Below, piece by piece: positions 1 through 53,068 of a stretch of DNA of 53,068 bases. A program made the position numbers and the translations under genes. The notes below the pieces were generated by a model. The model made no database searches. It worked only from the letters and a program-made list of their open reading frames with translations, and was not told where the DNA came from. Position 1 is the stretch's first letter. Each line of letters begins with the position of its first letter. Source of the DNA: Elusimicrobiota bacterium (GTDB taxonomy: Bacteria; Elusimicrobiota; Elusimicrobia; FEN-1173); assembly GCA_016788905.1 (NCBI GenBank), contig JAEURZ010000020.1, forward strand, positions 1-53,068, given 5' to 3'.

Positions 1-127
1 TGAAATGCTTGGGATACAAAACTCCAAACGAGGTCTTCAATTCATGGCTTGGTGCAATAGCCGCTTGAATTCACCGATTTCCTTAAAAACTCAGTTGAAT
101 AAGGACAGAGGGAATTCTCCTCACGGT
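1..127. other. Window edge, no supportable gene
   Basis: This is the stretch downstream of the FHA gene. On the minus strand, bases about 1-80 can be read as a stop-interrupted peptide containing N-x-RPR, faintly like the C-terminus of an IS30-type transposase. The match is too short and too broken to annotate. I see no terminator hairpin with a T-run. Confidence 0.4.
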
Positions 128-823
128 TTATTTGGGGTTAGCCTCCTGCAGGAAAAACATCAATTTGAGGCCTGCTGCGTCCACAAGATCCCCCTCTTTA
201 AGGGGGACCACCGCCTGGTCCATGAGGGGATTACCGTTCAGTTTTACGGTTTTTTCTTTGAGCGCTGTCAGATAATATCCGTCCGATTTTTTTGCCACGC
301 AGGCCGCAAGATCGGGAGCGAAGAGCCCCTTTAATTTTACCTGAGCTTGATCGGATTTCCCAATATACGTGGTCAACTGAGTCAGCGGAAGGGGGACCGC
401 GTTACTCCCCGCCAAAATTCGGAGATAACCCACACGTTCCGTCCCCTTCACAGCGGGAGGTGGGGCCGCCATAATCACGGTCGAGTCCGAAGACACCGGA
501 CCCGCCGGTTCGGCACGCGAGGAGGGAGGGACTTCCTCATCGTTATAAAATTCAAGGGTATGTTTGGCAATGGCCAGCTCGTCTTTGTGGTGTAGAAGTT
601 CACGTTCCACCCGTCGTTCCCTCAAAAAAGTCCCGTTGGTGCTTTTTAAATCTTCGACAAAATAACCGGCCCCCTCCCAAAAGATTCGACAATGCTTTCC
701 CGAAACCGCTGGATTGTCGATCACCAAATCGTTCTCCGGTTTTCGGCCAACAAAAATATCCGAACCAACCACCGTCAGTTCCTTCACCAACGCGCCGTTA
801 AATTTCAGAATGAGTTTTATCAT
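128..823 (-). CDS. FHA-domain phosphothreonine-binding protein with a second, degenerate FHA-like half
   Basis: A 231-residue cytoplasmic protein. Residues about 20-85 form a canonical forkhead-associated domain: the GRKPEND turn, SGKH, and STNG are all present, the residues that contact phosphothreonine in this family. Residues about 130-225 look like a second FHA fold (YIGKSD near the start, LNGNPL near the end) but the S-x-x-H pair is missing, so that half probably does not bind phosphate. The start codon overlaps the PP2C stop as ATGA, with GGAAGG upstream, so the two are translationally coupled. By context it should recognise phosphorylated partners of the kinase encoded two genes upstream, possibly the kinase itself. 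It is the last gene of the signalling module. Confidence 0.85.
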   Translation of the reverse strand: MIKLILKFNGALVKELTVVGSDIFVGRKPENDLVIDNPAVSGKHCRIFWEGAGYFVEDLKSTNGTFLRERRVERELLHHKDELAIAKHTLEFYNDEEVPPSSRAEPAGPVSSDSTVIMAAPPPAVKGTERVGYLRILAGSNAVPLPLTQLTTYIGKSDQAQVKLKGLFAPDLAACVAKKSDGYYLTALKEKTVKLNGNPLMDQAVVPLKEGDLVDAAGLKLMFFLQEANPK

Positions 824-1659
824 GGGAGACCTTCCTTATTCTTTCGTGAAGTAAGCATCTTTGACCGAAAAAATGACCGTGCTCGATCCAACAACCGCTC
901 CCTCCCGACCCGCCCCACAGCGACGGTGACGTTGTCCCGGCCGCCACGGTCCAGAGCCAAACGCACTAAGAACGGGCAAAGTCGTTGGGGATCGTTGATC
1001 TCCCGGACCGATTGTTTCAAAATTTCATCGTCCGCCATTTTGGTTAGTCCATCGGAACACAAAAGAAACAGGTCCCCGGGACAGACCGTGGGTTCGGCGG
1101 CATCCATCTCGATCGTGGGCCCTACCCCCAACGCCCGTGTCAAAATGTTCCCGGATTCGGAGGCCTCCGCCTCCGCAGGGGACAACACCCCTTGAGCCAC
1201 CTGTTCGGCCACCAGGGAATGATCACGCGTGACCACGGCCAGTTCCCCCCCCCGGAACAAATAAAAACGGCTGTCCCCCACATGGATCACGGAAAGCCGG
1301 GAACCGTTTCGCAAAACGGCCACGATCGTCGTCCCCATCCCTTGACGCTCGACACGTTCCTGGGACGCCTGGTATATCACCTCGTTGGCCGTGAACACCG
1401 CCGCCGCCAAAAGACGCGTCCGATCCGACCAGTGAGGCGGAGGAACGCCACAGGCGGGGATCGTTCCGGTCCGAAGCCCATGGGCGACCTGATCCCGAAC
1501 CACGTCCACAGCCAGACGACTGGCCACTTCCCCCGCCGCGTGCCCCCCCATCCCGTCAGCGACCACCACCAAACCCAATTCATCGTCCAACAAACAGGAA
1601 TCTTCGTTGTGGTGACGGACCTTCCCCGTGTCCGTTAAAACAGTGGCGACAAAGTTCAT
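820..1659 (-). CDS. PP2C-family Ser/Thr protein phosphatase
   Basis: A 279-residue, soluble PPM/PP2C phosphatase that removes phosphate from Ser/Thr using two metal ions. The metal-binding and catalytic signatures are visible: the N-terminal RHHNEDS motif, VADGMGGH around residue 34, SDGLTKM around residue 200, and GGRDNVT around residue 238. No sensor or membrane segment is present. Its start overlaps the kinase stop by four bases (ATGA) and its stop overlaps the FHA start the same way. Kinase, phosphatase and phosphothreonine reader should therefore be made in fixed proportion. The inferred role is to dephosphorylate the kinase and its targets, as in PknB/Stp pairs. Confidence 0.92.
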   Translation of the reverse strand: MNFVATVLTDTGKVRHHNEDSCLLDDELGLVVVADGMGGHAAGEVASRLAVDVVRDQVAHGLRTGTIPACGVPPPHWSDRTRLLAAAVFTANEVIYQASQERVERQGMGTTIVAVLRNGSRLSVIHVGDSRFYLFRGGELAVVTRDHSLVAEQVAQGVLSPAEAEASESGNILTRALGVGPTIEMDAAEPTVCPGDLFLLCSDGLTKMADDEILKQSVREINDPQRLCPFLVRLALDRGGRDNVTVAVGRVGRERLLDRARSFFRSKMLTSRKNKEGLP

Positions 1660-4358
1660 GGGGTTCCCCCTCCAGGTTCTTTTCCCAGATCCACGGTCCC
1701 CTCCCCAATGGATGTTTTGACCGGGTTCAAATCAATCGCTTCTGGGGAAGAGGGCGGGGCGTGAGGCGCGGCGACAGAACCCACCGCCCGCAAGTCCCGC
1801 GCCATGTCTGCCCCGCGTTGGTATCGGCGGTCAGGATCTTTGGAAAGGGCGCGGTCAATCACCGCGCTCAAGGCCCCATTGATCCGATCGGGCCGACGGA
1901 GTCGAGGATCAGGATGGGCTTCACTGGCGATCCGGAAAAGAAGGGTCGCGATGCTTTCCCCTTCGAAAGGCTTTTCACCGGTCAACATTTCGTAGAGCAT
2001 GACGCCCAGGGAAAACAGGTCCGACCGCCCATCAATTTTCTTTCCCGACAGTTGTTCCGGCGACATGTAACTGGGGGTGCCCATCACCGTGCCCGTGGCC
2101 GTTTTGGACGCGGAGGTGATCCGCGCAATCCCGAAATCCGTCACCCGAAGCGTTCCGTCCTTCAAGCGCATCACGTTGGCGGGTTTAATGTCCCGGTGCA
2201 CCACCCCGTGCACGTGGGCGTAATCCAGAGCGTCCGCGATGGTGGCCACATCCTCCACCACTTGGGAAACCGGGAGGAGATTGGCTTTTTCCACACATTT
2301 TTTAAGATCTTCACCCTCTAAAAGTTCCATAGCGATAAAGGAGATCTCCCCGTCTTCCCCCGCGTCAAAGATCCGGATAATGTGGGGATGGTTCAGCGTC
2401 CCCGCCGATTCCGCTTCACGGAAAAAGCGGTCGCGAATGGCCTTGGCGGAATCGGCGTCTGTTTCGTCATCAAACCGCAGGGTTTTCACCGCCACGGAAC
2501 GATTGATTTTGGGGTCCCGCCCCAAATACACCACCCCCATCGCCCCGCGCCCCAATTCTTTTTCAATTTCATACCGACCCAGGGTGGGTTTGGCCGCCCC
2601 GGCTCCAAAAACAACGGTTCCCCCCGCTTTCCCTCCCAACCCAGCAGCGATTCCGCCCGATTCGCTGGCTTGTTTCGCGGCACGAGACCGCTCTTTTACG
2701 TCTTTAAAGAGGGGATCCGTTTGAGCGATGTGATCATACACCACCCCCGCTTTTCCGAACTGACGTTTCCTTTCAAAATCCAGGGCCAAGGTGTAGAGAA
2801 CACTTTTCATATCGGCGTCCACAGGACATTTGCGCAATTTCTCAAAGGCCATATCCAGGAGCCCCTGGGTTTGATACGACAACCCCAAACTTTTATGGGT
2901 TTCGATGCTTTGGGCTTCCACCAATTCTTTCCGCATCTCCGTAAAGAAAAAGCGGCGCACCGTGACCACCAGATACGTCACAAAAAGAAGGGCCAGGGGA
3001 TAAACGATCTTGATCCAGTAACTTTTGGCCAAAAAGAAGTACCAGCCCGCTCCCAGGGTCATCAAGGCCAAACCCAACGTGATAAAGAAACCCGCCCGGG
3101 CCCGCAAGAGCGGCAAACCGAACGTCACAAACAAGCCGACCACGGCCAACCAGATCCATTCCGCCCGCGCGGCCCAGGGCGGGCGAGAAAGGAAGTCCCC
3201 TTCCCAAATATTTCGGAGAGAAGAAAGAATGATCCCGTTAAATTGGAACGCCGAATGAACTGGGGTGACAAACGCGCTTCCCAAACCCGTGTCCGTGATA
3301 CCCACCAAAACCAATTTGTCTTTAAAGGCCTTGGGGGGAATTCCCCCGTTGTCACGCAACACGTCCACGGCTGAAACTTTTTTGATGTTTTCCATTCCCC
3401 CCGCATACTTGATCAACATTTTCGATTCGGCGTCGATCGGGATGCTCGTTTTTCCCAACAGAATTTCTCGGCCGGGTCGAACATGAATATCCTTCACTTT
3501 AAGATTCAGGCCCACCCGAGCCATCTGGAGTGAAAGGGAAGGAACGCTTTGACCGCGAAACGACATCACGGGGGCCTCTCGCCGAACCGAACCATCGCGA
3601 TCCTGAATAACCGTCGCGTGACCCATCCCTTCCACACGGCTTGAAAAATCGGCCAACGGAAGGAGGGGCATGGACCCGACCGGCAAAACGCTCCCCGTGG
3701 TTTCTTCCACCTGCGCTTGGAGCAACCCCGCGTTTTTCATCCGCTCGATCTCTTCCGGGGGTTCCTCCCCCCCCGGTCGCCCCTGCGATCGAAAATAAAA
3801 AGAGAGAAGAACGTTCTTCGCCTTCCCCAAAGTTTTTTTTAAACGCGCGTCACTGTCCAAACTCCGAATCGTTTCTTCCATGGTCTTCCCAAAACCCCGC
3901 AAATCACCAAAGGGATGGGACCGAACAAATTTTTTATAACGGGAATCCTTGACCAATCGTTGAAGAAGCGGTTGAATCGCTTCCTCTTCCCCATCCAAGA
4001 GGAATTGATACTCCTCCCGTAACTCCCGCAAAGCCACCAGCCCCTGATGATCGTCGGGTTCGGAAAAAACGACCGCGCACCCTAAGGCGCGGGGCCCCCC
4101 GGCGGCGATACGTCCCAAAAGTTCGGCCATCACGCTCCGCGACCAGGGCCACCGACCGACGGCTTCAAGGGAAGGCGCGTCAATGGCCACCAATCGGATA
4201 TCGTCGGAGGGAGGAGGAACTTTAAGGGATCGCACACGAAGGTCGTAGAGTTTATGTTCTAAGGTTTCCGTTAGAGGAAAAGACACCATGGCCAAAGCAA
4301 AAAATCCCGCCGTAAAAAGAAACGCCAAGAGCGAATCCCATCCCCATCGGCGTTTCAA
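1656..4358 (-). CDS. CHASE2-domain receptor Ser/Thr protein kinase
   Basis: A 900-residue membrane kinase. TM1 is at residues about 9-28. An extracytoplasmic CHASE2 sensor domain spans about 35-395, and three further TM helices lie at about 402-470. A short helical, TPR-like linker (about 485-560) and a Gly/Ala-rich hinge precede a complete Hanks-type kinase domain (about 594-860). Kinase motifs seen are the GRGAMG loop at 603-608, VAVK with K625, HRDIKPAN at 721-728, DFG at 741-743 and SPE at 766-768. The tail is Pro-rich. CHASE2 normally sits on histidine kinases, cyclases and Ser/Thr kinases, and its ligands are mostly unknown. The gene is followed by coupled PP2C and FHA genes and lies 54 bp after a cyclic-nucleotide-binding-fold gene, so it appears to head a complete phospho-signalling unit. 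Confidence 0.92.
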   Translation of the reverse strand: MKRRWGWDSLLAFLFTAGFFALAMVSFPLTETLEHKLYDLRVRSLKVPPPSDDIRLVAIDAPSLEAVGRWPWSRSVMAELLGRIAAGGPRALGCAVVFSEPDDHQGLVALRELREEYQFLLDGEEEAIQPLLQRLVKDSRYKKFVRSHPFGDLRGFGKTMEETIRSLDSDARLKKTLGKAKNVLLSFYFRSQGRPGGEEPPEEIERMKNAGLLQAQVEETTGSVLPVGSMPLLPLADFSSRVEGMGHATVIQDRDGSVRREAPVMSFRGQSVPSLSLQMARVGLNLKVKDIHVRPGREILLGKTSIPIDAESKMLIKYAGGMENIKKVSAVDVLRDNGGIPPKAFKDKLVLVGITDTGLGSAFVTPVHSAFQFNGIILSSLRNIWEGDFLSRPPWAARAEWIWLAVVGLFVTFGLPLLRARAGFFITLGLALMTLGAGWYFFLAKSYWIKIVYPLALLFVTYLVVTVRRFFFTEMRKELVEAQSIETHKSLGLSYQTQGLLDMAFEKLRKCPVDADMKSVLYTLALDFERKRQFGKAGVVYDHIAQTDPLFKDVKERSRAAKQASESGGIAAGLGGKAGGTVVFGAGAAKPTLGRYEIEKELGRGAMGVVYLGRDPKINRSVAVKTLRFDDETDADSAKAIRDRFFREAESAGTLNHPHIIRIFDAGEDGEISFIAMELLEGEDLKKCVEKANLLPVSQVVEDVATIADALDYAHVHGVVHRDIKPANVMRLKDGTLRVTDFGIARITSASKTATGTVMGTPSYMSPEQLSGKKIDGRSDLFSLGVMLYEMLTGEKPFEGESIATLLFRIASEAHPDPRLRRPDRINGALSAVIDRALSKDPDRRYQRGADMARDLRAVGSVAAPHAPPSSPEAIDLNPVKTSIGEGTVDLGKEPGGGTP

Positions 4359-4412
4359 GCGAGAATTTCCCCCTGCATGAGGAAACGAACCCCTGGGAAA
4401 TTCACGTTCAGA

Positions 4413-4871
4413 TTACACCGAGGGCGGGAGAGAGGGGGCACGGAGAGCTTCCGCCTTTTGACGCGCTCGGGCCGCGACTTTCTCTCTTAAGGAGAGTTCA
4501 AGGCCCGGGTTTTCTCGAAGGAACCGTTTAAAGGTGTCGTGGGGCACCATCAAAACTTCGGTATCGTCCGCTGAGGATCGAATGGTGGCGTCAGAAGTTG
4601 TCGAATCCAGGAGGGATATTTCGCCAAAGAAGTCACCGGCTTTCAGTTCGCCCAAACATGTTTTGTTGCCACTGGATTTGGCGAAAACTTGGGCACCACC
4701 GCTCTTGAGGATGAAAAAGTTGTGGTTGATTTCACCCTGAAAAACAACGGTCTGGCCTTTTTTAAATGTTTGGTGGGACAGTTCCGCGGTGATTTGGCGA
4801 ATTTTGTCATCCGCAAAGAAAGACAAAATGTTTACGTTTTTCTTAATAAACAGCGTGTCATCAAACGGCAT
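4413..4871 (-). CDS. Single-domain cyclic-nucleotide-binding-fold (CRP-like) protein
   Basis: A 152-residue protein made of one cNMP-binding beta-roll and a C-terminal helix, with no DNA-binding helix-turn-helix, so it is not a complete CRP/FNR regulator. The phosphate-binding cassette is recognisable (GDFFGEISLLD, about residues 80-90). The Arg that normally contacts the cyclic phosphate in the R-T/S-A motif is absent: the sequence reads TTSDATI. It may bind another ligand or none. GGGAGGG precedes the ATG. It sits 20 bp after proS and 54 bp before the kinase gene. Single-domain CNB proteins of this kind often act beside Ser/Thr kinases. That partnership is an inference here. Confidence 0.8.
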   Translation of the reverse strand: MPFDDTLFIKKNVNILSFFADDKIRQITAELSHQTFKKGQTVVFQGEINHNFFILKSGGAQVFAKSSGNKTCLGELKAGDFFGEISLLDSTTSDATIRSSADDTEVLMVPHDTFKRFLRENPGLELSLREKVAARARQKAEALRAPSLPPSV

Positions 4872-4891
4872 ACCGCCCTCCCCGTGTCTGG

Positions 4892-6601
4892 TTAGGCGGC
4901 GGGTTTCCCCCTTTTTTCCAACAGGGTTCTTGCCGCTAGATCCAGACTCACATCCAGGATATCGTCCGCGCTGCGCCTTTTTATTTCCACCTGGCCCAGC
5001 GCCAACTTTTTTTCGCCCACCGTGATCCGCCAGGGAATCCCCAGCAAGTCGGCGTCCTTAAATTTCACACCCGCGCGCTGGTCCCGATCATCCACCAACA
5101 CCTCCAGACCCGCGGCGACCAGCTCTTTTTCCAACCGATCCGTGGCCTCCATCAAACGAGGTTCAGCCACATTCAACGGAACCAAAAGGACATCAAAGGG
5201 GGCCAAAGATTCCGGCCAAATAATGCCGTTGGCGTCGCTCGACTGCTCGATGGTGGCCGCCACCACACGGCTGACCCCGATGCCGTAACACCCCATGAGG
5301 AAAGGGGTCTTCACTCCTTTTTCATTCAGAAACCCCGCGTTCATCGCGACAGAATATTTGTCGCCCAACTTGAAGGCATGCCCCACTTCAATGCCCTTAA
5401 AGAAGCTTAATGGGAGTTTGCATTTTGGGCAAGGGTCTTTTTCACGAACCGTCTGGATATCGGCCACCTGCGTCGGGACGAAATCTCGACCGGGGTTCAC
5501 GTTTCGACAGTGGAAGTCCGTCTTGTTCGCCCCCGCTGTTCCGTTCACGATCCCCATAACACTTAAATCAGCCACCACGGTTCCTTTCAAATTCAAGGGC
5601 CCCCCAAACCCAGGGTCACACCCCGCCACTTGCCGGTAGATATCATCATTGGCTTTAAAGAGAGTTTTGGCCCCCAGCACGCGCTTCAGCTTGTGTTCGT
5701 TTAATTCCCGGTCCCCGCGAACGAACGCCACGACGGGTTGCCCGTCCGCCTGATAGACGACCATCTTGAGGAATTTTTCTTGAGGCACACCCAAAAGAGT
5801 GGCAACCGCTTCCACCGCGCCAGCCCCCGGGGTGGAAACCTCCTCCAGGGGCAACAGCGTTTCCGCGGGGCCCGGTTCCGGAGGGGAGGACTCGGCCCGT
5901 TCCACGTTGGCGGCGTAACCGCACCCGGAACAGGAGGCAATGAATTCTTCCCCCGTTTCCGCCAAAACCATAAACTCATGGGACGAGTTCCCCCCAATGG
6001 AACCCGTATCGGCCTCCACAGGGCGAAAATTCAAACCACAGCGTTTAAAGATTCGCGTGTACGCGTCGAACACATCCCGGTAGGTGGCGTCGGCACTGGG
6101 TTCGTCTGCGTGAAACGAATACCCGTCTTTCATGTAAAATTCGCGGGCCCGCATGACCCCGAACCGGGGACGAATCTCGTCTCTGAATTTCGTTCCAAAT
6201 TGATAGAGGAATAAAGGCAGTTCGCGATAAGACCGAACTTCCCGTCGAACTAAATCCGTCATGACTTCTTCCGCCGTTGGCGCCAGGCAAAACTCCGTGT
6301 TTTTTCGATCCTTTAAACGCAACATTTCCTTTCCGTAAAATTGCCAGCGACCTGTTTCCTCCCAGAGGTTTTTGGGTTGAACCAACGGAAGCCAGACCTC
6401 CTGGCCGCCCGCCCGGTCCATCTCCTCCCGAACAATTCGCTCCACGTTGCGGAGAGCCCGCAACCCAAAGGGCAACCATTCGTAGAGGCCGCTGGCCACT
6501 TTCCGAATCAGGCCGGCACGAAGCATCAACCGCGCCGAAACCGTATCGGCATCGGAGGGTAGATCTTTTAGCGTGGGGAGTAAATAACGGGAAAGGCGCA
6601 T
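4892..6601 (-). CDS. proS: Prolyl-tRNA synthetase (bacterial type, with editing domain)
   Basis: Charges tRNA-Pro with proline in the cytoplasm. The 569-residue protein from the ATG at 6601 matches the usual length of bacterial-type ProRS (about 570). The reading frame stays open upstream, but only this ATG has a good ribosome-binding site (GAGGT, seven bases away) and a natural N-terminus (MRLSRYLLPT). Class II catalytic motifs flank a YbaK-like INS editing domain at about residues 225-400, then an anticodon-binding domain. The gene lies four bases after rseP, the standard end of the rpsB-to-proS operon. Confidence 0.96.
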   Translation of the reverse strand: MRLSRYLLPTLKDLPSDADTVSARLMLRAGLIRKVASGLYEWLPFGLRALRNVERIVREEMDRAGGQEVWLPLVQPKNLWEETGRWQFYGKEMLRLKDRKNTEFCLAPTAEEVMTDLVRREVRSYRELPLFLYQFGTKFRDEIRPRFGVMRAREFYMKDGYSFHADEPSADATYRDVFDAYTRIFKRCGLNFRPVEADTGSIGGNSSHEFMVLAETGEEFIASCSGCGYAANVERAESSPPEPGPAETLLPLEEVSTPGAGAVEAVATLLGVPQEKFLKMVVYQADGQPVVAFVRGDRELNEHKLKRVLGAKTLFKANDDIYRQVAGCDPGFGGPLNLKGTVVADLSVMGIVNGTAGANKTDFHCRNVNPGRDFVPTQVADIQTVREKDPCPKCKLPLSFFKGIEVGHAFKLGDKYSVAMNAGFLNEKGVKTPFLMGCYGIGVSRVVAATIEQSSDANGIIWPESLAPFDVLLVPLNVAEPRLMEATDRLEKELVAAGLEVLVDDRDQRAGVKFKDADLLGIPWRITVGEKKLALGQVEIKRRSADDILDVSLDLAARTLLEKRGKPAA

Positions 6602-6605
6602 GGAT

Positions 6606-7703
6606 TTACCTCGTTGGCCCCGAAGAGGTCGATGGGGTCGTTGGGGTGGGCTTGTTTCGCATCCGCTGAATATCGGAGAACGTGGCAAACACCAGAATTC
6701 CCAACAGGAGAGAAAGCCCCGCCACGTTTGCGGCTTGAACCACGCGCCGACTCACGGGTTTTCGAGAAATTCCTTCCCAGAGGAAAAAAACCAAATGGCC
6801 TCCGTCCAACATGGGGATCGGAAACAAATTAAACAACCCGATACCCAGGGAAATCAACGCGATCAAAAACAGATAATCCTGGATCCCGCTTTTGGTGGAT
6901 TTAGAAATAATATTGGCGATCCCCAGGGGCCCCGACAAGTCGGGTTTTTGTCGATTGACAATTTTATCCCCCAAATAGGAAAGCGTGTAACGGGTCCAGA
7001 AAACCGTTTGCTGACCACCGGCGACCAACGCTTCCCCTAACGGCATAGGGGAGAAAGCCACCGCCGGCGAAATCCCGATGAGCCCCCGCCCCGACACCGC
7101 ATCACGAACCGGCGTCAAAACAAAATCCAGGGATTCCCCGCCTTCCCGAAGGACCGATAGGGTGATGGGAGTCTCCGCGTTCTGATGAATGATTTCCGCC
7201 ACATTCGTCCAGGTGAAAACGGATTTCCCATTGACCGACACCATGCGATCCCCGGTTAAAAGGCCCGCCGCCTTCGCGGGATAAGCGTCAACCAAATCTC
7301 CCACAACGGGCTCACTGGACGCTTTCGGGTTTCCCCACAGGAGAAAAACAAAAGCAAACAACACATAGGCCAACACGTAGTTCATGGCCGGACCGGCCAA
7401 CACAATGGGAATCCGTCGATACCAAGGTTTGGCGAAAAATTCCCGGGAATCCCGAACAACGGATGGGTCACCGCCCGGTTCCATTTCGCCGGCCATCCGA
7501 ACTTCCCCCCCCAAGGGGATCCACGCCACGCAGTAGCGGGTTTCTCCCCACTGAAACCCAAACATCTCCGGTCCCAACCCAAAGGAAAAACGGTCCACTT
7601 GCACCCCGGACTTTTTAGCCACAATGAAATGTCCGAACTCATGAACAAAAATCACCAATCCAAACGCAAACACAACACCTAAAGCCCCAATTAGGAAATC
7701 CAT
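6606..7703 (-). CDS. rseP: Site-2 protease RseP (membrane zinc metalloprotease)
   Basis: An intramembrane zinc protease of the S2P family, which cleaves anti-sigma factors and remnant signal peptides in the inner membrane. The start at 7703 has GGAGGAG upstream and gives a 365-residue protein. HEFGH at residues 21-25 is the zinc-binding HExxH. One PDZ domain lies at about 165-260, and the LDGG metal-ligand motif (FPIPMLDGGH) is near residue 305. It has one PDZ domain instead of the two in E. coli, as in many non-proteobacterial homologues. Its start lies inside the end of dxr (13-bp overlap). No rseA-like substrate gene is visible nearby. Confidence 0.94.
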   Translation of the reverse strand: MDFLIGALGVVFAFGLVIFVHEFGHFIVAKKSGVQVDRFSFGLGPEMFGFQWGETRYCVAWIPLGGEVRMAGEMEPGGDPSVVRDSREFFAKPWYRRIPIVLAGPAMNYVLAYVLFAFVFLLWGNPKASSEPVVGDLVDAYPAKAAGLLTGDRMVSVNGKSVFTWTNVAEIIHQNAETPITLSVLREGGESLDFVLTPVRDAVSGRGLIGISPAVAFSPMPLGEALVAGGQQTVFWTRYTLSYLGDKIVNRQKPDLSGPLGIANIISKSTKSGIQDYLFLIALISLGIGLFNLFPIPMLDGGHLVFFLWEGISRKPVSRRVVQAANVAGLSLLLGILVFATFSDIQRMRNKPTPTTPSTSSGPTR

Positions 7704-8920
7704 GGTTTCACTCCTCCCTTCGTTAACGTTTCGGAACTTAATCGTTCTTTTCCCAAAAAAGAGAGGGCTTCCCGCCGCGCCCACGCGTCCGCTTCTAAAA
7801 TTCCCCTCAACCCATCCCGTGGGGGGGGCCTTTTTTTGAAACGATTCATCACCTGGCGACACAGACGGGGAATCCCCGTAAAAGGCAACCGGCGACCCAA
7901 GAAGGCTTGGACCGCCGCCTCGTTCGCCCCGTTAAAAACAGCGGGCCAGGCCCCGCCCCGCCGCCCCGCCTCCAACGCGAGGGAAAGTGCCGGGAACCGA
8001 CGAAAATCCGGCGCGTAAAATTCCAGTTTTTTGATTTCATCCAAGGCCAAAGCGCGCACCGGCGAGGGTTTTCGATCCGGGTAAGTGAGCGCGTATTGAA
8101 TCGGGAGGCGCATATCCGGGTGAGACAACTGCGCCAACGAAGATCCGTCTTCAAATTCCACAAGCGAATGCACAATGGACTGTGGATGGATCACGATCTG
8201 AATCCGGTCCAACGGAACGCCAAACAGGTAATGAGCTTCAATGGCTTCCAACCCCTTATTGGTTAACGTGGCGCAGTCCACGGTAATTTTGCGACCCATT
8301 TTCCACGTGGGATGGTTCAGCGCTTCCTCAACACCCACCTGGTCAAGGGATCCGGTGCGCCGATAAAAAGCCCCTCCCGATGCCGTCAAAATTAAGCGTC
8401 GAACCCCCGCTCCGGGACCCGTCCGCCCCCCCAAACATTGAAACATAGCGGAATGTTCGCTGTCCACCGGAATAATTTTTGCCCCGTAACGGCGCGCGGT
8501 GGCCATCACAATTTCGCCCGCGACAATCAACGCTTCTTTGTTGGCCAGTGCCACGGTTTTCTTCGCCCGAAGAGCCGACAAAAGGGGCTGGAGTCCCACG
8601 GCCCCCACCACCGCGGACAAAACGAGTTGGACGGCTGGAGCCGAGGCGGCCTGAACCAGACCATCGACCCCGCTCATGACCCGCAAGGGAATTTTCCGGG
8701 ATCGGGCCCAACGAGACAAAACCTTTGCCGCCGCCTCGTCGCCCACCACGGCCAGGGACGGACGAAAAACCTGAATCTGCTTTTGGAGGAGGGGTACATG
8801 GGAATAGGTCGACAACGCCGCGACGCGGAATCCCCCCTCCGCCCGGTTCAAGCGTTGAATCACGTCCAAGGCGTTGACCCCAATCGATCCCGTTGACCCC
8901 AGTACCGCGACTTGACGCAT
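7691..8920 (-). CDS. dxr: 1-deoxy-D-xylulose 5-phosphate reductoisomerase
   Basis: Converts DXP to MEP with NADPH, the committed step of the non-mevalonate isoprenoid pathway. The N-terminal GSTGSIG nucleotide-binding loop, the DSEHSA substrate/metal-binding region near residue 150 and the conserved NHPTWKMG segment near residue 205 are all visible. The length of 409 aa is close to the family norm (about 400). It lies four bases after cdsA and overlaps rseP. With uppS and the polyprenyl synthase at 15.3-16.3 kb it supplies isoprenoid carriers and quinone tails. The arrangement cdsA-dxr-rseP is conserved widely in bacteria. Confidence 0.96.
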   Translation of the reverse strand: MRQVAVLGSTGSIGVNALDVIQRLNRAEGGFRVAALSTYSHVPLLQKQIQVFRPSLAVVGDEAAAKVLSRWARSRKIPLRVMSGVDGLVQAASAPAVQLVLSAVVGAVGLQPLLSALRAKKTVALANKEALIVAGEIVMATARRYGAKIIPVDSEHSAMFQCLGGRTGPGAGVRRLILTASGGAFYRRTGSLDQVGVEEALNHPTWKMGRKITVDCATLTNKGLEAIEAHYLFGVPLDRIQIVIHPQSIVHSLVEFEDGSSLAQLSHPDMRLPIQYALTYPDRKPSPVRALALDEIKKLEFYAPDFRRFPALSLALEAGRRGGAWPAVFNGANEAAVQAFLGRRLPFTGIPRLCRQVMNRFKKRPPPRDGLRGILEADAWARREALSFLGKERLSSETLTKGGVKPWIS

Positions 8921-8924
8921 GGGG

Positions 8925-9776
8925 TTACCCCACCTTTCCGATAGAAATCATGTAGAAATAGAGAAAAGGAGCGGTGAGTAAAAACGAATCGAATCGGTCC
9001 AACACGCCACCGTGCCCCGGAAGCAAAGAGGAAGAATCCTTCACACCGAAACAACGTTTCACCAAAGACTCCGTTAAATCTGAAATTTGGGCCAGCACCC
9101 CTAAAACCACAGCCAACACCACGATCTCTCCCCGCCCAAAAAGATCTTTCATGAACAGCTCTCGAAGGGCCAACGAAAGGAGAACCCCCGCCACCAGCCC
9201 CCCCACGGCCCCCTCCCACGATTTCTTTGGACTCACGGCCGGCGCCAACCGGTGTTTCCCAATGGAGAGCCCCACAGCCCAGGCCCCCGTGTCTTGGGTC
9301 CAAATCAGCGCCACCAAAAAAACAGTGGCCATCAATCCCCCATTCATAAGAAGCCCGTTGGTGCCCCGCAATTCCCGGATCAGAGCCAGATACCCCAAAG
9401 GCCAAACAATGAGAAGGATTCCTGTGAACGACATGGCCAACCGCAACATCGACAACCCCTTGTCCCGGCGGACCATTTCGCGAAGAATCAAGCCCAAAAG
9501 AGCGACCATGACCGCAAACGCTGGGGCTTGGGACAGGAACGAAACACTCGACCGAATCCCTGGAAACACGAAAGAAACCGCCACCAACGCGCCCGCACTG
9601 ATACCGGCCCACCCCTGGGTGGCGTATCCGCCCTCTTCGGCCATACGGTGGAACTCCCACAGGGCTAAAAGAATTAAAATAAAAATAAACGCCAGGAACG
9701 GAACATTTCCTAGATAGAGAACCCACAAAAAGAAGGGCGCCAAAACCAGCGCGGTTAAAACACGCGGAAGAACCAT
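8925..9776 (-). CDS. cdsA: Phosphatidate cytidylyltransferase
   Basis: Makes CDP-diacylglycerol from phosphatidic acid and CTP in the inner membrane, for all phospholipid synthesis. The full PROSITE-type signature is present near the C-terminus (SLVKRCFGVKD followed by PGHGGVLDRFD). There are about seven to eight hydrophobic segments. I chose the ATG at 9776 (283 aa, MVLPRVL), which overlaps the uppS stop as TGATG. A longer open frame upstream would bury the start inside uppS without an obvious membrane-protein N-terminus. Confidence 0.95.
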   Translation of the reverse strand: MVLPRVLTALVLAPFFLWVLYLGNVPFLAFIFILILLALWEFHRMAEEGGYATQGWAGISAGALVAVSFVFPGIRSSVSFLSQAPAFAVMVALLGLILREMVRRDKGLSMLRLAMSFTGILLIVWPLGYLALIRELRGTNGLLMNGGLMATVFLVALIWTQDTGAWAVGLSIGKHRLAPAVSPKKSWEGAVGGLVAGVLLSLALRELFMKDLFGRGEIVVLAVVLGVLAQISDLTESLVKRCFGVKDSSSLLPGHGGVLDRFDSFLLTAPFLYFYMISIGKVG

Positions 9777-10543
9777 CAAACCCCCCCAAACCGACGTTCG
9801 CGCCGCTGGTAATCCAGGAGAGCGAGGCGAAATTCGTTTTTCCTGAAATCGGGCCAATAGGTCGGGGTCACATAAATTTCCGTGTAGGCCGATTGCCAAA
9901 GCAAAAAGTTCGACAAACGGTATTCCCCGGACGTTCGGATCATCAGGTCGGGATCCGGGAGAGGCGCGGTTTGGAGGTGGCTTGAGATGGATTGTTCCGT
10001 CAATGTTTCCCCCGCCGCCACCACAGCCCGGGCGGCGTCCACAATTTCCTGCCGTCCCCCATAATTCAACGCCAGCGTCAAAACGACCCCCGTATTCTGT
10101 TCCAACAGAGAAGCCGTGCGCGTCAATTCCTTCTGAACAGAAGAGGGAAGCGCGTCCACACGCCCGATCACCCGCAAACGAACCCGGTTACGGTTCAGTT
10201 CCTGGCTTTCCCGCCGAAGGGTGTGGGCCAGGAGAGACATCAGACCTTTCACTTCTTCCGGAGAACGGGACCAATTTTCAGTGGAGAAGGCGTAGAGCGT
10301 CAAAGCGGCTATTCCCCATTCGCCCGAAAGCCGGACGATTTCACGCACGCTCTCGGCGCCCGCCCGGTGCCCCATCAAACGAGGGGAACCGCGTTTCCGA
10401 GCCCAACGCCCATTCCCGTCCATAATGATCGCCACATGACGGGGCATCTTGGATCGGACCAGTTCCTCCTGTGAGGAAGAATCCTGGGGAGGCCGACGGG
10501 ACAGAACCGGGGAAGAGATCTTCGAGCGGAGAGGAGGGGGCAT
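9776..10543 (-). CDS. uppS: Undecaprenyl diphosphate synthase (cis-prenyltransferase)
   Basis: Condenses isopentenyl diphosphate onto farnesyl diphosphate to make the C55 carrier for peptidoglycan and other wall polymers. The catalytic HVAIIMDGNGRWA motif, the NYGG region and the C-terminal RTSGEYRLSNFLLWQ and DF-x(7)-ALLDYQRRERRFG motifs are complete. The start is uncertain. ATG at 10543 gives 255 aa with a roughly 33-residue basic/Ser-rich extension and no clear ribosome-binding site. ATG at 10447 starts just before the catalytic motif but its AGGAGG is 17 bases away. It lies 55 bp after frr and overlaps cdsA by one base. Confidence 0.95.
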   Translation of the reverse strand: MPPPLRSKISSPVLSRRPPQDSSSQEELVRSKMPRHVAIIMDGNGRWARKRGSPRLMGHRAGAESVREIVRLSGEWGIAALTLYAFSTENWSRSPEEVKGLMSLLAHTLRRESQELNRNRVRLRVIGRVDALPSSVQKELTRTASLLEQNTGVVLTLALNYGGRQEIVDAARAVVAAGETLTEQSISSHLQTAPLPDPDLMIRTSGEYRLSNFLLWQSAYTEIYVTPTYWPDFRKNEFRLALLDYQRRERRFGGV

Positions 10544-10598
10544 GCGGTAAAGGGAAGAGGGGGCGTTCCATCGGAAACCGACAAAGGGCCCCGCTCGC

Positions 10599-11174
10599 CT
10601 AGACGGTAAGAATTTCCTTTTCTTTGTTCGCCAAGGTATCGTCCACTCGACTGATGAATGAATCGGTCAAAACCTGAAGCGCTCCCTCCGACGTTTTGCG
10701 ATCGTCTTCGGTCATGAGTTTATCTTTCTCTGCCTTTTTCACAATTTCCATGACGTCACGACGATCGTTGCGAATGGCCACACGAAACTCCTCTGCCAGT
10801 TTTCGAACCACTTTCACCATTTCTTTACGTCGGTCTTCGGTCAAGGTCGGAATAACGAGCCGAATCATTTTACCGTCGTTGTTGGGAGTTAACTTGAGAT
10901 CCGAGGTGGCGATCGCACGCTCAATGGCCGGCAACGCGCCCGCGTCCCAAGGTTTAATTTCAATGGTTCGCCCATCCGGCACACTCACGGCGGCCACTTG
11001 TTTCATCGGGGTCATGGACCCGTAATAATCCACTTTAATGTGGTCGAGAAGATTCCCCGTGGCCCGCCCCGACCGAACGGATGAGAACTCCTGGGCCATC
11101 CGTTCCAAAGACTTTCGCATTTTATCTTCCGCGTCTTTGAACGCGGGTTGAACAACCGGTGAGATGTTTGCCAT
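10599..11174 (-). CDS. frr: Ribosome recycling factor
   Basis: Splits post-termination 70S ribosomes together with EF-G. The 191-residue length fits the family (about 185). The conserved central stretch around MKQVAAVSVPDGRTIEIKPWD and the C-terminal RRDVMEIVKKAEKDK helix are evident. It lies 16 bp after pyrH in the standard rpsB-tsf-pyrH-frr order, downstream of an AAGGAC ribosome-binding site. Confidence 0.96.
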   Translation of the reverse strand: MANISPVVQPAFKDAEDKMRKSLERMAQEFSSVRSGRATGNLLDHIKVDYYGSMTPMKQVAAVSVPDGRTIEIKPWDAGALPAIERAIATSDLKLTPNNDGKMIRLVIPTLTEDRRKEMVKVVRKLAEEFRVAIRNDRRDVMEIVKKAEKDKLMTEDDRKTSEGALQVLTDSFISRVDDTLANKEKEILTV

Positions 11175-11190
11175 GGGGGAGTCCTTTCGA

Positions 11191-11901
11191 TTAAGGGGTG
11201 ACCAACGTTCCGACGTCTTTGCCCGAGATCGCCCGACGAATGTTCCCGGGTTCCTTCAAGTTAAAAACGCGCACAGGAATTTTGTTTTCCAAACAAAGGG
11301 AAAGGGCGGTAGAATCCATCACACCCAATTGGTCTCGAAGCGCTTGAAGAAGCTTCAAGGTTTTGTATTTTTTAGCGGTAGGAACCTTCAGGGGATCCGC
11401 ATTGTAAACACCGTCCACTTGGGTGGCTTTCAAGACCATGTCCGCCTCGATTTCTGAGGCCCGCAAAGCGGCGGCGGTATCGGTTGAGAAAAACGGATTC
11501 CCTGTTCCCGCGGCAAAAATAACGATCCGACCTTTTTCCAAATGGCGAATAGCTCGACGGCGAATGTAGGGTTCCGCCACTTTCGCCACTTCCATGGCGG
11601 ACAGGACTCGGGTGGGAGCCCCCGATTTCTCCAAAGCGTCTTGGAGCGCCAGAGCGTTCACGAGCGTGGCCAACATGCCCATCTGGTCGGAGATGACCCG
11701 GTCCAGTTCCCGCCCCTTCCCTCGCCCCCCTCGCCAAATATTCCCCCCTCCCACGACGACGGCGATTTGTATTTTCGTTCGCCGTGCAGAGCTCAATTCA
11801 TGAGCGATCTGAAACAACGCGTCCACGTCAATACCGCCCCCCCCGTGGCCCAAAAGAGCCTCCCCGGAAAGTTTAAGGACAACGCGGCGAACACCCGTCA
11901 C
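11191..11901 (-). CDS. pyrH: UMP kinase
   Basis: Phosphorylates UMP to UDP for pyrimidine nucleotide synthesis. It belongs to the bacterial hexameric amino-acid-kinase family. The N-terminal KLSGEAL motif, VVVGGGNIWRG near residue 50 and GTGNPFFSTDTAAALRA near residue 133 are diagnostic. The length of 236 aa is typical. The start codon is GTG at 11901 with AGAGGA about ten bases upstream, only five bases after the tsf stop. Confidence 0.96.
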   Translation of the reverse strand: MTGVRRVVLKLSGEALLGHGGGGIDVDALFQIAHELSSARRTKIQIAVVVGGGNIWRGGRGKGRELDRVISDQMGMLATLVNALALQDALEKSGAPTRVLSAMEVAKVAEPYIRRRAIRHLEKGRIVIFAAGTGNPFFSTDTAAALRASEIEADMVLKATQVDGVYNADPLKVPTAKKYKTLKLLQALRDQLGVMDSTALSLCLENKIPVRVFNLKEPGNIRRAISGKDVGTLVTP

Positions 11902-11906
11902 GAGGG

Positions 11907-12797
11907 TCAGTCCTCTTCCCCCACTTTCAAACGAACAAAGCGACGCGGGATTAACGTCGCGCCCACTTTTTTTGACACCAGATCAACCACCTGGGCCACG
12001 GTGAGAGCTTTGGCTCCATCCACCGGTTTGACGAAAGGCTGTTCCATTAAACAGAATTGACCGTAATATTGCTGAATTTTACCTTGCACGATCTTGTCCC
12101 AAATTTTTTCCGGTTTGTTCTCCCGACGCGCTTGTTCTTGGGCGATCTTTGTTTCTTGTTCAATGACTTCCGAGGACACATCCTCTTTTCGAACAAAACG
12201 AGGACTGGAGGCGGCCACCTGCATCGCCAAATCCCGCGCAAGCGCTTTGGCTTCTTCATTTTCCAAAGCCGCCGCCCGGTCTCCCGCGACCCCCAGCTCA
12301 AGGAGAACGCCCACCTTTCCAAAATTCCCGGAAGGATGAATGTAAACGGAAAAAATACCGGGGGCCACGCGATCGAACCGCGTAAAGCGGCCGTTGCGCA
12401 ATTGCACATTTTCCTTCAGTTTGGCCGCCACGTCTTGGACCCTCGCCAAGGGGGCATCGGCGGCGGATTTCCAAGCGGGATTCGCTTGCGCGGCGCTTTT
12501 GGCCAATTCTGTGAGGAACCCCTGAAAATCGTCCGTCCGCGCCACGAAATCTGTTTCACAATTCAATTCCATGAGCACCGCCGTTTTTCCGGAGGGATCC
12601 ACGTAAGACGTGACCAACCCGTCTCCCGTTACTCGGCCTGAACGCTTCGCCGCGGAGGCGGACCCTTGTTCACGCAAAACGACCACGGCTTTATCAAAGT
12701 CCCCGCTCGTTTGCGTCAACGCGCGTTTGCAATCCATCAATCCCGCCCCGGTTTTGGCCCGAAGCTTTCCCACCATATCGCTCGAAATCTCTGTCAT
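11907..12797 (-). CDS. tsf: Translation elongation factor Ts
   Basis: Guanine-nucleotide exchange factor for EF-Tu. The N-terminal UBA-like domain with the AKTGAGLMDCKRAL motif and the core motif ELNCETDFVAR near residue 77 are clear. I placed the start at ATG 12797 (296 aa): GGAGG lies nine bases before it but directly abuts the in-frame GTG at 12806, which is therefore not usable. It follows rpsB by 15 bp. The family norm is about 280-300 aa. Confidence 0.96.
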   Translation of the reverse strand: MTEISSDMVGKLRAKTGAGLMDCKRALTQTSGDFDKAVVVLREQGSASAAKRSGRVTGDGLVTSYVDPSGKTAVLMELNCETDFVARTDDFQGFLTELAKSAAQANPAWKSAADAPLARVQDVAAKLKENVQLRNGRFTRFDRVAPGIFSVYIHPSGNFGKVGVLLELGVAGDRAAALENEEAKALARDLAMQVAASSPRFVRKEDVSSEVIEQETKIAQEQARRENKPEKIWDKIVQGKIQQYYGQFCLMEQPFVKPVDGAKALTVAQVVDLVSKKVGATLIPRRFVRLKVGEED

Positions 12798-12812
12798 TGT
12801 GTTCACCCTCCG

Positions 12813-13610
12813 TTAGTTCCCAGCCGGGGCAACCGTTTTCTCCACCGGCTCGGTTTCAGACTGTTCCGTCAAATCGATTTCCTGATCAGACGACGCCTCT
12901 ACCCCTTCAGCCTGGTTCGCGGGTTTGGCCGCCGCGCGCCCCTCCAGAATCGTGTCCGCCACCAATTTACAAAAGAGACGGACCGAACGGATGGCGTCAT
13001 CATTCCCAGGCATCGGGTAATCGATTAAGTCGGGATCGCAGTTGGTGTCGCAGATAGACACCACGGGGATCTCCATTCGCCGAGCTTCCGTAACCGCGGT
13101 GATTTCTTGGACGGGGTCGACGACGAACATAATATCGGGCAACCGCGTCATGTTTTTAATTCCATCGAGGGATTTCCCCAATCGGCGAATTTCTTTCTCC
13201 CGCTGCAACCCTTCTTTTTTTGAAAGCGAACCGAACACACCGCTCGATTTCATCCGCTCCTGCTCTTGAAGGCGTTTCGCCGAACGTCGTACGGTTTCAA
13301 AATTTGTTAATGTCCCGCCCAACCAACGATCACGAACGAAGGGGCTCTCGCACCGCGCGGCTTCCTGAGCAATCGCTTCACGGGCCTGTTTTTTCGTCCC
13401 CACGAACAAAAAGACTTTTCCGTCTTCGGCAGCTTCGCGAACATACGCCAAAGCCTTCTTTAACTCTTTGACGGTTTTTTGTAAATCAATGATGTGGATA
13501 TTGTTACGGCTTCCAAAAATAAATTTGGCCATTTTCGGATTCCACCGACGGGTTTGATGTCCAAAATGAACCCCGGCTTCCAACAGCGCTTTCATCGAGA
13601 CAGTTGCCAT
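12813..13610 (-). CDS. rpsB: 30S ribosomal protein S2
   Basis: Small-subunit protein S2, 265 aa from the ATG at 13610, which has a perfect AGGAGG seven bases upstream. LLEAGVHFGHQTRRWNPKM at the N-terminus and the RLPDIMFVVDP and DTNCDPDLIDYPMPGNDDA segments identify it. The C-terminus carries an acidic extension of about 35 residues beyond the conserved fold. It is the first gene of the translation/envelope operon, and is preceded at 36 bases by an intrinsic terminator (13646-13675), so its expression may depend on antitermination. Confidence 0.97.
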   Translation of the reverse strand: MATVSMKALLEAGVHFGHQTRRWNPKMAKFIFGSRNNIHIIDLQKTVKELKKALAYVREAAEDGKVFLFVGTKKQAREAIAQEAARCESPFVRDRWLGGTLTNFETVRRSAKRLQEQERMKSSGVFGSLSKKEGLQREKEIRRLGKSLDGIKNMTRLPDIMFVVDPVQEITAVTEARRMEIPVVSICDTNCDPDLIDYPMPGNDDAIRSVRLFCKLVADTILEGRAAAKPANQAEGVEASSDQEIDLTEQSETEPVEKTVAPAGN

Positions 13611-13645
13611 AATTCCTCCTGAGTGTCGCGTCTTTGTATCCACAT

Positions 13646-13675
13646 AAAAAAAGCGGTCCCTAATTTAGGACCGCT
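13646..13675 (-). terminator. Intrinsic terminator / attenuator just before rpsB
   Basis: On the minus strand AGCGGTCC (13675-13668) pairs perfectly with GGACCGCT (13659-13652) around an eight-base A/T-rich loop, and is followed directly by a run of seven Ts. Only 36 bases separate it from the rpsB start codon, too little room for a separate promoter plus leader. It most likely sits inside the rpsB leader as an attenuator. The alternative is that it ends a small RNA encoded at 13676-13862. Confidence 0.8.
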
Positions 13676-13862
13676 CTCAAACGGACGCAAACGATGGTTC
13701 CAGAACGTAAACGTTCCGAACGACGCGCGGTTTTTTTCGCTTGGGTAAGCGACCTCCACCCTCTTCCCTTCGCCGCTAGCCCCTGAGGGGAACCCTAACG
13801 GCAATCCAAGGGTGTGTGAGATAGGGCGGGCCAAACATTTGTATGACCCGCCCTGAGTTACA
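13676..13862 (-). ncRNA. Structured rpsB leader or small RNA (unnamed)
   Basis: A 190-base non-coding stretch with stacked hairpins on the minus strand. AGGGCGGG/CCCGCCCT spans 13823-13854. A nested stem spans 13766-13812, with CCCTT/AAGGG outside, an eight-pair GCCGTTAG/CTAGCGGC in the middle and CCCC/GGGG at the tip. TCGCTT/AAGCGA lies at 13737-13752 and GAACG/CGTTC at 13703-13716. A TAGAAT -10-like box at 13871-13876 would start it near 13862, and the terminator at 13646-13675 ends it. I do not recognise it as RNase P, tmRNA, SRP or 6S RNA. It could be an autoregulatory leader of rpsB-tsf or a free small RNA. Confidence 0.45.
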
Positions 13863-13870
13863 TCAACGAC

Positions 13871-13876
13871 ATTCTA
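13871..13876 (-). promoter_or_regulatory. Possible -10 box for the rpsB operon
   Basis: TAGAAT on the minus strand, five of six matches to the consensus, lies in an A/T-rich stretch after the ferredoxin gene. No convincing -35 hexamer lies 16-18 bases upstream, where the sequence is a long T-run. It is the best-placed candidate for starting the structured leader. Confidence 0.3.
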
Positions 13877-13924
13877 CCTTTTAAAACAAAAAAAATCTTC
13901 CTTCCTCCATCACCCCCCGACTTC

Positions 13925-14260
<336 letters not shown>

Positions 14261-14285
14261 CTAATTTAGTGTTGGATGAAATGCC

Positions 14286-14315
14286 AATTTACTACAACCG
14301 GGTGTTGCCTGTCAA
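14286..14315 (-). promoter_or_regulatory. Promoter for the ferredoxin gene
   Basis: On the minus strand a perfect -35 TTGACA (14315-14310) is followed, after 18 bases, by TAAATT (14291-14286), a moderate -10. The predicted start lies about 30 bases before the ferredoxin ATG. The -35 overlaps the last codons of tatC, so ferredoxin may be transcribed separately from the Tat genes. Confidence 0.5.
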
Positions 14316-15046
14316 GGCTCTAAGAGGCGCGCCAGCACGACGGAAACCTCAAAGAGAGCGTAGGTCGGCACTGCCAAAAGAAGTTGAGAAAAGACATCAG
14401 GCCCCGGCGTAAGAACCGCGGCGGCCACGAGGATAACCAAGAACGCGTGTCGACGGTATCCAGAGAGAGTGGCCGCGCGAACAAAGCCCCAATGAGCCAA
14501 GGCGCCAATCACCACCGGAAGCTGAAAAAGGGCACCCAACCCGAACGACGTCCACAGGGCGAACTCCACACACGCTTCCACGGAAAGGGTGGGCTGAAGG
14601 TGAGGCGAGGCAAACCCCAACAGGAACCGCATTCCCGCCGGGACGATGACGAACCACCCGAGCGCGGCCCCCGTGGCGAACAACAGATACGAAAGAGGCA
14701 ACGCCCCTAAAACCACCCGACGTTCACTCAGGGTCAGCGCCACGCCAATGAACCGCCAGGCGTGATAAATCAGGAAGGGCGCCCCGAGCGCCAGCGCCAA
14801 AATCAACGCCAATTTGAAACGCACCGCGAACGCCTCGGTTGGGGCAAGAAAAACCATGGGACCAGTGACTCGAGACATTTGATTCACCAACCGTAGACTC
14901 AAAAACCAACTGGGCACAACCATCGCGACCACCGCGGCCGCCCCCCACAACAATCGCGCGCGCAATTCGCCCAAGTGCTCGTACAAGGGGCGACCACGGT
15001 CGCGAGGGGTATCGGAAGGAAGGGAAACGTCGCCGGAGGAAGACAA
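14312..15046 (-). CDS. tatC: Sec-independent protein translocase TatC
   Basis: A six-helix inner-membrane receptor for twin-arginine signal peptides, 244 aa. The family's N-terminal region (PLYEHLGELRARLLW) and the conserved FLAPTEAF loop after TM1 are present, followed by five more hydrophobic segments. The start appears to be TTG at 15046, six bases after the tatA stop. There is no strong ribosome-binding site, suggesting translational coupling to tatA. With tatA it forms a minimal two-component Tat system. No tatB is visible. Confidence 0.93.
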   Translation of the reverse strand: MSSSGDVSLPSDTPRDRGRPLYEHLGELRARLLWGAAAVVAMVVPSWFLSLRLVNQMSRVTGPMVFLAPTEAFAVRFKLALILALALGAPFLIYHAWRFIGVALTLSERRVVLGALPLSYLLFATGAALGWFVIVPAGMRFLLGFASPHLQPTLSVEACVEFALWTSFGLGALFQLPVVIGALAHWGFVRAATLSGYRRHAFLVILVAAAVLTPGPDVFSQLLLAVPTYALFEVSVVLARLLEP

Positions 15047-15052
15047 AGGAAA

Positions 15053-15256
15053 CTATTTTTTGGGAGGTTCCGGAGAGGGATCCGCGGGGGGAGGGGCATC
15101 ACTTTCCGAATCGGTTTCACCCTCTTTGATTCCTTTTTTAAAAGCGGAAATCGCTTTCCCAAAACTACGCCCTAAATCTGGCAGTTTTTTGGGACCAAAA
15201 AAAAGCAACGCGATAAAAAGGACAAGCAACAATTCCTGCCAACCCATTCCAAACAT
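15053..15256 (-). CDS. tatA: Sec-independent protein translocase TatA
   Basis: A 67-residue TatA/E-type pore protein. It has one N-terminal membrane helix (about residues 5-20), the FGPKKLP hinge, an amphipathic helix (about 26-45) and a Pro/Ser/acidic tail. AGGAGA lies upstream of the ATG at 15256. It is encoded 29 bp after the polyprenyl synthase and directly before tatC. The Tat route would export folded cofactor-bearing proteins, which fits the respiratory neighbourhood. Confidence 0.94.
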   Translation of the reverse strand: MFGMGWQELLLVLFIALLFFGPKKLPDLGRSFGKAISAFKKGIKEGETDSESDAPPPADPSPEPPKK

Positions 15257-15285
15257 AAACTGGTCTCCTTCTTTTTTCGGCTTTC

Positions 15286-16284
15286 CTACACGTTCCGGTC
15301 AGACAAACGGCGCGCCACGTCTCGAAGGAGAGACTGGGCAGGACCCGTCGGAAGACGATCCAGTTCGGTCTCCGCTTCTTTCAACAACGATCGTACCTTT
15401 TCTTTGGAACGATCTAAAACACCCGACCGGCGCAAATCGGCAATGAACGCGTCCACCCGCCCGTTGGGATTACGAAGAAAATCCTGAAACCCCTTGCGTT
15501 CCTTAACGGTGACAAGACCCGCCGCGTGATCAATTAATGGGAGAGTCATTTTTCCGTGAATCAAATCCGTGTGAAGCGTTTTTCCAACAACGGCTTCGTC
15601 CCCTTCAATATCCAAAATATCATCGACAATTTGAAAAGCGACACCCAGTCGTTCCCCAAAAGTATCCAGGGCCGCCAGCTGTTCAGCGGAAAGACCCGCC
15701 AGAATTCCCCCCGCACGGCACGACGCGGACATGAGAGACGCCGTTTTTTTCTGGAGAAAAGAAAGATAGCTTTTTTCGGAAAGATCAAATTGATAGCGAC
15801 TCTCATACTGAGCGATCTCCCCCTCACACATGGTCATGGTGGCACCAGCGAAAAGTGTCATGAGTTCCGGCCGACCCAACGCACTCAACCGTTGAAACGC
15901 TTCGGCGTAGACGTAGTCCCCCAGAAGGACCGCCGATCCCTCCCCAAATTTAACCCCCACGGTGGGCCGTTGGCGACGGATCACCGCTTCGTCGACCAAA
16001 TCATCGTGAACGAGTGTGGCGATATGGATCATCTCAACCGCCAGGGCCGTTTGGTTCACCGCCTCACGGTCCGCTTGTCCAAATTGAGACCCCAGAAAAA
16101 CCAAGGCCGGCCGAACCCGTTTCCCGGATCCCGTCATCACGTAATCGGTCAGTTGAGCCAAAAATCCTGTTTTTGAACGGGAAACGTTCCCCAAAGAATC
16201 GTCGACTCCTCGCAGGAAATGCGTCAGTGCCTCAGCGTCGCTCCCTCGCAAGATCGGTTCAAGAAGCTTTAACGCTAGGGCCAT
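15286..16284 (-). CDS. Trans-polyprenyl diphosphate synthase
   Basis: A 332-residue head-to-tail prenyltransferase that extends allylic diphosphates with isopentenyl diphosphate. Both Asp-rich motifs are present: DDLVD in VHDDLVDEAVIRRQRPT (about residues 92-108) and DDILD in FQIVDDILDIEGDE. GKRVRP near residue 54 is also conserved. The first DDxxD lacks bulky aromatic residues at the positions that cap short products, so a long-chain product such as a quinone tail is likely (octaprenyl/heptaprenyl type, related to IspB/HepT). The start overlaps the end of nuoN by ten bases, so quinone tail synthesis is co-transcribed with complex I. Confidence 0.9.
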   Translation of the reverse strand: MALALKLLEPILRGSDAEALTHFLRGVDDSLGNVSRSKTGFLAQLTDYVMTGSGKRVRPALVFLGSQFGQADREAVNQTALAVEMIHIATLVHDDLVDEAVIRRQRPTVGVKFGEGSAVLLGDYVYAEAFQRLSALGRPELMTLFAGATMTMCEGEIAQYESRYQFDLSEKSYLSFLQKKTASLMSASCRAGGILAGLSAEQLAALDTFGERLGVAFQIVDDILDIEGDEAVVGKTLHTDLIHGKMTLPLIDHAAGLVTVKERKGFQDFLRNPNGRVDAFIADLRRSGVLDRSKEKVRSLLKEAETELDRLPTGPAQSLLRDVARRLSDRNV

Positions 16285-17690
16285 ACGGACCGAGCCAGGG
16301 CCAAGAGAAGGTTAGGGAAAAGACCCGCCACCAACGTCAGGGATCCCGAGAAAGTCAAACACGCCAGAACGGGACCCGAGAGCCCCACCGGCCCCGATCG
16401 CACCGCCGGGGCAAAAAACATCACCCGAACAATTGAAAAATAATAGGCCAACGAAATCGCTGTATTGATCGCGCCCACCACGGCCAACCACACCAGCCCC
16501 GGGGCCTGCAACGTGGCCGAAAAGAGACTAAACTTCCCGATGAACCCCACCAGAGGAGGGATGCCCGTCAGCGAAAGCAGAAAGAGGGTGGTTGTAATGG
16601 CGAGAGGGAGAGACCGAGAGGCCAATCCTGAAAAACCGTCGATCGATTCGGTCTTGCTGTCTTCCCCCACGGCGATCACGCTGGCAAAAGCCCCCAGGTT
16701 CACGAGGACATAAGCCACCAGATACACCAAAACCGCTCGCCCTCCCGAGACACCCCCCGCCACAATTCCCATCATCAGATAGCCCATCTGAGCGATGGAA
16801 GAATAGGCCAAAAGACGTTTCACATTGTTCTGACGCAGAGCCGCCAAATTTCCCACCGTCATGGTGAGCGCCGCCGCTACGGCCAAAATCATCGAAACAT
16901 GAAGCGTGGAATGGTTTTGAAAAAATCGGATCAGCATCCCGAACGCGGCGGCCTTGGGCGCCACGGAGAGAAACGCCGTGATGGGCGTCGGGGCCCCCTC
17001 ATAGACGTCGGGCGCCCACATGTGAAAGGGAGCCAAGGCCAACTTAAACCCAAACCCCGCTAACACAAAGCAAAGGGCCCCGGCCAGAGGGAGGGCGGGA
17101 AGCGGCACCCCTCCGGATCCCTGGAGGGCACTGAGCGATGTTTCTCCCGTCAGCCCGTAGAGAAGAGACAACCCAAAAACCATAATGCCCGTAGAGAACG
17201 CGCCCACCAAGAAATATTTTAGCGCCGCCTCATTGGAACGACGATCTTCCCGCCGAAACCCCGTTAAAACAAAGGACGTGACACTGATCAATTCAATGGC
17301 AATCAGGATGACCAGGAAATCAGACGCGGACACCAAGGAGAATAATCCCACTGTGGAGAGGAGCAGAAGCCCCGTAAAAGTTCCCCACCCAAACGGACGG
17401 TCTTCCGTGTCGGAAAACCCACTAAATCCCGAACTGAGAGCCAACACCATCAACACCGCGGCCGCTAACAGGACTTTGAGCAGTCGAGCTGTCCCATCCA
17501 CAATGAGCATATGAAACGCCGTGCCGTCCGGAACCCCCAGTGTCAAAAGAGCCGCGCCCAGTAAAGCCACCACAGCTCCACCGATGGACAGTCCTTTCCG
17601 GGCCTGGCGACCGTTGTCAAGCAATAAGAGGCCAACGGCAATCACCGTTAGAAAAAGTTCCGCGCGCAAGAGAGAGAGAGAAGCCATCAT
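16275..17690 (-). CDS. nuoN: NADH-quinone oxidoreductase subunit N
   Basis: An antiporter-like proton-pumping subunit of complex I, 471 aa with about 14 membrane helices. The proton_antipo_M core is visible as the KYFLVGAFSTGIMVFGLSLLYG segment near residue 155, the HMWAPDVYEGAPTP motif near 225 and the Lys in the NNVKRLLAYSSIAQMGY motif near 290. It is the last nuo gene, 28 bp after nuoM, and overlaps the polyprenyl synthase. Confidence 0.95.
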   Translation of the reverse strand: MMASLSLLRAELFLTVIAVGLLLLDNGRQARKGLSIGGAVVALLGAALLTLGVPDGTAFHMLIVDGTARLLKVLLAAAVLMVLALSSGFSGFSDTEDRPFGWGTFTGLLLLSTVGLFSLVSASDFLVILIAIELISVTSFVLTGFRREDRRSNEAALKYFLVGAFSTGIMVFGLSLLYGLTGETSLSALQGSGGVPLPALPLAGALCFVLAGFGFKLALAPFHMWAPDVYEGAPTPITAFLSVAPKAAAFGMLIRFFQNHSTLHVSMILAVAAALTMTVGNLAALRQNNVKRLLAYSSIAQMGYLMMGIVAGGVSGGRAVLVYLVAYVLVNLGAFASVIAVGEDSKTESIDGFSGLASRSLPLAITTTLFLLSLTGIPPLVGFIGKFSLFSATLQAPGLVWLAVVGAINTAISLAYYFSIVRVMFFAPAVRSGPVGLSGPVLACLTFSGSLTLVAGLFPNLLLALARSVWP

Positions 17691-17718
17691 CGGATATCCG
17701 TTTTAACCCAACCCCGGT

Positions 17719-19209
17719 TTATTTTCCCACCACATGCAGGATCAATTGTTCAAGCGTCGGGCCCATCTTTTGGATCAGAAACGTGGGATAGACACCAATT
17801 AAAATGGTGAGCGCCACGAGAGGAACAACCGTGATCAACTCCCGCGTTTTCATTTCAGAGAGGACCCCTTCCCAGCGCGGGTTAAAGGTACCCAAGAAAA
17901 CGTCTTTGATCAGTTTGAGGAAAAAAGCCGCCGTCACGACGATCCCGATAACGGACACACAGACCCAAAACAGCTGCTCCCGAAGCCCAAAGGCGCCCAG
18001 GTAACACAGGAATTCGGCCACAAATCCCGCCAATCCCGGTAACCCCAAAGAAGCCATGGCCTGGACGGTTAAAATACCGGCAAAAACAGGCAACCGCGCG
18101 CCCAGACCACCGAAATCATCAATGTTACGGGTGTGGGCTTGATCGTAAAGAACACCCACCAGAAGGAAGAGACTTCCCGTAATGATCCCGTGGGTCACCA
18201 TTTGCATCACCGCCCCCGAAAGACCGGCGGCCGGATTGGTTCCCGTGATGGCGGCCATCCCTAGGAGACAGTAGCCCATGTGGTTCACGGAAGAATAAGC
18301 CACCATGCGTTTCATGTCTTTTTGGCTCATGGCGCAAAACGCCCCGTAAACAATGTTGATGACCGCCAACCCCAGGAGGTAAGGCGAAAACCATTTGGTG
18401 GCTTCCGGAAGGATGCTAAAGGACACCCGAAGAAGACCATACGTCCCCATCTTTAAAAGAACACCGGCCAAGATGACCGAAACAGCGGTGGGGGCCTCCA
18501 CGTGCGCCAAAGGCAACCAGGTGTGGAACGGAAACACAGGCACCTTAACGGCAAACCCCACAAAAAGAGCCAAGAACACCCAAATAAAACGGGTCCCCAC
18601 GAAGGTGCTGGACTGGCGGGTCAACTCCACAATGTCAAAGGTGTGGGGGGCGCTCGCGAAATAGAGTGCCAAAATCCCCAACAACATGAGCACGCTTCCA
18701 GCCAAAGTGTAGAGAAAGAATTTCACCGCCGCGTATTCGCGCTTCGGTCCACCCCAAATACCGATCAAGAAATACATGGGGACCAACGTGATTTCCCAGA
18801 AAACATAAAACAGGAACATATCAAGGGAGACAAACACCCCCAGCATGCCCGTTTCCAAGAGTAAGAACCAAAAGAAATATTCCTTAATGCGGGTCTCAAT
18901 GCCAAACGAGGCGATCATCGCCACCACCGACAAAACGGTGGTCAAAAGAATCATCGGCAGAGAAAGACCGTCAATCCCGACGGCGTATTGAATCCCAAAC
19001 GTGGGAATCCACGAAAACCGTTCCACCAATTGCATGCTGTCCCAACCGCCTGTGGCGGCATCAAATTTCACCCACGCCAGGATGGACACCAGCAAAGCGA
19101 GACCGGACGACACCACGGCCACCCCGCGGATCAACTCCTTGCGTTCTTTGGGAAGGGCTAAGATGATCAGACCCCCGATAAATGGAAGAAAAGTTATTAA
19201 ACTCAGCAT
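17719..19209 (-). CDS. nuoM: NADH-quinone oxidoreductase subunit M
   Basis: A proton-pumping antiporter-like subunit, 496 aa. Diagnostic stretches include the WEITLVPMYFLIGIWGG motif with the key Glu near residue 138, FPFHTWLPLAHVEAPTAVSV near 226 and KDMKRMVAYSSVNHMG near 307. GAGGAG precedes the ATG. It lies 29 bp after nuoL. Confidence 0.96.
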   Translation of the reverse strand: MLSLITFLPFIGGLIILALPKERKELIRGVAVVSSGLALLVSILAWVKFDAATGGWDSMQLVERFSWIPTFGIQYAVGIDGLSLPMILLTTVLSVVAMIASFGIETRIKEYFFWFLLLETGMLGVFVSLDMFLFYVFWEITLVPMYFLIGIWGGPKREYAAVKFFLYTLAGSVLMLLGILALYFASAPHTFDIVELTRQSSTFVGTRFIWVFLALFVGFAVKVPVFPFHTWLPLAHVEAPTAVSVILAGVLLKMGTYGLLRVSFSILPEATKWFSPYLLGLAVINIVYGAFCAMSQKDMKRMVAYSSVNHMGYCLLGMAAITGTNPAAGLSGAVMQMVTHGIITGSLFLLVGVLYDQAHTRNIDDFGGLGARLPVFAGILTVQAMASLGLPGLAGFVAEFLCYLGAFGLREQLFWVCVSVIGIVVTAAFFLKLIKDVFLGTFNPRWEGVLSEMKTRELITVVPLVALTILIGVYPTFLIQKMGPTLEQLILHVVGK

Positions 19210-19238
19210 GAACGGTCGCTCCTCAGGAAGTTAAAGGT

Positions 19239-21212
19239 TTATCCAAACACACCCGTGGCCCAGAGCACCAACACCCCAACACCCAAGGCCACAGTTAAAA
19301 GATAGTTCTGCACCGCCCCCGTTTGCAGGGACCGAAGGCCCGCCCCAAACCGGAGGGCCAACCAACCAAATCCGTTGACAAAAACGCCGTCGATCACGTG
19401 GTCATCCACCCAGCGTTGCACACGGGAAAAAAAGTTTCCCAGACGACCGAAACCATCCACAACAAATTGATCCAAAAACGCGTAGTCGAAGGAAGTCAAA
19501 AACCGAGCGGGTTTAAAACAAATCCATTCGGTCAAACCGAGATAAAACCGGTCAAAATAACGTTCCGTTACCAGACGGTATAAAACGGGGAACCGGCCGG
19601 CCACCCACGCGGGGTCCGGGGACTTCCACACATACATTCCCACCGCCAAACCCAGCCCGAGCGCCAGTGCCGCCAAGGAGGAGCCCAGGACGATGGCGTG
19701 TACGCCATGACCGTCCCCGCCAGAACCAGGGACCAGAAAATCAACCCATGTGTGAAAAGGAAACACGTAATGCAGGAGGAACCCCGCCCCAATGGAAAAG
19801 ACCGCTAAGACCACCAAGGGAATTGACATGGCGGGACCGCTTTCGTGGGCGTGGCCAAACCGATCCCCATCGCGAGGCGTTCCCCAAAACGTCAAAATCA
19901 TTAAGCGCGTCATGTAGAACGTTGTGAGAAACGCCGCAAAGACCGCCACCACAAAAAGGGCCGGTTGATGGTTCACCAGGGTGGCACCCAAGATGGCCTC
20001 TTTACTGTAAAATCCCGATCCCACGTAGGGAAACCCAATAATCGCCAGCCAGGCGCAGAACATGGTAATGGCGGTAATCGGCATTTTTTTGGCCAGCCCG
20101 CCCATCAGGGGCATTTCGTTGGTGTGAACCGCGTGAATCACGCTGCCGGCTCCCAAAAAGAGAAGCGCTTTAAAAAACGCGTGGGTCGTCAAATGGAACA
20201 TCCCCGCCTGAGGATCGCCCACACCCATGGACAACACCATAAACCCCAGTTGGCTGATGGTCGAATAGGCCAACACTTTTTTAATGTCCGTGGCGGTCAA
20301 CGCGCTCAGGGCGGCGCCCAGGGCGGTAAGCCCGCCGGTCCAGGCCACAACGGTCTGGGCCAAAGGCGAGAGGGCAAAAAGGAAATGGAACCGGGCCAAG
20401 AGAAAAACGCCTGCCGCCACCATGGTGGCGGCGTGAATCAAAGCCGAAACCGGGGTAGGGCCTTCCATGGCGTCAGGCAACCAAACGTGAAGCGGAAGTT
20501 GAGCCGACTTTCCCGCCGCGCCCGCGAACATCAAAAGAGCGATCACCGTAGCCAGCGCGGGGGTCACCTTCGTGAGGTACTCATTTCCAATCATGCCGAA
20601 GTTCAGGGTTCCCACAGTCACAAAGAGGAGGAGAAGGCCCAGGTAAAACCCCACATCCCCCACCCGTGTCGTGATGAACGCTTTCCGGCTAGCGTAGGCC
20701 GCGGCAGGCCGCTCAAATTCAAATCCAATCAATAGATAAGAAGAAAGCCCCATGAGTTCCCAGCCCATAAAGAATTGAAGAAGGTTATTCGACACCACCA
20801 GGATGAGCATCGCTGACGTAAAAAAGGACAAGTAGGCGTAATAACGAGAGAATCGAGGTTTGCCGTGTTGATAGTCCAAAGAATAAATTTGAACGAGGAA
20901 CGAAACCACCGTGACCACCACCAACATCATGGCCGCCATCCCGTCGATCATCACCCCGAATTCCAACCGAGTGTTTCCAATGAGAAACCAATCCCAAGCC
21001 ATTTCGAAAAACCGGCCTGAGACGCCCACCTGGTTTAACAACTCCGGGTTCACGTAGATGGACCCCAGAATACCAAAGGAGTGAACAACGCCCCACCCCG
21101 CGGCCAAAATACCCAACCAAGCCCCCCCGAAAGGCAATCGTTTCCCCAGAAACAGGATCAAAAGGGAGGCCGCGAGAGGAAGGAGAGGAATCAAATACGC
21201 TAGGTTTAACAT
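19239..21212 (-). CDS. nuoL: NADH-quinone oxidoreductase subunit L
   Basis: The largest pumping subunit, 657 aa. It has 14 core helices followed by the long lateral helix and a terminal membrane helix. The motifs FFMGWELMGLSSYLLIGF near residue 137, QLPLHVWLPDAMEGPTPVSALIHAATMVAAG near 240 and DIKKVLAYSTISQLG near 310 are typical. The C-terminal lateral helix region (about 540-630) is present, so the subunit is complete. It starts one base after the nuoK stop. Confidence 0.96.
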   Translation of the reverse strand: MLNLAYLIPLLPLAASLLILFLGKRLPFGGAWLGILAAGWGVVHSFGILGSIYVNPELLNQVGVSGRFFEMAWDWFLIGNTRLEFGVMIDGMAAMMLVVVTVVSFLVQIYSLDYQHGKPRFSRYYAYLSFFTSAMLILVVSNNLLQFFMGWELMGLSSYLLIGFEFERPAAAYASRKAFITTRVGDVGFYLGLLLLFVTVGTLNFGMIGNEYLTKVTPALATVIALLMFAGAAGKSAQLPLHVWLPDAMEGPTPVSALIHAATMVAAGVFLLARFHFLFALSPLAQTVVAWTGGLTALGAALSALTATDIKKVLAYSTISQLGFMVLSMGVGDPQAGMFHLTTHAFFKALLFLGAGSVIHAVHTNEMPLMGGLAKKMPITAITMFCAWLAIIGFPYVGSGFYSKEAILGATLVNHQPALFVVAVFAAFLTTFYMTRLMILTFWGTPRDGDRFGHAHESGPAMSIPLVVLAVFSIGAGFLLHYVFPFHTWVDFLVPGSGGDGHGVHAIVLGSSLAALALGLGLAVGMYVWKSPDPAWVAGRFPVLYRLVTERYFDRFYLGLTEWICFKPARFLTSFDYAFLDQFVVDGFGRLGNFFSRVQRWVDDHVIDGVFVNGFGWLALRFGAGLRSLQTGAVQNYLLTVALGVGVLVLWATGVFG

Positions 21213-21213
21213 A

Positions 21214-21522
21214 TCACCCTTTCAGAAGGTCCAGATTTTCAGCCAGGACCGTTTTCGAGTTCCGATACATGGCCAACACCAGGGCCAACCCCACCACCGC
21301 TTCTGCCGCGGCGAGAGCAATAATGAAAACAGCAAAACCTTGTCCCCAGGGTTCCCCAGGATGCAAATAACGGTTAAAGGCGACAAAATTGATATTCGCG
21401 GCGTTAAACATCAGCTCAATACCGATCAAAATCCCCAAAATATTTCGCCGCGCCAAGGCGCCAAAGAGGCCTATGGAAAACAAGGCTGCCCCAATGAGAA
21501 GATACCCGGTCAGACTCACCAT
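21214..21522 (-). CDS. nuoK: NADH-quinone oxidoreductase subunit K
   Basis: A small three-helix membrane subunit of 102 aa carrying the conserved membrane glutamates: ILIGIELMFNAANINF (TM2) and the Glu in ALAAAEAVVGLAL (TM3). It overlaps nuoJ by seven bases. Confidence 0.95.
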   Translation of the reverse strand: MVSLTGYLLIGAALFSIGLFGALARRNILGILIGIELMFNAANINFVAFNRYLHPGEPWGQGFAVFIIALAAAEAVVGLALVLAMYRNSKTVLAENLDLLKG

Positions 21523-22013
21523 GAGGCCCTGCCCTTTTTACCAAAATGAATGGCCCCCACTAACGCGGCCAAAAGAACGAGAGAAACAGCCTCAAAGGGA
21601 AAGACCATATCCCGAAGCAGAACAAGGCCCAAGGCCCGGGTCACGGGCACTGTGGTCCCCAAGGGATCGGGTTCCGGCAACTGACGGAAAAGGACCGCCA
21701 AAAGAGAAACAAAAATGCCCGCCAAAAGGAGACTCCACACCCATTGGGTGTTGACCTGTTTCACCACCCAATCGGAGGGACTCCCCGAAAGCAGAACCAC
21801 AAAAAGCAACAACACTGTGATCCCCCCCGCGTAAACCAAGATCTGCGCCACAAAAAGGAAATCCGACCCCAACAGGGCGAAGAATCCAGCCACCCCGGTT
21901 AAGGAGACCACCAACCACAGCGCGCAATGGAAAACATTTTTCAAGCTCACGGCCAAAATCGCCGGGACCAGAACCATCGTCCCTAACAAAAGAAACACCG
22001 CCGATTCAATCAC
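21516..22013 (-). CDS. nuoJ: NADH-quinone oxidoreductase subunit J
   Basis: A five-helix membrane subunit of 165 aa. The conserved FLFVAQILVYAGGITVLLLFVVLL segment (TM3 with the pi-bulge region) is present. The start codon is GTG at 22013 behind a GGGGG-type ribosome-binding site, 11 bp after nuoI. Confidence 0.94.
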   Translation of the reverse strand: MIESAVFLLLGTMVLVPAILAVSLKNVFHCALWLVVSLTGVAGFFALLGSDFLFVAQILVYAGGITVLLLFVVLLSGSPSDWVVKQVNTQWVWSLLLAGIFVSLLAVLFRQLPEPDPLGTTVPVTRALGLVLLRDMVFPFEAVSLVLLAALVGAIHFGKKGRASW

Positions 22014-22024
22014 AACGCCCCCAT

Positions 22025-22558
22025 TTAAGCCACCGGGTCCGACGCCGTTTCCGAGGCGTTGGTTTTTGGATCCTGACCCATTTTCTGACCACGGGCCATA
22101 AATTTCGTCCAGATCTGTCCTACCTCAGACCCGGAAGGTTGCGGCACGTCCGCCCGCCAATCCATCACAAATTCGTCCCGATGGGTGAAAGACAGTTCAT
22201 ACTCTTTCGTGTGGTGAACCGATTTCGGCTTTGTCGGACAGATTTCCTCACACAACCGACAATAATTACACTTAGCGAAATCAATTTTGTACCAGGCCAA
22301 ATCTTTTTTCTTGGTTTCTTCGTTTCGTTTCGCTTCCAAGGAAATACAGGCTGAGGGACACGCCCGCACACACATCTCACAGGAAATACAGATCTCAGGA
22401 TGAAAAGCCAAGGCCCCCCGGAATCGATCGGAGAGCGTCAATTTCTCGTGGGGGTATTGAACCGTGATGGCCGGCATAAAAAGATGGCGAATCGTCACTG
22501 TGAGCCCTTTCACAAGGCCCCGGGAAACCTCAAAAACATTTTTGAAGTAAGCGATCAT
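22025..22558 (-). CDS. nuoI: NADH-quinone oxidoreductase subunit I (2x[4Fe-4S])
   Basis: An iron-sulfur subunit that passes electrons to cluster N2. The 177-residue product from ATG 22558 carries two complete motifs, CISCEMCVRACP and CNYCRLCEEICP, spaced as in NuoI. The open frame continues about 100 residues upstream, but this ATG has GAGGAG seven bases away and overlaps the nuoH stop as ATGA. The C-terminus is extended beyond the clusters by about 65 residues. Confidence 0.95.
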   Translation of the reverse strand: MIAYFKNVFEVSRGLVKGLTVTIRHLFMPAITVQYPHEKLTLSDRFRGALAFHPEICISCEMCVRACPSACISLEAKRNEETKKKDLAWYKIDFAKCNYCRLCEEICPTKPKSVHHTKEYELSFTHRDEFVMDWRADVPQPSGSEVGQIWTKFMARGQKMGQDPKTNASETASDPVA

Positions 22559-23781
22559 GGTCGGCTCCTCATCAGGAAGAGAAAGCCTGCCAAGGCCACA
22601 TTGACCAGGGCCCAGGGGAGAAGAAATTTCCAGCAAAATTCCATGAGGCGGTCCACACGCAAACGGGGGTAGGTCCACCGGAAAAGGATGAACAAGAACG
22701 CCAAGAAAAAAGCTTTCCCAAAGAACCACACATAAGAAGGGATAAAAGAGAGGGCCGGATGGATCGCCCCGCCCCCCCCCAAGAAAACCACCGCGCCCAA
22801 AGCGCACGCCAAAAACATATAGGCGTATTCCGCCATGAAGAACATGGCCCATTTCATGCCGGAGTACTCCGTGTGGAAACCGGACGTCAATTCGGATTCA
22901 GCTTCCGCGATATCAAAGGGGGTCCGGTTGGTTTCGGCAATGGAAGCGATCAAATAAATAATAAAGGAGATTTGCCCCACCACTGGATAAAAAATAAACC
23001 ATTTAGGAAGGAACCCCATCCAGAGCCCCCCCTGTTTGTTCATAATTTCTCCCAGAGAAAGGGACCCGGCCCACATGACCACGGGAAGGAGAGCAATCAC
23101 CCGCGGAATTTCGTAGGACACCACCTGGGCGGCGGCCCGAAGGCCTCCCAACATGGAATATTTATTGTTCGATCCCCAACCCGCCATGAGGAGACCAATC
23201 ACCGACAGGCCGGAAACACCGAGAACGAAAAGGAGCCCCACATCCAGACCCACCGGGGCCAAACCCGCATGGCCAAGAGGGATCGGGGCGAAACACACCA
23301 ACGCCGGCGCCACCACAACCAACGGCGCAATAAAATGCATGATTTTGTCAGCCCCTGCCGGGACCAGATCCTCTTTGAGTAAAAGTTTGATCCCGTCCGC
23401 AATGGTCTGCAGCACACCGTGGAACCGCCCCACACGCATGGGACCCATTCTCACTTGGATATGGGCCGCGATCTTCATTTCCCACCAGACCAAGAAAATA
23501 GGCAACACTTGGATCAACGTGAGAGCCACCAGACAAGGGACCGTGATGAGAATGGCTTGCCCGATCCAGGCCGGGCCCCCCCTTGACTCAATATATTTCG
23601 TCAGGAACCCATGGGCCGCGTGAAAATACTTGTCGGGCTCACCGATCAAAATGGTGGCCGCCAAAAGCGGGAGCAGGATAGCCGCCAAAACAATCAACGA
23701 ATTCTTATAACGACGGCGTAGGGACTCCGGAGATTGGGACGTTGTCCAGGGACCCGTGACGGACCAGGGGCCGGAAGCCAT
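22555..23781 (-). CDS. nuoH: NADH-quinone oxidoreductase subunit H
   Basis: A membrane subunit forming the quinone chamber with NuoB and NuoD, 408 aa from ATG 23781. The family motifs WWEMKIAAHIQVRMGPMRVG, the acidic loop ETNRTPFDIAEAESELTSGFHTEYSG and about eight helices are visible. The long hydrophilic N-terminus (about 30 residues before TM1) is somewhat longer than usual. I chose this ATG because AGGGGAC precedes it and it lies 19 bp after nuoD. Confidence 0.95.
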   Translation of the reverse strand: MASGPWSVTGPWTTSQSPESLRRRYKNSLIVLAAILLPLLAATILIGEPDKYFHAAHGFLTKYIESRGGPAWIGQAILITVPCLVALTLIQVLPIFLVWWEMKIAAHIQVRMGPMRVGRFHGVLQTIADGIKLLLKEDLVPAGADKIMHFIAPLVVVAPALVCFAPIPLGHAGLAPVGLDVGLLFVLGVSGLSVIGLLMAGWGSNNKYSMLGGLRAAAQVVSYEIPRVIALLPVVMWAGSLSLGEIMNKQGGLWMGFLPKWFIFYPVVGQISFIIYLIASIAETNRTPFDIAEAESELTSGFHTEYSGMKWAMFFMAEYAYMFLACALGAVVFLGGGGAIHPALSFIPSYVWFFGKAFFLAFLFILFRWTYPRLRVDRLMEFCWKFLLPWALVNVALAGFLFLMRSRP

Positions 23782-23800
23782 TAAAAAGTCCCCTTTCGTG

Positions 23801-24994
23801 TCATCGGTCCACCTCACCCAGTACAATGTCGATGGATCCCAAAATAGCCACCACGTCGGCCACTTTCCACCCCACGAGAATGTCCTGCAACATCGCCAAA
23901 TTGATATAGGAGGGGGCTCGGAGGTGCAAACGATAAGGGCTGAGCCCCCCATCAGTAACGACGTACACACCCAACACCCCTCGGGCTCCTTCCAACTGGG
24001 CGTAAGCTTCGCCCACGGGAGGCCGGAGATTCACCTTGGGCACCTTGCCCATAATGTCGCCAGCGGGAATTCCATCCAACGCCTGTTCCAAAATGCCACA
24101 GGATTGTTCGATTTCATCGCGCCGAACCATGTAACGATCCCAGCAATCCCCGTTTTGCCGAACCGCCGGGCTGAACTGGAATTTTGAATAAATCCCGTAG
24201 GGCGCGTCCTTCCGAAGGTCCAAAGGAACACCGCTGGCCCGCAGGTTCGGCCCCGACACCCCGTAGGAAATGGCTTTTGCTTTTGACAAGACACCAATCC
24301 CCTTGGTTCGGTCCATAAAAATGGGGTTGTAACTTAACAGGTTATCGTATTCTTTCAAACAATTTTTCATGTGGGCCACAAACATCTTTGCCTTCTCCAC
24401 CCACCCGTCCGGGAGATCGTTGGAAACCCCCCCGATCCGGACATAGTTGTAGGTAATGCGAGCGCCGCAGAGTTGTTCAAAGAGATCCAAAATCATTTCC
24501 CGTTCCCGACCAAAGGCGTAAAGAAAAGGGGTAAAAGCGCCGATGTCGATTCCAAACGTTCCAATGAAAAGGAGGTGGGAGGCGATCCGGTTGAGTTCCC
24601 CCGCAATCACACGGAGATAGTCCGCCCGCTGGGGAATCTCCACTTTTAAAAGTTTTTCAATGGACAAACAGTAGGACCAATTGTTCAACATGGCACAAAG
24701 ATAGTCGTCACGGTCTGTCAAAATAATAAACTGGCCAAAGGTCCTGTTCTCTGCTAGTTTTTCCACTCCGCGATGGAGATAGCCCAGATCCGGAACCGCG
24801 CCGGTGACCACTTCCCCATCCAGCTTAAGCACCACACGCAAAACCCCGTGAGTGGAAGGATGTTGGGGCCCCATATTCAAGAGCATCTCATGGTCAGAAA
24901 TTCGCTCCATTTTTGTCTCAAAGGAAGGGCCCGAAAGGAGGGAATCGGCCCGCTCGTTCACGGTTCCTGCCGGAAGACCCAGGTTTGGGCTCAT
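23801..24994 (-). CDS. nuoD: NADH-quinone oxidoreductase subunit D
   Basis: A 49-kDa-type subunit that helps form the quinone-binding site, 397 aa. NMGPQHPSTHGVLR (the quinone-site His loop), LGYLHRGVEKLAE and the C-terminal GEVDR motif are all conserved. About 28 N-terminal residues precede the core. It is a separate gene, not fused to nuoC, and overlaps nuoC by ATGA. Confidence 0.96.
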   Translation of the reverse strand: MSPNLGLPAGTVNERADSLLSGPSFETKMERISDHEMLLNMGPQHPSTHGVLRVVLKLDGEVVTGAVPDLGYLHRGVEKLAENRTFGQFIILTDRDDYLCAMLNNWSYCLSIEKLLKVEIPQRADYLRVIAGELNRIASHLLFIGTFGIDIGAFTPFLYAFGREREMILDLFEQLCGARITYNYVRIGGVSNDLPDGWVEKAKMFVAHMKNCLKEYDNLLSYNPIFMDRTKGIGVLSKAKAISYGVSGPNLRASGVPLDLRKDAPYGIYSKFQFSPAVRQNGDCWDRYMVRRDEIEQSCGILEQALDGIPAGDIMGKVPKVNLRPPVGEAYAQLEGARGVLGVYVVTDGGLSPYRLHLRAPSYINLAMLQDILVGWKVADVVAILGSIDIVLGEVDR

Positions 24995-25527
24995 GGCTTT
25001 TTTACCTCGCCGCTGACCTTGGGCAAGCCGATTTCACAACCATTATCGTATTTGTCTTGGACGTGCACGTAGTCTTTTCGCAGGGGCCATCCCGCGTAAC
25101 CATCCCAGAGGAGAATGCGTTTGAGGTTCGGATGGCCCTCAAAGTGAATCCCGAAGAGGTCAAAGGTTTCCCGTTCTTGCCAGTCGGCCGATGCGTACAA
25201 AGGGGCCAGGGAGGGAAGGGTGGGAGTTCCTTCCCGGGGCAAATCGGCCTTCACGAAAATCTGGGTCACGGGTTCGTTGGATCGCATGAAATGATAGACC
25301 ACTTCAAATAGATTCTCTTTCACGTAATCAACGGCGGTGGAAAAATTCAAAAAATCGAATTTCAACGTCTCTTTCAAAAACGCCGCAAAATCCGCCATCT
25401 GCGCCGCTTCGATTTTTACCTGCAACTCCTCGTTCCCCTGAACGAATTTAGGATCCAGGGACACAACCTCTGTCACCGTTGGAAACCGGCCTCGAACCTG
25501 TTCCAGGAGCGCCGTCTTATCCATCAC
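24991..25527 (-). CDS. nuoC: NADH-quinone oxidoreductase subunit C
   Basis: A 30-kDa-type subunit, 178 aa, that scaffolds the peripheral arm. The signature [38 protein letters not shown] is the classical complex1_30kDa motif. It overlaps both neighbours by four bases (ATGA). Confidence 0.95.
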
Positions 25528-26048
25528 CCGACCTTCACTTTGAGTCCCGCGTGATACATGTTATCGATTTTCTGTTGGAGAGCCAGGATGGCGTTCAACA
25601 GGGCTTCCGGACGAGGCGGACACCCAGGGATGTAGACGTCCACGGGGATCACCCGATCCACCCCTTTCACCACCGAATAAGAATCGTAATAGGGGCCCCC
25701 ACAGTTCGCACAGGCTCCCATGGAAATAACGAAACGGGGTTCCGGCATTTGGTTGTAAAGTTTTTCAATGGCCGGGGCCATCTTTTTGGTCACAGTCCCG
25801 GCGATAATCATGAGGTCGGCTTGCCGAGGGGAAGGACGGGGAATAACGCCAAACCGGTTCACGTCAAAACGGGTGGCATAGGCCGCCATCATTTCAATGG
25901 CGCAACAGGCCAACCCAAAGGTCAGGGGCCATATGCTGGATTTACGCGCCCAATCAATGAAAAAGTCCACGGTCGTCATGCTGATTTCACCCAATCCCGG
26001 GACTTTGTAAAGGGTAGAGGGCAAAACCTTCTCTTGGATTATTCCCAC
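25524..26048 (-). CDS. nuoB: NADH-quinone oxidoreductase subunit B (cluster N2)
   Basis: Binds the terminal [4Fe-4S] cluster N2, which reduces quinone. The adjacent cysteines in [10 protein letters not shown], the third in [16 protein letters not shown] and the fourth in [13 protein letters not shown] are present in the 174-aa product. It overlaps nuoC by ATGA and nuoA by ten bases. Confidence 0.96.
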
Positions 26049-26392
26049 TTCAGGGCCCCCTGGCGCCAGGCATAAATCAGACCGAAGAAAAGCAGCCCAA
26101 CAAACACCATGACCGCAACAAAGACTTCAACCCCCAACGCATGAAATTGCACCGCCCAGGGGAACACAAAGAGGGCCTCCACATCAAAGATAACGAAAAT
26201 CAATGCAAAAACATAGAACCGGATGTTGGGAGACACCCAGGCCGACCCCACCGGGTCCATTCCGCACTCGTAAGGAGAAAGGTCTTTTTTAACACCCCGT
26301 TCTCGAACCAACGACGCCACGGCCAACAACATCGGGAAAAAGACCGCCGCTATTAGTGCGAAAATTAAAATGTGGAAGTAATCGAAGGCCAT
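26039..26392 (-). CDS. nuoA: NADH-quinone oxidoreductase subunit A
   Basis: A three-helix membrane subunit of 117 aa, with the conserved SPYECGMDP loop (the Cys of the quinone-access loop) and the [11 protein letters not shown] segment in TM2. The ATG overlaps the ubiE stop as TAATG, with AGGA embedded in the end of ubiE, so translation is coupled to the methyltransferase. It is the first gene of the nuo block. Confidence 0.95.
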
Positions 26393-27087
26393 TATTTTTT
26401 TCCTATAAAGAGTGACACCACGCCCCCCGATAGGGGCCGATGCTCAAAATGCGAGAACCCACTTTCCTCAAACAACTGCCGCAAATCCTGGGGACTGGGA
26501 AGAGCTTGAATGGAGTTCGCCAAATAGGATCCAGGCCATTCCTTCCCAAAAAACACTCTTCCCCATAAGGGCACCATCGTCCGGTTGTAAAGACAATGTC
26601 CCCACCTCAACCAAAAGTTACCCGGGCGGGTGAGGTCCAAGAACACGAGACGCCCTCCCGATTCAAGCACCCGCGCGCACTCACGCAAGGACTCAGGGAG
26701 CACACCCCCCACCCATAAATTACGAAGGACAAAAGCGGAAACCACGGCATCAAAACATCCGGTTTTAAAAGGAATCCCCGCCGCACTGCCCTGGGACCAG
26801 AGGGGCAAACCCCCTTCCCCGTAGTGACGGGCCTGCCTCAACATATCAAGGCTTAAATCGATCCCCGCCACCACCGTTCCGGCCGAGGAACTGGCCTGAA
26901 TTCCCCAAGCCAAGTCCCCCGTTCCGGTCCCTAAATCCAAAACCCGCTGAGCACCTGAAACTTCCTTCAAAAGACATCGGCGCCATCGGGTATCCAACCC
27001 CAGACTGGACCAACGGTTGAAAGCCCGATACCGACCAGCCAACGATGAAAACATCCGCCCGATGGCTGGAGGTGGAACAGGATCCAT
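26392..27087 (-). CDS. ubiE: UbiE/MenG-type quinone-ring C-methyltransferase
   Basis: A SAM-dependent methyltransferase that methylates demethylmenaquinone and/or the ubiquinone precursor, 231 aa from ATG 27087. The N-terminal [26 protein letters not shown] follows the UbiE pattern (F..IA..YD..N...S.G....WR). The SAM-binding loop [13 protein letters not shown] and the motif VSAFVLRNL (cf. FGLRNV) follow. The start is approximate because the ribosome-binding site (AAGAG) is weak. Its stop overlaps nuoA, placing quinone maturation and complex I in one transcript. MenG versus UbiE activity cannot be separated from sequence alone. Confidence 0.88.
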
Positions 27088-27177
27088 GCTCTTTTGCAAA
27101 GGAGTCGGATTTATCGGCCGGCTCTCACAACCGCCCCCAAAAAGGGGCCCCAACGACTTCTAAATACCTGACGGTTC

Positions 27178-27360
27178 TTATTGGAGATCTTCCACACCCA
27201 AGGTTTTTTTCTTCCCTTCAGCCGTAACTTTCGCCACGGAAGCGTTCAAAATGTCTTCGACTTTTTTGGAGAGGGCGTCGATGTAATCCCCACCCGTCCG
27301 GAGCCCTTTCTCTTTCACCGCTTTTTTTACTTTGCTCACCACCACGAAGCTTTCAGCCAT
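27178..27360 (-). CDS. Bacterial histone (single histone-fold protein)
   Basis: A 60-residue basic protein with the three-helix histone-fold layout: short helix (VSKVKKAVKEKG), a long central helix (GGDYIDALSKKVEDILNASVAKVTAEG) and a short last helix after KKKTLGVEDL. The K-T-L-x-x-x-D pattern corresponds to the loop-2/helix-3 region of archaeal and Bdellovibrio-type bacterial histones. The length matches the 55-65-residue bacterial group. The known role of that group is DNA binding and nucleoid packaging. The gene has a near-consensus promoter (27394-27422) and a GGGGGT ribosome-binding site, suggesting high expression. No HU gene is visible in this window. Confidence 0.78.
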   Translation of the reverse strand: MAESFVVVSKVKKAVKEKGLRTGGDYIDALSKKVEDILNASVAKVTAEGKKKTLGVEDLQ

Positions 27361-27393
27361 AAGTACCCCCAGTCAAGTTTAGAAAGAAACCGG

Positions 27394-27422
27394 ATTAAAC
27401 GAATTTATGCACCCCTTGTCAA
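27394..27422 (-). promoter_or_regulatory. Strong sigma70-type promoter for the histone gene
   Basis: On the minus strand a perfect TTGACA (27422-27417), a 17-base spacer and TTTAAT (27399-27394, five of six matches). Transcription should begin near 27387, leaving a leader of about 27 bases before the histone ATG. I saw no clear terminator after the histone gene, so it could also feed ubiE and the nuo operon. Confidence 0.75.
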
Positions 27423-27453
27423 CTTAGGGGGAATGTTGAATGAATTGAATTTT

Positions 27454-28239
27454 TCACGCCCCCGCCGAAACCCGAATCTTTTTAGCAGGTTTCCCTCCGC
27501 AAACACGACAATCGCTCCGAACAGGCACCATCCGCTCACGAAATTTCATGTTCAACAGGTCCATCGTCCAAAGTCGACCTGTTCCAGTTTTCTTTAATCC
27601 CAACAAAACTTTTAACCCTTCCGTGGCCATCAGCGACCCGATGGTTCCCACCACAGAGCCCATAATCCCCGCGTTGGAACAGGTTTGGGCCAGGGCCGGG
27701 TCCGGGGGCTCAGGAAACAGACATTCGTAACAGGCCGTTTGGCCTGGAAAAACCGTCATCACCTGCCCCTCCCAGCGAAGCACGGCGCCCCACACCAGGG
27801 GAATCCCCTCAGACACACAGGCCGTGTTCACCGCGTAGCGGGTTTCAAAATTGTCCGACCCATCCAAGACCAGATCAGAGCCAACGAACAACCCGGGAGC
27901 ATTGGCCAAGGTGAGCCTGGTTTTCTTAACCCGAACCCGAAGTCTGGGATTTAGGGCCAAAATCTTGTCCCGGGCCGAATGGACTTTGGGTGTCCCCACA
28001 TCCGGTGTGAAGTGCAGAATCTGGCGGTGCAGGTTAGTCAAATCCACATCATCGTTATCAACAAGAACCAACGTCCCGACCCCCGCCGCCGCCAAATAGA
28101 GAGCCGCCGGCGACCCCAGCCCCCCGGCGCCGACCAAAAGAACTCGCGCACCTTTTAGCCGTTTCTGCCCTTCCCCCCCCACTTCCGGGAGAATCAGCTG
28201 GCGGGAATACCGCTCGATGTCTTTATCATTTATTTTCAT
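27454..28239 (-). CDS. MoeB/ThiF-family E1-like adenylyltransferase
   Basis: Adenylates the C-terminal glycine of a small ubiquitin-like sulfur carrier (MoaD or ThiS), for molybdopterin or thiazole synthesis. At 261 aa it has the N-terminal RYSRQLILPEVG motif, the ATP loop LVGAGGLGS (35-43), the NLHRQ motif near residue 68, and both zinc-binding pairs, CYEC and CRVC. The Cys in AQTCSNAGIMGSVVG matches the family's conserved catalytic-region Cys. There is no rhodanese extension, and no moaD or thiS gene is visible nearby, so the pathway cannot be decided. The ribosome-binding site is weak. Confidence 0.9.
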   Translation of the reverse strand: MKINDKDIERYSRQLILPEVGGEGQKRLKGARVLLVGAGGLGSPAALYLAAAGVGTLVLVDNDDVDLTNLHRQILHFTPDVGTPKVHSARDKILALNPRLRVRVKKTRLTLANAPGLFVGSDLVLDGSDNFETRYAVNTACVSEGIPLVWGAVLRWEGQVMTVFPGQTACYECLFPEPPDPALAQTCSNAGIMGSVVGTIGSLMATEGLKVLLGLKKTGTGRLWTMDLLNMKFRERMVPVRSDCRVCGGKPAKKIRVSAGA

Positions 28240-28461
28240 GAAGGCAACTTTTAATGGCTTCAGATGAGGGAGTGATCACCACGCGAGGCCATAGGGTTTC
28301 GTTGAAGGGCAATGAGCGAGATTAATCTCTCGATCGCTCGCTCCCGGGCCTGACCAGCGAGCTCAAAACACTCTGTTAAAGCTCCGGGTAAATAACTTCC
28401 TGTGCACATTATCACTTTTTGAAATGATAGACCTCGAAAAGCGGCTGTTTTAGAGATCTCT
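28240..28461. other. Intergenic region after the giant gene
   Basis: A 222-bp spacer between the giant gene stop and moeB/thiF. It contains a self-complementary GAGATTAATCTC and a GAGCGAG/CTCGCTC pair near 28310-28350. There is no T-run terminator and no clear promoter. A short frame through it on the minus strand (ending 28260) lacks a ribosome-binding site and I do not call it. Confidence 0.4.
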
Positions 28462-31400
28462 CTACGCGTTGGAAGCGAGAACGCGCAGATAATGGAGAAA
28501 TGTTTGAACAACGTCCCCAAGTGTGACAGCACTTTCCAAAGCCATCCGAAGTTTCGAGTTCTCATCAAGAGAAGCGATATCCCTTCGATGGATCGATACG
28601 CCAGCCCCCACCGTCGCCACCGTAGCGGAAGTCTTGCTCAGCCATGCCGACATGTCGTGGTCAAGAGTGTCCAGAACGTCAGCCGACCATCCCGAACGGC
28701 TCAGATTCACAGGAAAAAGTTGAACGCCCTTCGCCGCGAGAACAGAGAGTCGGGCCTGAATCTCCCGAGACTGCCCCGCAGGGACCACGAGCCCCACGGA
28801 CACCCCCGCATCCTCCGACACTCCGGAACGCTCCAGCAGCATTTCAATGGAATTTAGCTCAACAGAGGCACTGCTTCCCATCACGTGGACGTAATTGACG
28901 GGTTGCCCTGTGGCAGCCTTGGCCAGTGAGGAGAGCAGTATCAATGGAGTTCCTGAAAGTTTTTGTTGGTCGACCGCCGATTGAACAACCCCTAAAAATC
29001 CCGCGCGGAATTCCGTATCCGTCTTCAGCCGCGATAGTATTTCCGTCATGGGGTCAACAGAAAGGCTCCCTTTCCCCACCACCTGTTCCGTGTGATCTAT
29101 TTCCGTTCCCGGCATCAATACCTCAAAAACTCCTTGAACACGGGACATCCGCCCCACCAACGTCCAAGCCACCCTCTCCCCCGCCTCTCTCGGTTTTTCT
29201 GAATCAAATATCGAATGTAAGCCCCCCGCCAATCCCCAGAGGACTCCCGCCGCCTGTACTCCGAAATCCGGAACACCCCACAGGGGAACCGCCCCCAACA
29301 GAAAAGGTGTCACCCCAATGAGAACCCCATAAATCAGGCCCATCGTCATAGCCTCCACCACCCCAACGTTAACCCGTGTGACCGGCGCCATGGATTTAGA
29401 AATGAAGTGGGACCCAAAAAACAAAACCCCATAAATCACCCCCAAAACCGGAGCCAGAACCCACCCCCATGGGGCCCCCGAAAAAACAAGGGTCCCCACT
29501 AAACCCCAAGAAGCAACTTTCGCGCCAACGCTCCACTCAATGAAAGCCGCAAACTGTCGATAGGCTGCCCCAAACCGTTCCCGGCCAACCGCCCCCCCCA
29601 CCTTGGCCCCGAGCCACTCAGCTATTTTGAGCCCCCACGTGCTCGCGGCTTTTCCCTCATGGTGATTGCCAAACAAATCCATTTGCGTCGAAGATGGGGG
29701 ACGAAGATCTTTTATGTCCTCGTCAGTAGAGATTCGCCCACGGAGCGCCGCGATGATCGCCGTCCGGTGACACTGACTGGGGTCTTGTTCGTAACAGAGA
29801 AGAGCCACCCGTTGACCTTCGATCCGACGCACCAATTCGTCGACGACGTGACGATGGGCGTCAAGATATCCTGCATACTGGCGCATAAATTCTTCGTCAT
29901 TTTCACCGTGACGATGCAGCTGGCGAATACTTTTCGGCGCGCCAAGAGATTTTTGATGTTCGTATCCAATCCCCGCATTCCCTAATCGTTCTCTCAATGA
30001 GCTTGAGAAATCAGGCCTTTGACTATAGGCATTTTCACGAACATCAATGACCAAGGTAATTCCCTGTTCTTTTAATAATTCCAAAAACAATTCAACCGAC
30101 TGTCCTTGGTATCCAATGCCTCCCAAAAAAGGAACGCGGACGGCATCGCTGGGCATTGTTTCCCCGAAATGATATATGGCTCCCTTGTCGCGGGAACGAA
30201 CACCGAACAAAGGCTCAAAATATTCCCGCTCTCCGTAACCGCCGGTATCAAATATTTTTTGCCCACCTTTCAACGAAGACGCTTCTTTTGCCAATAGGGT
30301 TTTAAACTTCGCCAATGGCTTGGCTTTGGACTTTCGCAAAGCCTCCAATATTTCGTTTTCAAAATCATGGTTGCCCAGATAAAGCGGACGTTCTGGGAAT
30401 AGCACGGGAGTGCCGTCCTCCATCCGTTTCACTTTAACCACACTTCTTGCCAGAATGTGACCGTTCTGGTCCCGCACAATGGCTAATATTTTATTTCGCG
30501 AACCCAAATCATCCACCAACGTTGAAAACTGTTCTGGATTGGCATAGGCATTGAAACAATCCACCAAGCGGGGTTGAAGCATGCCTCGTTGAAGAAGAAG
30601 AGCGGGGTTTGTCGTGAATTCGATGGACAGGCGTTCATAACGAGAACGCTCATTTAATTGATTCAACGTACCCAAAAACAATTCAAGATGTTCCGCGACC
30701 TTGGAGGCGCCCTGGGTCGTCGCGCGCCCAATAATTTTGGAAACAATCAGACGAAGATTCCGCAATTGCGCGGGAGAGGGAGGCGATGCCGTCAGACGGG
30801 ACAACCAATGGGACAGAAACAACCAATCCTCCAACGACGAATAGGCGCGTAAACGTTCTTGGATTTTATCAGTCAATTCCTCTGAACTGCCGTGAGAATC
30901 AACACCTGCACGGGCCAGGACTGAGCGGTCGAATGCATTCAAATGTCTTCCCAAACGAACTTGGCCCAAAACAGCGGCCAATTCGGCCCGCCCAGGAGAC
31001 AATGCCTTCCCCGGATTATCAACAGTGCTCAGGGACAAAAATTCTTTCGGAGCCCAATCGCCTACAGTTTCAGCAATGGCGGCATAATCATCTTGTGTCA
31101 TTAACTCCTGAATTTGACCAACAACTTTATTCAAATGCGCTTGATGCTCCGCAACACCAATTTCAAATCCATTAATGGAGACGCGTTCTTCTTTGGTAAA
31201 AATTTCCCAAAATTCTTCGTTAGCTTTTAGAAACTCCACATTCCCCCCGTTTAGGCGCTCCCCCTCTTGCCGGTTCCGCCACTGGGAGAAACGCCCCTTT
31301 GCCACTTGGGATAGGACCTCTTGAAGTTGCAGTGCCTCTTTCGCGTATTTTGGGTTTCCATTTAAACTTTTTGCCATTTGAAGCGCCGTCAAAACGGCTG

Positions 31401-34400
31401 GGAAGGATCGGCAAAGGGTGACTGATTCACTCTGAGAGAGATTGAAAATCCGTTGCGCGGCCCTCTCTGTCGCCCGAACCAAACCGCCATCAAAAGAATC
31501 AGCGTCCGCGCGAACCTCCTCTGATAACAAAACTTCTTTCGTTTCGGGAAAATCCAATAGACGGAGCATTTTTTCAAATCGATCCATTCTGTGTGGGACA
31601 TCCAATCCCGGCCCAACAAATAAATTTAGATATTTCCTTAATAGAGAAAAGAATGTCGTTTGCGCATCGGGACCATTAACATGGAGGAGCCAGAGGCACA
31701 GGGACTGATAAAAGAGTCCTTTTTGTTTTGGTTCCATGTCTCGATCCATCCCGGAGAGAAAAGACGCCAATATTTCCCTTTCGGTTGTGGCATTCGCATG
31801 TCCCAAAACACAGTAGAGAGGAAAAACGACATAAGGAGCCTCTTCAAATAAGAAGGAAAAATCTTCCATTTCAGTCGCGATGGATTCCCCTTTGCCTACC
31901 GTGTAGAGAATCCCCAGAAAATAGGTAATCCGTTCCATCCAGCGAGCGCGCGCAAATTTGTTCGGAATCCGTTGAAGAGCCGAAAGAAAACCGACATTCG
32001 ATTCTTCTGTTGAACCCAATGTGCGGAGAAGGTCTTCTAGGCCCTTAATTTGCCCCGTTTTGAAATAGAGTTCAGCCAGTTCCAACACTTGGCCCATCTG
32101 ATCTTGGGATTGTGCCCTTTCATACAAAGGAAGAAAAAGCTCAAGGGTTTTACGAACGGCCGGAGAGCGGAGCGACGAATAATACCGCTCCATGCTTTTG
32201 TCTTGTTGAAATCCTGGAAAGAAGGACATCAGCGATTTTCCCATCAATGTGTCTTGCTCTTCGGGTGTTGCCAAATCCGTCATCACCAAACGAAACACCC
32301 GTTCCCCCGCCTCATTCCGTTCCAATTGAATTTCAAGTGGAGTGCCCGAAGCGGAAAGTTCCGCCGCCAAGGGCTCGTATTCCGTTCCTCGATACCGTTC
32401 CGCCCATCCTTCCGGGAAACGGGCCACCATTCGAATTTTATCAACGGCTTCGTGGGGTCGCCTTAAATCCACACGCACCATTCGCCCGTCTAATTGCCGG
32501 TCCAGCGTGTAGGTATCGGGCAATTGAACTTGGACCGCATATTCGGCCGCCGTCAAATCAAGGCCGACGCCACCGGCCTTCATATTCACCACAATGATTC
32601 GAACCTTGGGATCCGTTTGAAAAAGGTGCCGTTGATAGGTCTTGGCGTCCACAGCTCGGGCACGGGGGTCAAGGGCGTCGACCACCAATTCTCCAGATTG
32701 GTCAAAATACCCTTTCACCACGATTCCATTCTGATCGTGCGCATACCCCGTGATCGAGCCATCAATGCGCGCAACACCATAGCGCCCGTAGCGATTTAAA
32801 GCTGCTTCCAACACGGACTTATTGAGGGTAAACAATATCCCCTTTTTTCCGGACGAAGCATAGGATTTAACAACACGATCCAACTCAGCCCACATGGGGG
32901 AATCGCTTCCCCCCCCCACACGCCTCGGGTTGATCATCAAATCAAAGGCAAACCGCAACTTCGTAAAAGGATTAATTTGTTCTTCCGTTAAACGCTGTTC
33001 CTCTGGAACACGTTCATTATACCAAGCCGCAAATCGCCCAAAATCTTTTACCAACCGAAGCAATAGATCAATCTGTTCTTCGTTGAGAAAGTATCCCCCC
33101 ATGCTCGTGTAGGGCACCTCGCGAAGATGGGGCAACCGTGCCCCCTGTTCTGCTAACGGGTGAACAGCCGGAGGATCGAACCGCCTCATGACATCGTCCG
33201 GTTCTCGACTCAAGCTCACACGCCGCATGGCGGCCCGAAGCAAGCGATAGCCGAGGGGATCATTTCTCGGATGTATTCGACAAAACTCATTATAATCCCT
33301 GTATTTGTCTTCCTCGGGGGTGCCACGGGAAAGCGCGTGCAACATGGCGAACAATTGTTGATGGTTGGATCCATAAGCCGTGGCGGAGAGATACCACTTT
33401 CGAGAGCTCTCAATCTTCTGCAAGGCTTCCGCCTGTTGAGCGTTCCGCTGATCCCCTTCTCCCCGATAATTAGCGCCCATTTGAGACTCATCAACGACAA
33501 AGAGGTCCAGCCCATGGGATAAACCAGACAAATCCTCAACAGTTTTCCCTCTCAAGCTTTGAATGCTTCCAATCACAATGACGCCTTTTTCGTCCCTCAC
33601 AGAGTCAATGAGCCGTTGTCGTTTCGCCTGATCCCCGGAAAGAACCACAATTTTAATTCCTTTCAACGCTTCCCGCGTAAAGTGTTTGAAAATTTCTTTC
33701 TGCCACGAATCCAAGAGCGAGGCGGGTGCGGCAACGAACACTTTCCATTGGGGGTCCATGGCTGCCAGGGCTTCAATGGTTTTTCCAAGTCCTGTGCCAT
33801 CACCCAGATATGCCCGGGCGTGATGGCTAAGGAAAAAAGCCCCCACCCTTTGGTGAGGCAAAAGGTGAGTTAAAAGATGCGGAGCGCGATATTGAAGGGC
33901 TCGGTCCGTAAGGTCACGGGCGGCCAGATAAAGCTCTTCAAAAAACACCCCTTTCGAGCGCGCCTCTTCCAACTGCGCCATCAATAGGGATCCTTTTTTC
34001 TCATCCGACAGCTCAATAAATAAAACTTTAAGGAAAACAGAAACCAGCATGCCCCGTTCTTCGACGCTTTTTTTGTTTATGAGACTGGCTTTCTTAAAGA
34101 AAAACTCCAACATCCGCTGATCCCGATTTCCCAGTCCCCCTGGCCCCCGCCGAGCCACATCGCCCAAATGAAGTTCTGTAAAATCTCGAACATACTTCTT
34201 CACTTGCGCCAAAGGGATCGCTTCCCCATTCAACACCAACAAAAGATCCAAAAGACTTTGGGTATCGTTCCCACAGACTTCCACGGCATCTTTGAATTCT
34301 TCAAACAGATCCTGAGCGGGGGACTTTTTGACCGAATTCGTAATTAACTCTGTCAAATCCAATCGACTTAAAAGGTAACTCAGAGACGGGACCCCAATCC

Positions 34401-37400
34401 CCAATCGTTCCGCCAGAGCATTCCGGCTGGAAGAGGCCCCGGACAACTCCCGAATTTTCTCATTTAAGAATTGAGGAACTCCTTGATCGGCGATTAGTTT
34501 ATCGACAAATTCTTTAAAAGATTCGCTTGGCATATGGAATTTCTTACACGCTTCTAAATTCCAATCATTCGCTTCTAAATAACGACGATAATCCTCTCCC
34601 GTGGGAAACTTTTCTATCCCAGTGAGCGCCATCATGCTTCGCACCCACTGAGTTCCGACCTTCCAATCAGTGGCCATTCTCTGCTTTGTGCCGGAAGTCC
34701 TTAACTTATTAAGGACAAAATCCCGAAGGCCGATTTTAAAATCATCCCGTTTTTCAATATATCGAAAAAAGTAAGCTTCCGCTCTATTATCTCCGCCAAA
34801 AAAGAACCGTTGCGCTTCCGCCACATTCCCGTCATGCATGGCCAAATACTCCTGCATATCAGCAAAAGCGGGAAATGACTCAACCCCAACAACTTCCACG
34901 AGACGACGCATCCATGAAATTTCGACTCCCCAGTCGGTCGCGGCCTGGGCAACCGTCCCAGATGTTTTTAGTCGTGAGACAACACAGTCACGAAGAATGG
35001 GCGCATTTATTATCAAACCTTTAAGAACATCAAAAAAATCAAATTCCTGATTCGCCCGGAAGAACAGTCTCACCATGCCAGGGACATCGCCAGAATGCGC
35101 CTTTAAGAAGCCAATGACATCCGATACGGAAGGATCAGGATCATTTGACTTGACGCTTTCAAGAAACTCACTAACTGTTATCCCAAATTCATCCGCCACT
35201 TTTTCGATGTTCCAATCAGATTCTCTTAATCTTTCCAATATACCCTCGCGAACCACAAGATTAGGGTAACTATCCCTTTGTCGCGAAAGATTAAAGCGGG
35301 CATTTTCTTCCAATATTTCTCTACGAAACAATCGAATCCACCGATCGTCCCCATCCTCAGCTCGGCGATTGCTCCGACTATTCGTCACAAATTCGATGAC
35401 CTTTTTACGTAATTTATCATCATCTTTAACACTCTGATCACCCACTATGTAACCTTCAACAGCTTGACGGATACCCAAGTTTCCATAGAGGTGAAAAATG
35501 ACGCGATAAAATTCCTCAATTTCCGTATGAACATCAACGGTAACAAATTCTTGATTCAACGCGCCCTTTAGGTATCCGTGCAATGGACTTCCTAAGTCCT
35601 TAAGATCCTGCAATGTTGAGGCATTAGTCATTCCACGGACACGGAATAAAACCTTTAGGCTTTCTTTTGAGAGTGGGAGCTCACTTATCGGCGTATCCCA
35701 CAAATGGTGTTTGGGGGAAACCCAAACTCGATCAGGCCCTCCTTTTTCAAACCAATCCTCTACGGTTTGGATCATTTCTTCCGTCACCCCAGGATGTCGG
35801 CTTAATGCATCCTTCAAAGCATCCCGCCTGGGGGACCAATCAAACAAATCGCTATTGGCGTGAATATTCATTAAGAACAATTTGGTCATCACGGGTGACG
35901 CGAAGTCAAATGTTCGAACCTTTTTTCCTAACCCGGTTATCGGCATTGGAACGAACTTGCTAAGAGGATTACCTGGGGTGGCAAGATTTTTTATTTCTCC
36001 ATCATTTGTCTCTCCATCTTCAAAATCCGCCTCCTTCTTTATAAAAAGATTCACATAGGATTCCGCTAATTTCGGGGCTCGTGATTCTTTTGATAAAAGA
36101 CTTCGCACGGAAATCAATAGGTTTTCATAATTATTTGGATTCGCTTGGGTTTTTAAAAACAGATCGATCGCATCATTTATCTCCGAAAACAGAGGGTCGC
36201 TGGAATAGGTATTTTGTTCAAACTCCCTCACGTGTTTAAGGAAACCGAAGATTTCTTTGGTCGCGTTCAGCGAATCGAAAACTTTACCTTGATTCAATCC
36301 AAGCAATTGCGGTAAATTACCACAATGAAGAATATCTCCTAGAGTTGTTGAGTCCCCGGTTTTAAAAACCCCTTTAAGCAAGGCTTTCGCAGGCAAAGAT
36401 AATGGGAGATCAGGTATTTGTATGGACCTAATACCATTTCCCCTTTTTACCCAATAATGTTTGTAATCATACGCCTCAACCCATTCTTTAACGACTCCGG
36501 TCTTCCAAACACCAATCCTCTGCAATTTAGATTTTAGACCTTTCCAATCAGAAAGGACTTGGCGGGCTAAGTCAGCGTCTGTCAGAATTCCCATCTTCTC
36601 CAATGCGGTGGCAATAGAATAATGAAATTTCCAGGTTTTTTTCTTAGTTTCTCTTCCACCAACTTTTTCTGCTCGCTCCGCAATTGGCTTCTTTTTAATG
36701 GCCCATACCAAACCTTGGGCTCCTAACCGCAGATACAATTTTTCATCCCCCACAGTAATTTGTCGAGGGGAATTCATATCGGGCATCCTGTGGGCGAGAG
36801 GAATTTGCAATAACAAGTCTTCTGAAACACCTTTGTTCAGATCGGTCTCTTCTGCCGAAAGAGATGGAATGTCGACAAGTATCTCCTCCAAAATGTGCCC
36901 GATTAAAGTCGAGTCAACGCGATGGTATTGACCAATGGTATAGTCCCATTTCACCCTCGGGAATACCTCGAGTGAGAAATCACCAATAGAAATGATGTGC
37001 GATCGATCAAGCACCCCGGACTCGGTGAGACTGTTTTTAATCTCCTGTTTGGTTTTCTTCAAAAATAATCCAATCATAAAAAAAGCTTCTTTGGCCGTGA
37101 TATGGTGATTTCCCCGAATTAGAAATCCGTCGCGATAGGCGCGTTCAAAATCTTCATGATGAAAGGCACTTTCATTTGAATTTGGCGGGGGAAATAATAA
37201 AAAACAAGCTTTAAATGGTTCCCTGTCTTCAGGAGCCATACCCCATGCATCAAGGGTGGGACCACCTGAAGAAATCCGGAATAATTTAATTTTTTGGCCA
37301 GATTCCAATCGCACATGCCCTACGTCGCGTGTTTTGTCCCCATCAATGGCCTCGATCACTTTCATTTTCCGAGGATCCCGACTCCGAACATACTTATTTG

Positions 37401-40299
37401 AATCAATTTGACACTCAGAAATAATCGTATTTAAACTCACCACATGATCAGGCACTTTGGGAACCGGAACAGTGTCCGTTGCTTGTTGGGAGGATGCCAC
37501 AGGCTGGGTTTTCGTATTATCTTCAGTAAAATCACCCTTCGCAATGGGAGCGGCAGGAGATTTATTCTGTGACCACAAGAGAAATGGATCTTTCACATTT
37601 AGCCGAAGAAGATTTACAAAAACCCTGTATTCGCCATTTGCTTTGTTTGCCAAGGTGCGAATAGAACCACTAATTTCTTCAGCTGGGACTCCTCTTTCAA
37701 ATCCCGATTGTATAAGTCGGTTCGTTGTATCCCACATCACATCGTAATCACATTGAGAGTCGTTCTCGAAATAATCGAATACGTCATTTAAACTTGAGAT
37801 GATTTCTTTTTGAGTGGCCATAGCCGGAACAGGGAACATCAAGTTTCCACCCCGATGGGTATTGTAGGCGAGACCCAATGAACCCAACAGAGAAACAATG
37901 ATCATGAGAACGGTATTCCACATTGGACTGTTTGATATGAATCCAAGCGCAAACGAAAACATTGCCGTTGATGCGAACCCGAACAACACAAACCCAATCG
38001 CTACATAAAAGAAATACACCGCCGCGACCCGCCATTTGGATTGTTCCTTTGGGGTCTCCTTCAGCAAATTGATAAACAGATTCCCATGGTAAAGCAGAAA
38101 AACAGGAAGGGTTATTGCCAAAGGAGTGAGGGACGATAGGAAAAGAGACAGGGGCCCCATCGTAGGATCGTTTATCCACCCCAGCAGAATTTGTGTGAGG
38201 GCGGGCCCAAGAAAGAACAATTCCTTAAATATTTGGCGTGGATTGATTCGTTCGGCCCTTGTAAATTGACGTTCAAGGAAGCGGGTGATGGCTGACCAAC
38301 GACCGTATTCTATTCCTATCGATTCGGTAACGCTCTGAATGCCAGGACTTCCCTTTTTAACGGTAAACTCAAATACCATTCCCTTGAATTTTATTTTCGC
38401 TCGAATTGTATCTTGAACTACTTTCAAGACCGACAGGCTCCCAACACCGCCCAGTGTGGAGTAAATCGCATCGACATCGACCCTACCCATTTGTCCCAAG
38501 AGGAAAACCCCCATCAAGGCCACGAGCGCTGGGGCAAGAGTGCTGCGGAAATGTGTCGCAAAGGGAGAAGAAGCGAGAAAGAGTTTTTCCCCTTGGAACA
38601 GTTTATCCAGCGGGGTTTTCTCTTGGGTGAATACGCTTAGATACGCTGAGCCCTGGGCGGTGTCGACCTTATCGATTTTGGGAACGTAGGAAATAACGGT
38701 CGCGCCTCGATCTGTCAACTTTTTTCCAATGCCTTCGGCGTGGAATCCACCAGTGACCAAAAGCGCAACGGAATGTGAATCAAATTTAGATTGAAGATCC
38801 ATCCCCGCCAAAAGGTTTTTGGCCATGGCCGTGTCTCGCGCTTCGGCTTCATGGTAAAAGGCTTCAAAAGAGGCGAGCGAAGGATCTTTATTTGTTAAAA
38901 GGCTTTCATATTCTTTCCACTCCAGCGGTGTTAAACCGAAATCTACCAGCTTTGAGGTAAGCCAGTCTTGCCGGGATTGGGCGACCAGCGCTTTCTCTTT
39001 CAGGGTGTTGGCCAGGGCGTCATAAGCGGATTTTTCCAAAGCCGAGATTTCGTTTAGTAACTGTTCCGCGTCGATCCCGCCACAAAGCAAGACATACTGA
39101 ACGTATTCGTCCATGGCGGGGTAATCCGACAGGCGGATCTCTTTTTTTCGGCATGTTTCTTTTAAATGAGAGTAGAAGTCGCCATATCGGAGTTCCCCTG
39201 TTCGGTAGGCCAGGCTTTTGGCCATTAGTTCCTTGATTTCTTGGGTGTTCAGGGTTCGGGTTAGTTTTTCGATTAACATTGATCTTTCGGCTTCGACCTG
39301 TTTAAAGTCAAGCGTGCGTTCGGTTTTTAGGGCGTGGAGAAAGGTCTCGACAATTCCAACGTCTTTGGTTTTGAGTTTTGGCCTTCTCGGTGACATTGGG
39401 AGCGCGGGCGTCTCGCCCGCAGATGGCGGGCGAGACGCCCGCGCTCCAGAAACCAAAACCTCGACATAGTCGCCCAGGGAAACTTTGTCGTTTCGGTATC
39501 CATTCACTGTTTGATCGAGGGCCAACAGAGTGGGAGAGAACACGGCTTTCTTTTGTTCTTCTAGTTCCCCCCTCCGCTTATTTATCGCCAAACGAGTTTT
39601 TTTTAATTCCGGGGCGGAATCTTTGTAAGCTTGGACGTTCGCGGCGTAATGGACAGGGTCATCGATGCCCAGAATTCGGGGGAGTTTCCCCTGAGCCGTC
39701 ATGGCCGCGTGGATGGGGCCGGAAATCTTGTTTTCCCTCAACAAATAGTCCGCCGTCAATTCAACGGCTTTCCTGTTTGGGAAATCCACGAAGGGTTGGA
39801 GGGCGATGTCCTCGGTGGATCCCTCCAGGGCCACCATACCCACCTTTCCGGACTTCAATAAATCCGCCACAGTCTCCCGGATATTCTTCTGGGCTTCGTC
39901 GTTCATATGAACGTCTTGAATGTGGATCACCACCGGTCCCCAGGGACCGGCGTTCTTCCCGAGGGAAACCTTGCGCACGCTTCCGTGGGCGGAAGAGAGT
40001 GCGTCCAAAAGGTCAGCGTGACCCGTTAAAAACGTGTTGGGAACTGATCGAAAAACCGAGGGGGTGAGCGAAGACCGATGGATTTCAGGCGAGGGAAACT
40101 GGGCGGCCAAAGACGTCGGGCCCTGCACTGATTGAGGAAGGGAAGCCAGAAGTGTAGTCGACTCACGCTGGGTGACCCGCCGTCGTTCGGACCAAAAATT
40201 CTTTTCAGGCTGATAGGCAAACAGGCTCTGGGTGGCCAGCAGGGCTCCAGAAAGCACAAAACCCGTTATTTTCTTGACATTGAGCGCGGGAAGTTTCAC
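28462..40299 (-). CDS. Giant secreted/membrane multidomain protein (TIKI/ChaN-like, HTH repeats, SNF2 helicase, DUF488)
   Basis: A predicted 3,945-residue protein whose function I do not know. Residues 1-28 are a signal peptide (ending SLFA). About 89-544 is a TIKI/ChaN/EreA-superfamily-like domain: IQDVHMND at 127-134, ALEG at 157, RDTAMAKNLL at 488 and VTGGFHAEGI at 515. Several membrane helices lie at about 584-814. Three tandem HTH-like repeats and one further HTH fall in 1682-1982. An SNF2/SF2 helicase follows at about 2144-2614, with GDGTGLGKT at 2166-2174, VVDESQ at about 2268, SATAYG, NMKAGGVGLDLT and DRQLDGRMVRV. DUF488 is at about 3391-3524, ending in the CHR triad. More TM helices lie at 3591-3694 and a C-terminal domain to 3945. 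I chose GTG 40299 because a TATAAT box lies seven bases before it and the signal peptide begins there. Confidence 0.75.
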   Translation of the reverse strand: MKLPALNVKKITGFVLSGALLATQSLFAYQPEKNFWSERRRVTQRESTTLLASLPQSVQGPTSLAAQFPSPEIHRSSLTPSVFRSVPNTFLTGHADLLDALSSAHGSVRKVSLGKNAGPWGPVVIHIQDVHMNDEAQKNIRETVADLLKSGKVGMVALEGSTEDIALQPFVDFPNRKAVELTADYLLRENKISGPIHAAMTAQGKLPRILGIDDPVHYAANVQAYKDSAPELKKTRLAINKRRGELEEQKKAVFSPTLLALDQTVNGYRNDKVSLGDYVEVLVSGARASRPPSAGETPALPMSPRRPKLKTKDVGIVETFLHALKTERTLDFKQVEAERSMLIEKLTRTLNTQEIKELMAKSLAYRTGELRYGDFYSHLKETCRKKEIRLSDYPAMDEYVQYVLLCGGIDAEQLLNEISALEKSAYDALANTLKEKALVAQSRQDWLTSKLVDFGLTPLEWKEYESLLTNKDPSLASFEAFYHEAEARDTAMAKNLLAGMDLQSKFDSHSVALLVTGGFHAEGIGKKLTDRGATVISYVPKIDKVDTAQGSAYLSVFTQEKTPLDKLFQGEKLFLASSPFATHFRSTLAPALVALMGVFLLGQMGRVDVDAIYSTLGGVGSLSVLKVVQDTIRAKIKFKGMVFEFTVKKGSPGIQSVTESIGIEYGRWSAITRFLERQFTRAERINPRQIFKELFFLGPALTQILLGWINDPTMGPLSLFLSSLTPLAITLPVFLLYHGNLFINLLKETPKEQSKWRVAAVYFFYVAIGFVLFGFASTAMFSFALGFISNSPMWNTVLMIIVSLLGSLGLAYNTHRGGNLMFPVPAMATQKEIISSLNDVFDYFENDSQCDYDVMWDTTNRLIQSGFERGVPAEEISGSIRTLANKANGEYRVFVNLLRLNVKDPFLLWSQNKSPAAPIAKGDFTEDNTKTQPVASSQQATDTVPVPKVPDHVVSLNTIISECQIDSNKYVRSRDPRKMKVIEAIDGDKTRDVGHVRLESGQKIKLFRISSGGPTLDAWGMAPEDREPFKACFLLFPPPNSNESAFHHEDFERAYRDGFLIRGNHHITAKEAFFMIGLFLKKTKQEIKNSLTESGVLDRSHIISIGDFSLEVFPRVKWDYTIGQYHRVDSTLIGHILEEILVDIPSLSAEETDLNKGVSEDLLLQIPLAHRMPDMNSPRQITVGDEKLYLRLGAQGLVWAIKKKPIAERAEKVGGRETKKKTWKFHYSIATALEKMGILTDADLARQVLSDWKGLKSKLQRIGVWKTGVVKEWVEAYDYKHYWVKRGNGIRSIQIPDLPLSLPAKALLKGVFKTGDSTTLGDILHCGNLPQLLGLNQGKVFDSLNATKEIFGFLKHVREFEQNTYSSDPLFSEINDAIDLFLKTQANPNNYENLLISVRSLLSKESRAPKLAESYVNLFIKKEADFEDGETNDGEIKNLATPGNPLSKFVPMPITGLGKKVRTFDFASPVMTKLFLMNIHANSDLFDWSPRRDALKDALSRHPGVTEEMIQTVEDWFEKGGPDRVWVSPKHHLWDTPISELPLSKESLKVLFRVRGMTNASTLQDLKDLGSPLHGYLKGALNQEFVTVDVHTEIEEFYRVIFHLYGNLGIRQAVEGYIVGDQSVKDDDKLRKKVIEFVTNSRSNRRAEDGDDRWIRLFRREILEENARFNLSRQRDSYPNLVVREGILERLRESDWNIEKVADEFGITVSEFLESVKSNDPDPSVSDVIGFLKAHSGDVPGMVRLFFRANQEFDFFDVLKGLIINAPILRDCVVSRLKTSGTVAQAATDWGVEISWMRRLVEVVGVESFPAFADMQEYLAMHDGNVAEAQRFFFGGDNRAEAYFFRYIEKRDDFKIGLRDFVLNKLRTSGTKQRMATDWKVGTQWVRSMMALTGIEKFPTGEDYRRYLEANDWNLEACKKFHMPSESFKEFVDKLIADQGVPQFLNEKIRELSGASSSRNALAERLGIGVPSLSYLLSRLDLTELITNSVKKSPAQDLFEEFKDAVEVCGNDTQSLLDLLLVLNGEAIPLAQVKKYVRDFTELHLGDVARRGPGGLGNRDQRMLEFFFKKASLINKKSVEERGMLVSVFLKVLFIELSDEKKGSLLMAQLEEARSKGVFFEELYLAARDLTDRALQYRAPHLLTHLLPHQRVGAFFLSHHARAYLGDGTGLGKTIEALAAMDPQWKVFVAAPASLLDSWQKEIFKHFTREALKGIKIVVLSGDQAKRQRLIDSVRDEKGVIVIGSIQSLRGKTVEDLSGLSHGLDLFVVDESQMGANYRGEGDQRNAQQAEALQKIESSRKWYLSATAYGSNHQQLFAMLHALSRGTPEEDKYRDYNEFCRIHPRNDPLGYRLLRAAMRRVSLSREPDDVMRRFDPPAVHPLAEQGARLPHLREVPYTSMGGYFLNEEQIDLLLRLVKDFGRFAAWYNERVPEEQRLTEEQINPFTKLRFAFDLMINPRRVGGGSDSPMWAELDRVVKSYASSGKKGILFTLNKSVLEAALNRYGRYGVARIDGSITGYAHDQNGIVVKGYFDQSGELVVDALDPRARAVDAKTYQRHLFQTDPKVRIIVVNMKAGGVGLDLTAAEYAVQVQLPDTYTLDRQLDGRMVRVDLRRPHEAVDKIRMVARFPEGWAERYRGTEYEPLAAELSASGTPLEIQLERNEAGERVFRLVMTDLATPEEQDTLMGKSLMSFFPGFQQDKSMERYYSSLRSPAVRKTLELFLPLYERAQSQDQMGQVLELAELYFKTGQIKGLEDLLRTLGSTEESNVGFLSALQRIPNKFARARWMERITYFLGILYTVGKGESIATEMEDFSFLFEEAPYVVFPLYCVLGHANATTEREILASFLSGMDRDMEPKQKGLFYQSLCLWLLHVNGPDAQTTFFSLLRKYLNLFVGPGLDVPHRMDRFEKMLRLLDFPETKEVLLSEEVRADADSFDGGLVRATERAAQRIFNLSQSESVTLCRSFPAVLTALQMAKSLNGNPKYAKEALQLQEVLSQVAKGRFSQWRNRQEGERLNGGNVEFLKANEEFWEIFTKEERVSINGFEIGVAEHQAHLNKVVGQIQELMTQDDYAAIAETVGDWAPKEFLSLSTVDNPGKALSPGRAELAAVLGQVRLGRHLNAFDRSVLARAGVDSHGSSEELTDKIQERLRAYSSLEDWLFLSHWLSRLTASPPSPAQLRNLRLIVSKIIGRATTQGASKVAEHLELFLGTLNQLNERSRYERLSIEFTTNPALLLQRGMLQPRLVDCFNAYANPEQFSTLVDDLGSRNKILAIVRDQNGHILARSVVKVKRMEDGTPVLFPERPLYLGNHDFENEILEALRKSKAKPLAKFKTLLAKEASSLKGGQKIFDTGGYGEREYFEPLFGVRSRDKGAIYHFGETMPSDAVRVPFLGGIGYQGQSVELFLELLKEQGITLVIDVRENAYSQRPDFSSSLRERLGNAGIGYEHQKSLGAPKSIRQLHRHGENDEEFMRQYAGYLDAHRHVVDELVRRIEGQRVALLCYEQDPSQCHRTAIIAALRGRISTDEDIKDLRPPSSTQMDLFGNHHEGKAASTWGLKIAEWLGAKVGGAVGRERFGAAYRQFAAFIEWSVGAKVASWGLVGTLVFSGAPWGWVLAPVLGVIYGVLFFGSHFISKSMAPVTRVNVGVVEAMTMGLIYGVLIGVTPFLLGAVPLWGVPDFGVQAAGVLWGLAGGLHSIFDSEKPREAGERVAWTLVGRMSRVQGVFEVLMPGTEIDHTEQVVGKGSLSVDPMTEILSRLKTDTEFRAGFLGVVQSAVDQQKLSGTPLILLSSLAKAATGQPVNYVHVMGSSASVELNSIEMLLERSGVSEDAGVSVGLVVPAGQSREIQARLSVLAAKGVQLFPVNLSRSGWSADVLDTLDHDMSAWLSKTSATVATVGAGVSIHRRDIASLDENSKLRMALESAVTLGDVVQTFLHYLRVLASNA
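29728..30129 (-). other. DUF488 domain within the giant protein
   Basis: About 134 residues with the family's hallmark order: GGIGYQGQSVELFLELL, then VIDVRENAYSQRP, SLGAPKSIRQL and the C-terminal LLCYEQDPSQCHRTAI. DUF488 is usually a small stand-alone cytoplasmic protein of unknown role. Confidence 0.85.
32458..33870 (-). other. SNF2-type helicase domain within the giant protein
   Basis: A two-lobed SF2 ATPase of about 470 residues. Motif I is GDGTGLGKT, motif II is DESQ instead of the usual DEAH, motif III is SATAYG, motif V is NMKAGGVGLDLT and motif VI is QLDGRMVRV. It is preceded by the Q-motif-like LLPHQRVGAFF. The catalytic Lys, Asp, Glu and Arg positions look intact, so ATPase activity is plausible. 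Confidence 0.82.
39399..39447. repeat. Perfect palindromic element inserted in frame in the giant gene
   Basis: A 22-base arm (39399-39420) and its exact complement (39426-39447) flank the loop AGATG. Both arms are G/C-rich and centred on GGGCGTCTCGCCCGC. Read in the gene's frame the element encodes ARASRPPSAGETPAL, a peptide unlike its surroundings, in a loop of the TIKI/ChaN-like domain. It resembles the mobile palindromes that invade coding regions in other bacteria (RPE-like). Confidence 0.85.
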
Positions 40300-40305
40300 G
40301 GTCCG

Positions 40306-40311
40306 ATTATA
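40306..40311 (-). promoter_or_regulatory. Extended -10 promoter of the giant gene, giving a leaderless mRNA
   Basis: A perfect TATAAT on the minus strand, preceded by TGT (the TGn extended -10 signature) and with no recognisable -35. The usual start point, six to seven bases downstream, falls on or next to the GTG at 40299. No ribosome-binding site could fit, so the message would be leaderless. Confidence 0.6.
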
Positions 40312-40372
40312 ACACGCCCTCCCAGAAGATCGCCTTAAGATCATGTAACAATTTTGTAAACTTGGCGCCCCG

Positions 40373-40390
40373 CACAGCTGTCCGGGGAAA
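40373..40390 (+). repeat. Left terminal inverted repeat of the IS
   Basis: CACAGCTGTCCGGGGAAA. It matches the complement of the right end except at position 5 (G versus C). Confidence 0.88.
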
Positions 40391-40399
40391 GTTTGAAAA

Positions 40400-41572
40400 T
40401 TAGGTGGCGATAAACGAAAAATGAAGTTGGGGGTCAAGTTGCTTCAACCGCTTAAGCCTGGGCTCATTTAAATTAAGTAGATCCATCAGGGAGACCCGGT
40501 CCAATAGGGTCTCCTTAATCATCCGATGCAAATAGAACAGAGAACGGCCGTATTTGGTTTGGTATTTGATATACGCCAGCAGTAAGTAATAGATCATCGC
40601 CACCCATATTTGGCTTAGAACCGCGTTTTCCGTCGTGCCAAGGAACGACTTGATCTTTAGGTTCTGCTTGATCCACTTGAAAAACGCCTCGATCTGCCAC
40701 CGCGCCTTATAGATCGCAGCGATCGTCGTGGCCGCAAAGGTCGTGTTGTTGGTCAGAAACTCCAACACCCGATCGTTCTCCTGATCGTAATACCGGATCA
40801 GCCTTAACGGGCAATCCTTCCCCGCGAAATCCCCACTGGCTCGCTCAATCGTCGCGTCCATCAAAACACCGCGGTTTTTCAAGCATTCCTGCTGTCCGGT
40901 TACCCGGTAGGTCAGGTTCTTTTTCACCCGCGTCACGAACGTACATCCCATCTCATGTAACCGTCGAAAATATCCGAAGTCCACATAGGCTCGATCGAAA
41001 CAATAGATGCTGTCCGGTTTAATGGGAATATCTTTCTTCGCCACAGACACATCGTTCTCCCGCCCCTCCGTGATCACCATTAAGCTCGGGATATGCCCCG
41101 CGTAATCCAGCTGATAATGGAGTTTCAGGCCCCCCTTCCCCGTTCGATAACGAGCCCAGGGGAAAACGCTCAGGCACAGGCTGATCACCGTCGAGTCAAG
41201 GCTATACAGCGGATTTTTAAACCGGAACTTGTGCTTCGGCGTCACTGACCGGCACCGCATCAACAGTTCCCCAAACACTCCCCGAAAAATCTCCCACTTT
41301 CGCCGCCCGTTCGCGTCCGCCAGCGTCGTCCGCCTCACAGGACCCGCCAATCCCACGTGATAGGTTTTACTCTCTTGGGTTTCAAGTCCCTGCTCGATGT
41401 CGCGCAGGCTGTCTTTCCCGCTCGCTTGGGCATACAGCATCACCGTCAGCTGGTTCCACGTGGTGAATGTTTTCGAATATCGGTCCGCTTGGTGGGCTTT
41501 GACCAGTCGGTCGAATTGATGTCGGGGAATATGAAGCAACAGCTGGTTTAAAATCGTGTTATAATGGGCCAA
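40400..41572 (-). CDS. IS4-family DDE transposase
   Basis: A 390-residue transposase with an N-terminal DUF4372-type domain (residues about 1-70) and a DDE catalytic core. The first Asp is in YSLDSTVISLCLS, the second in YCFDRAYVDFGYF. The Y-x2-R-x3-E-x6-K motif of the IS4 family is in YKARWQIEAFFKWIK. The start is TTG at 41572, with GGAGG six bases upstream. No frameshift or internal stop is present, so it may be active. The start region is paired in an inverted repeat with a sequence further upstream in the element, which would block translation of read-through transcripts. Confidence 0.93.
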   Translation of the reverse strand: MAHYNTILNQLLLHIPRHQFDRLVKAHQADRYSKTFTTWNQLTVMLYAQASGKDSLRDIEQGLETQESKTYHVGLAGPVRRTTLADANGRRKWEIFRGVFGELLMRCRSVTPKHKFRFKNPLYSLDSTVISLCLSVFPWARYRTGKGGLKLHYQLDYAGHIPSLMVITEGRENDVSVAKKDIPIKPDSIYCFDRAYVDFGYFRRLHEMGCTFVTRVKKNLTYRVTGQQECLKNRGVLMDATIERASGDFAGKDCPLRLIRYYDQENDRVLEFLTNNTTFAATTIAAIYKARWQIEAFFKWIKQNLKIKSFLGTTENAVLSQIWVAMIYYLLLAYIKYQTKYGRSLFYLHRMIKETLLDRVSLMDLLNLNEPRLKRLKQLDPQLHFSFIAT

Positions 41573-41638
41573 GGGAATCCTCCGTCGATAAAATGGATTG
41601 TTCGCACAATCATTTTACCACGAACGGGGGATTCCCTT
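41571..41638 (-). promoter_or_regulatory. RNA hairpin that can mask the transposase start
   Basis: AAGGGAATCC (41571-41580) and GGATTCCCTT (41629-41638) are perfect complements. Between them lies a second stem, TAAAATG-ATTGT/ACAAT-CATTTTA (41589-41617, loop TCGC). In RNA entering from outside the element the outer stem covers the first bases of the TTG start and the end of the GGAGG ribosome-binding site. Confidence 0.6.
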
Positions 41639-41641
41639 ATT

Positions 41642-41659
41642 TTTCCCCGGACAGGTGTG
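41642..41659 (-). repeat. Right terminal inverted repeat of the IS
   Basis: Reads CACACCTGTCCGGGGAAA on the minus strand. Confidence 0.88.
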
Positions 41660-41722
41660 AGTGCATGTGAAGTTACCGAACACGGCTTTTAGGGGGAAAA
41701 GTTTAGGCGAATAACCGGTTTT

Positions 41723-43144
41723 TTACAGTGACAAACTCGGCTTTCCTCTTTCATTCAATGCCTCATAAAACCTTTTTATCACAGGATCGCATCGAATGTC
41801 GGATTTATTCATTGGCTTTGCCAATGAAATTCCACTCATCGCCTTGCATCGGCTCAACGCCACATACACCTGCCCATAATCGAAGGCGCCCGATCCCAAG
41901 TCGATCCGGACCTTGTCGAGCGTCTTCCCCTGGCTTTTGTGAATCGTCACCGCCCACGCCAACATCAGGGGCAGTTGCGTGTACTTCCCCATGGAAACGG
42001 GCTTGATCGCCTCATCTTTGAGCTCGTATTTAAACGTTTCCCATTCCACCGGCCCCACTTCGTAAGCCCGGCCTGTTCCGTCCAAAATCTCAACGGTGGC
42101 CGATTCGTCTTTTAATTCGACCACTTTTCCCACCGTTCCATTCACCCAGCGTTTGGTTTCATCGTTTTTCGTAAACATCACCTGCGCGCCCACTTTCAGC
42201 GTCAAATTCATTGGGGAGGGGAGTTTCGTTTCTTCCACCGCAAATTTTCCCGTCACGCTGCCCATAAACGTTTTTTCTTCCGACTCAATCCCTTTCAATT
42301 CCTCGTCGTTAATGGCGTCCGCCACCCGGTTTGTCGCACACAGAGTAATCACGCCCTCCCGCGTTTCCCCGTTTTCACTCAAGCCATTGATTTGGTTCAA
42401 CGCCTCCTCGTCCACATCCCCTACCCGGACACGGTTAAGTATGCGGATAAACTCTTCCTCAGATTGCCGATAAAGTTTTGTCAATTCTTTCGTTACCATA
42501 GATCCACTCTTCAAAACCTTCGCGCTGAAAAAATACGGGCTCTGGTACGCCATTTGTGCCAAAACGTCCCTTTCAATGGACTGCACCACCGGCGGCAACT
42601 GAAACAGATCCCCAACCATCACCACCTGCACCCCGCCAAACGGCTCCTGCACTTCCCGATTCAATTTCAAAAATTGATCCATCGCGTCCACCACATCGGC
42701 CCGCACCATGGAGATCTCATCAATCACCAAAAGTTTAAGTTTTCGATACAGCCGCCGATCCCTCACCAAATGGATATCGTCATCCGTGGCAATCCGCGGC
42801 GGCAACCGAAAAAAGGAATGGATCGTCGCTCCCCCCACATTCAAGGCCGCCACTCCCGTTGGGGCCACCACCGCCATATTTGCGGGGAAGCAATCGCGTA
42901 GGTATTGGATAAATGTGGATTTGCCAGTCCCCGCCTTTCCCGTCACAAACACCAAGGGGGCTTTGGCGTCCAACCACCGCATAATTTCCGTGTATTCGGG
43001 GGTTACTTCAATGGAGGGGCTTCGCGGTTTCGTCGGTGCCTTCACCGGTCGGTTTTGTCGCCGAAGGGCCTTCTGTTCCAAATCCTTTACTTCCTGAGGC
43101 TCAACTCCGAGCGCCTTTTTAAACCCCTCCCAAATTCCGGCCAT
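41723..43144 (-). CDS. Pif1/RecD2-like SF1B DNA helicase
   Basis: A 473-residue 5'-to-3' type helicase. Walker A is GKAGTGKST at residues 69-77, motif II is DEIS at 142-145, motif III is GDLFQLPPV at 178-186, and the UvrD_C_2-like end carries TIHKSQGKTLDKV and YVALSRCK. A SH3-like insertion (about 330-395) precedes the last motifs, as in bacterial Pif1 proteins. The first 45 residues are a basic linker with no known domain. It starts three bases after the stop of the Type ISP gene, the last of four co-transcribed genes. In that setting it may process DNA ends made by the nucleases, but it could also be a passenger. Confidence 0.85.
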   Translation of the reverse strand: MAGIWEGFKKALGVEPQEVKDLEQKALRRQNRPVKAPTKPRSPSIEVTPEYTEIMRWLDAKAPLVFVTGKAGTGKSTFIQYLRDCFPANMAVVAPTGVAALNVGGATIHSFFRLPPRIATDDDIHLVRDRRLYRKLKLLVIDEISMVRADVVDAMDQFLKLNREVQEPFGGVQVVMVGDLFQLPPVVQSIERDVLAQMAYQSPYFFSAKVLKSGSMVTKELTKLYRQSEEEFIRILNRVRVGDVDEEALNQINGLSENGETREGVITLCATNRVADAINDEELKGIESEEKTFMGSVTGKFAVEETKLPSPMNLTLKVGAQVMFTKNDETKRWVNGTVGKVVELKDESATVEILDGTGRAYEVGPVEWETFKYELKDEAIKPVSMGKYTQLPLMLAWAVTIHKSQGKTLDKVRIDLGSGAFDYGQVYVALSRCKAMSGISLAKPMNKSDIRCDPVIKRFYEALNERGKPSLSL

Positions 43145-43147
43145 GGC

Positions 43148-46100
43148 TCAAGTTCGCTCATCCAGCGGGGGGAGGGCTTTCACAATTTTCATCGTTTCCA
43201 CGCTTACCGTCACAACCCGTTTCAAAAGGTTGAGTATATATTGCGGATCCTCGTGCTCCCTCGCCCAATCGTTGGGGTCGTTCACAATCCCGCTCTCCGG
43301 GTCCTGGCTCACCTGGTAGCGCTCCATCACCCATTCAATCGCGGACTTGCCGTTGACCACATACTCATAGGCTTCCAAGGGAATGCCGGTTATGGTGATA
43401 TGGCTGTTGAATTGAATAACCGTTTTGTCCTCACCACTGGCATTTTTGCCAAACCGCATTTTTTGAACCTCGTAGAGACGAGCCGAATCCAGCGCCAATT
43501 CTTTGTTGGCCACCTTCACCGGGTATGGCTCTATGTTCTCATACCCCAAATGCAATTCCGCCAACTTGCGTCCCGCTTTGCTGAAAGCCCAAAAGTCCTT
43601 CGCGAACGGAATCCGTGGTAAAGTTTTTGCCAAATCGGCTTTAAATCGTTTTTTGTACTCCGGGGAGTGCAGAAGGCCATAAACAAAGTAAAACACATCT
43701 TCTTTTTGAACCTTATTGTCCTCGTATTTCAAACGGAATTGCTTCAGGGCGAAGTCACTAACATTTATCGTCTTTTCCTCTTGTCCAAAATTCAATTCCC
43801 CCGACTTCTCTCTCTTGGTGTGGTAAAAATAGAGTGGGAAACATTGCGACTTCGAAATGATTTCAAGATCCGGGATGATGTCCACAATCAGCGCTGAGAA
43901 ATCTTTTGTTGCACCTACCCCCGTCACACAAATCGCGAAATTCCTTTTCTCAGCGTCCGGGAAAAACATCGGCATTTTACCAGGCCGATGAATGAGGTCG
44001 GAGGCGGAATAGATTTGTTGCTTAGTGAATGGCCTGTATGCAGCAGGGCGAACCGCCGAATTATTAAATTTAATGTGCACTCCCCGCTGACAGTCACCCA
44101 ACAATGAGGATGACCACTTAATTTTCTTCGAGTCGTTAGTTATTACGTCGAATATCTTTATCCGTGGATTATGTTTTTGACTTTTATTCAATACCTCCAC
44201 TTGCTGGTTATACACGTCAATCATATGTGAAATGTTTTTTGCGACACGGTTTTGTGAGTAATTATAATTCCACGCGTCCCGGTTTGTTTGAGTTCCCAGT
44301 GAATATGACACAAATATTGATTCCACATCTGAGCTTCCTTTGTCCACCTTAGATCCCAATGGAATAAACTTTTCAAACTTTTCATCTCGCTTGTTTATCC
44401 AATCGTGGTTTTTGTCTGGATCAATCTCTGCCCATCCAATATTTCTGATATCCCCAAATTGCTGAATGATTAACAATTTCTCTTCTCGTGATAAATAATC
44501 GCCGATGTCGTGATAAAAGATTTTACCAGGCGATTTGTGCTGTTTGTTTTTTATAAAGAGCGTTATTGCAATTTGCGCGCGGCTTCCAGAACCAAATATC
44601 TTTCCACCCTCTTTCCTTGAAAGCTCGCCAGATGTTCTTTGATTGCCTCGCAGGTTGAAGCAGTAGATGCGACTGAATTCGTCGTGTATGGTTTTTCTTA
44701 ACCCACTCATTGTTTTGGTATCAATAAACCCCGCATTACTAACAAAACAAATTATGCCCTTATCTTTTATTCGATCACTCGCCCATCTTATTGCTCGAAT
44801 ATATGAGTCATACAAGCTATTAATGTTTGCTGATTGCGCGTTGGCCGCGTAGGTATTGGCTATTCGCTGGTCCAACCCTGGATATTTGAGATTCTGGTTG
44901 TTATCGTTTTGGCTGGTTTGCCCTGCGGAATATGGCGGGTTCCCCACAATGACGCGAATGTCCCGGCGGTTTTGTTTGTCCGCCCGTTCGCTGTTCACCT
45001 GGAAATTGGGGTCTTCAAACGCCCCCTTCCCTTCCGACAGCTGGAACGTGTCGGTCAGTACAATCCCCTCAAACGGCTCGTATTCCGCCTTTGCCCGCCC
45101 ATGATAGGCTTCTTCAATGTTTATGGCCGCGATGTAATAAGCCAACAGAATAATTTCGTTGGCGTGCAACTCCTCCCGGTATTTCCGCACCAAATCCTTT
45201 TCGTTGATAAGCCCACTTTGCAAAAGCCGAACTATAAACGTCCCCGTCCCGGTAAACGGGTCAAGCACATGAACATCTTTGTCCGACAACCCCACCCCAA
45301 ATTCTCCGCGGAGCGCCGCGTCCGCGCTTTTCAAAATAAAATCGACCACTTCCACCGGTGTGTAAACAATTCCCAACCTTTCTGCCATTCGGGGGAACGC
45401 CGTTTTGAAAAACTTGTCATAAAGCTCAATGATGATCTTTTGCTTCCCCTCTACGTTGTCGATCCCCCGCACGCGTTCTTTCACACTTTCGTAAAACTTT
45501 TCCAATTTCTCTGTTTCTTTCTCTAGGCTTTGCCCCTCTAAAAGGTCCAGCATTTTCTGCATGGTCTTTGAAACCGGGTTCCGTTTCGTAAACTCATATC
45601 CCTCAAAAAGCGCGTCAAACACGGGCTTTGTGATGATGTGCTGGGACAACATTTCGATGGCGTCGTTTTCACTAATGCTCGGGTTTAGGGTTTTCCGCAA
45701 TCCATTTAAAAAGGTTTCAAACTTTTTCCGGTGGACAGAGTTCGCCGTTTCCACCAAGGCCTTAATGCGCGTGGTGTTCCGGTCCGCAATTTTGGCCACA
45801 TCCTGCGCCCAACTTTCCCAATACCGCCGGTTCCCGCACTTCACCACAATCTTTGCAAAGATGGCATCCCGCCATTCTTCCAGGTGGGGAAAGTTAAAAA
45901 CAGTCTGGACAGCACTACCCGACCCCTTTTCCCCTTCCTTATTTTCTCCCACCCCAATGATTTGTATTTGCCCCGGCCGCTGTTTGTTAATGTCAATCTG
46001 GTTGATCATCGCGTTAAAGCGGTCATCGTGCGCCCGCAACGCTTGCAACACCTGCCATACCACCTTGTATTTTTGATTGTTCGCCAAGGCCTCTTCTGGG

Positions 46101-47947
46101 CTCACATCCGCCGGTACACCAACCGGCAGGATGATGTACCCGTATTGCTTCCCTTCCACCTTACGCATCACCCGCCCCACGGACTGCACAACATCCACAA
46201 CGGAGTTCCTGGGGTTCAAAAACATCACCGCGTCCAACGCCGGAACGTTTACGCCTTCCGACAAACACCGCGCATTGCTCAAAATCCGGCAAACATTCCC
46301 ATTCTTTGTCGTGTCTTCTTTCAGCCATTGCAACCGCTTGTTTCGGATCAACGCGTTGTGCGTCCCATCCACGTGATCCACTTCGCACCTCAAATATTTC
46401 CCTTCCTCCGCCTCTTCAGAACCCGCCGCCCTCTCCCCCACGTAATTCCTCACAATCCCTTCAAAAAGCTCCGTTATCTTTTTCGACTCCTTAATCGACC
46501 GATTAAACGCCACCGCACGGCGCATCGGCGTTTGGTCCATCACCCCCGCCCCATCCCCGTCCACCGGAAGGATCTTCTTCTGTAACCCGTTATAACAGCC
46601 GACAATTTTAATCACATCATCCAAATTCAATTCTTTATTTCTGTCCGCAATCTGGCTCTGGAACGCCTTCGACACATGCTTTTCATCCACCGCCAACACC
46701 ATCACCTTGTAATCCGACAACAACCCTCGCCGCACCGCTTCCGAAAAGTCGAGCCGATACAGCTCTTCCCCATATACCGATGGATCATCCATGGAATAAA
46801 GGTCAATATCCGCATCTTTGGCTTTCCCTTTTGAGACGTCGTCATAAATTCGTGGCGTCGCCGTCATGTACAGCCGCTTTTTCGCCTTAATGAAATCCGG
46901 CTTGTGTACCAACACAAAAGCCGACGCCCCCGCCTTGTCGTATTCCGTTCGTTCTATCCCCGTCGTTCGATGGGCTTCGTCGCAAATCACCAAATCAAAA
47001 ACCGGTGTCCCAAACTCTTGTGACTCCTGAACCACCGCAATGGACTGGTAGGTGGAAAAAATAACCGTGACGTTTTTCTTCCGTATTTTCCGCAGGGCTT
47101 CGATCTGATGCCCCAACAGTTTCGGATTCGTGTGCGCCGGGAACGCAAGGTCGTGGGTGGAAATGTCCTCTTCCTCCCCCGATTGCCCCGCCTTGGGGTC
47201 GGAACATACCGCAAAGAAACTAAACTTAGCCTCCGCCTCAGCCGCCCATTCCGCCACGGACTGCGAAATAAGCGAGATCGAAGGGACCAAAAACAGCACG
47301 CACCCCCCGGCGGGCGCCATCGTTTCCGCAATCCGAAGTGAGGTAAAGGTTTTCCCGGTCCCGCAGGCCATGATCAGTTTCCCACGGTCGGCCGCTTTTA
47401 ACCCGGCAATCACCTTATCATGGGCTTCTTTTTGATGGGGTCGTAGATGTTTTTTGTCTTTGAATTTTATTTCCGTTGGCCGGTCCGGCCGCACCGCCGC
47501 CCAATCCACCGGGCTCTCGTCCAAATCCTGAACCCGCAACCGGCTTACCGGTATTTGCTGATTCTTGCACGCGTCCTCGGCGTGTTTGCTCCAATTATCC
47601 GTCGTAGAAATAATAAGCCGCTTTTTAAAAGGGTCCTTCCCCGACGCCGTGAAAAATGAGTCGATGTCCGCCTTTTGAAGGGTGTGTGCCGGATCAAAAA
47701 ATTTACACTGAATCGCCCAAACATCCCCACTCCCCCGCTCCTGGGCCACAATATCGATCCCAACATCCGGCTTATTCCCTCGCTCCGGCCACTCCCCCCA
47801 CAACCACACCGCAGAAAACAAATCCGAATAGACCGGATCCTTTTTCAAAAACCCCACCATTAATCGCTCAAACCGATCCCCCAGGTCCCGATTATTTCGG
47901 GCCTCTTCGCGAAATTGCTGGAGAATATCATTGATAGATTTGGTCAT
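43148..47947 (-). CDS. Type ISP single-chain restriction-modification enzyme
   Basis: A 1,599-residue protein of the LlaGI/LlaBIII class, which methylates one strand of its site, translocates on DNA and cuts when two enzymes converge. An Mrr-like nuclease lies at about 20-150 (catalytic D65, then Q80-C-K82). An SF2 translocase follows at about 170-620, with ACGTGKT at 194-200, DEAH at 323-326, TATPR and QSVGRVMR at 588-595. A helical coupler leads to a gamma-type N6-adenine methylase with DPFTGTGTF at 896-904 and NPPY at 1003-1006. The C-terminal target-recognition region spans about 1130-1599. The size fits the class (about 1,570). ATG 47947 overlaps the upstream stop as ATGA; an open extension of 23 residues upstream is not needed. 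The target-recognition part is visibly more A/T-rich than the rest. Confidence 0.9.
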   Translation of the reverse strand: MTKSINDILQQFREEARNNRDLGDRFERLMVGFLKKDPVYSDLFSAVWLWGEWPERGNKPDVGIDIVAQERGSGDVWAIQCKFFDPAHTLQKADIDSFFTASGKDPFKKRLIISTTDNWSKHAEDACKNQQIPVSRLRVQDLDESPVDWAAVRPDRPTEIKFKDKKHLRPHQKEAHDKVIAGLKAADRGKLIMACGTGKTFTSLRIAETMAPAGGCVLFLVPSISLISQSVAEWAAEAEAKFSFFAVCSDPKAGQSGEEEDISTHDLAFPAHTNPKLLGHQIEALRKIRKKNVTVIFSTYQSIAVVQESQEFGTPVFDLVICDEAHRTTGIERTEYDKAGASAFVLVHKPDFIKAKKRLYMTATPRIYDDVSKGKAKDADIDLYSMDDPSVYGEELYRLDFSEAVRRGLLSDYKVMVLAVDEKHVSKAFQSQIADRNKELNLDDVIKIVGCYNGLQKKILPVDGDGAGVMDQTPMRRAVAFNRSIKESKKITELFEGIVRNYVGERAAGSEEAEEGKYLRCEVDHVDGTHNALIRNKRLQWLKEDTTKNGNVCRILSNARCLSEGVNVPALDAVMFLNPRNSVVDVVQSVGRVMRKVEGKQYGYIILPVGVPADVSPEEALANNQKYKVVWQVLQALRAHDDRFNAMINQIDINKQRPGQIQIIGVGENKEGEKGSGSAVQTVFNFPHLEEWRDAIFAKIVVKCGNRRYWESWAQDVAKIADRNTTRIKALVETANSVHRKKFETFLNGLRKTLNPSISENDAIEMLSQHIITKPVFDALFEGYEFTKRNPVSKTMQKMLDLLEGQSLEKETEKLEKFYESVKERVRGIDNVEGKQKIIIELYDKFFKTAFPRMAERLGIVYTPVEVVDFILKSADAALRGEFGVGLSDKDVHVLDPFTGTGTFIVRLLQSGLINEKDLVRKYREELHANEIILLAYYIAAINIEEAYHGRAKAEYEPFEGIVLTDTFQLSEGKGAFEDPNFQVNSERADKQNRRDIRVIVGNPPYSAGQTSQNDNNQNLKYPGLDQRIANTYAANAQSANINSLYDSYIRAIRWASDRIKDKGIICFVSNAGFIDTKTMSGLRKTIHDEFSRIYCFNLRGNQRTSGELSRKEGGKIFGSGSRAQIAITLFIKNKQHKSPGKIFYHDIGDYLSREEKLLIIQQFGDIRNIGWAEIDPDKNHDWINKRDEKFEKFIPLGSKVDKGSSDVESIFVSYSLGTQTNRDAWNYNYSQNRVAKNISHMIDVYNQQVEVLNKSQKHNPRIKIFDVITNDSKKIKWSSSLLGDCQRGVHIKFNNSAVRPAAYRPFTKQQIYSASDLIHRPGKMPMFFPDAEKRNFAICVTGVGATKDFSALIVDIIPDLEIISKSQCFPLYFYHTKREKSGELNFGQEEKTINVSDFALKQFRLKYEDNKVQKEDVFYFVYGLLHSPEYKKRFKADLAKTLPRIPFAKDFWAFSKAGRKLAELHLGYENIEPYPVKVANKELALDSARLYEVQKMRFGKNASGEDKTVIQFNSHITITGIPLEAYEYVVNGKSAIEWVMERYQVSQDPESGIVNDPNDWAREHEDPQYILNLLKRVVTVSVETMKIVKALPPLDERT

Positions 47948-49575
47948 GAACAAGGTGGGGCAGACGAGGAAGGAATGGGATTCACCTGGTTGTTGATATA
48001 CGCACGATCCCAACATTGATTTATTGCGTTATATACCACGCTCATCTTTTTTTCAAATTCATCTTTGGTAATTTCCTTAGCAACTCTTTCGGCCCAAACC
48101 AACTTCCCGAGGCCTAGGTTCTTCCACCTATCAGGATAATATTCCTCCAATGCCTTAACAGGAAGCACATATATCTGTTTGTTCTTGTCCAGCCTCGGAT
48201 GCTCTGACCGAAAATTATTTAGGCGCCTCTTTTCAGTATCACCGTAAGGTTCGTCGATAAGAATTGTAAGTTTGTCCCGATAAATGGGAGTGTCAAGGGG
48301 TTTGAAAACTAGATTAATGGCGTCCATGCTTTGATGTGCCCGTTCGTCATTGCCATAGGCAGCGACAACTTGGATCGATGGTTTATCCCGATAAAAGCGT
48401 GAGATGAGGTTCTCAAGAAATAATTTGTCGCTTGGGCCTTCTACAATCAAGAAATTAGCTGGCAACAGCAAATCAGCAGGGCTGCCCCCCAACAATTGAA
48501 AAATCACGTCCTGCTTGGATTGCCCGGCAACCGGTATTATCTCGGTCTTCCCGCTACATTTCTTCACACGAAAAACGCTTTGCTTCTCATGTTCGTCTAC
48601 CATTAATACGGATGAGTGGGTGTTGATGAATACCTGATCGGAGGCTTGCGATAAATCGAATAAGGCTTTTTTAAGGTGTCGTTGTGCCCCTGGATGGAGG
48701 TGTAGTTCGGCTTCATCGATGAAGAATATGAAAGCCTTTCCTAAAGCATCATTTCGCCGATGATCTGCATGCGCCTTAATTATTGCCAGCATAAGGGCGC
48801 GTTGCATCCCGTCGCCCTTGTCTTCTGCGGCAGTCGGGACTCCATCGTTTAATCGAGTTGTGAAGTTTTCGAACAAATCCTCAATCGATGGCTCCCCAAC
48901 CTCAAATTGAACGTCCGAGCAGTCTGGGAATTGCTGTTGAAGATGGCATTTCACATCATCAGCCAATGCCGCCAGTTTTTTGCGAATGCCTGACTTCTCA
49001 GATTGAAAGACAGCTTCAAAGGAAGCTTTGAACTTTTTGTATTCCTCATCACCCTCAAGAATGCCGGTGAGGACTCCTCCAAGGATTTGCCCGATGGGGG
49101 TTTTGGAGGAGTAGCCCGAAACGTCTTTGAGATGTTTTGTGGCTTCGATAAATTCAAAACGCGGGATGCAATTGTTGAATGCCGGGTCAGTTCCCGTTGG
49201 TTGCTTTTTCCATTCATTCGTTTTTGGGTGGAATACGTAGCGGGCCTTGGGATCCCCGGTTGTTCGCCGAACACGCATGATGTCAGATGTTTCAACAATA
49301 GCTCGGAGCTTGGTCTGATTCTCGGCGTTACTTATCTGTTTGATTCCATCCTGAACACCAGAGAAAGTTAGTTCTACAACGATTTCACCGTTTGGAGAGA
49401 ATGTAGAGCGAATTTCATTTAGTTCTCCCTTGCCGCCATAAAACCATTCCAACGCCTTGAAAACATTGGTTTTGCCGTGGTTATTTTGTCCAACCAAAAC
49501 ATTAAAAGCCATAGGTTGGAAATCGACTTTCTCTATTGACCTGAAATTCTCAATGTGAATGTGGCTAATTCTCAT
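47944..49575 (-). CDS. OLD-like ATPase with TOPRIM nuclease domain
   Basis: A 543-residue ABC/SMC-type ATPase fused to a TOPRIM domain, the layout of OLD-family nucleases (P2 OLD, GajA of Gabija). Walker A is GQNNHGKT (29-36), a signature-like segment lies at about 252-262, Walker B is FFIDEAE (284-290) and the H-loop is NTHSS (318-322). The TOPRIM Glu is in LIVEGPSDK (376-384) and the acidic pair in LTILIDE (436-442). The C-terminal 100 residues are helical. It is translationally coupled on both sides (ATGA). The partner usual for Gabija, a UvrD-like GajB, is absent; a Pif1-like helicase is encoded two genes on. Sensing or cutting of phage DNA is a reasonable inference. Confidence 0.85.
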   Translation of the reverse strand: MRISHIHIENFRSIEKVDFQPMAFNVLVGQNNHGKTNVFKALEWFYGGKGELNEIRSTFSPNGEIVVELTFSGVQDGIKQISNAENQTKLRAIVETSDIMRVRRTTGDPKARYVFHPKTNEWKKQPTGTDPAFNNCIPRFEFIEATKHLKDVSGYSSKTPIGQILGGVLTGILEGDEEYKKFKASFEAVFQSEKSGIRKKLAALADDVKCHLQQQFPDCSDVQFEVGEPSIEDLFENFTTRLNDGVPTAAEDKGDGMQRALMLAIIKAHADHRRNDALGKAFIFFIDEAELHLHPGAQRHLKKALFDLSQASDQVFINTHSSVLMVDEHEKQSVFRVKKCSGKTEIIPVAGQSKQDVIFQLLGGSPADLLLPANFLIVEGPSDKLFLENLISRFYRDKPSIQVVAAYGNDERAHQSMDAINLVFKPLDTPIYRDKLTILIDEPYGDTEKRRLNNFRSEHPRLDKNKQIYVLPVKALEEYYPDRWKNLGLGKLVWAERVAKEITKDEFEKKMSVVYNAINQCWDRAYINNQVNPIPSSSAPPCS

Positions 49576-50852
49576 TCGTCTTCATCGCCTAATTCAGGTT
49601 CATGGGTTAACGCAGACAATTCAAGCCCCTCAATTTCCTGCAACGTCTTCCCCGCGATCCCCTGCAAATCGCCATACATGCCGACAGTCCCCTGCATAAC
49701 CCGTTCGATCTGCTCTTCGCGTTTGGCCCATTGTTTGGTGATTACTTTTTTTTCCACGTCCAGGTCGGTCTTCATGGACGTAAACGCCTCAACGATGCCC
49801 TCCACCCGTTGCCGGAATCGCGGCCCCGTAAGGTATTGATAGATTATCTGGGTTTTGGTTTGTTGTCCGTCGGAAACTTGGCGGGCGGTGTTGACCTCGA
49901 TTAGGATTTGGCGAAGCATGGCCGCCACGGGCAAAGCCACTCTTGGATGGGCAATCCAGACGCCCTCCACCTGATCAAAACTTTCCACCCCCTTCGGCAG
50001 GGCTTGGGAGATGAGGAGCGCTGCTTCGGCCTTGGCCGCCCGCTGATCCTCCCGAAGTTTCGGGAGCCAACCATCGGACCAATTCTTTGTCCTCTTTGAT
50101 TCCCACAAAATCGTTCCACACGCCTGCCCCGTCGGGCCAACAACTTTGTGAATGATGTCCCCGCCGAATTCACCTTTCGGCACCGCGTCAACGGTATCCC
50201 GAGGGAACTTGCTTCGAATCAACGCTTCAAGCTCCAACTCCAGAACTTCACCCTGAAGCTGTTGCGATCCTTGCTCGGCCCGTCGCTGGGCTTCTTCCAA
50301 CTGTTTCTTCATTGAAGCGATGGTCTGCTCCTTCTCCATCAGGCGGAGATTGAGGGACTCTTCGGTCTCTTTGCGGGCCTGTTCGCGCACGGAGGCCAAT
50401 CCCGCTTGAACTTTTTTTTCGACATTCAAATCCATCTCGCGCTTGGCGTCGTCAAGCTCGCGTTGCTTGCGCAACAAATCCGCCTGGGCCTTTTGAGCCT
50501 CAGCCAACTTGGCATCCCTCGTTTTCAAGACCTCTTGAAGGTCGTTTATTTCTTTGGCCTTCTGATCCAAATCCATCGCCAAAGTGAGACGGGCCTTGGC
50601 GGACTCCTCCGCCACGATCTTCGCCCGTTCGGTCTTGACCTTTGCCGCGACCTGTTCGTCCAAAGACGCCTTGGCCTTTGTGATGGCATTTTCTCGTTCC
50701 CGAAGCTCGGTCTCCCGCTTCGCGGTAGCAGAATCTTTTTCGGCTAAACGTTTCTCATAATCGAGGCGAATGGTCTCCACCAGCGGAGCGGCCAAAGACT
50801 CCGTCAGTTTGATTTCTTGCTTGCACTTTGGACATTCAATGGTCGGGTCCAT
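49572..50852 (-). CDS. DUF2130 coiled-coil protein with PD-(D/E)XK-like nuclease domain
   Basis: A 426-residue protein. CPKC near the N-terminus is half of a possible zinc ribbon. Residues about 25-205 are a long charged coiled coil. About 210-330 is the DUF2130 core: LELEALIRSKFPRDTVDAVPKGEFGGDIIH, then GTILWESKRTKNWSDGWLPKLREDQ, which supplies an Asp and E-S-K in the order of PD-(D/E)XK nucleases. A second coiled coil closes the protein. I placed the start at ATG 50852, eight bases after AGGAG; the GTG nine bases earlier abuts that site. It is the first gene of the operon and its stop overlaps the ATPase start. The biochemical role of DUF2130 is not established. Confidence 0.82.
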   Translation of the reverse strand: MDPTIECPKCKQEIKLTESLAAPLVETIRLDYEKRLAEKDSATAKRETELRERENAITKAKASLDEQVAAKVKTERAKIVAEESAKARLTLAMDLDQKAKEINDLQEVLKTRDAKLAEAQKAQADLLRKQRELDDAKREMDLNVEKKVQAGLASVREQARKETEESLNLRLMEKEQTIASMKKQLEEAQRRAEQGSQQLQGEVLELELEALIRSKFPRDTVDAVPKGEFGGDIIHKVVGPTGQACGTILWESKRTKNWSDGWLPKLREDQRAAKAEAALLISQALPKGVESFDQVEGVWIAHPRVALPVAAMLRQILIEVNTARQVSDGQQTKTQIIYQYLTGPRFRQRVEGIVEAFTSMKTDLDVEKKVITKQWAKREEQIERVMQGTVGMYGDLQGIAGKTLQEIEGLELSALTHEPELGDEDE

Positions 50853-50935
50853 TCCACCCACTCCTGTTGGCGTTAATGGCTCATGGTTTCGTATGGTCGA
50901 TGATCCTGGATGATAACAAATTGGGCTCTATAATT

Positions 50936-50963
50936 ATTTTAGGCCGATAGCTGTTTCTGTAAA
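50936..50963 (-). promoter_or_regulatory. Promoter of the four-gene defence operon
   Basis: On the minus strand TTTACA (50963-50958, five of six), a 16-base spacer and TAAAAT (50941-50936, five of six). The predicted start is about 75-80 bases before the DUF2130 ATG. I found no other promoter of this quality between here and the end of the Pif1-like gene. Confidence 0.65.
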
Positions 50964-50983
50964 CAATTAAAGGTAAATTGTTT
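50961..50983. promoter_or_regulatory. Operator-like palindrome at the defence promoter
   Basis: AAACAATT (50961-50968) and AATTGTTT (50976-50983) form a perfect eight-base inverted repeat with a seven-base centre. It overlaps the upstream edge of the -35 box, where a bound dimer could control access. No regulator gene is recognisable next to it. Confidence 0.5.
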
Positions 50984-51003
50984 TAGATGTAGGTTTGCTA
51001 GTT

Positions 51004-51052
51004 AAACCCGGCGGGCCCATCCGCCACGTTCCTCGTGTCTGCCCGGGCTAGC
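51004..51052. repeat. Palindromic element A
   Basis: CGGGC (51012-51016) and GCCCG (51041-51045) flank ACG-TTCCT-CGT. The core CCACGTTCCTCGTGTC (51024-51039) differs at one base from the core of the element at 52342-52381. It lies about 170 bases upstream of the DUF2130 start. Confidence 0.55.
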
Positions 51053-51393
51053 CGACCTTCAAAAAACGTGGAATGGAATTTTTGCGCGCGAAGAATGAAA
51101 AGAAGCTGAAAGGGGGAAGCTGGAAAACCGAAGGTGCAGGAGGAAGACCGAAACGGCGGTAGGATATTGGGAAGATATGTTTTCCTGTCAGGCTAGAGGA
51201 GCGAACGGCCGTGGTTCAGTCGCCGGAGGGAACAAATTAATTGAGACAGCGGGGTGGAGAACATGAGAGAGGATTCGCCGGGGGGCAGATTTCGGCGGGG
51301 GTGTTTGGTTTCGTTCCGAAGAAGCGAGTTGTTGTCAGAAAAAGTGCCATCACAGCAAAGATGAAGTTAACTCGAACCCTGTAAGCCACCAGA

Positions 51394-52230
51394 CTAGTAG
51401 ACACGGGCATACCCCTTATCCAATAACTCTTGATTTAGCATCACCCCTTCACGGTAAATGTCGTCTTTGTCCATTGTTTCGTCCAGCGAATAGAAGATGT
51501 GGCCAAGGAAGCGGCCGTTGATGTCCACCTTGGTGGTGCGGAGCATCACGAAGGGGAGGCGAGACAGTTGGGTTCGGACGTATTCGGCGGCTTCGCGGCC
51601 CTCCTCCGTGGTGATCTCCGGGCAGTCGATTCCCGCCAGGCGGATCCGCTCCTTCTTTTTGATCTCGAAGCCGCAATCCACATCGAGGACCAAAGTATCA
51701 CCATCAACGACGTCCAATACTATCGCCTTGAAAACGTATGTGGCACCGGCGGGGCGGGGGAGTTGTTTCGCCTTTTTCCCCTTCTTTCCCTCCCCATATC
51801 TGTCACCCTGAACTGCCCTCAGTAACTGGTCCCGCGTCCAATCGTTTTTCTCCGCCTGGACCGTGTAGTATTCCCGCTCTTTGGGATCTTTGATCGTTAG
51901 TAGGACCCTGTAGTGCGCCCAGGCAAGGACTTCTGTCTCTGGGACGGTCTTGTATGTCTCGTGGAACTGAACACACCGATAGAGGGTGGTCATATCGGTT
52001 TTGATGTCCTTGGCCAGCTGTTGCATGACCGACCTTGCATAGCCCGCATTTTCCGTCAGTTGTTCCTGCGCGATCCTTCCCCCCATTTCCCAATAGGTTC
52101 GAAGAGCCTCCTTCGCAATAGCTCGTCTCGCTCTGGTTTTCCCTGTTTCCCAGAGGGTGCGAAGGTCATTGATGAGGCGCTCATAGGCGTTGGCGTCAAT
52201 GGATTTACCGACGACTAGGACGTTTTTCAT
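51394..52230 (-). CDS. DUF1016_N (YhcG-type) fused to staphylococcal nuclease domain
   Basis: A 278-residue protein. Residues about 12-145 match the N-terminal part of DUF1016/YhcG proteins: the YWEMGGRIAQEQ segment, YARSVMQQLAKDI and the YRVLLTIKDPKEREYYTVQAEKNDWTRDQL helix region. That part usually precedes a PD-(D/E)XK nuclease. Here that nuclease is replaced, after a Lys-rich linker (148-158), by a complete SNase domain. D178 of DGDT, R197, D202 and E205 of IRLAGIDCPE, and R240 of DINGRFLG match the five catalytic positions of staphylococcal nuclease. There is no signal peptide, so it should act inside the cell. It stands alone between two related non-coding blocks. Confidence 0.87.
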   Translation of the reverse strand: MKNVLVVGKSIDANAYERLINDLRTLWETGKTRARRAIAKEALRTYWEMGGRIAQEQLTENAGYARSVMQQLAKDIKTDMTTLYRCVQFHETYKTVPETEVLAWAHYRVLLTIKDPKEREYYTVQAEKNDWTRDQLLRAVQGDRYGEGKKGKKAKQLPRPAGATYVFKAIVLDVVDGDTLVLDVDCGFEIKKKERIRLAGIDCPEITTEEGREAAEYVRTQLSRLPFVMLRTTKVDINGRFLGHIFYSLDETMDKDDIYREGVMLNQELLDKGYARVY

Positions 52231-53068
52231 TGGCGGGGTTGGTTCCTCTTTTATATTGCCATTTTGACCGCACCGTAAGTTTATGAAATTGAGGGCTTAA
52301 CCGGAGGACAAAGGACGGTATTTAAACAACTGACAAAGGCACCCACAAACCCACCACGTTCCACGTGTCGGGCTTTGTGGGCTAAAAAAAACATAAGAAA
52401 AGGCGTGCGCGCGCCAGGACGAGGAGGCCGAGGGCCAACCCTTAAGAATTGTTAGGTTTCCCGAGCACCGGAGCGAACAACTATCCCCCAGCCCTGGGGA
52501 GTGGCCCCGCGGCAGACAGCTCCAGTGAACAGGGGCACACAACCCAGGGTCCAGCAACTGTCCCCATTTGTGGATAGGGGCGGGGCCGCGAAATGAACGG
52601 TGGAGCCCGGGGTTAGAACGATTCCAACGGAGCGGGGGTGGTTCAGTCGCGGGTACGACGGAGCGGACTGGTCCCGCGCACGTCTTTTGTGCGGGGCCGG
52701 GGAGCGACCCGGGGGCTGGAACGAATCAACCGCCAGCACAGCGGGGCGAGGCTGGGTCGCCGCGCGTTTTTCGTGACGGCGCGGCCGAGCGGCTTTTCGG
52801 CGGGACCAGCGGGGGGCTGTTTCTTTTCCCGCCGATTAAGGGACGGAGGCGGAACTGGGCCCGACGATTGGGAGCCGCACCGAACCGAAGCAAACGACGT
52901 GGCCGGATCGGCCAACCGGGGGAGGAACCGCGCGATTGGCTACACGTCGTGAACGAGGGGAAGGGCACGGCTGTCGAAACGGGACGGACGAGCGGGCGCG
53001 GGCTTGCGCCCGCGAGTGGTGGCCCAGTGCTGTTGGCTGTGTCTCTTCTCTCTCTACCGACACGGTGG
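52231..53068. other. GC-rich region without supportable gene (block B)
   Basis: 838 bp to the window edge. After the palindromic element at 52342-52381 the sequence is strongly G-rich on the plus strand, with many short inverted repeats such as CGCGGGC/GCCCGCG near 53000. Open frames exist on both strands, as expected at high GC, but none has a ribosome-binding site, a plausible composition or a family I recognise. The collinear matches to block A suggest a repeated non-coding module. Confidence 0.5.
52342..52381. repeat. Palindromic element B
   Basis: CCCACAAA (52342-52349) pairs with TTTGTGGG (52374-52381), CCC with GGG inside it, and ACGT-TCC-ACGT (52356-52366) at the tip. The core is almost identical to that of element A. 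It lies about 115-150 bases upstream of the DUF1016-SNase start. Confidence 0.65.

What the first reader, a model, noticed from the sequence alone, without database searches (positions are those of the whole stretch)
41723..50983. Four-gene coupled operon: DUF2130 + OLD-like ATPase/TOPRIM + Type ISP enzyme + Pif1-like helicase
The first three genes are linked by ATGA overlaps and the fourth follows after three bases, behind one promoter with an operator-like palindrome. Type ISP enzymes normally work alone, and OLD-like proteins usually pair with a UvrD helicase (Gabija). Here a PD-(D/E)XK-like coiled-coil protein, a TOPRIM ATPase and an SF1 helicase are made in step with a complete restriction-modification enzyme. 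Overlapping starts imply required stoichiometry, not just island co-location. Hypothesis: a composite defence system in which the Type ISP enzyme marks self and makes breaks while the other three detect or process the invader's ends.
Basis: partly seen in the sequence, partly recalled or inferred. Interest (0 to 1): 0.82.

Follow-up and report, generated by a model that had tools for sequence, protein, structure and literature searches.

The report
Restriction enzyme operon with swappable helpers
A complete single-protein restriction-modification enzyme in an uncultured bacterium is translated in step with two probable DNA-processing helper genes that elsewhere are attached to quite different restriction systems, so this looks like an add-on helper pair on a known kind of anti-virus enzyme rather than a fixed new four-part system.

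Summary
On the minus strand, DUF2130 (50852-49572), a P2-Old-like ATPase/TOPRIM gene (49575-47944) and a complete Type ISP enzyme (47947-43148) are joined by two ATGA overlaps, and a Pif1-like helicase (43144-41723) follows after 3 nt.

The fixed four-gene system is not supported. None of 76 Type ISP relatives across GTDB, nor five in the window's own phylum, has DUF2130, a close relative of this OLD protein, or Pif1 nearby. The Pif1 groups with the same-family homologue (63% identical, support 0.999), and homologues in other genomes sit among housekeeping genes. It is therefore most likely the resident chromosomal helicase. ATGA overlaps occur at 4 of 30 co-directional pairs in this window and do not prove stoichiometry.

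What does recur is DUF2130 tightly coupled to an ABC/OLD-type ATPase: 6 of 30 coupled neighbours against 6 of 364 background genes (p about 8e-5). Five loci besides the window also contain a Type I or Type III-like restriction system, or Gabija plus a methyltransferase. The closest parallel, L209, is HsdR-Mrr-HsdM-HsdS-OLD-DUF2130.

Best reading: a Type ISP restriction system carrying a portable OLD/DUF2130 accessory pair. This is a new variant of a known kind; its function is untested.

The parts
49572..50852 (-). DUF2130 protein, 426 aa: long coiled coils flanking a PD-(D/E)XK-like core with conserved D232 and E251-S-K253
   Evidence: Pfam PF09903 E=5.6e-74; alignments A3 and A4 show D232, E251 and K253 invariant; AlphaFold2 model mean pLDDT 77, its best PDB neighbours mostly PD-(D/E)XK nucleases at weak E
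47944..49575 (-). OLD-family protein, 543 aa: ABC ATPase plus C-terminal TOPRIM with an incomplete DxD motif; P2-Old-like
   Evidence: Pfam AAA_15/AAA_21; PADLOC Old E=1.6e-63; 27% identical to phage P2 Old over residues 1-422; phrog_4747 E=1.1e-84; model matches GajA (low-confidence model)
43148..47947 (-). Type ISP restriction-modification enzyme, 1599 aa: Mrr nuclease, SF2 helicase, coupler, N6-adenine methyltransferase, target recognition domain
   Evidence: Pfam domains; full-length homology to LlaBIII and LlaGI structures; PADLOC REase_MTase_IIG 2209 bits
41723..43144 (-). Pif1-like SF1B helicase, 473 aa; probably the resident chromosomal Pif1, read through from the operon
   Evidence: Pfam PIF1 E=3.9e-32; 44 of 98 relatives have it, same-family homologue 63% identical, housekeeping neighbours elsewhere; tree groups it with the same family, support 0.999
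50936..50983 (-). promoter-like site (TTTACA-16-TAAAAT, 50963-50936) with overlapping 8-bp inverted repeat AAACAATT-7-AATTGTTT (50983-50961)
   Evidence: number of promoter-like sites no higher than in shuffles; inverted repeat, chance 0.02-0.05

Best explanation
This is a Type ISP restriction-modification locus in an Omnitrophota-like genome that carries two horizontally acquired accessory genes, DUF2130 and an OLD-family ATPase/TOPRIM protein, translationally coupled upstream, with the host's own Pif1-like helicase gene just downstream. Likely mechanism: the ISP enzyme alone does self/non-self recognition. It methylates one strand of an asymmetric target, translocates from unmethylated sites and shreds DNA where two enzymes collide. 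This follows from the family; the domains are shown here, the activity is not. The OLD ATPase and the DUF2130 PD-(D/E)XK protein form a separable second layer that probably binds or processes DNA ends or intermediates, either those left by restriction or those of phage replication. They backstop restriction but are not required subunits of the ISP enzyme (inferred). The same pair is plugged into other RM types elsewhere.
For: ISP protein complete and collinear with LlaBIII/LlaGI, which need no partner (PMC4666363). 0 of 76 GTDB relatives and 0 of 5 phylum orthologues carry the partners; only 5 of 47 ISP-bearing genomes hold any DUF2130, none within the fetched ISP loci. The pair recurs with another RM core: L209 HsdR-Mrr-HsdM-HsdS-OLD(44%)-DUF2130(39%), gaps of about -4 to 17 nt from the Mrr gene on. 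DUF2130 coupled to ABC/OLD-type ATPases in 6 of 30 tight neighbours against 6 of 364, p=8e-5; RM systems of other kinds in L130, L133, L170 and L144. OLD relatives in other RM loci: L123 (TdeIII + two MTases, ATGA overlap), L124 (ResIII/TnsA-like). Mosaic origin: nearest DUF2130 from Planctomycetota (70%), nearest OLD from Bacteroidota (54%), GC3 0.64, 0.47 and 0.59 for DUF2130, OLD and ISP, and no match in the three same-family genomes. Pif1 follows host family.
Against: Two consecutive 4-nt overlaps show the three genes are now co-translated, which is compatible with a tighter functional link. Most DUF2130 genes and about half of the OLD subfamily are solitary, so the accessory reading rests on a minority of loci. 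Only one locus other than the window holds this OLD subfamily together with DUF2130. Pif1 is missing from three sampled same-family genomes, so 'resident' is not certain. No activity has been measured.
Confidence: 0.7

Rival explanations
1. An integrated composite defence system: the ISP enzyme marks self and makes breaks, and OLD, DUF2130 and Pif1 are obligate partners that sense or process the broken invader DNA.
For: ATGA overlaps and a 3 nt gap; all four proteins act on DNA; in L209 the same OLD-DUF2130 pair sits directly behind a complete Type I RM system.
Against: The four-gene and three-gene orders were found nowhere else among 81 ISP loci and about 70 DUF2130 loci; Pif1 looks resident; ATGA overlaps are ordinary in this window; the TOPRIM DxD is incomplete.
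Confidence: 0.12
2. Plain defence-island neighbours: unrelated defence genes were stacked by insertion and happen to be transcribed together, with no functional link at all, including between OLD and DUF2130.
For: Partners of ISP, of OLD and of DUF2130 all vary between loci; GC content differs between genes; an IS4 transposase gene lies 150 nt downstream.
Against: DUF2130-ABC/OLD coupling exceeds background and recurs with the same OLD subfamily in L209 in the reverse order; two successive overlaps are unlikely as raw insertion junctions.
Confidence: 0.15
3. The OLD protein is a Class 1 OLD (P2-Old-like) acting by itself in abortive infection when host recombination is blocked; the RM enzyme and DUF2130 are independent.
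For: 27% identity to P2 Old; solitary relatives in viral contigs, two of them prophage-like (L211, L212), and in Bacteroidota (L218-L220).
Against: In several RM loci the OLD is directly coupled to RM genes (L123, L124, L209), and the canonical metal-A aspartate is lost in the subfamily, so P2-Old-like nuclease killing is not assured.
Confidence: 0.25

Closest known systems
Type ISP restriction-modification enzymes (LlaGI, LlaBIII)
   Same: Same five-domain single polypeptide, full-length alignment to 4XQK (residues 4-1595) and to 5FFJ; intact GTGKT, DEAH, DPFTGTGTF and NPPY motifs.
   Different: Known enzymes act without accessory subunits; here the gene is translationally coupled to OLD and DUF2130.
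Class 1 OLD nucleases (P2 Old, Thermus scotoductus OLD)
   Same: ABC ATPase plus TOPRIM, similar size (543 against 528 aa for TsOLD), 27% identity to P2 Old, solitary relatives.
   Different: Not solitary here; the second aspartate of DxD (TsOLD D433) is P or another residue across the subfamily; the TsOLD S478 equivalent is A475 here.
Gabija (Class 2 OLD GajA + UvrD-like GajB)
   Same: OLD-type ATPase/TOPRIM in one operon with an SF1 helicase gene; DUF2130 directly precedes GajA-GajB in Aliarcobacter (L144).
   Different: Helicase is Pif1/RecD-like, not UvrD-like, separated from OLD by the ISP gene, and probably resident; GajA match is weak.
R-linked ORFs (Rlo) of Type I RM loci
   Same: Accessory defence genes embedded in RM operons and varying between strains (the Rlo naming is described in PMC4619093).
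   Different: The core here is Type ISP, and DUF2130 is not named among R-linked ORFs in the papers I could search.

Membership tests
Type ISP restriction-modification enzyme | One polypeptide with Mrr-like nuclease, SF2 helicase, coupler, N6 methyltransferase and target recognition domain | tested here: met
   Pfam Mrr_cat_2, ResIII, ISP_coupler, N6_Mtase, Type_ISP_C; end-to-end alignment with LlaBIII
Type ISP restriction-modification enzyme | Asymmetric-site methylation, ATP-driven translocation and collision-dependent cleavage | not testable with these tools
   Needs biochemistry or methylome data
OLD family, Class 1 | ABC ATPase fused to C-terminal TOPRIM | tested here: met
   AAA_15/AAA_21, PADLOC Old over residues 1-402, P2 Old hit, TOPRIM-like order of strands and helices at 374-479 in the model
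OLD family, Class 1 | Conserved two-metal TOPRIM residues (TsOLD E377, D381, D431, D433, S478, E480; PMC7049728) | tested here: inconclusive
   E379, D383, D441 and E477 present; second D of DxD absent in all relatives aligned, S478 equivalent is A475; correspondence by sequence motif only
OLD family, Class 1 | Single gene, not beside other defence genes | tested here: not met
   Coupled to DUF2130 and ISP, although several relatives are solitary
[quoted passage not shown]
   Neighbours are DUF2130 and ISP; the helicase matches PIF1/RecD2 models
DUF2130 / PD-(D/E)XK superfamily | PF09903 match; conserved D...ExK on the nuclease core fold | tested here: met
   PF09903, D232/E251/K253 invariant, beta-rich core with ranked PDB neighbours mostly PD-(D/E)XK nucleases but weak E-values
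Composite DUF2130-OLD-ISP-Pif1 system | Ordered set conserved in other genomes | tested here: not met
   0 of 76 GTDB ISP relatives, 0 of 5 phylum orthologues, none of about 70 DUF2130 loci

The most novel reading that the evidence does not exclude
DUF2130 plus an OLD/ABC-type ATPase is an undescribed, portable antiviral module that attaches itself to restriction-modification systems of any type (ISP, Type I, Type III-like) and acts on the DNA that the RM system cuts or fails to stop.
Probability: 0.3. Interest if true: 0.65.

Novelty: new variant of a known kind. Interest (0 to 1): 0.4.

Why it matters
DUF2130 is a widespread family with almost no literature (3 papers in the library, none on defence). 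If it is the nuclease half of a helper pair that RM systems of several types recruit, that gives the family a testable function and suggests that 'stand-alone' restriction enzymes are often backed by a coupled second layer. It also shows that translational overlap in one genome is not evidence for a conserved multi-protein machine.

Tried and rejected
1) Ordered four-gene system: searched from the ISP side, the DUF2130 side and the OLD side; not found elsewhere. 2) Pif1 as a specific partner: rejected as most likely resident. 3) Gabija-like reading: rejected, no UvrD-type helicase and weak GajA similarity. 4) Operator/promoter claim: only marginal statistics. 5) Plasmid relatives of OLD at 22-28% identity were not followed as members of the subfamily. 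6) OLD structure model too poor (pLDDT 55, five sequences) for an active-site argument. 7) Profile search for the OLD subfamily in 150 Pseudomonadota genomes found nothing at E<=1e-50. 8) One regex for ABC ATPases was too narrow and missed the window's own OLD; redone with a wider one.

Full report
Observation. DUF2130 (50852-49572), OLD-like (49575-47944) and Type ISP (47947-43148) are joined by ATGA overlaps, and Pif1 (43144-41723) follows after GCC. The automatically called ISP ORF starts 69 nt earlier, but homology begins at the overlapping ATG. The promoter-like site at 50963-50936 is not above the shuffle expectation. The inverted repeat that overlaps it has a chance probability of 0.02-0.05.

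The Type ISP enzyme. It has all five domains of the family and aligns end to end with LlaBIII (4XQK) and, without its nuclease domain, with LlaGI (5FFJ). Those enzymes are single-chain proteins that recognise, methylate, translocate and shred DNA after collision (PMC4666363). Nothing suggests that this one needs a subunit. A scan of 84,980 species genomes returned 76 relatives; 34 have at least 3 kb on both sides. None carries DUF2130, a close relative of this OLD protein, or Pif1 nearby. Five orthologues within the phylum (three at 60-62%, two at about 53% in partial or split genes) also lack them. One is followed by a membrane protein and a DprA-family protein gene, one by an unknown 436-aa protein, and the others have no coupled partner. 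Only 5 of 47 ISP-bearing genomes contain any DUF2130, and none of those DUF2130 loci shares sequence with the fetched ISP locus. A few ISP relatives have an ATPase-like gene downstream (L022, L048, L069; by eye). L055 has an OLD-like gene (27%) 38 nt downstream. These are not members of the window's OLD subfamily. Because the scan uses exact peptide patterns, rare exceptions could be missed.

Pif1. Of 98 relatives searched, 44 have a homologue, almost always one per genome. The nearest is in the same family (63%; the next is 48%). Its neighbours there are an arsC/phosphatase-like gene and, by eye, hldE- and kdsA-like genes; in other families the gene sits beside alaS-, def- and fmt-like genes. 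The tree groups the window's Pif1 with its family (0.999). DUF2130, OLD and ISP have no match in the three same-family genomes sampled for all of them. The simplest reading is that the three genes arrived upstream of a resident Pif1. Absence of Pif1 from three sampled family members leaves some doubt.

OLD. It is P2-Old-like (27% over residues 1-422; PADLOC Old E=1.6e-63; phrog_4747). Members of the subfamily (43-54% identity) occur: in RM loci (L123 with a TdeIII-type endonuclease and two methyltransferases; L124 with a ResIII/TnsA-like enzyme and a TIR gene; L125 with a reverse transcriptase and a methyltransferase; L209 with HsdRMS); alone in viral contigs (L211, L212); in a viral contig with other genes (L210); and alone in Bacteroidota (L218-L220). 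The TOPRIM keeps E379, D441 and E477, but the second aspartate of DxD is missing in every member aligned and the TsOLD S478 equivalent is alanine here (residues from PMC7049728). Nuclease activity is therefore uncertain.

DUF2130. Alignments keep D232 and E251-S-K253. An AlphaFold2 model (pLDDT 77) has a core whose best PDB neighbours are mostly PD-(D/E)XK enzymes (Holliday junction resolvase, McrBC, SPARDA, BstEII, MspJI, Ecl18kI), but only at E of 0.01 or weaker. Most DUF2130 genes are solitary, and in several viral contigs the gene lies beside a phage-type DNA polymerase. Among 30 tightly coupled neighbours in about 70 loci (window excluded), 6 are ABC/OLD-type ATPases, against 6 of 364 background genes (odds ratio 15, p=8e-5). 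The ATPase test is a Walker-motif regex, and the loci were found by similarity to the window protein, so the figure is indicative. Five loci also hold an RM system: L209 (Type I plus Mrr), L130 (N6_N4 methyltransferase plus ResIII-type enzyme), L133 (Type III-like), L170 (Mod/Res-like, identified by similarity of sequence starts to L133 and by motif, not by Pfam) and L144 (Gabija, methyltransferase, DEAD helicase).

Conclusion. The finding is a real, compact operon. The evidence favours a known enzyme (Type ISP) carrying a portable helper pair (OLD + DUF2130), with a resident Pif1 downstream, over a fixed four-component system. Shown: gene order, domains, recurrence of the DUF2130-ATPase coupling, absence of the four-gene set in the samples. 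Inferred: that the pair works on DNA ends or intermediates as a second layer. Not shown: any activity.

Noticed in passing
window 51394-52230 (-): Gene fusing a DUF1016 N-terminal domain (PADLOC PDC-S02-like) to a staphylococcal nuclease domain, 532 nt upstream of the operon.
   Followed up: no
window 28462-40437 (-): A 3991-aa open reading frame with an SNF2-type helicase region and a DUF488 domain.
   Followed up: partly
L206 (own genome, contig C30, about 1927-2726): A degraded second fragment of a Type ISP gene (six stops in frame) in the same genome, suggesting turnover of such enzymes.
   Followed up: no
L213, L214, L215, L236: DUF2130 gene directly upstream of a phage-type DNA polymerase gene in viral contigs, hinting at a role in DNA replication or processing.
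   Followed up: partly
L201 8103-9493: A Type ISP orthologue followed closely (2 and 23 nt) by a membrane protein gene and a DprA-family gene.
   Followed up: no
L123 112-4271: RE_TdeIII endonuclease, D12 methyltransferase, N6_N4 methyltransferase and OLD in one run of genes.
   Followed up: partly
window 40400-41572 (-): IS4-family transposase gene 150 nt downstream of the operon.
   Followed up: no
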